Shown here: positions 1 to 64,000 of the stretch, one piece after another | Position numbering within the stretch: the stretch's first letter is position 1 | How the letters are laid out: each line of letters begins with the position of its first letter | Assembly: GCF_008831285.2 (NCBI RefSeq) | Contig: NC_045138.2 | Coordinates: forward strand, 14,086,571 to 14,150,570 | From: Nymphaea colorata | Lineage: Eukaryota; Streptophyta; Magnoliopsida; Nymphaeales; Nymphaeaceae | Length of the DNA: 64,000 nucleotides | Direction: 5' to 3' | The notes under the pieces: generated by a model | Told to the model about the DNA's origin: nothing | Database searches by the model: none | What the model saw: the letters and a program-made list of their open reading frames with translations, nothing else | Made by a program: the position numbers and the translations under genes

Positions 1-265
1 AACAGATCAACAGTCAGCATCTTTGGCAAAAAAATAAGCTGGCAATCTGAAATTCTACAAGCATACCTTTTCCTATTAACCTATGGCAATTAGGTTAGGC
101 ACCATTTGATCTTTTACAATTAAATTTCTATGCCACTCGTCCTAATCAAGTGCAGGGACAAAAGTACAATGTTCTCAGCCATGAGCACGTAAAAGCTCGA
201 CGATGAAGCAACAAGGTACACAAATACCGCAGTTGATGGCAGCCCAAAGCCCGTCCTCTCACCAC
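1..265 (-). other. 3' untranslated/downstream region of the RBM39-like gene
   Basis: AT-rich sequence after the TAA stop (bases 266-268). It probably holds the 3' UTR, but no polyadenylation site could be fixed with confidence. No other gene is seen here. Confidence 0.5.
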
Positions 266-3200
266 TTAAGCTCCATCTTCAAATTTTGCATCGTACTGTT
301 GTGGGGGCTGTGGCAAAACCGAGTAATAAAATGTGAAGAAAAAACGAAAGAGAAACTCGAAGGATGCAACAAGAAACAAATTATGAAAACAAAACTTTCA
401 TTACCACAAAGTAAATCTATTCAAACGTCACTGTAGACTATGTAAGATGCTTGCACTAAGTCAACGTTACAAACCAACAAACCATGTACTAGTGAAAGTT
501 GCCGAAAAGAAGTAAAAATGCAAACGGAAATAAGATGGACGGTAGCCAATAAAAGTCTTTGAAACCAGGTGGCCGAAAAAATAACCAAAGTGCCCAACAT
601 GGATACATCTGAAGGATCATATACCTATGTATCTAGAACATGAACATTAATGATAATGATAAATAGACATACTGCACATAAGCAAAACCTACCATGAACA
701 TTGCTGTTATCATTCTCCCTGCAAACCACCTCCCATGCATGGCACGTTGGGCACTAGACGCTGCTGCCACACTGTCAAACTTCAAATAAACATGACCAAG
801 ACTTCTTCTGCAAAAGAAATTCCAAACACAGAAGAATGCAACCAAGGATGAGAGCTAGTTGTTCGTAGGAAAACATGATGGTAGAATTGCGCATGTAGGC
901 CGCAACCATTTTCATGCGCACACAAGGAAAGGGGCAAAAATACAGACTAGCAATTAGATCATGATAATCCTGTATGAAAGGTTGCCCCAAAGATGGAACT
1001 TGCAATTCGAGCAACCTGGAATTTGGCCTTTGTTTTGCACCACTAAGAAAAGGCAAAAATTTATGGGAAACTGACTCCCATTTACAATCAGAAACAACAG
1101 CTTTGAACCATAACAATGCCACAGGGAGGGAGGGACAAAAACAAAATTAGGAACTCACTTGCCTATGCAAGCATGTCCAAATAACATGATTCTAAAACAA
1201 GAGATACACAATGCCAGATAAAAACCGAAATACTCACTTGTCTACAAAGATATGCTTCACCACACCAAAATTAGAACACTCTTCTTGGACATCCTCTTTA
1301 ATGTCCAAATCAAATTCAGGATCAGCCTGTAACACAGACATTTTCGATGTCATCTCATTTGAATATGTAATTAATATAAAAAAGGACCACACACCTCACT
1401 GGTTGGATCAAACATGTTCTTCAACAACAAGCATTCACTGGGAAGGCCAATAGGTTCAGCTGCAGGGAGAGCCACACTAGACGCTCCAGAGGTAGGCAAA
1501 GCAGACAGCTCTTGAAAAGGAAGAATTGGAGGTTGCACTGGAGTGGTGCCATTGAGCAAGGAAGTACGAAGTGAACCCACAATACTATAACAGATGCATA
1601 TCATTTTGCTGTTAAGAAAATCAGAAGGAAACAAATATAGGAAAAGTTGGTGCTAGCCCAAGAATGAACCTCGTAGCTGTACCAGTTCGATCCAGTTTCT
1701 GCATTAGCATTGCCCTTGATCTAGCATTAAGAGACTGCATGAGAAGAACTAAATTGCATAAGTAACACGATCAATAAGTTCACTCACAACATATGGTACA
1801 GAGAGTAGAATGTCAACATAATATGAGAAAATTTTACTTTAAGCCATGAAAAATTATATAAAGTTGCAGCCAAGAGTATAGCTATTATGATTATCCTTTG
1901 TGCAATCACTCACAAAGCTCACATGCTTTATTAATAAATGAAATTCCTGAATTTTCAGACAGGATTCACCGCAAGGCATCTGTGATCCAAACAGTTTAAC
2001 ACCATTGAGCCATATCAGAAAGGGCTTCAATCACAACAACGTCATTAGGACTCTGGCCCTCCAGCATGAAGGACAGACATGTATTTTCCTTCTTATCCTT
2101 TCCATGAATAGCCACCTTCCGTATCTGGGTAAAAATCCCATTTAATGACTAACTAGCCTATAAAGCATCCACTATATCGTACCAGTCTACACCATATGAT
2201 CATGGCAGATAGGATGCCACAGCCACATGATACTATCACTTACCAAACCACCTCCATCATCATCATCGAAATCAGCAGCATTTGCCCCATTGTCTTGCGA
2301 TCCAGCATGATCTGTGACTGCAGAAACCTATACCATAAGATCATTAGGAATCAAAGTTCAGATGTTTCTTTGGGTAGAACAAATACTGCTGGAAAACAAA
2401 AAGTAAGTTTCTTAAAAGAACAAGTTGTAGTATTTTAGTAGAGAATTAAAATGCCAATATGCATACTGACGCTTCCTTGTTCCCTTTCCTCTCTGCCTTC
2501 TCTTCCCCACTCAGAGAGATGAGTTAAATAGTAGCATTAATGAGTTCAACAGACATCGACAGTAAAACAAGTCAACCCCAGCCAGTACCTTGATGGTCCT
2601 CCCTGCAATTTCAAGTTTGCCGTTTAGACACTGAGCTGCTTTTGCATGTTCCAATTGGGCAAACTATTAAAGAAAAGAATAAAGGTAAAAATTAGCCAAG
2701 ACTAACAAAAAAATAAAAGCAAACAGTCAGACAATGCACGCACTTGAACAAATCCAAAGCCTTTGCAATGTCCAGTATCTTGATCAACATGCAGTTGAAC
2801 AAGCTCAACAGGTCCAAAAGCTTCAAATACCTGTAAGTTACAACAAAGAACAGTATGAAACCTTCATAGTGAAAGATTTACAGAGCTTCTAAGATTCTGA
2901 TGAGCGGTGTGATTGTCCAAAAGAGATTAATGAATTACACAATGTCTCAAAAAATCACAAAAACTTGAATGTTTCAACCAGTCCAAACCATTAGGATTAA
3001 GCTTTGATATCAACATGCAATGTAGATCAAGAGAAGCTACTCAAGAACAACACACAAAGACAAAACTTTGACATGAATTATTGAAAATTTTTTCTCAATT
3101 CTACTTTAAAGCATCAGTACTTCAAATTTGGATCCAGAATCCAGCTGCATTTCCATGTCCTCACTCCTCACAAACAACATTACACATGCATCATAATTCG

Positions 3201-6200
3201 GCAAGTAACTTGCAATAAATGCAGCAATCAGTAAACAGTGCCCTACAAGAAACCTCATAGAACAAAGATAGGATTTATTTGAGATTCTGAAGCACATAAG
3301 ACAAACAAAGTTCTAAAGTAGCCTTCAATGTGATGATTGACTGTCATGTAAAGTTTCTTCTGATCCCAAAAGAGGAAAATACGAGAAATTACAATGAAGC
3401 TAGTCGCAAAAAGAAAGAGGAATGTAAATAAATGTCATACACACCTGTCTAAGTTGATCTTCAGTCATATTAAAATGTAAGTTCCCAACATAAAGTTTCC
3501 GAGCGAAAGCTGAATATGGTCCTGCAAGACCACCTGCTCCTGCAGCAGATGCAGTTGATTGAACAAGATTTTTCTCGGCTTCTGAAGGTTTAACCATTAC
3601 AGGCTGACCAAAAAGTGGCTGTCCTGACAGAGCAATTGCCATGGGCACAGACATTGCATCATAGAACTCAACATACCTGCAAGGGGAGGAGGAACATAAG
3701 TTTACTTCTGAGTAATGGAGCAGAAGGTTTTCCAGAAAGAATATATTGTGTAATCAAATTTAACAGTGTCAAGGACTTGGGTAAAAGTTCATTTTGACCA
3801 ACAGCTTTCGATTTAGTAGCGATTAAGTATGTTATAGATTGGAGCATATTCATTTTGTCTCCACCATATACTTGGTAAGACACATATTTCAGATTCATGA
3901 TGTTTCAGCATTTATATATGTATTTTTTAAACCTGAAATATGAAAGCCTATAACACATGAAGAACAATATAAATAAAGCAGCGTGGAATGTGGGATTTTA
4001 ATACCAGCAGAGTGCATGCAGATTCCGAGAATTCATAATCCAAAACATGTTTTAAATAAACACAGAAAACTAATTGATTATATGAGTAATTGTTGAAAAA
4101 GAGTCAGCTAGATCACTATCAGCTGTAAATGTTGCTGCTTCATCCCTCAGTTCCCCCTCTTCATCACCCTTCTCAGCTGTCATAACCTTGTCCTTTGCAT
4201 TTGTTAACATATTAAACAAAATATGAGATATTGCAAGGCATCTTTGTACATGAACGCTCTCAAACATGACAAGACTTTGCGGTTCTACATTAAAGAGCAT
4301 TAGGGACCAGTTAGGCATCCTTGAAACATCAAGCAAGCTATTCTGTGCAGAGAAGCCATTAGGTTGCATGGTTCAGCTGGCCTGTTATGGCCTTATGGGC
4401 AATGTGAGACACGTTTGGTCCCATTGACGACTCCCTGATAGGAATATCTTGCATTAAAAAAACCAACTGTTCCAAACACAAGTAACACAAATTACATACC
4501 CAACTCCTTTTGATCGTCTTGAATTTCGATCCATAATCAGGCGAACATCCCTCACCTGAAAATTTCAAAAGGATACATTAGCATATGCAACGCATTGGGA
4601 GAAATTCTCAAAGCAAGAAAAAAATTTATTTTATCTTTTAATAATGTGCCTGCACATGTCAACACCTTGAGTGATGGTTAGCACTTAGCAGTGTTACCGA
4701 CTAACTTTTTATGAGCTGAGCATATTTACACTCACCACATGCAAAGAATGCCGATGCCCACAAAAAATCACTATAAAACGCATCATTGAACCCAGTGGAG
4801 CATTTGCTGCAATAACAAGCAAATACATCTCAATGATTTTCACCCACACTAGTTTGAATTTCCTTTTATGCATTAGGAATGCACAGTCCTATTGAATATC
4901 CTAGACAAGTGATAGATAGGTAACAGAAGAACTGACAAGGATGATTTAAATGAAATCAACTCCGAAAATAACACACAGAAGTAAAAGTAATTTATGTCAG
5001 AAAGAAAACAATATGTACACGACCCTAAAATCATAGCATGAACACTGCACACAATCATCACACTGACCTTGCCAGCTCTCGAGAAAAACTCATAAACATC
5101 TTTCTCAGTTGCCTTCAAAGACATCTGCAATAAATGGAAACAAGTTCAGATAATTGTGAGGATTCACCCTCAAACTATGTGTTACATTATAATGCAGGAT
5201 GGAAGCGAAGGACTAGCATACAAAGAACAACAGTGAAACAACCTAAGGAAGTGCAAATAAGATATCGCTTGAATATTTCCATAATGAGCAATCGGAATGG
5301 ACTTATTGTCACATAGACAAGTCATACCTGGTAAGCAAACACAGTTCTTTGGTCCCTCTCAGGATCAGCTTCAGATTCCACTGCTTCCTTTTTCCCTTTC
5401 GGCCTCCTGCATCAAGACAAAAAGATGTTTGCAGTTGGTAAAAAAGATACAGATCTTCGACAATTCAGCAGTACTTCAAAAATTCAGAAACTTTTTGCAT
5501 GTTGATAAGCACAGGTTAGTTCGCTTATCTCAGTCATCCAAAAGCAAAAACAGAAAGTTCCAGTACTTGAAACTTGTAACAGCCAAAGCAACAGAATTTA
5601 CGTCAGATACTCTAAACTTTCTTTGTCGAAAAACTTGTAGAAGTAAACCCAACCAATCTTACAGCAGAGTCGTCTCACTAATTGAACTCAAAAAATGTCT
5701 TTTGCTTTACAGGATGGATAAAAGTACGTTTTAAATGCACGCTAGGAAAAAGATGAAGCTATGACATCCAGCACAATATGCTCTCTGTGTTCGAAGAGAA
5801 CAAAGAACATCATCTTTTAACAAGCAGAACTTATGCAGCGACGGTTTCAATAGAAGCACACATTCTGGGACGATGTTAAAAAAAGTTACAAAGAAAAAAG
5901 GAACTCTTGACCCACTATGCGTGACAATCAAATTGTGAGTCTACGAATGGAGCTTCTATCTAACAGAAAACCAAGAAAATACCAACGTACCTGTTACTGT
6001 CTCTAATTTCACTCTCCGGTTCTCTTTCTCTTTGCTTCTCTCCTTTTTCCGTTGCCTCTCCTTCCCTGTTTCTCCTTTCCATCTGTCTCTCGACATCCCT
6101 CTCCTGCTCGCTCCTATGCTTTCCCGAACGGCTGCCGCTTCCAGGGGACCTATCACGGCCCTTCTCCTTCTCTCTTTCCCTCTCTCTTTCACCATCACGC

Positions 6201-6625
6201 TCCTGTACACTCGCTCTTTCACGCTGCGTCTCCCTCCCCTTGTCCGACTTATTGTTCTCCTTCTTTTGTTCACCATACCGAGACCCGCGTTCATAATTGC
6301 TCCTACTGCTCCTGCGGTCATCCTTCTCGCTCCCTCTTGGCAAACCTCGACGGTGTGCCGAGCTCCTCTCAGAATGCCGGGGCTGCCCATGTCTTGATGC
6401 GTGCCGACTCTCGCTCTTGTCGCTCCTCTCTCCATTGTGCTTATCTGATCTTTCCTTCTTCAACCTACTCTCCTTGATCTCCCCATCCCCATCATCCCTA
6501 TCCTTGGAACCCTTCTCCGATTGCTGCCGCTTCCCCGAATTCCCACTCCCGCCCTCCGTGGACGCCTTATGCAATCCAGGGTTCTCAACGGTCTGCTCTA
6601 AGTAATCATACTCATCAAAATCCAT
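266..6625 (-). CDS. RBM39: RBM39/CAPER (CC1-like) splicing factor, 13 exons, complete
   Basis: Nuclear SR-like RNA-binding protein that, by family, links U2AF-type 3' splice-site recognition to spliceosome assembly. Coding exons, read 5' to 3' on the minus strand: 6625-5991, 5406-5328, 5124-5068, 4555-4500, 3676-3445, 2830-2744, 2663-2589, 2327-2244, 1734-1670, 1584-1395, 1326-1238, 807-693, 307-266. All introns are GT-AG and the frame stays open, giving 601 residues. Start MDFDEYDYLEQTVENP resembles plant homologues. Residues 1-212 are an Arg/Glu/Lys/Ser-rich arm. RRM1 is about 231-305 (TVFAYQ; SKGVGYVEF), RRM2 about 336-411 (LYVGNL; CKGFGFVQF), then an LNARSRAMLMQKLDR linker and a C-terminal UHM-type RRM3 (about 505-590) with the GRWFAGR motif that in this family binds tryptophan-containing ligand motifs. 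The last exon encodes only PPQQYDAKFEDGA and the stop. Exon joins were inferred by eye; the family call is firm. Confidence 0.93.
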
Positions 6626-7300
6626 CTATCTCACGCTTCTGTCTGAAAAGAAACAGAAGAAAAGGGAAAGCGTTGCTGAATCCAGCAAAATCACCGAATC
6701 GACTCCAAATAAACCCGGTCGTCAGCTAAAATCCCTAGAAAATGCGACGCAAAACGAACTGCTGCTATCTGTGTCCAGTAAAAAGCCAAGACGATCGCCG
6801 ACAACCATGCAAACTAAACCCTATAAGAAGATTGCGGCAAATAATGGAAAGAGAAAGAGAGTCCGTTAAAGAGCTCGCAGACGGAAACCCTCTTTCCCGC
6901 CTGGCACACACCTTATCTCCTTCTGGGCGTGTCGGTGTGGGGCGCAAGCAAGCGACTGAGAGGATGAAGGAGAGGAGCAGATGGTGGATAGTTCACCTCC
7001 TGGATTGCGGCTGCTGCGCTTCACTTCCCGGTACTTGGCCGTTGGAAAGGGGCAAGCGGGAAGGGTCGCATGGACGGGAGCACGACCTCTCTTTTATCCA
7101 TGGGGGTTGGGTTGGACATGGACGGAGCGAAGATCCACTAAGAACCAAATAAATTAATAAACACAGGGAACTTCCCGGCGGAACCCGGCTCATCGCGCCC
7201 TGCTCCACCCGATTTCTCTTGTTTACGTCTCCTCCTTCACCGAATGGACGAGTATATATATATATAAACCGGATACCTAAGTCAGGAATAAAAAACCTTT
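6626..7300 (-). promoter_or_regulatory. 5' UTR and promoter region of the RBM39-like gene
   Basis: About 675 bp upstream of the RBM39-like ATG. It contains an AAACCCTA telo-box at 6816-6823, a motif common in promoters of plant housekeeping and translation/splicing genes, purine-rich tracts at 6845-6865, and an alternating TATATA run at about 7252-7266. The transcription start was not determined. Open frames in this stretch look like chance reading of GC-rich UTR. Confidence 0.45.
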
Positions 7301-7544
7301 TGATTTTGAGTTTTACAGATGAGTTGAAGTAAAACATATACTAAGTTGATCATTTGTTAGACTTTCATTGTGTCTTTATACTAAGAAAAAATAAACGGCC
7401 CCCAAAAAAATCAACATTTTCATTAAAACAACTTGGACAAAGCATGTTTGTTATCAAAATAGTCTTTATAAATATATTAAGATGTTTATATTGTATGTAA
7501 AATACTTTTAAACAATATATATATATATATATAGATACATATAT

Positions 7545-10230
<2,686 letters not shown>

Positions 10231-10335
10231 TCAAGTGTAATTTTGGGTGACTCCAACATCATGGTTGAAGAAGGCGTCGAGGGAAAGAAGATACCAAAAG
10301 CCCAAAAGGGCGGCACCTCCAATCACAAGATGCAT
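10231..10335 (-). CDS. Candidate small ORF, 34-residue single-pass membrane peptide
   Basis: I do not recognise a family. The frame starts with ATG at 10335 and reads MHLVIGGAALLGFWYLLSLD, then a short polar tail and TGA. The first 20 residues would form one transmembrane helix. It lies downstream, on the same strand, of a promoter-like region (about 10600-10870) with AAACCCTA boxes and a CT tract, which is the only contextual support. It could be a real microprotein, a small exon of a larger transcript, or chance. Cross-species conservation would decide. Confidence 0.3.
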   Translation of the reverse strand: MHLVIGGAALLGFWYLLSLDAFFNHDVGVTQNYT

Positions 10336-10669
10336 TCGTCAAGTACCATTCGAGCCTCTCTCTTTCTAATCATCGCCAATCATAATTGAACGCCGATAGG
10401 GGAAAAAAATGAAGCCAAAAAGAACTAAAACAAATTTTTGTAAACCACAAAAATTATAATGGTGGAGTTAACACTGAGAAAACCAATTGAAACGCAAAGG
10501 AAGATACAAGAAAAAAAAAAAAAAGAGCTCACGCCTTAGAGCTAGTACTTTCCAAATACAACAAACACCACAAAAAAATTCATCAAGAGAAAAAAACAAA
10601 AGAAGAAGGAAACAAATTTCCGCATTCCTCCAAGGCCGCTGAAAAGCAGGAAGACGGCGAAGCAACCAT

Positions 10670-10880
10670 GGACGAAAAGCAGAAAAGGAAACGGCAGAGA
10701 AATAAAAGAGAGAGAGGAACGAATGGGCCTAGTCGAGCGATCAGATGCTAGGGTTTTCCGTCAGCCGGGAACAACCCATTTCCGTCAGCCGCCGCCACAC
10801 AAGAGAGAGAGAGAGAGAGAGAGCTAGGGTTTCCGAAGATCTCCAGTGCGCTTGACGAATGACGACCCTATCCCCGCGGG
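10670..10880 (-). promoter_or_regulatory. Putative minus-strand promoter/5' UTR with telo-boxes and CT tract
   Basis: Read on the minus strand, this GC-richer patch carries AAACCCTAG twice (around 10745-10755 and 10823-10832) flanking an uninterrupted (CT)n tract at 10801-10822. It is followed by pyrimidine-rich leader-like sequence. This combination is typical of transcription starts of plant housekeeping genes. No convincing downstream coding region was found apart from the small ORF at 10231-10335. Confidence 0.45.
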
Positions 10881-11283
10881 AAACCAAAACCATTCCAAAT
10901 CATTTAAATGGACCTGCTAAACCACAATCAGATCGGATTAGTTGGACTTGGAGCCAGTTCCAAGTTTCTGTAATCTGATTCAGATCCGCTGAAATATGAA
11001 CCGTATATACATCAAGTATACGCGCCATAACCCTATTGGATCTGGGAACCAATTTAGCTGACGCCAACCATTTCCGGGTCCAAATCCGAGTCAAGGATAT
11101 CCTAGATCCATAGGGTGGGGCTTGAATGAATGAGATCTAAATCGATGTGAGACCAGGCAACGGTGCAGACCCGGACCATTTGCAACCTTAGTAGCTAAGT
11201 TCATTCAATTGGATTTATCTAGAAAAACCCATAAACTGAATAAATGTGGAGATATCCGGTCCAATCAAAATCCACGGAGAGGT

Positions 11284-11420
11284 GGCGGGAAATTGAAGAA
11301 GAGCAAAAATTTGAAAAGAGCGTTGCGTTTCCCGCGCCTCTCTCTCTCTCGATCCGCCAACAATTTGTTACCGTTTCCATTCTGCAGACGAATACGAGGA
11401 AATCTTTTCCGGAGACGTGA
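11284..11420 (+). promoter_or_regulatory. Promoter-like region with paired E2F sites
   Basis: GGCGGGAAA at 11284-11292 and TTTCCCGCG at 11328-11336 form an inverted pair. Both match the plant E2F/DP consensus TTTSSCGC. They are followed by a CT tract and leader-like sequence with a possible GT donor near 11415. By known biology such sites drive S-phase genes. Downstream plus-strand sequence to about 12540 holds only short broken frames, so the gene may have decayed or have unrecognised exons. Confidence 0.4.
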
Positions 11421-12540
11421 GTTTCTTGTATAATTCTACACTTCGTCTTCTTTTTTTAAAATGCTGGAATTGGGACTCCTGATAGCGGTTCGTTGGTTTG
11501 CATCTGTTCAGGATCTTGAGATGTACAATCGTGGGAGTCCAAGATCTGGGAACGGCTCCTTTGATTGCTAATTGCGTATATGAGAACGTTAAAAAGGTTG
11601 GTTGGTTCAATTTATGCGTGCCTTTGTGTCGCTTTTCTTCACTTTTTAGTTCAATTTGACGTATTTCCCACACTGCTTAGCTTTTTGACTCCCTCCATAT
11701 TGGATGGGTGCACTTGATTCGTCTCCCATCAATATTATTAGTAAAACAAGAAAGGGTTTGATGAGTTTATGAATTTGAAAGAATTTAATCACATGGGTTA
11801 TCTATCATGAATTATTCAGGAAACCTGCTTCCTTTTCTAGACTTCACTTTCCAACTTCACACTGCTTCCTAAATCCAATCACCTATTCTCTTGTAATATG
11901 ATAGATGGAGACTGTGGATTCAATAATTCTATTGCTCCTCTGACATCATTTATACTTTAATAAATCCGGCACGGGTTGCTTCATGATTTTGAAAAGTAAA
12001 TATAATTTTCGTGGTTTATTGATTAAGATGCTCATCGCTATTATACCATTCTTATTTTAGAATGGGTCTCTTCTCGGCAATGAAATCATACATGGTGGGG
12101 GCTTTGCTTGCGATTATTTTGGCTTTAAAACGCTGGAGAAGTCATACCTCTTCAGAGTTGAGTTTGATGCAAAAATTATCTAGAGCCGCAGCATATGCTA
12201 ACGGGAGTTGCTCTTGGCGTCCACAAAAATGACATTGAATCTGTTATAAGAACATGCCATTTGATGTTGCAGTGATGGTTCACATTTCAATACCAGGAAT
12301 CTGAGCCCTCAAGTATAGTTTGGAAATACTTGATATTTTTTTAGGTTTTCGTTTACAGATGTTGTTGCAGGATGAGCATATAAACGCTTGACTTCATATA
12401 TGTAATATGGGAAAGAAATATGGTGGTTACTGTTTGTGAGGGGATTCATTCTCAAGAAAGTGGTATCAGAGTTGTGGTTAGAAAATTTACATGGGTTTTA
12501 AGACTGTAGCCCTAGGTTTGATATTAAAAAATTTGATAGA
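11421..12540. other. Intergenic or degenerate sequence after the E2F promoter
   Basis: No gene recognised. A patch at 12050-12275 follows a good polypyrimidine-AG acceptor and reads as protein-like in two frames (for example MGLFSAMKSYMVGALLAII, and later ALGVHKNDIESVIRTCH in another frame). This suggests a frameshifted coding remnant, but I cannot name the family. Confidence 0.3.
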
Positions 12541-12543
12541 AAG

Positions 12544-13620
12544 GTGAACTTTTTTATATGGCAAAGAAAGTTCAAAGCTCTGCTAGCACAACAAGGTTTG
12601 CAAAAAATCCTTTGTAGGAAAGTCAAAGAAGCCTAAGATAATATCAGACGATGATTGAAATTGTGCCTATCAAATGAAGTAACGTGCAATGCGACAGAAG
12701 AAAAGATTATGGCAGGGTCGTGGCTACGCCTAGAGAGCTTGGACATGATTAAGAATGTATCCAACAAGTTGCATTTGAAGAAGCAACTTTATGGTCTTAG
12801 CGTGAAGGTACTACCATTCTTGACCACCTTGGTGTGTGGAACAAATTGTTGCTAACTTGTATGGATGTTAAGCTTAAAGACAAGAACAAAGCTCTTTTGC
12901 CGCTACGTTGCTAACTTCATTGCCTCCAACAAATGAGCATTTGATGGACACACTACTTACGAGAAAGGGACTAGAAAGATCAAAATTACGAACACTTTCA
13001 TTTTGAATGAGATTAGGAGGAGATCATCACTCGATGATAAAGGTGAGCACTGAGCGGTTGGTAGTGACGACATCCTTTTGTAGATATCAGAAAAGATGAC
13101 CAAAAAGGTAGGAAGTAAAACCAAAAGAAGCCAGTACTTACTTTTAACTGCGGTAAGCAAGTGCACTTCAAAAATCAATACAGAGAGCCATCAAAGAAAA
13201 GCCAGATGAAAGGAGAAAGAGGTAAAAGCATATAAAACAAACAATAAAGGATTATTAGTTCGAATTTGATTATTTTGCCAATTAACAAAAAACCTTGTAT
13301 TTGTATATGCTAGGATCTAGATGGGGTTGTAGACAAAGGGGCCTCACAAAGGGGCCTCCTATCATGTCACTCCATGAGACTCTCCGCAACTACAAGACGG
13401 TCAATTTTGGTGTTGTCTAAATGGCAGATGCAGACATCTCTGTCATTGCAATTGCAAGTGTTAGAGATTTCATTTTCAAACCAGTGTTGGGCGTATGATG
13501 CTTAGAAATGTCAGGCATATTTCAGTTGGAAGGCTATATGAAGGCAATGCAGTTTGTTTGCCATGGAAAATAGAAACTTGGCAAGCTTACTTTGCCTTCT
13601 ATGCTTAGCCTGAGGTAAGA
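12544..13620 (+). mobile_element. Decayed Ty1/copia retrotransposon fragment (gag to protease)
   Basis: Fragments appear in the normal copia order. A gag-like stretch starts with IWQRKFKALLAQQGLQ (12555 onward) and continues with CNATEEKIMAGSWLRLES and NVSNKLHLKKQLYGL (12687-12805), then LDHLGVWNKLL. A degenerate zinc knuckle, FNCGKQVHFKNQY, lies at about 13143-13185 and has lost its first and last cysteines. A protease core, VVDKGASYHVTP, lies at about 13326-13375, with Lys where Ser is usual after the catalytic Asp. LRNVRHI and SVGRL follow at 13500-13540. Stops and frameshifts abound, including a 13-bp duplication in the protease. No integrase, reverse transcriptase or LTRs were found, so this is an inactive relic. 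Confidence 0.8.
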
Positions 13621-16600
13621 TGTCTGTGTCGTTGCTATGGTTGTATTCTAGTTTCATATTTCTGCTTAGTTTTATGAAGTTTATATTTCTGGTTTAGTAT
13701 TTCGAGGCCTGTTTAAATTACTGAATCCACTTTCTCGTGTACTTTCCGATTCATGCTATAATATATGAAACATGTTATGCCTATTCAAGAAAGTTTTGGG
13801 GTTCTGCAATCTTTCATTTGCAGGCCTGGCTGGTGAGGGCACGGTCTCTTTCCTAACCATTCATTCTCTTGTGAATTGACCAAAGAAGGGTTTCTAACCG
13901 TGTTATTTGTCAATTCATATTTACTCGCTTTCTTTCCGTGAGGTCATCATCACAAGAAAACCCTGTTATGTCAATGGATTAAACTCCTTTATTTCTTCTA
14001 ACATTTCAGTGATTGAATCATGGATGGCTCATTCATGTTCCAATTCTGGGTACCATTTACACCCAGATCATTGTGTTTGCTAGATTTTGAAAACTGGAAT
14101 GCACTGTCTACGTTCTCGTGCTGCCGCCGATGCAATTAAATTCACCGTGGACTTCAAGTCTCAAAGTACGTTCTCTCAAATTTCAATTCTTTCAGCGCTA
14201 GTTTCTGAGATCTTCTGCATAAATTTTTGTTGCTGTGTTAATATGAGTAATCAGCATTAGGACTAGCCAACGACCACGTATTATGACCACGTATTATGAC
14301 ATTGATACCAAGATGGCACATATGCTCTATTCTCTAGAAAGCAAAGAAGAGTGCACCGCGTGGAGTTAAATGAGTTAACAATGTTGTCTCGACGGGTCCT
14401 TGTTCTATGAAGCAGTCATCTGTAGATCGTGACATCTTCTTAAACGCCATATCAACTAGTATGGTAAATTGGTGGTAGATTCTAGTGGAAGCAGCGAAGT
14501 CTTGAAAGGATTGGTCGTACAGGTAAAAACTTTTAATTTGTTATTAAGTGCTGATCTTGCATTTTTCCAGTAAACGCTTGGAATCTAAGCGTCTCTCTCT
14601 CTCTCACTCTCTCTTGCATAGAATTAGGTTAGATCGGCAATTATCCTGCTGAGTTGAAACATCCTGTGGTTTACGAGGACACTCTCGAATGATCAGGTCA
14701 AGGATGATGAGATTTAGCGCCCTATTATTCAGACATTAACAATGGGATATAAGTCACTTGCTTCAAAGAAACTTGACTGCATACTTAAGGAAAATAGTTG
14801 ATCTTAAATGCTCAGAATGATTCAGGAAGCAATATGGATGCTGTAACTGCATTGCTACCTTCGCAGGCTAGACTTGTTCACACGGCATGATCTCTGTATA
14901 GTCAAATAGGACGGGTTCCCTGTTGCTCTTTATTTCACCATTAACAAATTGGAGAGCTTTCAAGACAACTTTGGTAGCGAGGGAAATTAATAAACGTAAT
15001 ATACTGGCATTCATGTGTTTCCTCGTTGAAGTCTTCTGGTGGTGGTTGCAGAAGCCAACCCACTAACTACCGGCACAGTTTCAGAATTTTCTGAAAAGTG
15101 GTCTTTACCCATTCTGAAAATTCTGAAGTAAATCAATCTACTGAAATGGAAGATTCAAAGTTGAGGACCTGCTTTTCCAGAATTTCTTGGATTGGAACTT
15201 TTCCAAGAAGAAAAAATAGTTAAAGACTAAAAGGTGGTACACTTCATCCTCGACTCCTTTAGAAAATGCTAAAAATGACAAAGGGAGTCTTCTCTGTAGT
15301 AAAACAGGAATTCAATGAGAAAATCGGTCGACTATTTTCCTTTTGAACTTTTGGCACTTGAATGGTCTGCCATTTTTAGGACGAAACTAGATCAGAAGTT
15401 CGGAAGACTAATCTTAGGGCATGTTTGATTGCTTAACACCAATTTTAGGTGCACCAATCCGAAAGCAAAAGTTTTGCTTCCCAATGTGTTAGAACTTTTT
15501 CTTCGATGTGCAATGAGTAAGAGAGGATTGTTTTAACAGTGTTTCAATTATTGATGTCTGGCTGAGATTCCTGGCCTTCTCAAACAAGTTATTACATTAC
15601 TGTGGGATAGGTATTTACCACTGTATGGATACTATTATTTGGCAGTTCCCTTCCCGAAACGGGGCACTCCAAATTGGACTTTCATCCCTTTTTTAGCTTT
15701 CCTGTAATTCAGAATCAGTCTTTCTTGACTTTTAGTTGAGAAGGTAAAATTATTCTAACTTATGCAGAATCTGTATGGCCAGCACAGTCTGATTGGTGTT
15801 TTGTAATCTGCATTCAAATGAACGAAAAACCAACTCTCTCTCTCTCTCTCTCTCTCTCTTGGGTGGATTTTAAACGTTTGCAAACCTATAGCTATAGGTT
15901 TGAAAAGAGAAACTGAAAACCCGATATATAGATTAAATTTATGAGATGATCAGCCAGAGCTGCTGATCAATATTACAACAGAATTTGACGATAATGGTGG
16001 GGTCGAACTGCTGAGAACTGACTACAGCTGGTCGTGTGTGTGTGTTATTTTGAGCACACCTTGAGGGCATTTGGTTGCAAGTGGAACATACCTGTCACCA
16101 AACAACTGTGAAAAGAAATTGCCATATTTGTGCAATGGTTGTTCTTTGGTTCATTGTCAACAGAAAGAGAAATTGGGATGATAGGTTTCAGAGGTAAGAA
16201 GTTTAGCCAATGACTCCTTTGTCGAGTGAGAACCACTGTTTGCACAAGTTGAAGTGTGGCGGACTGAGACATGTAAAGCAGACCATATACCTTAGGAGAA
16301 CAAGAGATTATGGAGAACCAGCGTCCACTCTATCTAAGGTGAAGAAGAAGGCTGAAATTTTGGAGCGCAGAAAAAAAAAAAAAGGAAAAAGGAAATGTTA
16401 GTCTTAAAAAATCTTTTAATTTGAAGACCAAAATACTGTGTGTTTTCTCTTGGCAAAATCTAGACGGTTCCTACCTAACCCTAATCTGGATAACTTATCC
16501 AAGAATCAAAACGCGATCCATTGCCTGCAACTAAGGAACAAATTGTACTGCACGCAACTTTAGATTGGGACCCATGTCTCAGTGGAGCACTATTTTTTTT

Positions 16601-18935
16601 TCCTATTTTCTTATACCATAAAAAAAGCTGGGAATTTTTATACCATAAAAAAAGCTGGGAATTTTTTTGCAGGAAAGATGTCTTTCGATGCGTGCGTTGA
16701 CTTCCATATTAGGAAGATTCAACTGATTCGCCGTGGACTTGGGAATAGAGCCAAGGTTGACTCGAGTGCTCGACCCAGTGGGTCCATTTTGGTTCATGAC
16801 AAAATGAACCAGTGCGTTCGTTAACAAGATCTCGAGTGGTTTGGAATTTTCACATATGCAGTTGAGAAATAGCGCCTACCCTCATTATCAAACCTGGTAG
16901 CTCCTCGGATGATCTTCTTTGGGAATGTCAACTTCTCCAATTTGTTGGCTCCTCCACTACAACTAAATCCAGATCATTGGGTTTGACAATGAATGTGAAA
17001 TCCAATTTAATAATGTGATGCATGCTTGATTTGCATTTCACATCCCAGTCCATTCAAAAATTTGATACCAACTACTTGTAAAAGTCTGATATGATTTGGT
17101 TTGGTTTTATTTGAATTGGACTAAGCTTTTCTTGGATCTGACCCGTTTGTAATATTGGGTTTGTAAGGATCTCGACCAATTGAGATGCTATGTAAGGATT
17201 TGAATGCAATCGATGAAAGAATCAATCCTACACACAAATAAACTTGATCAGGCTTTGCCGGTCAAAGTCCTTAGATTAGAGAAGGATCACTCGATCAGCT
17301 TTGGCGGACAAAGTCATTATCACTTCATTTTCCACTCGCTTTCTTCAAATCAGGTGCAGATGGAGGATTTGACCTGACTCTCAATCAAATTCCAAATAAT
17401 TTAATTAATGACAAACAACATAAAAAAATCTTATAATAATTCAGCTGAACTCGTTATGAGATGGCAAAAAAATGGTATTGTACGCATTTTAAAAAATAAA
17501 AAGAGAATATATATATAACTAAAACTATATGGCGTGTGACATCCATAAGGCGTTTATTAAGAAGAAACGTGCTTACACCACATATTCTTGTCAAAGAATC
17601 AACCTTATCAGAATCGGCCGGAATCTATAGCAAACTTAAAAATTCTGTGGTCCGTTATTAAATTAAGAACATGGATTCCACGAAAACAGTGTTCTTCTTT
17701 TCATGGATTCCTCAGATTTAATTTTTTCAGGCTGATTGGCGAACTTCTACGCCACTCTAAACAACTTTTAGAGATATATTGAATGAAGGTTGACAAAGAA
17801 AGATCATTTTAGTTATTCATAATAATCGAAGAACTGTGTTCGATAGTGACTTGGGAATACATTGCTGAGCACCCACCTGCTGCCTGCAGAAGAATTTGCA
17901 AGTTAAATATGATTTGAGCTAACTGAAACTAACTTATACAGGTAAGAATCAAAACATGTGGCTTTTGTCATTGGCGTCAATTGTAGTAACATTTTTTTTT
18001 CAAATAAAATAAAATTTTAAATTTTAATATTTTTTAATTTTAAAAGTTAGAAAGGGGTCCTTAGAAAATAGGTCCTATGCAAGCCAAATTTTTGACTTTC
18101 GACAAGCGACAAAGCCTCTCAACTCGAGTGTTGCACCGAGGTAAAAAAAAAACTATAAAAAAAAAGAAAGTCCACATAAAAAAAAAAAAAAAGAAAGTCC
18201 AACAAAACTTTGCTAGTCCAAATCCAAGTTGTTTTTTCCGGTTGGTGGGTTTGTCAAAGTAAACATAAAACTCCAAATCGATGAATGTAGAAAAATACTT
18301 TTTTGCTCCCATTCTTCCTCTTTCTTGTTTTTGGCGACAAGGAATCAGGCTGCCCAGCAGACAAATTACTCACACATTTCCTGATCCAAAATCTTTTTGA
18401 TCCAAGTCTCCAGGCAGGTCTTCTGCCGACAGTTCCTCTAACACCAAATGGATATGGTAGACTCATATCCGATTGTAAGTCACGGAAAAGGCAAGTGACG
18501 ATGACAGCAGATCCATGGCAGCATCAGCTATTTTTTGCCATCATCAATGCGTCATGTTGGTTCTCAAAATTAAAAATTTTGCCAAAAAAACGTCCTAATT
18601 AATCTTTCATTAATGAGGTTTTTTTTTTTACCTAGAGTTCCTTCATTTAATCCAGGTGGACAGATGTAAGAAAAAAAAAATCAAACATAGTTCGTCAGTC
18701 AGTGGTTCAAAATTTGAGTAAGTTCTTGCAAAATTTTCGTTAAAAGAGAATGTTTTCGTCAAGGAAATTTTAATACTTTAACTTCCTGGCCGTGCACGGC
18801 AATGCGATAAACGAGCAAAAGCAGTTGGGCCCAGCACCTCAGCTGTCCCTCTTATGATTATTACCTTTTCCCTTAAAAACTCGACCTCATGATTTTCCCT
18901 TTGGTCGGAAGTCGACATTTTCATTTTCATGCTTA
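13621..18935. other. Long intergenic stretch, no supportable gene
   Basis: Only short unrelated frames. It contains a (CT)n tract at about 15836-15860, a 13-bp direct repeat at about 14267-14292, a 27-bp perfect tandem duplication at 16612-16665, and a sequence at 15414-15500 starting CTTAGGGCATGTTTGATTGC, like the ends of plant MITEs. No RNA gene was recognised. Confidence 0.5.
16612..16665. repeat. 27-bp perfect tandem duplication
   Basis: Two identical adjacent 27-bp units beginning TATACCATAAAAAAAGCTGG. No function is evident; it is probably replication slippage. Confidence 0.95.
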
Positions 18936-19175
18936 ATTACGGTAGGATGGTAGCGCAATGGGCGGTTTGATTTTTTTTAAAGACTCATGTTCGAATTTTG
19001 GAGTAGTTATTATTACGTTTCAGTGTGCTCTACTTTTGAATTGTAAAAAGTTTTGAAGCATGTTATGTGAACCCAAGGAAGCGGGCAGAGGAGGGATGAG
19101 TGGCCTCTCTTAATAGCGGTGAAATGAACCATTCACCCTTAAAGAGTAAAAAAAAAAAAAAATAAAAACAAAAAA
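18936..19175 (+). mobile_element. tRNA-derived SINE-like element
   Basis: The 5' part has an RNA polymerase III A box, TAGCGCAATGGG (18951-18962), matching plant TRGCNNAGYNGG except for one base. A B box, TGTTCGAATTTT (18989-19000), matching the GTTCGAANNC core, follows at tRNA-like spacing of 38 bp. A unique body of about 140 bp follows, then an A-rich tail at about 19147-19175. This is the arrangement of plant tRNA-derived SINEs of about 200-250 bp. Target-site duplications were not established, and it may be a diverged copy. Confidence 0.55.
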
Positions 19176-22100
19176 CTTCCATTCCCTAATCCTTTTCATC
19201 AAAATTAGGTTTATGGTCTTTATATGACTGTTGACTTCTCATCTTCTTCTTTCTTCCTCTGCCTCAAAAGGAGTCGGTGTCCTAGACAGTTTGTCCCCTA
19301 CCAAACAGAGGGCGGCAAGGACTGGACCCACCACAACTCTGGTTCATGGCTAACCTGATTGGAGTCGCCTGGATGTGGGCCTCCGAAGTGGGTCCGCACC
19401 CTTTGCCGTCGGAGCCAGGAGTTGGGTGTCCACAGCTTTGGACGGTACTAAATTAGCTTGAGTCCTTGACCTTCCGACATTTTGTTGAGCTGCAGTGTGA
19501 ACCCTCTTAGGCAATGGTGGATCCCAAAATATTTGGCCTGAGGCTACAAATGATTGAAATTTTTAAACTTTCAAGAGAGACACCAATATGTAAATAAGGA
19601 AAAGACTAGGAAGTTACAGCACTGCTTTCAGATTCATGTGTGTAAACTAACTTATTTGCTTTACTTCAGTTTATTATTCTTCACTTTTTGGAGGGCACTT
19701 AGACCCTCAACCCACTTTACATATGTCAAACGTGTTAAAATCTTATCTACATTTTATAATCATTAGAAAGTCATATCTTTTAATCTGCAAGGGTGAGTTT
19801 TAAAAAAGAAAAAAAAAAGAAGAAAGAAACTACAATATTGTAAAATCTTATATAGAAAAAAGGAAATTTCGACGCATAACTGGATCCAAATTGTTTATCC
19901 TACACAACACATAAAATGCGTATGAATTTGAGAAAATTGTACCAAAAGCACCCATTAGTTGTAAAACCTTTCACCGAATGCTCCTATTGCATCATTTTAG
20001 TTTCCGAGTTTTTTCCATGTTTGCTAGAAAAAGGACTCCTGGTCTCGAAATCAATTGTTTGACACGGCTCGGTCAAAGCAAATAAAATGTTGCATTTATT
20101 TTCATTTAAAGATCGGAACTACTTTGTTCCGTCACTAAACTGTGAATGTATATTGGACCCTACGTTGATGGGATGTCACATTTCGGAATATATAATAGCA
20201 TTTCACATCATGAGGTTAAAGCTTTGATATAAATGCTCAAGGGACAAAATAGCGGGAGAAGTAGTTTTTGAGTGAGCGGGAAGTTAACAACAACCCACTG
20301 CCTACAAAAGACACCTGAAGGTCCCCGCTTCCCTCAAATTTCTTCTGCCTTTGGGGTCCTGAACTACATTGGGATCTTGACGGGTAGCGTGGGGCTCATC
20401 CACTTGAAATTACTTTCCTCTCCCCAATGGTTATCAAAAATTCCAACACTGTTCCCTTTATGTTTTCAATTTTTATAAGACTGCATCATGCTTGATCATA
20501 TCTTTTAATCTTCGTTTATTGTCTTGATCATCTAATTTATGAACTTGAGCCTAAAATGATGTGCGGCATAGCTGGCATAACTCACCGATCCGACTCGTGA
20601 ATCGCCCGAATCCGCTAGGATCGTCCACTTACTGGGGTCATGAATCAAGGCTCATCAAATCAGCTACGATCGTCAAACTAATAACATGTTATTTCTTGTC
20701 GTGCATTGTTAAATACTGAAATTTGTTACATTTATAAATGTCAAAACATCAGAAACTTTATTTAATGTATACAAATATTCATATTAAATATTATTCAGAT
20801 TTAGTTGGTAAGAAAAAAAAATATATCAAGGCCTGACAAGCCTAAAATGTGAGTCACTGAAACAATTCTCTGCTGCATGGTATTTTTTCTTAAATCAATT
20901 TCAGGAAGTTCTGGGAGCTGTAATATTGATGAAAAAATTGAAAATTAAATCGGATCAGTCAGGCTGCAGATTTAGTTAACTTAGCTGGATTTAGTGATTT
21001 TAAGCTAAGCTATGCAGGCATATAACCTCCTCTCCTCTGCAAGCCGAAATTTAATTTCTCATCTTTCATATTTTACAGTTTCATATAAAACTCAAATGTA
21101 CTTCTCTGACATAGAAGTTTTTATAGTCAACTGGTTGCACATGCATGAGTCACAAGTGACAAGGATGCAGTTAGGAAGAAGAAAATTTTGATTATCAAAA
21201 TGATCTTGGCACTCTCATTTTGGATTCTAATGCATACTGAAGATTCCACAAATTGACTTCAGACGAGTCTTCTATTGAGACAAAAATGTGAATCATATCC
21301 CACCAATGGATGGCAGAGACTCGGTTATTGTGATCCATGTGACTATGCCATAAGTTTATCCATATACAAAACTATGGCATGGGCCCATGCATGAAACTTG
21401 TTCTGCAATGTCATGCTATCTGCTTTTGGCACATGACTCTTCTTCACATCTGGATGCATCTTGCCCACTCAAAATGGATAAACAGGAAAAGCCCAACTCA
21501 CCTTTCCTTTCCTATTCAATTTCTGTGGGCAAACTGGTGTATCCAAATTCGTCTCAAAGCTCCGTCACCATTTCTTCTGTAACACCCCAGAACGGGTTAG
21601 AACCAAAACTGCTAGGGAGGCAGGTTGGGATCCGTCGAACCAGGGGCCCGAGCCCAGGAGTGGGTCGGGTTGTTACATCTTCAAAGTCCAAAGTACAATA
21701 TTTTGGTTGGTTTTGGAATTAGACCAAGAGATCTCTTAGGTATTTCTTCCAATAACAACTTACAAGGACCAATTTTCAAAATATTTGTATATTGAATATA
21801 GAATATTTATTTAATACTACATTTGAATCCAAATTCAAACTTGATCGGGTATTTAATTAAAACCGAAGCCAAATTCAAGTAGATATCATTTTTAAATCTG
21901 AATTTGATAAATAATGGCTGCAATCTAAATAGAATAGGCTAAAGAATTAGATATTGTTAAACATGCATATGTACAGTAATTTCTTTTAAGTTTGTACTGG
22001 TGAAGGGTGTTTTAGTCATTTTCTCACTATCCTCAGCTGAAGTGTTAAAAAAACTTCATTCCAAGTCAGCATATTCTAAAGGAACCTAAAGTGACAAGAT

Positions 22101-24660
22101 TAATGACTTAGAATTGGTGTCTTCACTAGCTTGAACAAGTTGAACTTGTTCATTGAATGATTAGACTTTGTGCAATAACTTAATATGCTCCATAGTTGGC
22201 AAACTCGCTGCGTCGACTGGGGAATTGCTCGATTAATCTCGAATCCCTAATAAATCTGGCCATGAGTCAAGGTTGGCCTGGCTCGCCCCTGACTCTTCCG
22301 ATGGATGCTGCAGTAGTGATTTATATTTTGGTTATTTGAATACTCGATCGAGTTGACGAGTCAACTCGCTAACCCAGTGACCCGGTCATCTGCCGATCGG
22401 AGAACAAGACACGGGTTGACCAACAATGGTATGTTCCACATTCACTACTTTCTATAGACAAGGTCACGTTATTAGTCGTCAAAGAGCTTTATTATGACCA
22501 TAATTTTGCGGCTAAACCGGAAATCCGCTTGGAATTGCATTCGTGGTGGTTTCATACCCATGTCTGTTGATAACAAAGGCCAAAGCATCAATTATTGGCT
22601 GAATTTTTATAAAATATGACATTTCCTGCGTATGGACAAATATGAGCAATTGTCAACTGCCTTCTTCCCCCACATATCATAGTTGTAAATGTGTCTTCAT
22701 CTTCACATTCCTTCAAACGTTGGCAAGTAGCGCATCAACAGCTTTGCTTCTTTTGTATGACTGCTGAATTTTGAAGTTGACTCGCATTTTTTGTATGTTT
22801 CTTTTGTTTTGTTCGTGAAAATGAATGTCTTTAAAATGATGATTGTGCTGCCTCCCTCTCTGCATAAATGGCGCTACAATTTCGAACTCTTCCTCCTTTT
22901 TTGTTTTGGCTGCGATACGTCAGTTTTATATATATATATGTATACTTTTGAATGGTATTCTTGTCTCTGAAAAATACAGTTTGGCTTATATATTTTTCAA
23001 TGGACTGCTACATGTATAGAAGACTAGTGAACTGTGGAGCCTGAAATGTTTGTCATCGCCTTAATTGGATAACCAAAAGGTCGAACCCTATGCGCTCAAT
23101 CATGGACAAATCAATGCATGTTGTCGACAAGAAAGATGATAATCCATTCAGAAGTTTTCTTCTTTAGCCTTTTTTTCTTTTTCCTTTAATTAGGAGGTGT
23201 TTGATACACTCGAAATTTTAAAATCAAAATGTCATTCCTCTTTGGGGAGGATTTATGAAATAATAAAAAATGTCAAACTATCAAGCCATCTAAATAATTT
23301 AGAAAAAAAAGAACTCCTTCTTGCCATTGTCTCAACGTAAAATCTCGCTTTTCGTAAAAACCATCAATTAAGAATGCTAGAAATGAAGGCTTTTTAACTC
23401 AAGAAATAGAAAATCCCTTTTGGCCTTCGAGTAGGGAGCGTTGGCTTGGGCCCACGCCACACCAGTCCGTGAATCTGCTCCTTCCTTCGGGCCACATAAA
23501 TCCCTCACGTGCGTATTGGGCACGTCCGTCGGTCGCACCCTTTCTTTTTTTTTTTTTTTCAGTCACGTGATTTCCCTATTCAAAATAATCAATCTCTCAA
23601 ACCTTTGAATTCAAAGACATCCATCATCGGAACTCGATCATTTATGCGCCGGAAAATTAAGTTCATCCTGGTCGGCCATTGGTCAACGGCGAATCGGTAA
23701 AGACCGAATCCTCCCACGTAGCAGTTTTCACACGGCTAAGAGGAGAGAAGCCTAAATTGGAAATGTTCTGATTTTTATTAATAAAAATATAATAAACGAG
23801 TAAAGTGTATGCTCTTGTAGTCTTGTTCAACAGGCAACCTTACTCCTTTTCTTTCTTTTCTTTTTTTTTTTTTAAATTGAAAAGTTCAAAACATTTTGAT
23901 TATTACTGCTGTCAAAACTCTTACTCAAACCGGTGGACCCAAGGTAAAAAAGAAAGGAAGGGATCTTAACTTCACGGTCCTTGTAATGGGTAATTTTAAA
24001 ATGCTATACGTGGTTGAGGCCGGTGAAAACAACTAACAACTGGCTGGCAAAAAGCATTAGTTTAGTCCCTTAAGTGTCTTTTGCGTCGGAGGAGGTTTTC
24101 AGTAAAAAAAGAAAAAGTCAAAAAACAAAGTCTGACTCGGCCCGAAGCGGGTTCACGCGTTGACCAAGGCGAACCGTGCCTTTCATCTTTTTGGTAAGAA
24201 GGCACCGAAGAAAGCGACGGCTTTTTGGAAATAATAAAGGACGGTGGGGCCCTGAGAAAATGCGTGCTCCGATAAGGATGAGGGGGGGGGGACGGTGAAG
24301 CGTATCGGGTCATGTCGGTACCGTTTGGAGAAACCAATTCCAATCTGAATTCTCTCTCTCCGTTGAATGCCTATTTTACCCTTGGATGGTCAACCAGGAC
24401 GCTCGAACAACTTTTCGATTGCAAATGGGCCCGATCCAAAATAGGGTTTTGGATTCTTACTTTTGAATCCCAGACCCGATCCATCTAACCTTTTTTTTTT
24501 ACTCTGAAACATTATTTAAACCAACGTTCTTAATATCGGTTTTTTAGTTGTGTCCAGCAGCAGAAAGATTCACAGAATTGACAGAATGGAATTGGAATCG
24601 AACTGGTTTATGGATTGGATAAAAATTTTATATACATTCAAAAGTGAAAACAATCAAAAG
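19176..24660. other. Long intergenic stretch, no supportable gene
   Basis: Mostly AT-rich with scattered GC-rich patches (19260-19510, 22190-22430, 23440-23760). A patch at 21580-21676 begins TGTAACACCCC and ends GGGTTGTTACA, a motif pair seen at the ends of plant repeats. A GTGTTTGATA motif at 23199 resembles MITE ends. No coding region, tRNA or rRNA was recognised. Confidence 0.5.
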
Positions 24661-24662
24661 AC

Positions 24663-24709
<47 letters not shown>

Positions 24710-24710
24710 T
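24663..24710. repeat. (ATA)n microsatellite
   Basis: About 14 uninterrupted AAT/ATA triplets followed by an imperfect unit. A simple-sequence repeat in intergenic DNA. Confidence 0.97.
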
Positions 24711-26400
24711 GAGCATCGCTCCCTTCTTGAGTGAGCAGAGTATTTCATGCATCAGTGCTTAAACACAGATACTACCCATGCACATTAATCATTAATCAGC
24801 GCATGTCTTCCCTTCCATAGAAAAGGGGGTTTAAAAGCATATGATATATATCTCGAACTTTCAAACGATTAAATTATTTAAAAAAAAAAAAAACCAATAC
24901 CAATCTTGTTATGTATTGGTCAAATTTTGTTCAATTAAAAACTGATTCTCTATCTAGCAAAGAATGAATATGATTTTACAAATTGCAAACCACATGCGTA
25001 GAAACATGATTGACTTAATAACTCTATGACTATATTTTGACATGACGAAATGGGTTACCAGATCAACTTGTTCACATTGAAAATTAGTCTATAAATTCTT
25101 TACATAACAGAGCATCAACAACAACAACATACAGAATAAAAAAAACATGCATAAAATAAAAAAATATAATATGACAAAATTATATTCATAAATTTGACCG
25201 TGTACAAGTGGTCGCCCTGGTCCAAATCTACAATCCAGCCGTCCGGTTGGAGAAAAATGCGTCGCAAGTTTTGGATTGCTCTTTAGAGTGGAAGACTCGG
25301 CCGCAATTTATGAAAAACTTGCAACTGGTGATCCAGTTTTTAAGGAAGAAAATTTTCATTCCTGTACTGAAGAGGGGTGCATTTAAGGTCCATACGCACC
25401 ACGACCTTGACCAAATTCATATATTTTACATGTTAAACAGCATGAATTTAATCTGTAGAACAAAATTTACTTGTAAATTTTAGTTTAACCTAATATAAAA
25501 AAAGATTGAAAAATCATATCCTAGTTTAAACGGATCCGACCCGTTTGAAGCGGTCGGCACAAGCATTGATATATTCAATTCAATTTAGGATGCCAAAGCG
25601 GGTCCGGATCTCGTCTCGCCCCTCATGACTGAGTATCCAATCCGTCACGTTGGTCATTCCGGCAAAAGTTGGATGAGAAAAAGTGAAGACCACCGCTAAA
25701 AGAGAGGTCCTGAACGGGAGTCAAAAATCTCCGACCGTGTGAACGGTGAACGTCCGTCTAGTCGAGGAGGAGCCCATCGCTTCCCCTCCTCGATCTGCGC
25801 AACGACCATATGCAATGCTGACCCAACTCAATCAAATAACTCTTCCACCAAAAATGTTTAACTGGCCCGGCTTTTATTTAAAAAGATTATTCGCTAATCT
25901 TCACTTATAATCTTCACTTATGCGATGCTAAAATATACGATAATATTTACTGTTGTAGATGAAATACCATAACAAACAAAACAATCTAATATGAAAAAAC
26001 CTTATTATACATATAAAATTTCTTGAGAGTGCCCGATGTCACTCATTTACTCTAAAAATCTAATATGAGACTTTGTCGTTTGCTTGAAAAAGTAGAAGGT
26101 TAATGATATGATATCTTTCCCAAAGATTGTAAAATTTGTGACACCTGCATTTTATTATTCAAATTTCTAAGATTTGGGCGACCGAAACAGGGGAGGAAGA
26201 CCAACTGAAGTGGTTGCTCAAATTGATAAACTTCTTCGCGCTATTTTAAGAGGAAAAAGATATGACGGCGCTTAAATTAATAATGTGAAATCTGCAGGTT
26301 TACGGAGATTACAAATATTAATTTATTTAGTTAGTGATTATTCAAATTGAGAGAGAAAGGATAAAGGGTCAGTGCGAACAGTTCCAATGTCGGCGCGTGT
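24711..26400. other. Intergenic sequence upstream of the ERF gene
   Basis: No gene recognised. AT-rich overall, with GC-richer patches at 25200-25300 and 25540-25800. It may include distal promoter elements of the downstream ERF gene, but none could be assigned. Confidence 0.45.
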
Positions 26401-26416
26401 TTGAATTCCCGAAGAG

Positions 26417-26423
26417 TATAAAA
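26417..26423 (+). promoter_or_regulatory. TATA box of the ERF gene
   Basis: TATAAAA lies 117 bp upstream of the ATG at 26540. A start about 30 bp downstream would give a 5' UTR of roughly 90 bp and would exclude an upstream overlapping frame at 26334-26549 from the transcript. Confidence 0.6.
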
Positions 26424-26539
26424 CTAGCCGTTGGCAAACAAATTCCATCGTTGATCAATTTGGGCTATCTGTTTCCTCAATTGACTTCCCGCCGCCGCCA
26501 TCACCACCACCACCAACAACAACCACCCAAGCGGCTTAT

Positions 26540-29500
26540 ATGTGTATGAAAGTGGCGGGAAAGCAGGATTCCGGAGAGGAATGGCTGAGAATCCCGGCCG
26601 GATGGGCTGACGAAGAGGCGGAGCAGTCGGAAGCGGTGGCGCCACGCATGTCGGCCTCCCATGGGGAGGAGATGCGCTTCCCTCTGTTCAACAGCGAGCA
26701 TGAGATGTCCCTGATGGTCTCCGCGCTCACCCGAGTCGTTTCCGGGGAGGTGCCACAGCGTGCGCCGCCCGATTGGTTCCCCCCTCGGTTCGGTACGGCG
26801 CCTACGGCCAGTGGAAGCTCAGTTTCCGGCTTGAAGCGCCAGCGAGAGGATCACCCGGTGATGTCGGAGCAATTAACTGTGCCGGTCCGGCAGTTCTCGG
26901 CTGAGGCGGAGGAGATAGGGAGCACTTCCTCGATTCCTGCGCAGTTCCTGCCTTCTTCTTCCTCCTCTCAAGGTAAGCAGTTGGATGGGAGAGTCACTTG
27001 CGATTTATGAACTCCCTTTCACTGGCTTGAAAAAAAAAAAGAAGGAAAGAAAGACCTACTGGTCTCTCTTCTCTTCTGGTGTTTGTTCCGCTTCTCCTAG
27101 CTCCTGGAGAAGAAAGAGGGCTCTACGGTCCTGACTTTCTCACACAAGGGCCTTTTGGTTGGTTAAGTTTAAGAAGATCTACTTCTTTTATGTTCTGCAA
27201 TGCATGGCTGACGATGGTACTGTAGAATCAGGTTGCATGTTGTAGACCAGGAACCAATGATCTGCATGATCTTGCCAATTAACTCATCTTCTTAGCGGCA
27301 TCTGGAAGCCATAATCGGCCAACCATGCTACCCCATAGATTTACATTGAGACTTTCTCCTTTAGATACTTTTTAGTTCATATGATTCATGGTGCCCGTTC
27401 AAATTCCTGCGTACAATTCTAAAGGATACGCACCAAGTTCAGGACGAATTAATGCGGTGTCCCTACCACCATTTGGAACCAAGTGTTTCCAGATGAGATA
27501 GGCTGCTGTTGGGTAGGCACCAAGGATCTACGTGGTCTCTTGCTCATAATTTATGTGCATCAACCAATCACATGGCCTGCATTTTCTGCCAGAAGATTTC
27601 CTCATGGAATGGAATGAATCTCCACTGGATTTGATGCTGCCATGTGACGGAGATTATTCACACACGTAAGAGATGAGTTAATAGAAGATATCAATGGATT
27701 TCCATGGTCCCCTGTGCTGCATCATCAACTTGCTTTCTATTACAAGAGACGTATGTCCTGAAAGTTGAAAAGCCTGGTTCTGTGTTTGTTACTTATATCC
27801 TAGACTTGGTTTCAAAGAGAAAGATGGTAAAATTTCTTCATCTAGAAACAAATGTATATCTTGATTCTTGCACGCTTTCGGTTACGTATTGACCTATCTT
27901 TCCAGTGATAAGGAGAGGTTATGTAGAGTTGAAATGAATGCCGGACCACAGATTTTCTCTGTATGCTCCGAGGAACCCAGACAGAAGGCACCTTCTGAGA
28001 GACCCCTGAGTTTGTTTCCCTCTCACAGAGGGATCCATTTGCCGCGCACAGTATTCGTTCTTGGACTGAAAGAGTCTGGCCTGCCTCTAGTATTGATTGC
28101 AGAAGCCGACCATCGATACGTCTCCTTCTGCAAGCCACAAAAAATTCTCTGCCTCTTCTCTCTTTCTCTCTCTCTCTCTCTCTCTTTTCCTACAGAACCT
28201 CTACCTAAAATCTGGCCAAGAAGCAATTGTCACGTCAAATCCCGAAAAAGCCACGCTTTTCCCAAACCTACCCACAGTTCTATCAATTCAGAACTCTGCT
28301 TAAAAGGCAATTAGATAGAGAAATCGTCCTCCTTTACCTAAAAAATCATTGATCTTAATCACCAACCATTGAGGTTGACTAGACTCGCCATTATTTCTCT
28401 TCATTCCTTTACGCCTGACGAGGCATCCTCTGATGTCACCACAGAAGATCTACGCTTACTGCTATACAATGGAAAGGAAGGGAGGCATCGAGCGAAGAAC
28501 TAGTTGCTAAGTTTGAAAATTCCGATGATTGTTCATAAGCTGCCAATCTTAGTTGTGTGGACTTTTTCTTCTTCTAGATCTGTCTCATTAATGCCGCCAC
28601 CATCATCATCCTGAACAGTTTAACTGGCCATTAATACTTGCAGATTTGTTCAAACTGCAATTAGAGCTCAATTTGTCCTCAAAGCCACGACTCTTTCAAA
28701 CGGAGATCGATCCATTGAAGATGATTGCATTCTCATATAAATTCCGTTCAAAATCCATCTTGATTAATTTTCAGTAGCTAATAGATTGCCCGCCGAGTCT
28801 CTGTAATTCGAAGTTAGATCTTTGGCTGTTTTTTTTTTTTCTAAAACCCATTGGTGTTCTTCCTTGTTATCATGTAAGGTTTTTGTGAGGAGAATTACTA
28901 ATGTGAAGTGTTTATTATGTCGATTGTCTGAAAATGCAGGGGAGGAAAGCACGAGGAGCACCACGAGCACAGAGGAAGCGACGGGCAGCGGCGGGGGAGT
29001 TGGAGAGCAGAGGAGGCGGTATAGAGGAGTAAGGCAGAGGCCATGGGGCAAGTGGGCCGCGGAGATCAGGGACCCCCACAAGGCCGCCCGCGTGTGGCTC
29101 GGGACATTCGACACTGCAGAGGCGGCCGCCCGCGCCTACGACGAGGCCGCTCTCCGCTTCCGTGGCAACCGCGCGAAGCTCAACTTCCCGGAGAACGTTC
29201 GCCTCCTCCGACCCCCTCAACCATCCTTTCCAGTCACCGCCGCCCCAACCACCACCGTCGTAGCCGCCGCTGCAGCGACACATTACCCCGTGGCACCCTC
29301 GAGATTAACCGACGACTACGTTCAGTACTTCCGGCTGCTCCAGAGCTCGGGGGTGCAGCCCCGTCCTCGGAGCCTCCTCGACCAGTACCTCTTCGCCACC
29401 ACCACCGGCGGGTCGAGTTCGACGTCCCCCGCCTCTGCTCCTCCTCGTCCCGGCAGTTCCGGTCCAACCAATGTCCCTCCAGCGCCGGAAGAGGACGTCC

Positions 29501-29547
29501 CGGCGACGTGGACGGGCGCTCCCTGGTTCCCTCCCAGCTCCAGTTAA
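26540..29547 (+). CDS. Group X (ABR1/ERF110-like) AP2/ERF transcription factor, two exons
   Basis: Nuclear DNA-binding regulator of the ERF family; group X members are known in stress, wounding and ABA/ethylene responses. Exon 1 is 26540-26972 and exon 2 is 28940-29547, joined by a GT-AG intron of 1967 bp. The split glycine codon keeps the frame, giving 346 residues. The AP2 domain is at 172-231: [20 protein letters not shown], then the conserved WLGTF, AARAYD and LNFPEN. The WAAEIRD segment carries the Ala/Asp pair typical of ERF rather than DREB proteins. Residues 54-70 ([17 protein letters not shown]) match the N-terminal motif of group X, whose genes also have an intron before the AP2 domain. 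The C-terminus is low-complexity Ser/Pro/Ala/Thr. The first ATG is used; a second lies two codons on. The exact orthologue is not certain. Confidence 0.94.
28162..28187. repeat. (CT)n tract in the ERF intron
   Basis: Uninterrupted CT dinucleotides within the 1967-bp intron. A simple repeat; no coding role. Confidence 0.9.
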
Positions 29548-29630
29548 CGCCGTCCTTTTGTATTTTTTTCTCTTTCTTTCCTTCCTTTGTCTTTTTCAGA
29601 AGGCTTTTTTTTTTCTTTTTTGTTACCGTT

Positions 29631-29928
29631 AAAAAGAAAGGGTTTGGAGTTGTCGACATGGAATTTAGTAGACGAATCTACCCTCATGTATCTTTTCTTA
29701 TTACTAAAATGGTGGATCGCTGTGCTGCGCCCTGGCACCATCAGGTGCATTTCTGCAATTTATACTCAAAACTTCGGCTAAAAAGAAATGTCTTGGAGTT
29801 GTCGACATAGAATTCACTAGACGAATCTACCCTCTCCTATATTTTTTTATTACGAAAATGGTGAATCGCTGTGCTGCGCCCTGGCACCATTAGGTGCATT
29901 TCTGCAATTTATACTCAAAACTACGGCT
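29631..29928 (+). repeat. 149-bp tandem duplication in the 3' flank of the ERF gene
   Basis: Two adjacent units (29631-29779 and 29780-29928), each running from AAAAAGAAA through GGAGTTGTCGACAT and GCTGTGCTGCGCCCTGG to ACTxCGGCT. They differ at scattered positions, so the duplication is not recent. It starts about 84 bp after the stop codon and may lie in, or extend, the 3' UTR. Confidence 0.92.
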
Positions 29929-29934
29929 AAAAAG

Positions 29935-32900
29935 TTCAAAGCGCTGCAGCCCCTGGAAAGAAGATTTGCACGCACCGGTGACATGGAACGGGTGGCCACT
30001 GACCCGGTGACGTGGCGAAACTGCCGCTTCACGTGAGGCGCGAGGCGCTTGCGCCCTCGAAGCGTCGGCCGCACGAGGCGCTCCAGATGGTGCTGGAACG
30101 CGGCTCTCGACCGTTGGCTCCCCGCGATGAACGGCGATGGAGGCGTCGCCTTCCCGTGCTGGTTATGCTCACGGCTCACCGGCACCGCCGTCCACGTGCT
30201 GGGGCGAGTCGGGGCAACACGCTGCGCTTGTTTTGGATCTGGATCTAACGCTGGTCGGATCCATACGCGTCGATTGAGACAAATGAATATCGATTCTTTT
30301 TTGGACCCGGACCATGGACCCTGATCCGGTGCTGAAGAGAAATGATGTACCAAGGAAGAACGTAGCTGCAGATCTTATTTTAAAAAGAATTAGAAAGTTT
30401 AGGATTTGGAGTATGATATCTTGAAATTGAAATTTTCCATCGCTAAAAATATCATAATGGATTGCTGCAAACACCATGAATTGTTGTTGATAACGCTTTT
30501 GTGCCAATTTTCTTAAACATTAGATTTTTTTTTTTTTTCTTACCTTTGGGTAACATTATCGATTCACATAGTAATTATGCTTAGTTACTTGACCTCGATA
30601 TTTGATGATCTATCTACCAAAAGCGTTCACAAATGGTGATCGAGGAAGGAAAGGACCCTTTTAAATTCTCAACAAATTTAAAACCACGTTATTTTTGTGA
30701 AAAATATTATAAATACTTTGAAACACACCCACAAAATCCGTAAAAAAAAATATATCGATGTCTTTTTTCCTTTTTTTTTTTCTTGCCTCTGCCTCTGTTT
30801 CGTAAGCATCATGTAAGAGAGAATATGAAAGAATATTCCATCTTACCACACAACTACTCCACTCAATGGCAAAGCCAAAAATTTTTAGTTAAAGGATGTT
30901 ATTTTACAATTTTTCATTTTTTAAGAGACACAATATATGTACAAATAAGCAAGTAACTATAAGACATTTGTATAAGAATAAAGAAAAATTTTGAAGTTGG
31001 TGGGGGCAACTGCCCACGCTAGCTTATATGTAGCTCTGCTACTACACTTTCACCCTTCCCCCCATACCTCGAGAAACCAAACCTACTTGAGTGATGTTCT
31101 TGTATACTTTAACTTATATATGAGTGTCTCTTCTTGCAACATAGAAAATTAATGTCTCGAAAATTTGGAATGAAAACCGAAAGCCTATCAACTCTGTCGC
31201 ATCTCTTGTGTGCTGTCAAAATGTTTTGCTACGAGTCTGCGACGTTGGTGCTGGAGGTCAAGCGGACGGAGACCCAGCATGGGTTCCAGATGCCAAACCA
31301 ACGCCCATTTCTTCCCACCGCCGTCGGAGGGAGACAATGACAACCACGTTCAATAGTGCCATGCCTCAACTGTTCAAAATATGCTGGCCGGGCCACCCGC
31401 TTCTGACCGGCCTCCGCGGGTATATCTTGTCTTTCTCCAGTCCAATCACATGTCTGGACATATAGATCGCCGGCCGCCGGCGTAGAAACATTAGTATATT
31501 GTCTTGGACTCATCGGAGAGACGATGTCTCCGGGTTGAAGTTTCAACCACTTGGACCCGGACTCGCTGGACCAAAGCTACAAACACATCTTTGACTTGAA
31601 GTTAAAGGAAAATGGAGTGCAGTTTGATCACAAATTTCATGCATCAACTATTCAAAAATGGCTCCATGTCGTCCTGACCCATTCCCGCCGGACCCAATTC
31701 ATTGCCACTGGTCTGGACATGGACCCGGTTTCTCTAACGGTCAAGAACCCCATTCTTGGTCATCCTGGTCACTTCCCAAATCTTTGGGGCATTGGAAAGA
31801 TAGCTCTTTGGTGTACCAGCAATCTGGACGACTTTAATGTCCAAATTCAATATATACATGCATGCATGCATACATACAATAATACTTGTGAAGCGAGAAA
31901 CCATATTTTTCTGGTGATATAATTTGAGAAAGTAGAGATTTTCACCTGCTCGAGAATGTCATGATCTCATTTGAGACCCAAAGTGAGGGGCATATTGAGA
32001 AAGGAAAAAGAAAAAGCATATGGTTCCGAAATAATGATTAAAGGCCAAGCATTAAATGAAAATTTCTCCCTGTTTTATTCTCTCTCTTTTAACCAAAGCT
32101 GATTTAGGTATAACTGTCTTTCTTCTGGCATATTTCTGTCATCCAGTGAAATAGAGAAACAAAGAATTGATGTGAAGTGACAGTAGAGGGATAAGGATCA
32201 CATGACTGGCGCTTATCTTGTCGATCAAAGGAGTATGTTGGGTTCATGAAGCTTCTACTGCGTGTCCAAGAAGGGGGATGGAATCGCCTGACCTGTTGCC
32301 TTAACTTTAGGGCAAGCGTTCTTTGAACAGAGACTTTTAAAGTTGGCAGGTTCCAAGGAGAAAAAGGTTTCTAGAGACTCTACAAATCCCTGGGATTTTT
32401 CCATTAGAGTATCTCCCAGCTCAGGTCCCGCAGTTAGGTTTGTAGATCCCATCAAGAAATTAAAACAATCAATTACTATGCAGTTAGGTTACTTAAGACT
32501 TGACCATTCGAATAAGGATTGAGTCATGATCTTGGTTTATAGGGCAAACTCCTTCGTTATCAAGCTTCTTCTGAGCTTGGTCATGAAAGAAAAGGTTGGT
32601 AGTGCAATTTAATTAGTTAATGCACTTATATATTGTATAAATAAAATTTTGATGTTATTTTTCTTATTTTCTGCTGTATAAAATTAATTGTTCATGCTGT
32701 TGTAAACCTTCATATTTGGATAAGCTTGTATGGAAAATTTCAAAGACTTTAGATCGTTGAACTTACTACTCTCATTGGCGATTGAGACTCCTAATCTTAG
32801 ATGGGAGGGTTTCATATTACACCTAAAATATATGGTTCTAGCAATTTGTAGATTTCAGAACCTTGAATCTCAAGTTACAAGGAGGAGGGGAAGTGGAAGG

Positions 32901-34397
32901 TGGCTGACTCTTCGGTGACTTTCGCGGTCGCCCTCACTGAACCGACTTGAATCTGAGCTACGATTCAGATCAAGTCTTACAGAAATTGGATTTCTTTTTC
33001 GTGCCATATAGCGCTTTGACTTTAGTTTTCCCCCTTCAAATATAGAATATTAGGTTCTTGTTAGAAACCAAGGATCTTAGATCTTGGGATTTAAGATTTG
33101 AATCTTATATTGACGGTAACCAAACACACATGATCCATCTTGATGTTGAAATAACTAATCTAAAAGCGTTTTACTGTAGACATTTTGTAACCTCAAGGAA
33201 AGAATTGAAGCAAAACCAGAGAAAATTTCAGCTGCATTCCATGTGATTCCTCCTCTGAACCTGATTATTTTTCCCAACTAGAAAGCTGTCATGTATTGGA
33301 TGCATTGAAGTAGGTACAATATTGTCTCTGCTGCACTTCTGGGTCCCCATGAGGATTAAAGCTCTGTCATTAAGCATGACATTTGAACCTGTCTATGTAC
33401 CAAGCACAATTCATTGGGGGCGAGTAGGGAGAGTATTTCATCCTATAGACCAACGAAGTGCTCAAGGCCCTCACCTTCACTCCTATCCCACCCCCCTACC
33501 CACATGGTATCAGCCCTGCTTTCGGTGCTCCATGTTAATGCATTCATTATGCTACAACTTGCATGTCAATGTCTCCCTTTTTACAACATAAGAAGTTGAT
33601 GTTCGGAGAATTCAAAATTGAAACTGACTACATACTAATTCCCACCTCATCCATTGTACCAACCCCCTCAAAGATACTGAGCATAATTGTGCATGAAAAG
33701 ATGGTTTGTATTTTACCACAAGCGCTCTCAAGCATGTGTATGGGCACACACAACCATACAGAGCCTGACTGTTGCTTGGGGAAAAGTTGAAGGCCAAGAT
33801 TCTAGGTAAGGAAATGAGAAAACTATATTATGAAGTCCAAAGGCACTGTCAAGCAATACAAACGAATCATACTAATGCCTGTGGAACTTTGTGCTTTCTT
33901 TTATAGACATGAAAATGTCTTATCAAAATTTGGAAGTTGTTTCCTTTCTGAGCTGGTAACAAAGTTGGCAGCATGACATTAAAAATTATGATAAAGTTGG
34001 TTGCAAAGGAATAATTTAGTTCAGTATGAGATGAAGAGTTGTCAAATCATAAGAAAAAGGATGTGAGAGACCACTATTGGATTCCTTTGGGTAACCCTAT
34101 TGCTAAAAGACAGAATAAAGAGCTCAAAAGCTGGGAATAGTGGTGTAGCCTCTCTCTTAGTTAGGGAAGGCCTAATAACACTTGGCAATGCTGCAGTGAA
34201 AAGGAAGCCGATAAAGGAACAGTGGCAGACTTCATCCTAGCAACATGCTACAAGAAGTATGCAGTCGTGTCGAAATTACTGTTTCTGTTGGTCGCCAATG
34301 TAATAGAATCGTCAGCTATATTCCGTCATAATGTGAACACCTTTGAAAATTTGGGGGATCACTAGCTTCAAAATAAAATAATGCCATTACTTTACTT
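29935..34397. other. Intergenic; GC-rich island then repeat-rich sequence
   Basis: 29990-30260 is a GC-rich island with two CACGTG G-boxes (about 30031 and 30193) but no recognisable gene. The rest is AT-rich with diverged dispersed repeats (31090-31200 resembles 33500-33640) and a GGGGGCAACTGCCCACGC patch at 31000-31020 that resembles decayed plant transposon tails. No supportable coding region. Confidence 0.45.
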
Positions 34398-34736
34398 TAG
34401 GGGGCGTTTGACGGCTTTAAATATTCATTTTAAAATTAAATTGTAAAAACAAGTTCCACTTCAAATTGGAATTGAAATGAAAATTTCAGTTCTAGTTTTC
34501 CTTTGTTTCTGAAGTCCGAAATTTTGATTTCAAAATTGAAAATGATGTGTTTGATAAAACATGAATTAAAACCATCATGACATATGTCCTAAGAAAATAT
34601 GAAAAAATTCTAAAATTATAATTCCACCATTTAAGGTAGAATCAAAATTCTCTGTTTGATAAGACAATTCCAATTTCACCAAAAAGCAAGAATTTTAATT
34701 CTAGAATTTTAAAATTTCGGCCTCATCAAACACAAC
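34398..34736. mobile_element. MITE-like element with GTGTTTGA-type inverted ends
   Basis: About 339 bp. The left end, GGGGGCGTTTGACGGC, and the reverse complement of the right end, GTTGTGTTTGATGAGGC, are imperfect inverted copies. The interior is AT-rich and repeats the TGTTTGATAA motif. Size and ends suggest a decayed non-autonomous DNA transposon, but no target-site duplication is clear. Confidence 0.4.
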
Positions 34737-35165
34737 ATTCATTAATTCACCATGTAAAGGAACTGTTCTATATTTTATTTACTGATTTCAACATTGGCCT
34801 TCCCAGGTTTGGCCATTAATTGCTTCCAAATTCAATTCCGGCACTCTTCAACCTTGGTGATAATGATGTCACGCTGGATGAAGACAGGGACGTAGATAGA
34901 CAGAATCTATAGTGAAATTCAACCTTCAGCAAATTCGACTCAACTGGATAATTGGACTCGCATTAAGACACTGATTCGGGCTCCAGTGTTTAAAACTAAA
35001 CTCAGCCTGACCATATAAGATCTGACATTCAATTTCAAATATGATCATATCTCAGTTGGATTCAGATTCAATTATGAAACGGCGTATTAGATCCAAAACC
35101 AGTTGGTAGCCGCCTTCAAATTTCTTTATCAGATTCTGGCTAGTCTATTTGAGCTTCAAATCAGC

Positions 35166-35224
35166 AATAGGATACATCCGATCCGGTTTACATGGGTCAG
35201 TAAACGGATCGGATGTATCCTATT
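35166..35224. repeat. Long hairpin-forming inverted repeat
   Basis: The outer 20-bp arms (35166-35185 and 35205-35224) are perfect reverse complements. The pairing continues through GTTTAC/GTAAAC, leaving one extra base on the left arm and an 8-nt loop (ATGGGTCA). In RNA this would be a stem of about 26 bp. No surrounding element ends were recognised. Confidence 0.9.
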
Positions 35225-35450
35225 TTACTAGTTTTGTTAGAGAATTGTTTTCATAAATGGTAGTGGAGGGCTGTTATGAGTTTAATGAAAAATGTCGTGG
35301 TCCACCGCTGCACATTACTCTACTGCTATTAGTGGCGAGGAAGACCGAGAATACTTGGCCAAATAGCACAATCTTCTCCAGTTTACCTCATATAGCGTGA
35401 GCATAATTACTCATGGTTGGCGTTCTTAAAATTTTTACCATTCTCAAATC

Positions 35451-35475
35451 TAGGGTTTAAGGTTTAGGGTTTAGG
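35451..35475. repeat. Short interstitial telomere-like repeat
   Basis: TAGGGTTTAAGGTTTAGGG followed by TTTAGG: about three and a half units of the plant telomere repeat TTTAGGG, one of them degenerate. Such motifs also occur by chance or in promoters. Confidence 0.75.
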
Positions 35476-36415
35476 TCTCAAACAGCCTGAATTCTATTTG
35501 AGACTTGTATCATTTTCTGTCGTGTAAGATCTCAACCGCCTGCAACTTTATCTCTTAGTGGCCTCGATTTCTCCGCCTATTCTGGACTTGTTGAGTACTT
35601 GTATCTTTGTGCCATTTTAATTCAATCAACAATATCTATTCCTAAGTGGAACGAAATCATGAACGAGTCGAGTAACGAAGCCGTATCAAATTGATTCACT
35701 AGACCAATCCAGATTTCATGCAGTTCCTCACCATGCATCGATTTGTCTGTACTGACACATCGGAACCTGCAAAGAGAAAAAAACGATATTTAGGCATGGT
35801 TATCAGTTCTGGATCATCATCGTTGCTAACATTATGAATGAAATTAAAATGGCACAAACATGTCCCCATTTTCTTTCTTTTCATAAACACCACCACCATC
35901 AACATAGTTGTTCTGCTCCGTCTCTGCGACCTGCAGAAAAAGGGAAAATCGTGCAAAAGAGAGCGCAGAAAAGACAAAATCCTGTACAAGAAAGCTGCCA
36001 AAAACTGTTTCCAATGAAATCCAACCAAAGATATCTAGTGTTCTTTCTGATGCGAGATGGAAGAAGAGGTTCTGGTGGCGATCTCATGCTACGGACACCT
36101 AATGTCAGAGTTTAAGCTTGTAACTACCCAGAAGCAGATGGCTTGCAATTCAACTTTCAGTAGCAGATCGTTGCATTCAGCAAAAGCAAAGAAAAAGCAT
36201 GCATTTTGAAACTGTTTACTTGTGGAAAGGTGAACCAAACCTAATTTGCAACTCGACATAAAACATAACAGCGAAAAAATATATGTATTTACAAAAGAAT
36301 TCTGTCATCCCCACTGCACTTACAGAATTAACATACGGTCTTTTCAATTGCTTGACTCATTGAACCTGATGTTCCACATTAATATCTGACACATGGAGAA
36401 CTTGTGACTATATAC

Positions 36416-37931
36416 CTTACTCCAAAGTTGATCAGCCATGAAAAAGTCTACCATGACAACCTGCAAAGCAAATTAAAAAGTGTAACGAGATTATCAGATG
36501 CAGATGGAGACAAACTGATGGAAGCCTAGACGCCAGAACTTGGTGATAATTTCATTTTTTAATAATCAGGACAACTAATCATTTAACCAACTCCTTAATA
36601 GCTTTGAATATTTTCAACAATCTAGAAATATAAATGACTAAACTCTTATAGTGGGTGTTAAAGATCAACACCCATTCAAGCATATTCATCTATGAAGGTG
36701 AGACCCTAGATCAGAGTATTGAACCATTCTTATAATAATTTGGTTGCAGCCTTAAAAGACTAGAAAAGAAAAATAATTATTTACTTACCGAGCCCTCTTA
36801 TTAGCCCTTAGAGTTTCACAAAATTTTCATTATTGACCTAGTGTTCACAATAGGTTGTCACACCAATAATAATGTCCCACCAAACATTTGCCAAAAACAT
36901 GATCTATGGTATTCTTAAAAAGTGAAAAGAACTCATTTTAGTGTTTGCAAACATCAACACAATAAAAAAATGACTACCTTTTAAAGCATCTTCTAACCCA
37001 AGGGCGGGCACCAGTAAAGGGCCATGCACCCCCCCTCTATATTTTGAACTTTTAAAATTTGCACATAACCTTTAGAAAATATTCTCACTCACTGTAAGAA
37101 TTTTCAAAAACATATTGGCCCCTTTTATAGTTTATTCTTCGATTGTTCAGCCTCTCTAAGATGAAAATTCCAGCTTTGCCCTTGCACTAGGATTCAGTTA
37201 GTCATTGATTCTATTAGCAGGTGTCAACTCCCTGCATAAACCTAATAATTAGGGCAGAGTTGGAAATTTCTTATTGACGGTGTCGAACTATTGTTTTACA
37301 TTTTTTACAATTTTCAAAATTTTTATATAAGTTAAATGATTTTCTTTTAAATTACATGTTAGATTTTCTTTTTTAAATTTGGGAGCGTGACCTCTACGAC
37401 CCTCACTTTGCATCACTAGAGTTTTTACGTGACCATGATGAGCAACAAAGTTTCTTTTTCTGGGAAAGCCGAAGCTTCCCACCTTACTTCCATCCCTCCA
37501 AAGTTCAACGTTCTTTTTGGTGCTTAGGGGATGCCCCTGCTATGCTTCAACTTACATATCGGTGCTCCTTTTCTTTACAATATTGAAAGTTGATGACCTG
37601 ATGATCGAAATAGATGCTGACTGCTTATCAAGTCTCTTTCATCACTTTTCCGGTGCATCATGTACCTTGTAAATTGGTGCCAAGACAACATTCCGTAGGA
37701 TTCTGAGGAAACAGTAGCAGGTTGATCTGTAGAATACATTAAAAAGACAGACCAGCAGCAAAGAGATCTGACAAAAGGCAAATCAAAGGAATCAGCAGGA
37801 GAGAGAGAGAGAGCAAAAGGAAGCAGCAGTAACAGTAAGAGTACTAATTAAGAGCAGTAATAGATCTAGTGATTAGGAGGAGGAATAAATATTGTTAATT
37901 ACCAGAGGAGGAGGACAGGGATGGCATCCAC
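36416..37931 (-). pseudogene. PHO1-type phosphate exporter (EXS domain) fragment, frameshifted
   Basis: Three minus-strand exon-like blocks match the EXS domain of plant PHO1 proteins in order. 37931-37903 reads VDAIPVLLL, the family's VDAIPGILLL segment. 37767-37666 (34 codons) includes FYRSTCYCFLRILRN and ends APIYK. 36460-36416 (15 codons) reads VVMVDFFMADQLWSK, where the family has KVLMVDFFMADQLTSQ. Each has proper AG and GT borders. The last two join in frame, but the first ends two bases into a codon in a CTC-rich run and would read into a stop when joined to the second. The N-terminal SPX domain, earlier EXS exons and the C-terminus were not found. Intact PHO1 proteins are about 750-800 residues, so this is most likely a pseudogene fragment. 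Confidence 0.75.
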
Positions 37932-39841
37932 CTGTGGGGAGGAATGGCCCTTTGCAACGATATAGAGGTGACTGGTGAGCCAGCATGACGTGGTGAGTAA
38001 TGAGTCTGCCAGGCAAAGACTCACAACATTTGAGAACTTTATTGCTTGGCTCGAGCCAATCAAGAACAATGAAAGTAGAGTTTCCTGCTTGGTAGAATTC
38101 GATCAATTATGAATGCATCAGCCACAACCTCCAAAAGAACAAAAAAAGGAACAAAAATTTCTTGGGATCAAAAGAATTCAGACAAATAGAATCCCATCAG
38201 AGAAAAAAAAAAAAAAACACTTGACCAGCACCATAGTTGGCTCAACTGCCTCGTACAAAACCTCACCAAATCAATTGGCCCCAGGATGGCCAAACAGAAA
38301 GCTCAGGGAAAAAAAAATTCTTTAAAAAATTAAAACAAATCCTCAAGTCTGGTGGACAAAACATAAATTTCAGAATACTGTTTCTACAAAACAGAAATAG
38401 GGAGCTGTTAAAATTATGAGTCCAAAAATTCTGAAACTTATCTGAGAACGCAGACCAAGAATTAGCAGAAAATTCCACCATTTACCCTCTCAAAAAGTTC
38501 CAGATATGTTCTATACTCTGCTACAGAGCTAGAACTGTCTGTTTTGAACAGTTTAAAAAAATTACAGATCAAAGTGGATATTTTCTGAACATATTTTTAT
38601 GAAATCTCTTTTGGCCTTTGTTTAAATATATAAAAGTGACACCAAGAATTATAATTTTTTAGACCAATGTAAGCATTTTAAAATAAATTTCAAATAAAAA
38701 AAAACTGTTGAAAAATAGGAATCTGCATGTGGAGAAAAAGAATTGAAGAAATTTAGGTGGATTGAATATGGGAAGATCTAAAATGCTCATAACAAGGAGA
38801 AAATATAAAATTGCTGCCTCACCTTCTGGTCGCCTGCGAGTAGCTAAGCAACAAAGAAGCTAAAGAAATTACGGAAAGGAGAGGAAAGAGACCATGCAAC
38901 AGGGTAAGTTTGAATGCTGATAATGGCACGTTAGGCAATCAAAGTATAATCAGCCTACATGTATAACCATATACACACATGATGCATAAACACTTCACAC
39001 AAAGCAATGATACGTATGTGACATGATTAAACCTTAAAAAACTGATGGATGAATGTCTTCTGTTGGTAAAACAAAATTGCTCTTCCCTTGTTTTAAAGAT
39101 AAAATCATAAAATATGACCACACTTGCTATGTTTGAACAAACTATTCATAGTTTCCGCCGAGAGTAATTTAACTTGCCAATGTGATAATTGAGTCATATT
39201 ATCGGAAGAGACTATGCAAGACCAAAGAGCACAAGCACAGCTCATGACCAAACATCTACGTGTAGTCATATTTTTATTCACAAGCAAAAATGTGCGGCTG
39301 CAAGTATCACAATTTCAGGTTTCTGATTTACAGCTGCAAATATTACTATGATTAGTAAACGGTGGCAATTTACAACAAGAAACAAGGTTGCCCAGTGGAG
39401 AAAGGCCTGATCCATGAAGGGAAAGAAAACTTGTAATGGGTGGGTGAGAGCGTGGGAAGAAAATCCATGTTTAACATTCACAGTGGCCACATGATAGGAT
39501 GCATCGACAACAAAACCAAAGAGTTCAGATCCATAAATGATGTACAAGCATGGCAGGAACTCAAAGACCTGCTCATATTTTTGGTCTACGGCATTAATAC
39601 CTATACTTTGATGAATTTACAAACATGCATGATAATAAATGTTGGGGACCAAATATCATCAAAAGGAAAAACTAGGTCTTCAACATTTTTAAAGAAATTT
39701 CTCATCAAGATTTGCATACAAACCATGGAAAATTATAAACCATTTCTCAAAACAAACCAAAGACATACATTGAAGAAAAAGGAAAATATTCTTGAAGCAG
39801 CTCCAGTGGAAACTTGACATAACCTAAAGTTTTCTCAGGAA
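37932..39841. other. Intergenic, no supportable gene
   Basis: AT-rich, with only short unrelated open frames. No missing PHO1 exons could be recognised to the right of 37931, and no element ends were identified. Confidence 0.45.
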
Positions 39842-40152
39842 TGCTAAGTCACATGGGTGCACCAAGTATGGTGGCGCACCCACACCTGCACCCACATCGG
39901 TGCGGGTGCAGCCCGACAAGGTGTCAAATGAGTTTTGGCTGTTCTGGAAAAATTTTTGGCCAAGTTTTCATTGATATATCGATTCAAGGTAACCTTGATA
40001 AAAAAAGGTTTTAACAATATAGACAAATAAAATTGCTTATATAACAAATAACCTATATGTGTATATAAGATATATATATATATATATAACCAATTTTTTT
40101 TTTGGAAGTTACTGCATCCCACACCAGCACCTTGCACCCATGTGACATAGCA
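39842..40152. mobile_element. MITE, 311 bp, with 20-bp terminal inverted repeats
   Basis: The left terminus, TGCTAAGTCACATGGGTGCA, and the reverse complement of the right terminus agree at 19 of 20 positions. The left arm carries GCACCCACA-rich subterminal motifs and a CTGCACCC/GGGTGCAG inverted pair; the interior is AT-rich with a short (AT)n run at about 40069-40087. There is no coding capacity. A clear target-site duplication was not found, so the superfamily is left open. Confidence 0.75.
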
Positions 40153-40883
40153 AAAATGGTACAAAAACCACCAAAGCATGTCCACTTTCATTGCCAAAAC
40201 TAGTTCCTGGGTAGAAAAACATGACTCAAGAAACAGAGGATGCAGTTGGGGTGGGTGGGGAGGCCCTGAAATCGTTGAGATCTATCACGGTCTACTCACC
40301 AGAGAATGATGCAAATGTCAATAGGGGATCGGATGAATCAACAGGTCTTCATCTAGGAAGAGAGAAAGAATCAAATGATGGCAGAGGAGGAGACTCACAT
40401 GTGTGAGGGAGGAGAGGAATCAAAATCCACTGGAAAGGCCCTTGCAGATGGAAGTTGGGCAAAGCGAATCGTTCTTGACAGGAGACAGAGGTCAGAAAAG
40501 GTTGAAAAGGAAGAACGCTGCTGGATAAGATAAAGCAAATCAATTTTCGCACATGAAACCAAACGCAGGTAAAAGAAGATGAAACGCCTGAAATATTTTG
40601 TATAGAGGGGGTCACGCGCCTTCCGGCCATCATCACTTGGTTTTCTTGTAGTTTAATATTTTCACCCCCGGCTATCTTTTTCACTCCTTTGGATTTTTGG
40701 ATCCAAGTCCAAAAAAAGATTTTGGACAACCAAAACGTGTATATTTGGGCACACACTTGTCTGAACTGATTGCCCTAAGTCCAATGATTTTGAACCGTAT
40801 TATAATTTATAAGAAGATCCATCAAACTAGAACCGATTGCGTTGCATGAAGTTAACTCATAGATTCATCAACACACACACACA
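40153..40883. other. Intergenic sequence between the MITE and the hAT element
   Basis: No supportable gene. Two overlapping open frames on opposite strands (40221-40406 plus, 40349-40756 minus) match no known family. It ends in a (CA)n tract that is the insertion site of the following element. Confidence 0.45.
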
Positions 40884-42109
40884 TAGGGCTGTTCATGAGC
40901 GAGTTCGAGCCGAGCTTGGCCAGCTCGAGCTCGACTCGACTAAAATTACTCGAGCTCGAACTCGACTCGAGCTCGAGTCGAGCTTCTTACAGCAAACTCG
41001 AGCTCGACTCGACTACTGAAAGTCGAGCTCGAGCTCGACTCGATTAACCCGATTTAGCTCGACAACTTGTTTACCATTTAAGCTCATTTAACTTTAGCTC
41101 GTTTAGCTCGAGCTCGACTCGCGTAACAGCAAAACAGAGTAACAGCAAAACAGAGATGAAAAACATATATGAAAAAACAGAGATGAAAACCACACGACAA
41201 TAACAACAAAACAAAGATGAAAAACAGAGATAAAAACACCAAAAACAACATTACATGTAAAAACAGTTACATGTAAAAGCAACACACGAAAACGAGAAGA
41301 ACGAATTTACTATCAATAACAACAAAATAGAAAACACCACAAGATTCAAAGCAATAAACCAAAAAAAAAAAAAACGAGGGAGAAGATAAACCCTAACCGG
41401 GGAGTCCGGGACAAAGGTCGCGCGTCACTGACCACGCAAACGAGACCCAGGTGCTTGAAGAAGGGGGAAATCACCAACCACGCAAAGGAGACCCAGGCGC
41501 TTGAAGAAGGGGGGAAATCACTGACCACGCAAGCGAGACTCAGCGCTTGAAGAAGGGGGAAAAAATGAAAACCCAACAGAAGAAGAACCAATTCAAGAAG
41601 AAGAAGAATAAGAAGAAAACCTACCGCCCACCACCCTGCCGGCTGCTCCGCTGCTGCGCTTCGCGGCTTCACCCCATCGGCCTTCCCCTTCTAGATGGAA
41701 CATGGTCGAATCACAAGGGCGCTTCTCTCGTGACCTCGTCTGGTCTAGTGGTCGACGGTCGTGGTTGACGGAAGAGGGAAGACATGGTCGTGGTCGACGG
41801 AAACGGAAGAGGGAAGACATTTTGCAGTCGATGGAAGAGAAAAAATCGAGAATAGAGAGAAAGGCTTTCGACGTTTCGTTTTTACTTTTAACCATAAACC
41901 GGTGAACCGGTTTCATGAACCAGTTTGTACGAGTCGAGTCAAGTTTATACGAGTCGAGTTCGTGCAACTCGAACTCGACTCGTGTAGCGTTTCGAGCTTA
42001 ATGGGTGAGCTCGAACTCGACTCATTTATAAATGAGTCGAGTTCGAGTCGAGCTTTTCCGGGCGAGTTCGAGTCGAGCCCGAGTTGGCTCGACTCGTTGT
42101 GCAGCCCTA
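40884..42109. mobile_element. Non-autonomous hAT-type transposon inserted in a CA microsatellite
   Basis: It begins TAGGGCTGTTCATGAGC and ends with the inverted form of TAGGGCTGCACAACGAG, fitting hAT ends of the TAGGGNTGNNNA type. The flanks offer an 8-bp duplication (CACACACA, 40876-40883 and 42110-42117), the hAT size, though this is ambiguous within a CA repeat. Both arms are packed with GAGCTCGACTCGA-type motifs in both orientations, as in subterminal transposase-binding regions. The middle holds three 46-47-bp tandem units (about 41425-41565) and GC-rich sequence that may be captured host DNA. No hAT transposase or dimerisation domain was recognised, so it would need transposase supplied elsewhere. 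Confidence 0.8.
41425..41565. repeat. Three tandem 46-47-bp units inside the hAT element
   Basis: Units start at 41425, 41471 and 41518. Each contains ACCACGCAA, GAGAC(C/T)CAG and GCTTGAAGAAGGGGG with a few differences. Such arrays are common in the interior of non-autonomous DNA transposons. Confidence 0.9.
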
Positions 42110-43084
42110 CACACACACACACAGATCTGCTTACATGATATTATCCACTGATTAACATTTCAAATGCGCAACTCCATGGATTATAAATTCATGTTCCAGT
42201 TTCATGTATCTTTCAAACAAAACAAAAGGTCTAAAGTTCTTATTATAGTTAGTCGACAAGAAATCTTGGAACTCATCAACCTTGGCTTTCTAAGGGCACT
42301 TCTCTGTTAGCATATTTGTCAGGTAACAAAATATAAAATTACCTCCGATTAGAAATCGGAGGTAAACAAACACCTCTTGTAGGTTCTGCTCAAGAGCAAA
42401 AAGTACAACAAGCTTTTAACTGATACACGAAGTTCAGGGTAAGGAGATCTTACAATGATTGCTTGTCATAGAGGCAAGCCTATTTACTTGACTGAGGGCA
42501 TTTTTGATACGAAGAACATCGTGTTCTTATGATTTGGATTCTAGGAACACCCTACTTTTATTACAGGAAACATACATACTGTCATTATAGGTATTGTTCT
42601 AGATCTAACAATCAAACACTAGACATAAATTATTTGATACAAATGTTCCAATAATGTATGTTCTTAACAAACACCCTTTAGGTCACACATGCACGTGACA
42701 CATCCTGGTTGATGTTTTATGAACAAACACGGAAAAGTCAACCAAGTACACATGTATAGAGATCAGATCAGTGGCACAACTGAGTATAAGTTATGGCCTC
42801 CGAATTTTCAAAAAACTTTACATATACATACGAAAAGACCTTTTTGTCCTTCTTATTTTAAAGTTTCACACATATGTGCTCCATTTGTCATAAGTTGTTG
42901 ATGGTGATGCACATTTAATGCCCAACCAAGTTGGTGTCCCTTTTCCTTATAGGACACACGATCAAAGGCTTATTTGTTTAGGAACGAACCCCACCAAAAG
43001 TGTGTTGACCAAGGTCTGGACTCTTGGCTTTCTTCAACTTCAACGTCTTAATTTGACAACCACTTGCTTGTCGAAACAGATGTA
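42110..43084. other. Intergenic sequence left of the satellite array
   Basis: AT-rich, no supportable gene. It contains a perfect 11-bp inverted repeat with a 3-nt loop at 42340-42364 (TACCTCCGATT, AGA, AATCGGAGGTA) and two ACAAACACC motifs (about 42366 and 42668). From about 42930 it may already be sequence ancestral to the array. Confidence 0.45.
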
Positions 43085-46000
43085 GTCGAAAGTGGAAACA
43101 AATGTTTGTCAAAAAGATAAAGATTTCAATTTTAAATGTACGCATTGATTAAGTACAAAACCTTCAACACAAAATCTTCTAATAGAGACTTTGAAGGTAA
43201 TTTTCTTACATTGAGATGTCCAAATCTTTGATGCAAATGATTATATCAATCATTTTGACAACACTATATAAAATAGAGTTGGATAACATAAACTGTTCAT
43301 ATAATGGACATCACCATTTCCCAAATCATCCTTAATCAACCTCCTAATCCGTGACCCAAGACCTAACATTTATTTTGAAAGAAAACAACATCATAGCCAA
43401 AATACAGGATTTGTTAGATGTCAAAGTTAATCAGATCTGTATTTGGATGAATGACCAGATTTAGATCAGATCGTAGATCAGGTGCATTGGATGAAAGGTT
43501 GAGGTCAAACCTGATCCGGTTTAGACGTTGGATTTGGACTTTGAGATTGGCATATGGATCAGAAGTCTAACCTGACCTGGTTTAGATGTTGGATTTGAGT
43601 TCTAAGTCTTAGGTCAAGATCAAATGTCTAATCTGATCTGATTTAGATGTTAGATTTAGATTTTGGAAGTACCGCTTGGATCAGAGGTCTAATTTGATCG
43701 GTTTTAGGTGTTGGATTTGGATGTTGGATAAATGGACTAGATCAGAGGTCTAATCTGATCCAGTTTTGATTTTGGAGTGGGGAAACTTCTAATCATCCCA
43801 ATAAACAAGTTCAAAGGACATTATACAGAAAATGGATATCTACAAAAAATATAACGATTTCAATTTTCCATGTATGCATTCATTATATATGAAATCTTCA
43901 ACACAAGGTCTTTTAGTGGCAACATTAAAAATATATTTCCAACATTGAGATGTCCTAATCTTTGACACAGATATTTATATCAATCATCCTATCAACAATA
44001 TATAAGATATTGATGGATAAGATAAAATTTTGATATAACAAACATCTCCTTTTCTAAAACCATCCCTAATCAACTTCTCAGACCAGTGACCCTACGCCCA
44101 ACACTTGTTTGATGAGAAATCAACATAAAAAATACGATCAAATATTCAGCAAACATCAAAGTTAACCAGATAGGTGATTTTGAATAATTAGATTTAGATG
44201 TAATTGTAGATAAAGTACAAAGGGTCAGAGGTTTGATCCAGTGGGATATGGATCAGATGTTAGATTTCAACTTTGAAACTGGCTTATGGTTCAGAAGTCT
44301 AATCTGACCCAACTTAAATGTTGTATTTAAATTTTAAATATCATGTCAAGATAAGAGGTCTAATATGATCTAATTTGTAGGTTAGATTTAGATTTTAGAT
44401 CTATGGTTTAGATCAGAGGTCTCATCGGATCGGTACAAGGTGTGGGACTTACACTTTGGATCTATGGACAAAATCAAAGGTCTAACCTGATCAGGTTTAG
44501 ATGTTGGATTTGGAATTCATGCTGAGTCTAGATACATAATAGACATTTTTTCAGGATGTACGGTGGCTTATAATCATCCCAATCAACACGTTCAAAGGCC
44601 ATTGAAGTGAAAATGGATGTTTGTCAAAAAGATAAACATTTCAACTTGCCATTATGCATTTCCAAAATATGAAACCTTCAACACAAAATCCTTTAATTGA
44701 TGCATTGAAGACAATTTTCTTAACTCGGGGATCTCCTAACCTTTGGTACAAATGCTTATATCAATCATTTTGACAACACAATACAACATGCCGTTGGATA
44801 ACATAAATTGTTCATATAATAGAGATCTTCTTTCCCCAAACCATCCCTAATCAACTTCCTGGACCTATGATCCTAGACCTAACATTTATATGATGAGAAA
44901 CAAAATCACAGCCATAATCCAAGATTTGACAAACATCAAAGATAGTCAGATAGTTAGTTGGAAGAATCACAAGAATTAGATGTGATCGTAGCTCAAGTGG
45001 ATAGGATCAGAGGGGTTTCATCGAGTGAGATATGGATTAGGGGTCTAATCTGATCCGGTTTAAATGTAGAATTTGGACTTGGGCTGAGTCTGGATACATA
45101 ATCCACATTTTCTCATGATGTAGGGAGGCTTCTAATCATCCCAATGATTACCTTCAAAGGACAATGTAGTGGAAGCAGATGTTTGTCAAAAGATAAAGAT
45201 TTCAATTTTAAATGTATGCATTGATTAAGTATGAAACCTTCCAACACTAAATCTTCTAATAGAGACTTTGAAGGTAGTTTTGTTACATTGAGATGTCCTA
45301 ATCTTCGATGCAAATGATTCTTATCACCCATTTTGACAACATTATAATAACATAAATTGTTCATATAATGTGCATCTCCATTTCCAAATCCATCCCTAAT
45401 CAACCTCCTAGTTCGTGATCCCAGGCCTAAGATTTAATTTGAAAGAAAACAACATCTTAGCCACAATACATGATTTGTTAGACGACAAAGTTAATCAGAC
45501 ATGTATTTGGATGAATGACTAGAATTAGATCGGATCGTAGACCAGGTGGATTGGATCAAAGGTTTCATCAAGTGGGATATGGATCAGAGGTCAAACCTGA
45601 TCCGGTTTAGATGTTGGATTTGGACCTTGAGCTTGGCATCTAGATCAGAAGTCTAATCTGACCCGGTTTTGATGTTGGAATTGAGTTCTAAGTCCCACGT
45701 CAAGATCAGAGGTCTAATCTGATCTGATTTAGATGTTGGATTTAGATTTTGGAAGTACGGTTTGGAATTCATGCTGAGTCTAGATACATAATCGACATTT
45801 TTTCAGGATGTGCGGTGGCTCATAATCATCCCAATAAACACGTTCAAAGGACATTGAAGTGAAAATGGATGTTTGTCAAAAAGATCATCAAAGATTGTCA
45901 GAAAGTTAGTTGGAAGAATCAATAGAATTAGATGTGATCGTAGCTCAAGTGGATAGGATCAGAGGTTTCATCGAGTGAGAATGATTGGGTCAGATTTGAA

Positions 46001-46807
46001 CAACATGCCGTTGGATAACATAAATTGTTCATATAATAGAGATCTCCTTTTCCCAAACCATCCCTAATCAACTTCATGGACCTATGATCCTAGACCTAAC
46101 ATTTATATGATGAGAAAACAAGATCACGGCCACAATCCAAGATTTGACAAACATCAAAGATTGTCAGAAAGTTAGTTGGAAGAATCAATAGAATTAGATG
46201 TGATCGTAGCTCAAGTGGATAGGATCAGAGGTTTCATCGAGTGAGAATGATTTTGGAAGTACGGTTTGGAATTCATGCTGAGTCTAGATACATAATCGAC
46301 ATTTTTTCAGGATGTGCGGTGGCTTATAATCATCCCAATAAACACGTTCAAAGGACATTGAAGTGAAAATGGATGTTTGTCAAAAAGATAAACATTTCAA
46401 CTAGTCATTATGCATTTCCAAAATATGAAACCTTTAACACAAAATCTTTTAATTGAGGCATTGAAGACAATTTTCTTAACTCGGGATCTCCTAACCTTTA
46501 GTACAAATGCATATATCAATCATTTTGACAACACAATACAACATGCCGTTGGATAACATAAATTGTTCATATAATAGAGATCTCCTTTTCCCAAACCATC
46601 CCTAATCAACTTCATGGACCTATGATCCTAGACCTAACATTTATATGATGAGAAAACAAGATCACGGCCACAATCCAAGATTTGACAAACATCAAAGATT
46701 GTCAGAAAGTTAGTTGGAAGAATCAATAGAATTAGATGTGATCGTAGCTCAAGTGGATAGGATCAGAGGTTTCATTGAGTGAGAATGATTGGGTCAGATT
46801 TGATCCA
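43085..46807. repeat. Older, rearranged left edge of the satellite
   Basis: One diverged A-B-C set (B anchor 43786, C anchor 44567, then A at 45129; B-to-C spacing of 781 bp is the same as inside the homogeneous array). It is followed by A (45129) joined to two C-type pieces (anchors 45819 and 46323) with no B. C-type segments carry internal deletions and a duplicated stretch (about 45880-46250 against 46530-46790). This is the diverged border usual for satellite arrays. Confidence 0.9.
45113..45403 (-). pseudogene. Copia GAG-pre-integrase remnant within subunit A
   Basis: The minus strand reads RDGFGNGDAHYMNNLCYYN and then LHRRLGHLNVTKLPSKSLL. The LHxRLGHLN motif is diagnostic of the GAG-pre-integrase domain of Ty1/copia polyproteins, and the preceding part fits the region just upstream of it. 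The expected downstream Cys and Lys-His residues are degenerate, and the frame loses similarity after about 60 residues. It is the best-preserved of the repeated remnants and identifies the source of the satellite. Confidence 0.75.
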
Positions 46808-49800
46808 CTGAGTCTAGATACATAATCCACATTTTCTCATGATGTAGGGTGGCTTCTAATCATCCGAATGATCACCTTCAAAGAACAATGCAGTGCAAGC
46901 AGATGTTTCTCAAAAAGATAAAGATTTCAAGTTTAAATGTATAAATTGATTAGGTATGAAACCTTCCAACACTAAATCTTCTAATAGAGACTTTGAAGGT
47001 AATTTTCTTACATTGAGATGTGCTAATCTTCGATGCAAATGATTCTATCAATCATTCTGACAACACTAATAATAACATAAATTGTTCATATAATGGGCAT
47101 CTCCATTTCCCAAACCATCCCTAATCAACATCCTAGTTCGTGATCCCAGACGTAACATTTATTTTGAAAGAAAACAACATCTTAGCCACAATACATGATT
47201 TGTGAGATGTCAAAGTTAATAAACATGTATTTGGATGAATGAGCAGAATTAGATCGGATCGTAGATCAAGTGGATCGGATCAAAGGTTTCATCAAGTGGG
47301 ATATGGATCAGAGGTCAAACCTGATCCAGTTTAGATGTTGGATTTGGAACTTGAGCTTGGCATCTGGATCAGAAGTCTAATCTGACCCGGTTTAGATGTT
47401 GGACTTGAGTTCTAAGTCTCACGTCAAGATCAGAGGTCTAATCTGATCTGATTTAGATGTTGGATTTAGATTTTGGAAGTACGGTTTGGATCAAAGGTCT
47501 AATATGATTTGTTTTGGGTGTTGGATTTGGATGTTGGATCAATGGACTAGATCAGAGGTCTAATCTGATCCAGTGTTGAACGTTGGAGTGGGGTAACTTC
47601 TAATCATCCCAATAAACAAGTTCAAATGACATTATACAAAAAATGGATATCTATCAAAAATATAATGATTTCAATTTTCCATTTACGCATTTATTATATA
47701 TGAAATCTTCAACACAAGGTCTTTCAGTGGCAACATTAAAGATTATTTTCCAAAATTGAGATGTCCTAATCTTCGACGCAAATGTTTATATCAATCATCC
47801 TATCAACATTGTATAAGATATTGTTGGATAAGATAAAATTTTGATATAACAAACATCTCCTTTTCTAAAACAATCCCTAATCAACTTCTCAGACCAGTGA
47901 CCTTATGCCCTAGACTTCTTTGATGAGAAACCAATATAACAAATATGATCAAATATTAAGCAGACATAAAAGTTAATCGGATAGGTGATTTTTAATAATT
48001 AGATATAGATGTAATTGTAGATAAAGTAAATTGGGTCAGAGGTTTGATCAAGTAGGATATGGATCAGATGTTAAATTTCAACTTTGAAACTGGGTTATGG
48101 TTAAGAAGTCTAATCTGACCCAACTTAAATGTCATATTTGAATTTTAAATCTCATGTGAAGATCAAAGGTCTAATCTGATCAACTTTGTAGGTTAGATTT
48201 AGATTTTAGATCTATGGTTTGGATCAGAGGTCTCATCTGATCGGTACAAGGTGTGAGATTTAGACTTTGGATCCATGGACTAGATCAGAGGTCTAACCTG
48301 ATCTTGTTTAGATGTTGGATTTGGAATTCATGCCGAGTCTAGATACATAATCGACATTTTTTCAGGATGTACGGTGGCTTATAATCATCCCAATAAAAAC
48401 GTTCAAAGGACATTGAAGTGAAAATGGATGTTTGTCAAAAAGATAAAGATTTCAACTTGTCATTATGCATTTCCAAAATATGAAACATTCAACACAAAAT
48501 CTTTTAATTGAGGCATTGATGACAATTTTCTTAACTCGGGATCTCCTAACCTTTGGTACAAATGCTTATATCAATCATTTTCACAACACAATACAACATG
48601 CCGTTGGATAACATAAAATGTTCCTATAATAGAGCTCTCCTTTTCCCAAACCATCCCTAATCAACTTCCTAGACCTATGATCCAAGACCTAACATTTATA
48701 TGATGAGAAAACAAGAATACAACCATAATCCAAGATTTGACAAACATCAAAGATAGTCAGATAGTTAGTTGGAAGAATCAATAGAATTAGATGTGATCGT
48801 AGCTCAAGTGGATAGGATCAGAGGTTTCATCGAGTGAGATATGGATCAGAGGTCTAATCTGATCTGGTTTAAATGTTGGATTTGGACTTTTGCTGAGTCT
48901 AGATACATAATCCACATTTTCTCATGATGTAGGGTGGCTTCTAATCACCCGAATGATCACCTTCAAAGAACAATGCAGTGCAAGCAGATGTTTCTCAAAA
49001 AGATAAAGATTTCAAGTTTAAATGTATAAATTGATTAGGTATGAAACCTTCCAACACTAAATCTTCTAATAGAGACTTTGAAGGTAATTTTCTTACATTG
49101 AGATGTGCTAATCTTCGATGCAAATGATTCTATCAATCATTCTGACAACACTAATAATAACATAAATTGTTCATATAATGGGCATCTCCATTTCCCAAAC
49201 CATCCCTAATCAACATCCTAGTTCGTGATCCCAGACGTAACATTTATTTTGAAAGAAAACAACATCTTAGCCACAATACATGATTTGTGAGATGTCAAAG
49301 TTAATAAACATGTATTTGGATGAATGAGCAGAATTAGATCGGATCGTAGATCAAGTGGATCGGATCAAAGGTTTCATCAAGTGGGATATGGATCAGAGGT
49401 CAAACCTGATCCAGTTTAGATGTTGGATTTGGAACTTGAGCTTGGCATCTGGATCAGAAGTCTAATCTGACCCGGTTTAGATGTTGGACTTGAGTTCTAA
49501 GTCTCACGTCAAGATCAGAGGTCTAATCTGATCTGATTTAGATGTTGGATTTAGATTTTGGAAGTACGGTTTGGATCAAAGGTCTAATATGATCTGTTTT
49601 GGGTGTTGGATTTGGATGTTGGATCAATGGACTAGATCAGAGGTCTAATCTGATCCAGTGTTGAACGTTGGAGTGGGGTAACTTCTAATCATCCCAATAA
49701 ACAAGTTCAAATGACATTATACAAAAAATGGATATCTATCAAAAATATAATGATTTCAATTTTCCATTTACGCATTTATTATATATGAAATCTTCAACAC

Positions 49801-52800
49801 AAGGTCTTTCAGTGGCAACATTAAAGATTATTTTCCAAAATTGAGATGTCCTAATCTTCGACGCAAATGTTTATATCAATCATCCTATCAACATTGTATA
49901 AGATATTGTTGGATAAGATAAAATTTTGATATAACAAACATCTCCTTTTCTAAAACAATCCCTAATCAACTTCTCAGACCAGTGACCTTATGCCCTAGAC
50001 TTCTTTGATGAGAAACCAATATAACAAATATGATCAAATATTAAGCAGACATAAAAGTTAATCGGATAGGTGATTTTTAATAATTAGATATAGATGTAAT
50101 TGTAGATAAAGTAAATTGGGTCAGAGGTTTGATCAAGTAGGATATGGATCAGATGTTAAATTTCAACTTTGAAACTGGGTTATGGTTAAGAAGTCTAATC
50201 TGACCCAACTTAAATGTCATATTTGAATTTTAAATCTCATGTGAAGATCAAAGGTCTAATCTGATCAACTTTGTAGGTTAGATTTAGATTTTAGATCTAT
50301 GGTTTGGATCAGAGGTCTCATCTGATCGGTACAAGGTGTGAGATTTAGACTTTGGATCCATGGACTAGATCAGAGGTCTAACCTGATCTTGTTTAGATGT
50401 TGGATTTGGAATTCATGCCGAGTCTAGATACATAATCGACATTTTTTCAGGATGTACGGTGGCTTATAATCATCCCAATAAAAACGTTCAAAGGACATTG
50501 AAGTGAAAATGGATGTTTGTCAAAAAGATAAAGATTTCAACTTGTCATTATGCATTTCCAAAATATGAAACATTCAACACAAAATCTTTTAATTGAGGCA
50601 TTGATGACAATTTTCTTAACTCGGGATCTCCTAACCTTTGGTACAAATGCTTATATCAATCATTTTCACAACACAATACAACATGCCGTTGGATAACATA
50701 AAATGTTCCTATAATAGAGCTCTCCTTTTCCCAAACCATCCCTAATCAACTTCCTAGACCTATGATCCAAGACCTAACATTTATATGATGAGAAAACAAG
50801 AACACAACCATAATCCAAGATTTGACAAACATCAAAGATAGTCAGATAGTTAGTTGGAAGAATCAATAGAATTAGATGTGATCGTAGCTCAAGTGGATAG
50901 GATCAGAGGTTTCATCGAGTGAGATATGGATCAGAGGTCTAATCTGATCTGGTTTAAATGTTGGATTTGGACTTTTGCTGAGTCTAGATACATAATCCAC
51001 ATTTTCTCATGATGTAGGGTGGCTTCTAATCATCCGAATGATCACCTTCAAAGAACAATGCAGTGCAAGCAGATGTTTCTCAAAAAGATAAAGATTTCAA
51101 GTTTAAATGTATAAATTGATTAGGTATGAAACCTTCCAACACTAAATCTTCTAATAGAGACTTTGAAGGTAATTTTCTTACATTGAGATGTGCTAATCTT
51201 CGATGCAAATGATTCTATCAATCATTCTGACAACACTAATAATAACATAAATTGTTCATATAATGGGCATCTCCATTTCCCAAACCATCCCTAATCAACA
51301 TCCTAGTTCGTGATCCCAGACGTAACATTTATTTTGAAAGAAAACAACATCTTAGCCACAATACATGATTTGTGAGATGTCAAAGTTAATAAACATGTAT
51401 TTGGATGAATGAGCAGAATTAGATCGGATCGTAGATCAAGTGGATCGGATCAAAGGTTTCATCAAGTGGGATATGGATCAGAGGTCAAACCTGATCCAGT
51501 TTAGATGTTGGATTTGGAACTTGAGCTTGGCATCTGGATCAGAAGTCTAATCTGACCCGGTTTAGATGTTGGACTTGAGTTCTAAGTCTCACGTCAAGAT
51601 CAGAGGTCTAATCTGATCTGATTTAGATGTTGGATTTAGATTTTGGAAGTACGGTTTGGATCAAAGGTCTAATATGATCTGTTTTGGGTGTTGGATTTGG
51701 ATGTTGGATCAATGGACTAGATCAGAGGTCTAATCTGATCCAGTGTTGAACGTTGGAGTGGGGTAACTTCTAATCATCCCAATAAACAAGTTCAAATGAC
51801 ATTATACAAAAAATGGATATCTATCAAAAATATAATGATTTCAATTTTCCATTTACGCATTTATTATATATGAAATCTTCAACACAAGGTCTTTCAGTGG
51901 CAACATTAAAGATTATTTTCCAAAATTGAGATGTCCTAATCTTCGACGCAAATGTTTATATCAATCATCCTATCAACATTGTATAAGATATTGTTGGATA
52001 AGATAAAATTTTGATATAACAAACATCTCCTTTTCTAAAACAATCCCTAATCAACTTCTCAGACCAGTGACCTTATGCCCTAGACTTCTTTGATGAGAAA
52101 CCAATATAACAAATATGATCAAATATTAAGCAGACATAAAAGTTAATCGGATAGGTGATTTTTAATAATTAGATATAGATGTAATTGTAGATAAAGTAAA
52201 TTGGGTCAGAGGTTTGATCAAGTAGGATATGGATCAGATGTTAAATTTCAACTTTGAAACTGGGTTATGGTTAAGAAGTCTAATCTGACCCAACTTAAAT
52301 GTCATATTTGAATTTTAAATCTCATGTGAAGATCAAAGGTCTAATCTGATCAACTTTGTAGGTTAGATTTAGATTTTAGATCTATGGTTTGGATCAGAGG
52401 TCTCATCTGATCGGTACAAGGTGTGAGATTTAGACTTTGGATCCATGGACTAGATCAGAGGTCTAACCTGATCTTGTTTAGATGTTGGATTTGGAATTCA
52501 TGCCGAGTCTAGATACATAATCGACATTTTTTCAGGATGTACGGTGGCTTATAATCATCCCAATAAAAACGTTCAAAGGACATTGAAGTGAAAATGGATG
52601 TTTGTCAAAAAGATAAAGATTTCAACTTGTCATTATGCATTTCCAAAATATGAAACATTCAACACAAAATCTTTTAATTGAGGCATTGATGACAATTTTC
52701 TTAACTCGGGATCTCCTAACCTTTGGTACAAATGCTTATATCAATCATTTTCACAACACAATACAACATGCCGTTGGATAACATAAAATGTTCCTATAAT

Positions 52801-55800
52801 AGAGCTCTCCTTTTCCCAAACCATCCCTAATCAACTTCCTAGACCTATGATCCAAGACCTAACATTTATATGATGAGAAAACAAGAACACAACCATAATC
52901 CAAGATTTGACAAACATCAAAGATAGTCAGATAGTTAGTTGGAAGAATCAATAGAATTAGATGTGATCGTAGCTCAAGTGGATAGGATCAGAGGTTTCAT
53001 CGAGTGAGATATGGATCAGAGGTCTAATCTGATCTGGTTTAAATGTTGGATTTGGACTTTTGCTGAGTCTAGATACATAATCCACATTTTCTCATGATGT
53101 AGGGTGGCTTCTAATCATCCGAATGATCACCTTCAAAGAACAATGCAGTGCAAGCAGATGTTTCTCAAAAAGATAAAGATTTCAAGTTTAAATGTATAAA
53201 TTGATTAGGTATGAAACCTTCCAACACTAAATCTTCTAATAGAGACTTTGAAGGTAATTTTCTTACATTGAGATGTGCTAATCTTCGATGCAAATGATTC
53301 TATCAATCATTCTGACAACACTAATAATAACATAAATTGTTCATATAATGGGCATCTCCATTTCCCAAACCATCCCTAATCAACATCCTAGTTCGTGATC
53401 CCAGACGTAACATTTATTTTGAAAGAAAACAACATCTTAGCCACAATACATGATTTGTGAGATGTCAAAGTTAATAAACATGTATTTGGATGAATGAGCA
53501 GAATTAGATCGGATCGTAGATCAAGTGGATCGGATCAAAGGTTTCATCAAGTGGGATATGGATCAGAGGTCAAACCTGATCCAGTTTAGATGTTGGATTT
53601 GGAACTTGAGCTTGGCATCTGGATCAGAAGTCTAATCTGACCCGGTTTAGATGTTGGACTTGAGTTCTAAGTCTCACGTCAAGATCAGAGGTCTAATCTG
53701 ATCTGATTTAGATGTTGGATTTAGATTTTGGAAGTACGGTTTGGATCAAAGGTCTAATATGATCTGTTTTGGGTGTTGGATTTGGATGTTGGATCAATGG
53801 ACTAGATCAGAGGTCTAATCTGATCCAGTGTTGAACGTTGGAGTGGGGTAACTTCTAATCATCCCAATAAACAAGTTCAAATGACATTATACAAAAAATG
53901 GATATCTATCAAAAATATAATGATTTCAATTTTCCATTTACGCATTTATTATATATGAAATCTTCAACACAAGGTCTTTCAGTGGCAACATTAAAGATTA
54001 TTTTCCAAAATTGAGATGTCCTAATCTTCGACGCAAATGTTTATATCAATCATCCTATCAACATTGTATAAGATATTGTTGGATAAGATAAAATTTTGAT
54101 ATAACAAACATCTCCTTTTCTAAAACAATCCCTAATCAACTTCTCAGACCAGTGACCTTATGCCCTAGACTTCTTTGATGAGAAACCAATATAACAAATA
54201 TGATCAAATATTAAGCAGACATAAAAGTTAATCGGATAGGTGATTTTTAATAATTAGATATAGATGTAATTGTAGATAAAGTAAATTGGGTCAGAGGTTT
54301 GATCAAGTAGGATATGGATCAGATGTTAAATTTCAACTTTGAAACTGGGTTATGGTTAAGAAGTCTAATCTGACCCAACTTAAATGTCATATTTGAATTT
54401 TAAATCTCATGTGAAGATCAAAGGTCTAATCTGATCAACTTTGTAGGTTAGATTTAGATTTTAGATCTATGGTTTGGATCAGAGGTCTCATCTGATCGGT
54501 ACAAGGTGTGAGATTTAGACTTTGGATCCATGGACTAGATCAGAGGTCTAACCTGATCTTGTTTAGATGTTGGATTTGGAATTCATGCCGAGTCTAGATA
54601 CATAATCGACATTTTTTCAGGATGTACGGTGGCTTATAATCATCCCAATAAAAACGTTCAAAGGACATTGAAGTGAAAATGGATGTTTGTCAAAAAGATA
54701 AAGATTTCAACTTGTCATTATGCATTTCCAAAATATGAAACATTCAACACAAAATCTTTTAATTGAGGCATTGATGACAATTTTCTTAACTCGGGATCTC
54801 CTAACCTTTGGTACAAATGCTTATATCAATCATTTTCACAACACAATACAACATGCCGTTGGATAACATAAAATGTTCCTATAATAGAGCTCTCCTTTTC
54901 CCAAACCATCCCTAATCAACTTCCTAGACCTATGATCCAAGACCTAACATTTATATGATGAGAAAACAAGAACACAACCATAATCCAAGATTTGACAAAC
55001 ATCAAAGATAGTCAGATAGTTAGTTGGAAGAATCAATAGAATTAGATGTGATCGTAGCTCAAGTGGATAGGATCAGAGGTTTCATCGAGTGAGATATGGA
55101 TCAGAGGTCTAATCTGATCTGGTTTAAATGTTGGATTTGGACTTTTGCTGAGTCTAGATACATAATCCACATTTTCTCATGATGTAGGGTGGCTTCTAAT
55201 CATCCGAATGATCACCTTCAAAGAACAATGCAGTGCAAGCAGATGTTTCTCAAAAAGATAAAGATTTCAAGTTTAAATGTATAAATTGATTAGGTATGAA
55301 ACCTTCCAACACTAAATCTTCTAATAGAGACTTTGAAGGTAATTTTCTTACATTGAGATGTGCTAATCTTCGATGCAAATGATTCTATCAATCATTCTGA
55401 CAACACTAATAATAACATAAATTGTTCATATAATGGGCATCTCCATTTCCCAAACCATCCCTAATCAACATCCTAGTTCGTGATCCCAGACGTAACATTT
55501 ATTTTGAAAGAAAACAACATCTTAGCCACAATACATGATTTGTGAGATGTCAAAGTTAATAAACATGTATTTGGATGAATGAGCAGAATTAGATCGGATC
55601 GTAGATCAAGTGGATCGGATCAAAGGTTTCATCAAGTGGGATATGGATCAGAGGTCAAACCTGATCCAGTTTAGATGTTGGATTTGGAACTTGAGCTTGG
55701 CATCTGGATCAGAAGTCTAATCTGACCCGGTTTAGATGTTGGACTTGAGTTCTAAGTCTCACGTCAAGATCAGAGGTCTAATCTGATCTGATTTAGATGT

Positions 55801-57985
55801 TGGATTTAGATTTTGGAAGTACGGTTTGGATCAAAGGTCTAATATGATCTGTTTTGGGTGTTGGATTTGGATGTTGGATCAATGGACTAGATCAGAGGTC
55901 TAATCTGATCCAGTGTTGAACGTTGGAGTGGGGTAACTTCTAATCATCCCAATAAACAAGTTCAAATGACATTATACAAAAAATGGATATCTATCAAAAA
56001 TATAATGATTTCAATTTTCCATTTACGCATTTATTATATATGAAATCTTCAACACAAGGTCTTTCAGTGGCAACATTAAAGATTATTTTCCAAAATTGAG
56101 ATGTCCTAATCTTCGACGCAAATGTTTATATCAATCATCCTATCAACATTGTATAAGATATTGTTGGATAAGATAAAATTTTGATATAACAAACATCTCC
56201 TTTTCTAAAACAATCCCTAATCAACTTCTCAGACCAGTGACCTTATGCCCTAGACTTCTTTGATGAGAAACCAATATAACAAATATGATCAAATATTAAG
56301 CAGACATAAAAGTTAATCGGATAGGTGATTTTTAATAATTAGATATAGATGTAATTGTAGATAAAGTAAATTGGGTCAGAGGTTTGATCAAGTAGGATAT
56401 GGATCAGATGTTAAATTTCAACTTTGAAACTGGGTTATGGTTAAGAAGTCTAATCTGACCCAACTTAAATGTCATATTTGAATTTTAAATCTCATGTGAA
56501 GATCAAAGGTCTAATCTGATCAACTTTGTAGGTTAGATTTAGATTTTAGATCTATGGTTTGGATCAGAGGTCTCATCTGATCGGTACAAGGTGTGAGATT
56601 TAGACTTTGGATCCATGGACTAGATCAGAGGTCTAACCTGATCTTGTTTAGATGTTGGATTTGGAATTCATGCCGAGTCTAGATACATAATCGACATTTT
56701 TTCAGGATGTACGGTGGCTTATAATCATCCCAATAAAAACGTTCAAAGGACATTGAAGTGAAAATGGATGTTTGTCAAAAAGATAAAGATTTCAACTTGT
56801 CATTATGCATTTCCAAAATATGAAACATTCAACACAAAATCTTTTAATTGAGGCATTGATGACAATTTTCTTAACTCGGGATCTCCTAACCTTTGGTACA
56901 AATGCTTATATCAATCATTTTCACAACACAATACAACATGCCGTTGGATAACATAAAATGTTCCTATAATAGAGCTCTCCTTTTCCCAAACCATCCCTAA
57001 TCAACTTCCTAGACCTATGATCCAAGACCTAACATTTATATGATGAGAAAACAAGAACACAACCATAATCCAAGATTTGACAAACATCAAAGATAGTCAG
57101 ATAGTTAGTTGGAAGAATCAATAGAATTAGATGTGATCGTAGCTCAAGTGGATAGGATCAGAGGTTTCATCGAGTGAGATATGGATCAGAGGTCTAATCT
57201 GATCTGGTTTAAATGTTGGATTTGGACTTTTGCTGAGTCTAGATACATAATCCACATTTTCTCATGATGTAGGGTGGCTTCTAATCATCCGAATGATCAC
57301 CTTCAAAGAACAATGCAGTGCAAGCAGATGTTTCTCAAAAAGATAAAGATTTCAAGTTTAAATGTATAAATTGATTAGGTATGAAATCTTCCAACACTAA
57401 ATCTTCTAATAGAGACTTTGAAGGTAATTTTCTTACATTGAGATGTGCTAATCTTCGATGCAAATGATTCTATCAATCATTCTGACAACACTAATAATAA
57501 CATAAATTGTTCATATAATGGGCATCTCCATTTCCCAAACCATCCCTAATCAACATCCTAGTCCGTGATCCCAGACGTAACATTTATTTTGAAAGAAAAC
57601 AACATCTTAGCCACAATACATGATTTGTGAGATGTCAAAGTTAATAAACATGTATTTGGATGAATGAGCAGAATTAGATCGGATCGTAGATCAAGTGGAT
57701 CGGATCAAAGGTTTCATCAAGTGGGATATGGATCAGAGGTCAAACCTGATCCAGTTTAGATGTTGGATTTGGAACTTGAGCTTGGCATCTGGATCAGAAG
57801 TCTAATCTGACCCGGTTTAGATGTTGGACTTGAGTTCTAAGTCTCACGTCAAGATCAGAGGTCTAATCTGATCTGATTTAGATGTTGGATTTAGATTTTG
57901 GAAGTACGGTTTGGATCAAAGGTCTAATATGATCGGTTTTGGGTGTTGGATTTGGATGTTGGATCAATGGACTAGATCAGAGGTC
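46808..57985. repeat. Homogeneous 2085-bp higher-order repeat, about 5.4 copies
   Basis: The period is exactly 2085 bp: the motif CTTGGCATCTGGATCAGAAG recurs at 47356, 49441, 51526, 53611, 55696 and 57781. Each unit is A (744 bp), B (781 bp) and C (560 bp); A anchors are 46853, 48938, 51023, 53108, 55193 and 57278. The copies differ at only a handful of bases that I could spot, for example 47510, 48948, 48717, 57387 and 57563. The left border is at about 46808, where identity with the next unit starts; the right border is about 57985. Confidence 0.97.
47306..47610. repeat. 61-bp minisatellite block in subunit A (type example)
   Basis: Five units start at 47306, 47367, 47428, 47489 and 47550, a strict 61-bp period. 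The consensus begins GATCAGAGGTCTAA, continues TCTGATC, then GGTTTAGATGTTGGATTTGG. The start has an inverted pair, GATCAGA and TCTGATC, separated by 7 nt. The same 61-bp spacing recurs in subunit B (48100, 48161, 48222, 48283) and in the diverged left copy (43557, 43618, 43679, 43740), so it predates the larger units. Confidence 0.93.
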
Positions 57986-57988
57986 ATA

Positions 57989-58740
57989 TTTCATCAAGTG
58001 GCACATGGATCAGAGGTCAAACCTGATCCGGTTTAGATGTTGGATTTTGACCTTGAGCTTGGCATCTAGATCAGAAGCCAAATATGACCCGGTTTAGATG
58101 TTGGGTTTGAGTTCTAAGTCTCAAGTCAAGATCAGAGGTCTAATCTGATCTGATTTAGATGTTGGATTTAGATTTGTCAGATGTCAAAGTCAATCAAACA
58201 TGTATTTGGATGAATGACTAGAATTAGATCGGATCGTAGATCAGGTGGATTGGATCAAAGGTTTCATCAAGTGGCACATGGATCAGAGGTCAAACCTGAT
58301 CCGGTTTAGATGTTGGATTTTGACCTTGAGCTTGGCATCTAGATCAGAAGTCGAATATGACCCGGTTTAGATGTTGGGTTTGAGTTCTAAGTCTCAGGTC
58401 AAGATCAGAGGTCTAATCTGATCTGATTTAGATGTTGGATTTAGATTTGTCAGATGTCAAAGTCAATCAAACATGTATTTGGATGAATGACTAGAATTCG
58501 ATCGGATCGTAGATCAGGTGGATTGGATCAAAGGTTTCATCAAGTGGCACATGGATCAGATGTCAAACCTGATCCGGTTTAGATGTTGGATTTTGACCTT
58601 GAGCTTGGCATCTAGATCAGAAGTCGAATATGACCCGGTTTAGATGTTGGGTTTGAGTTCTAAGTCTCAGGTCAAGATCAGAGGTCTAATCTGATCTGAT
58701 TTAGATGTTGGATTTAGATTTTGGAAGTACGGTTAGGATC
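57989..58740. repeat. 273-bp segmental triplication between the two arrays
   Basis: Units begin TTTCATCAAGTGGCACATGG at 57989, 58262 and 58535, exactly 273 bp apart. Each contains part of the subunit A minisatellite tail plus the TTTGTCAGATGTCAAAGTCA segment. The third unit passes directly into the 1919-bp array. This marks the junction between the 2085-bp and 1919-bp families. Confidence 0.95.
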
Positions 58741-61700
58741 AGAGGTCTAATCTGATCAGTTTTAGACGTTGGATTTGGATGTTGGATCAATGGACTAGTT
58801 CAGAGGTCTAATCTGATTCGGTTTTGACATTGGAGTGGGGTAACTTCTAGTCCTACTCTTTGATGCAAATGTTTATGTCAATCATCCTATCAACACTATA
58901 TAAGATATCGTTGGATAAGATAAAATTTTGATATAACAAACATCTCCTTTTCTAAAACCATTCCTAATCAACTTCTCATACCAGTGACCTTACGCCCAAC
59001 ACTTGTTCGATGAGAAATCAATATAACAAATATGATCAAATATTCAGCAAACATCAAAGTTAACCAGATAGGTGATTTTGAATAATTAGTTTTAGATGTA
59101 ACCGTAGATAAAGTACATAGGGTCAGAGGTTTGATCTAGTGGGATATGGATCAGATGTGAGATTTCAACTTTGAAACCGGCTTATGGCTCAGAAGTCTAA
59201 TCTGACCCAACGTAAATGTTGCATTTGAATTTTAAATCTCATGTCAAGATCAGAGGTCTAATCTGATCTAAGTTGTAGGTTAGATTTAGAATTTAGATCT
59301 ATGGTTTGGATCAGAGGTCTCACCTGATCGGTACAAGGTGTGGGATTTAGACTTTGGATCCATGGACTAGATCAGAGGTCTAACCTGATCTTGTTTAGAT
59401 GTTGGATTTGGAATTCATGCCGAGTCTAGATACATAATCGACATTTTTTCAGGATGTACGGTGGCTTATAATCATCCCAATAAAAACGTTCAAAGGACAT
59501 TGAAGTGAAAATGGATGTTTGTCAAAAAGATAAAGATTTCAACTTGTCATTATGCATTTCCAAAATATGAAACCTTCAACACAAAATCTTTTAATTGAGG
59601 CATTGAAGACAATTTTCTTAACTCGGGATCTCCTAACCTTTGGTACAAATGCTTATATCAATCATTTTGACAACACAATACAACATGCCGTTGGATAACA
59701 TAAATTGTCCATATAATAGAGATCTCCTTTTCCCAAACCATCCCTCATCAACTTCATGGACCTATGCTCCTAGACCTAACATTTATATGATGAGAAAACA
59801 AAATCAAAGACATAATCCAAGATTTGACAAACATCAAAGATAGTCAGATAGTTAGTTGGAAGAATCGCCAGAATTAGAAGTGATCGTAGCTCAAGTGGAT
59901 AGGATAAGAGGTTCCATCGAGCGACATATGGATCAGAGGTCTAATCTGATCCGGTTTCAATGTTGGATTTGGACTTGGGCAGAGTCTAAATACATAATCC
60001 ACATTTTCTCATGATGTAGGGAGGCTTCTAATCATCCCAATGATCACCTTCAAAGGACAATGTAGTGGAAGCAGACGTTTGTCAAAAAGATAAAGGTTTC
60101 AACTTTAAATGTATGGATTGATTAAGTATGAAACCTTCCAACACTAGATCTTCTAGTACAGACTTTGAAGGTAATTTTCTTACATTGAGATGTCCTAATC
60201 TTCGATGCAAATGATTATATCACTCATTTTGACAACACTATAATAACATAAATTGTTCATATAATCTGCCATTTCCCAAACCGTCCCTAAACAACCTCCT
60301 AGTTCGTGATCCCAGACCTAAGATTTATTTTGAAACAAAACAACATCTTAGCCACAATACATGATTTGTCAGATGTCAAAGTCAATCAGACATGTATTTG
60401 GATGAATGACTAGAATCAGATCGGATCGTAGATCAGGTGGATTGGATCAAAGGTTTCATCAAGGGGCACATGGATCAGAGGTCAAACCTGATCCGGTTTA
60501 GATGTTGGATTTTGACCTTGAGCTTGGCATCTAGATCAGAAGTCTAATATGACCCGGTTTAGATGTTTGGTTTGAGTTCTAAGTCTCAGGTCAAGATCAG
60601 AGGTCTAATCTGATCTGATTTAGATGTTGGATTTAGATTTTGGAAGTACGGTTTGGACAAAAGGTCTAATCTGATCAGTTTTAGACGTTGGATTTGGATG
60701 TTGGATCAATGGACTAGATCAGAGGTCTAATCTGATTCGGTTTTGACATTGGAGTGGGGTAACTTCTAGTCCTACTCTTTGATGCAAATGTTTATGTCAA
60801 TCATCCTATCAACACTATATAAGATATCGTTGGATGAGATAAAATTTTGATATAACAAACATCTCCTTTTCTAAAACCATTCCTAATCAACTTCTCATAC
60901 CAGTGACCTTACGCCCAACACTTGTTCGATGAGAAATCAATATAACAAATATGATCAAATATTCAGCAAACATCAAAGTTAACCAGATAGGTGATTTTGA
61001 ATAATTAGTTTTAGATGTAACCGTAGATAAAGTACATAGGGTCAGAGGTTTGATCTAGTGGGATATGGATCAGATGTGAGATTTCAACTTTGAAACCGGC
61101 TTATGGCTCAGAAGTTTAATCTAACCCAACGTAAATGTTGCATTTGAATTTTAAATCTCATGTCAAGATCAGAGGTCTAATCTGATCTAAGTTGTAGGTT
61201 AGATTTAGAATTTAGATCTATGGTTTGGATCAGAGGTCTCATCTGATCGGTACAAGGTGTGAGATTTAGACTTTGGATCCATGGACTAGATCAGAGGTCT
61301 AACCTGATCTTGTTTAGATGTTGGATTTGGAATTCATGCCGAGTCTAGATACATAATCGACATTTTTTCAGGATGTACGGTGGCTTATAATCATCCCAAT
61401 AAAAACGTTCAAAGGACATTGAAGTGAAAATGGATGTTTGTCAAAAAGATAAAGATTTCAACTTGTCATTATGCATTTCCAAAATATGAAACCTTCAACA
61501 CAAAATCTTTTAATTGAGGCATTGAAGACAATTTTCTTAACTCGGGATCTCCTAACCTTTGGTACAAATGCTTATATCAATCATTTTGACAACACAATAC
61601 AACATGCCGTTGGATAACATAAATTGTCCATATAATAGAGATCTCCTTTTCCCAAACCATCCCTCATCAACTTCCTGGACCTATGATCCTAGACCTAACA

Positions 61701-64000
61701 TTTATATGATGAGAAAACAAAATCAAAGCCATAATCCAAGATTTGACAAACATCAAAGATAGTCACATAGTTAGTTGGAAGAATCACCAGAATTAGAAGT
61801 GATCGTAGCTCAAGTGGATAGGATAAGAGGTTCCATCGAGCGACATATGGATTAGAGGTCTAATCTGATTCGGTTTCAATGTGGGATTTGGACTTGGGCT
61901 GAGTCTAAATACATAATCCACATTTTCTCATGATGTAGGGAGGCTTCTAATCATCCCAATGATCACCTTCAAAGGACAATGTAGTGGAAGCAGACGTTTG
62001 TCAAAAAGATAAAGGCTTCAACTTTAAATGTATGGATTGATTAAGTATGAAACCTTCCAACACTAGATCTTCTAGTACAGACTTTGAAGGTAATTTTCTT
62101 ACATTGAGATGTCCTAATCTTCGATGACAATGATTATATCACTCATTTTGACAACACTATAATAACATAAATTGTTCATATAATCTGCCATTTCCCAAAT
62201 CGTCCCTAAACAACCTCCTAGTTCGTGATCCCAGACCTAAGATTTATTTTGAAACAAAACAACATCTTAGCCACAATACATGATTTGTCAGATGTCAAAG
62301 TCAATCAGACATGTTTTTGGATGAATGACTAGAATCAGATCGGATCGTAGATCAGGTGGATTGGATCAAAGGTTTCATCAAGGGGCACATGGATCAGAGG
62401 TCAAACCTGATCCGGTTTAGATGTTGGATTTTGACCTTGAGCTTGGCATCTAAATCAGAAGTCTAATATGACCCGGTTTAGATGTTTGGTTTGAGTTCTA
62501 AGTCTCAGGTCAAGATCAGAGGTCTAATCTGATCTGATTTAGATGTTGGATTTAGATTTTGGAAGTACGGTTTGGACAAAAGGTCTAATCTGATCAGTTT
62601 TAGACGTTGGATTTGGATGTTGGATCAATGGACTAGATCAGAGGTCTAATCTGATTCGGTTTTGACATTGGAGTGGGGTAACTTCTAGTCCTACTCTTTG
62701 ATGCAAATGTTTATGTCAATCATCCTATCAACACTATATAAGATATCGTTGGATGAGATAAAATTTTGATATAACAAACATCTCCTTTTCTAAAACCATT
62801 CCTATTCAACTTCTCATACCAGTGACCTTACGCCCAACACTTGTTCGATGAGAAATCAATATAACAAATATGATCAAATATTCAGCAAACATCAAAGTTA
62901 ACCAGATAGGTGATTTTGAATAATTAGTTTTAGATGTAACCGTAGATAAAGTACATAGGGTCAGAGGTTTGATCTAGTGGGATATGGATCAGATGTGAGA
63001 TTTCAACTTTGAAACCGGCTTATGGCTCAGAAGTTTAGTCTAACCCAACGTAAATGTTGCATTTGAATTTTAAATCTCATGTCAAGATCAGAGGTCTAAT
63101 CTGATCTAAGTTGTAGGTTAGATTTAGAATTTAGATCTATGGTTTGGATCAGAGGTCTCACCTGATCGGTACAAGGTGTGGGATTTAGACTTTGGATCCA
63201 TGGACTAGATCAGAGGTCTAACCTGATCTTGTTTAGATGTTGGATTTGGAATTCATGCCGAGTCTAGATACATAATCGACATTTTTTCAGGATGTACGGT
63301 GGCTTATAATCATCCCAATAAAAACGTTCAAAGGACATTGAAGTGAAAATGGATGTTTGTCAAAAAGATAAAGATTTCAACTTGTCATTATGCATTTCCA
63401 AAATATGAAACCTTCAACACAAAATCTTTTAATTGAGGCATTGAAGACAATTTTCTTAACTCGGGATCTCCTAACCTTTGGTACAAATGCTTATATCAAT
63501 CATTTTGACAACACAATACAACATGCCGTTGGATAACATAAATTGTCCATATAATAGAGATCTCCTTTTCCCAAACCATCCCTCATCAACTTCCTGGACC
63601 TATGATCCTAGACCTAACATTTATATGATGAGAAAACAAAATCAAAGCCATAATCCAAGATTTGACAAACATCAAAGATAGTCACATAGTTAGTTGGAAG
63701 AATCACCAGAATTAGAAGTGATCGTAGCTCAAGTGGATAGGATAAGAGGTTCCATCGAGCGACATATGGATTAGAGGTCTAATCTGATTCGGTTTCAATG
63801 TGGGATTTGGACTTGGGCTGAGTCTAAATACATAATCCACATTTTCTCATGATGTAGGGAGGCTTCTAATCATCCCAATGATCACCTTCAAAGGACAATG
63901 TAGTGGAAGCAGACGTTTGTCAAAAAGATAAAGGCTTCAAGTTTAAATGTATGGATTGATTAAGTATGAAACCTTCCAACACTAGATCTTCTAGTACAGA
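58445..64000. repeat. 1919-bp higher-order repeat, about 2.9 copies, continuing past the window
   Basis: The period is exactly 1919 bp: B anchors 58844, 60763, 62682; C anchors 59465, 61384, 63303; A anchors 60025, 61944, 63863. Subunit lengths are B 621, C 560 and A 738. Compared with the 2085-bp unit, B has lost 160 bp (the part with the copia-like motif) and A has lost 6 bp. Copies are nearly but not fully identical. A 67-codon frame recurs at 59640, 61559 and 63478 as a by-product of the period and is not a gene. Confidence 0.97.

Follow-up and report, generated by a model that had tools for sequence, protein, structure and literature searches.

A 46.2-kb satellite array of Nymphaea colorata (C1:14129655-14175861) joins a 61-bp minisatellite to antisense Ty1/copia sequence and is one member of a genome-wide repeat family. 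We consider it probable that an old minisatellite captured the copia piece a single time, that the composite then spread and that higher-order repeat (HOR) units were subsequently born locally, yielding a non-coding composite satellite. Since ten loci of a single genome share this composite monomer and their HORs have reached different stages (a trimer on C1, a dimer on three contigs), the order of capture, spread and HOR birth can be read directly from the sequence, away from any centromere.

A three-level satellite on contig C1

The window, i.e. the whole stretch of DNA that was analysed (64,000 nucleotides), corresponds to C1:14086571-14150570, and the genome searched comprised 407.77 Mb in 783 contigs. 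From position 43085 onward, the window consists of a satellite with three levels, in which 61-bp units are assembled into monomers and monomers into HOR units. Its main features are as follows (window coordinates, strand).

43085..64000, +, whole satellite array within the window, which extends to about 89291 in window coordinates
43091..46810, +, left part, which is diverged and rearranged; about 90.7% identity to the 2085-bp units in the best long matches, segments both complete and partial
45116..45433, -, 106-aa open frame, the longest of the array, within a copia segment; used as genome query
46792..58014, +, run of the 2085-bp HOR, about 5.4 copies; lag-2085 run 46792-55929 at 99.6%
47763..49847, +, single complete 2085-bp HOR unit; anchor-to-anchor monomers of 780, 562 and 743 bp
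48905..49383, -, copia segment, matched in pieces to residues 120-230 and 95-126 of a 333-residue copia piece, E 1.4e-15; profile positions 2-464 of 471
49391..49656, +, 61-bp block given as an example, with cores at 49391, 49452, 49513, 49574 and 49635
57622..58721, +, transition from one HOR type to the other, in which a 273-bp unit is repeated about four times (TRF: period 273, 4.0 copies, 87% matches)
58432..64000, +, run of the 1919-bp HOR, about 2.9 copies, 98.3-99%

The sequence-only reading of this DNA had described three nested repeat levels (61 bp, subunits and 2085/1919-bp units) in a higher-order satellite architecture, and both descriptions were borne out. A self-comparison of positions 43001-64000 gave lag peaks at 2085 (0.619), its multiples 4170, 6255 and 8340, 1919 (0.408) and 61 (0.361), compared to a best lag of 0.289 in three shuffles of 43085-64000. 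Monomer anchors were spaced 780, 562 and 743 bp apart in the 2085-bp unit and 780, 562 and 577 bp apart in the 1919-bp unit. At the lowest level, 118 sites within six mismatches of GATCAGAGGTCTAATCTGATC were found in the window, none of them before position 43000. The hallmarks of an HOR were present, i.e. divergent monomers within a unit (types roughly 73-79% alike by BLAST) and near-identical units, with three C1 monomer-type clades (each 100/100) common to the units of the array. Complete neighbouring 2085-bp units (47763/49848, 49848/51933 and 51933/54018) differed at 2, 0 and 0 of 2085 sites, and the 1919-bp units at 58850 and 60769 at 20 of 1919 sites. Because only 0-2 differences separate the 2085-bp units, their homogenisation is very recent, although their near-identity could partly be an assembly effect. 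The 273-bp zone (57622-58721) marks the switch between the 2085-bp and the 1919-bp HOR types.

The array had been taken to end at 64000; this was incorrect, as its right end lies at about window coordinate 89291 (C1:14175861). To the right of 64000, the period shifts to about 2083-2086 bp, and a block within this outer part of the array (window coordinates 71864-73956) is inverted. A 4.1-kb inverted repeat (98%) within the array, likewise outside the window, was observed at window coordinates 71864-75958.

Antisense copia sequence in the monomers

The monomers carry antisense Ty1/copia sequence. A Pfam scan at E <= 10 detected no family in the 106-aa open frame or in five of the six frames of one HOR unit, and the copia relationship was therefore tested via the genome's own elements. 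In a tblastn search of the same genome, for which 150 of 485 candidates were scored, the 106-aa frame matched open frames of up to 1446 aa (E 1e-15 to 1e-13); among these were a frame of 1433 aa (1.4e-14, 48%) and a group of 1446 aa each (3.7e-13, 45%). A 1-kb copia piece of the 1433-aa frame contained Pol_BBD (1.7e-19), rve (3.5e-13) and gag_pre-integrs (8e-12) by Pfam. Against the window, this piece gave 44 HSPs at E <= 10, all of them antisense, while 20 shuffles and the reversed array used as a control gave two matches (best E 0.075). All 26 window segments reaching at least 75% of the profile length were matched (E 2.9e-8 to 1e-16), confirming the antisense copia sequence that had been proposed for the subunits; five short or cut segments (45786, 45886, 58170, 58443 and 63830) lacked a match to the copia piece.

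In the opposite direction, a profile of the satellite segments found the copia piece at 1.7e-67. At the DNA level, the segments were 63-70% identical to the 1-kb copia piece over roughly 350-390 columns, whereas 30 shuffled segments averaged 56% and did not exceed 60%. The segments are thus homologous to copia coding sequence, even though Pfam applied directly to the decayed copies gave no match. The earlier description of a satellite built from a copia fragment holds in that the copia piece is real, but it covers half of the picture, since the piece alternates with a 61-bp repeat that is also arrayed without copia.

Members of the family elsewhere in the genome

The 21-bp core of the 61-bp unit occurred at 4402 sites genome-wide with up to three mismatches (1897 + 2505), compared to one site for the reversed pattern. 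Among the matches listed, on which the partial map of loci rests, core sites were located on C1, C2, C3, C4, C5, C7, C8, C9, C10, C12, C13 and small contigs. Copia segments between 61-bp units were found at ten loci on eight contigs (two each on C1 and C10, one each on C2, C4, C7, C8, C12 and C13) and also on the unplaced contig C657, with segments up to 99% like those of C12. The core spacings or HOR periods were as follows.

C1:14.1 Mb, 2085/1919 bp
C1:17.4 Mb, about 880 bp
C1:36.2 Mb, 1965 bp
C2:19.3 Mb, 1406 bp
C3:17.2 Mb, about 593 bp
C4:25.1 Mb, 1421-1431 bp
C9, 367 and 173 bp
C10:17.1 Mb, about 890 bp
C10:19.6 Mb, 1417-1435 bp

HOR periods were locus-specific, with the exception of a dimer common to C2, C4 and C10 (1406-1435 bp). 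At E <= 10, the copia piece had no match in the examined stretches of C5, C10:16.1 Mb, C3, C1:35.7 Mb and C1:37.28 Mb; the DNA profile of the segments gave one match in C1:37.28 Mb. A related satellite on C9 (C9:13794301-13795700) has a monomer of about 173 bp with two cores, 61 and 111-112 bp apart. In the arrays C12:14508001-14516000, 14554001-14563000 and 14586001-14595000 and C657:24001-33000, cores are mostly 57 bp apart, and a second spacer is 36-45% like the copia segments in one alignment, with no visible relation.

Proposed capture, spread and local birth of HORs

The junctions of the composite were uniform where they could be compared. Across the examined array loci, 177 of 178 HSPs (E <= 1e-3) were confined to residues 80-240 of the query (333 residues); the remaining one, in C12b, covered residues 2-70. 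Among the 174 HSPs with a set core strand, which exclude four C13 HSPs, 172 were antisense to the core; the remaining two are on C1 beyond the window, where the plus-strand matches fall in the inverted block at 71864-73956. In eight rows (C1, C7 and C10), the profile began 63-68 bp from the last core. For the phylogenetic analysis, 150 profile matches were reduced to 110 of sufficient length and, after removal of rows more than 96% alike, to 43; C12 rows are absent, having been lost to the 75% length filter. The C1 segments formed one clade (15 rows, 100/99) comprising three type clades (3, 5 and 7 rows, each 100/100), and the C1 trimer would therefore have arisen after monomers had reached C1. 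Segments of C2, C4 and C10 formed another clade (14 rows, 100/100), consisting of two type clades (7 rows, 100/98; 7 rows, 100/97); each of these holds all three contigs, and the dimer would therefore predate its sharing by them. The loci C1:17.4 Mb and C10:17.1 Mb grouped with C7 (100/100).

We propose that an old 61-bp minisatellite took up, probably in a single event, about 150 codons of a Ty1/copia pol gene in antisense orientation, spanning the end of Pol_BBD, gag_pre-integrs and the start of the integrase. The unit of 61-bp repeats plus copia piece would then have dispersed to many places, by whatever route, and multiplied there in tandem, while the number of 61-bp repeats beside each copia piece kept changing. 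Unequal exchange or a similar process would have built and homogenised a separate HOR unit at each locus, the outcomes being the trimer (2085/1919 bp) on C1 and the dimer (1406-1435 bp) common to C2, C4 and C10. Unequal exchange is established for tandem repeats and is the most likely motor of this local multiplication and homogenisation.

This history was weighed against two other origins of the composite. If 61-bp arrays had captured this copia region independently more than once, this would fit the abundance of copia copies in the genome, and in the tree the living copia piece is placed among the satellite segments, beside C13, with weak support (86/67), because of which a second capture or a long-branch effect is possible. 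However, the shared ends, the shared orientation at the loci where the core strand could be set and the equal distance between core and copia piece in C1, C7 and C10 speak against repeated capture, which we regard as unlikely. An alternative explanation, which we rate slightly lower still, is that the composite was born inside a retrotransposon, i.e. that copia elements carrying 61-bp repeats seeded the arrays as the 3'UTR repeats of Ogre elements do. Seeding would account for the many places, and the copia family is well represented in the same genome, with long open frames, but the captured piece is internal coding sequence antisense to the core instead of 3'UTR, no core with up to six mismatches was found in two 1-kb copia pieces (1 kb examined per element), and several loci have 61-bp repeats without copia. 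Single capture followed by spread remains our preferred history, although the second spacer and the 57-bp core spacing of C12 count against it.

Relation to known satellites

Alpha-satellite HORs combine divergent monomers within a unit, near-identical units and locus-specific HORs, and the C1 array resembles them in all three respects. It differs from alpha satellite in its monomers of 562-780 bp, which contain a transposable element (TE) piece and a variable 61-bp block, and in that a centromere role is unsupported. As described in the accessible part of a study of Lathyrus sativus, Ogre-derived satellites stem from 3'UTR tandem repeats of Ty3/gypsy Ogre elements, some families have higher-order periods and FabTR-58 arrays are interlaced with Ogre at fixed intervals (PMC7004042). 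The Nymphaea repeat is likewise a plant satellite that traces to LTR retrotransposon sequence; unlike the Ogre satellites as presented there, it contains internal antisense Ty1/copia coding sequence, and its tandem repeat is a separate 61-bp unit. The Ogre-type origin outside the coding region is absent here, as the segment matches gag_pre-integrs and its neighbours.

According to the accessible part of a recent review, composite satellite monomers can arise from "TE graveyards", and satellites can also develop from the gag or pol regions of LTR elements (PMC12628747). Our composite similarly places a decayed TE stretch and other sequence in one monomer. In contrast to the type outlined in that part of the review, with several short stretches of various TEs, it combines a minisatellite with a single long stretch from one element, and it is repeated at ten loci with junctions that are identical where checked (PMC12628747). 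TE-derived satellites, composite satellites and HORs are known kinds. The suggestion that the repeat may be undescribed was not contradicted, as searches of an open-access library gave no description of this repeat. What appears new by the same measure is that an antisense copia coding piece is joined, at ten loci, to a 61-bp minisatellite, the HORs being specific to each locus apart from a common dimer.

Uneven conservation within the 61-bp unit

Among 313 distinct units from 13 loci, the mean deviation from the majority letter was 0.15 in the core, 0.15 in the block that follows it and 0.42 in the linker; within loci, the values were 0.165, 0.158 and 0.355, respectively. Core conservation is partly favoured by the method because the choice of units leans on the core, by which the seed units were found, while the second block is not favoured in this way. 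Decay of CpG was considered as a cause of the variable linker and proved insufficient, since A/T columns also vary more in the linker (0.377) than in the core (0.115). The neutral account proposed above leaves the uneven conservation unexplained, which counts against it; the pattern may reflect either a bound motif or the structure of old subfamilies. By analogy with the CENP-B box, the 21-bp core with its 7-bp inverted arms, together with TTTAGATGTTGGATT, can be viewed as a putative protein-binding element and the arrays as dispersed binding platforms, a reading to which we give little credence. It would imply that the conserved part stays constant whereas the linker, the spacing (41 to more than 100 bp), the copia piece and the HOR differ between loci. 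Spacings observed between cores include 41, 49, 55, 57 and 61 bp. As to whether compensatory change maintains the inverted arms, these contained 43 compensatory cells compared to 24.3 expected from column make-up, counted over 313 units that are related to each other, and the excess in these related units was confined to pairs 1, 4 and 6, with none in the other four pairs. Inside C1, there were no compensatory cells (1.2 expected). If the core does bind a protein, the family would serve as a natural experiment on how a satellite motif is held constant.

Genomic setting and the centromere question

The array lies between genes, with an AP2/ERF gene located about 13.5 kb away on the left.

28807..29544, +, flanking AP2/ERF ORF (Pfam PF00847, 2.7e-15)

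On the right, a kinase ORF (window coordinates 97466-98209, 6.4e-42) is located about 8 kb away. A weak RRM match left of the array (E 2.5e-4) was slightly above the cut-off. Within the window, an Rfam scan gave no matches at gathering scores and ARAGORN found no genes. The CpG observed/expected ratio was 0.41-0.46 in the array, 0.56-0.85 to its left and 0.49 in the first 5 kb to its right, then 0.65; as an indirect indication, the depletion in the array fits methylated repeat DNA.

In favour of a centromeric or pericentromeric satellite serving as a kinetochore platform, the array shares trimeric HOR units, divergent monomers and near-identical copies with alpha satellite, and the related C9 array has cores about 173 bp apart, near nucleosome length. 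The array measures merely 46 kb, however, with the AP2/ERF and kinase ORFs within about 14 kb, and C1 has at least five separate related sites (14.1, 17.4, 23.6, 35.7, 36.2 and 37.3 Mb), which renders a centromeric role very improbable. Instead of a long gene-free array at one main site per chromosome, we found 46 kb of satellite, nearby genes and several sites per contig. The location proposed earlier, near a centromere or in another heterochromatic block, is likewise unsupported as far as a centromere or a large block is concerned, the array being a 46-kb island between genes with related arrays at several places per contig. Overall, neither a coding nor a centromere role is supported, and the satellite probably lacks a function.

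Several smaller repeats were noted in the flanks. The stretch that adjoins the left edge of the array (window 42756-43074) recurs at 86% to its right (window coordinates 93374-93711), and two more short stretches of the left flank recur on the right with their order kept. A 46-bp repeat is present three times at window 41425-41563, and an AT dinucleotide run of 81 copies at window 7515-7677. A 149-bp sequence duplicated in tandem (90%) occupies window 29630-29934, directly downstream of the AP2/ERF ORF.
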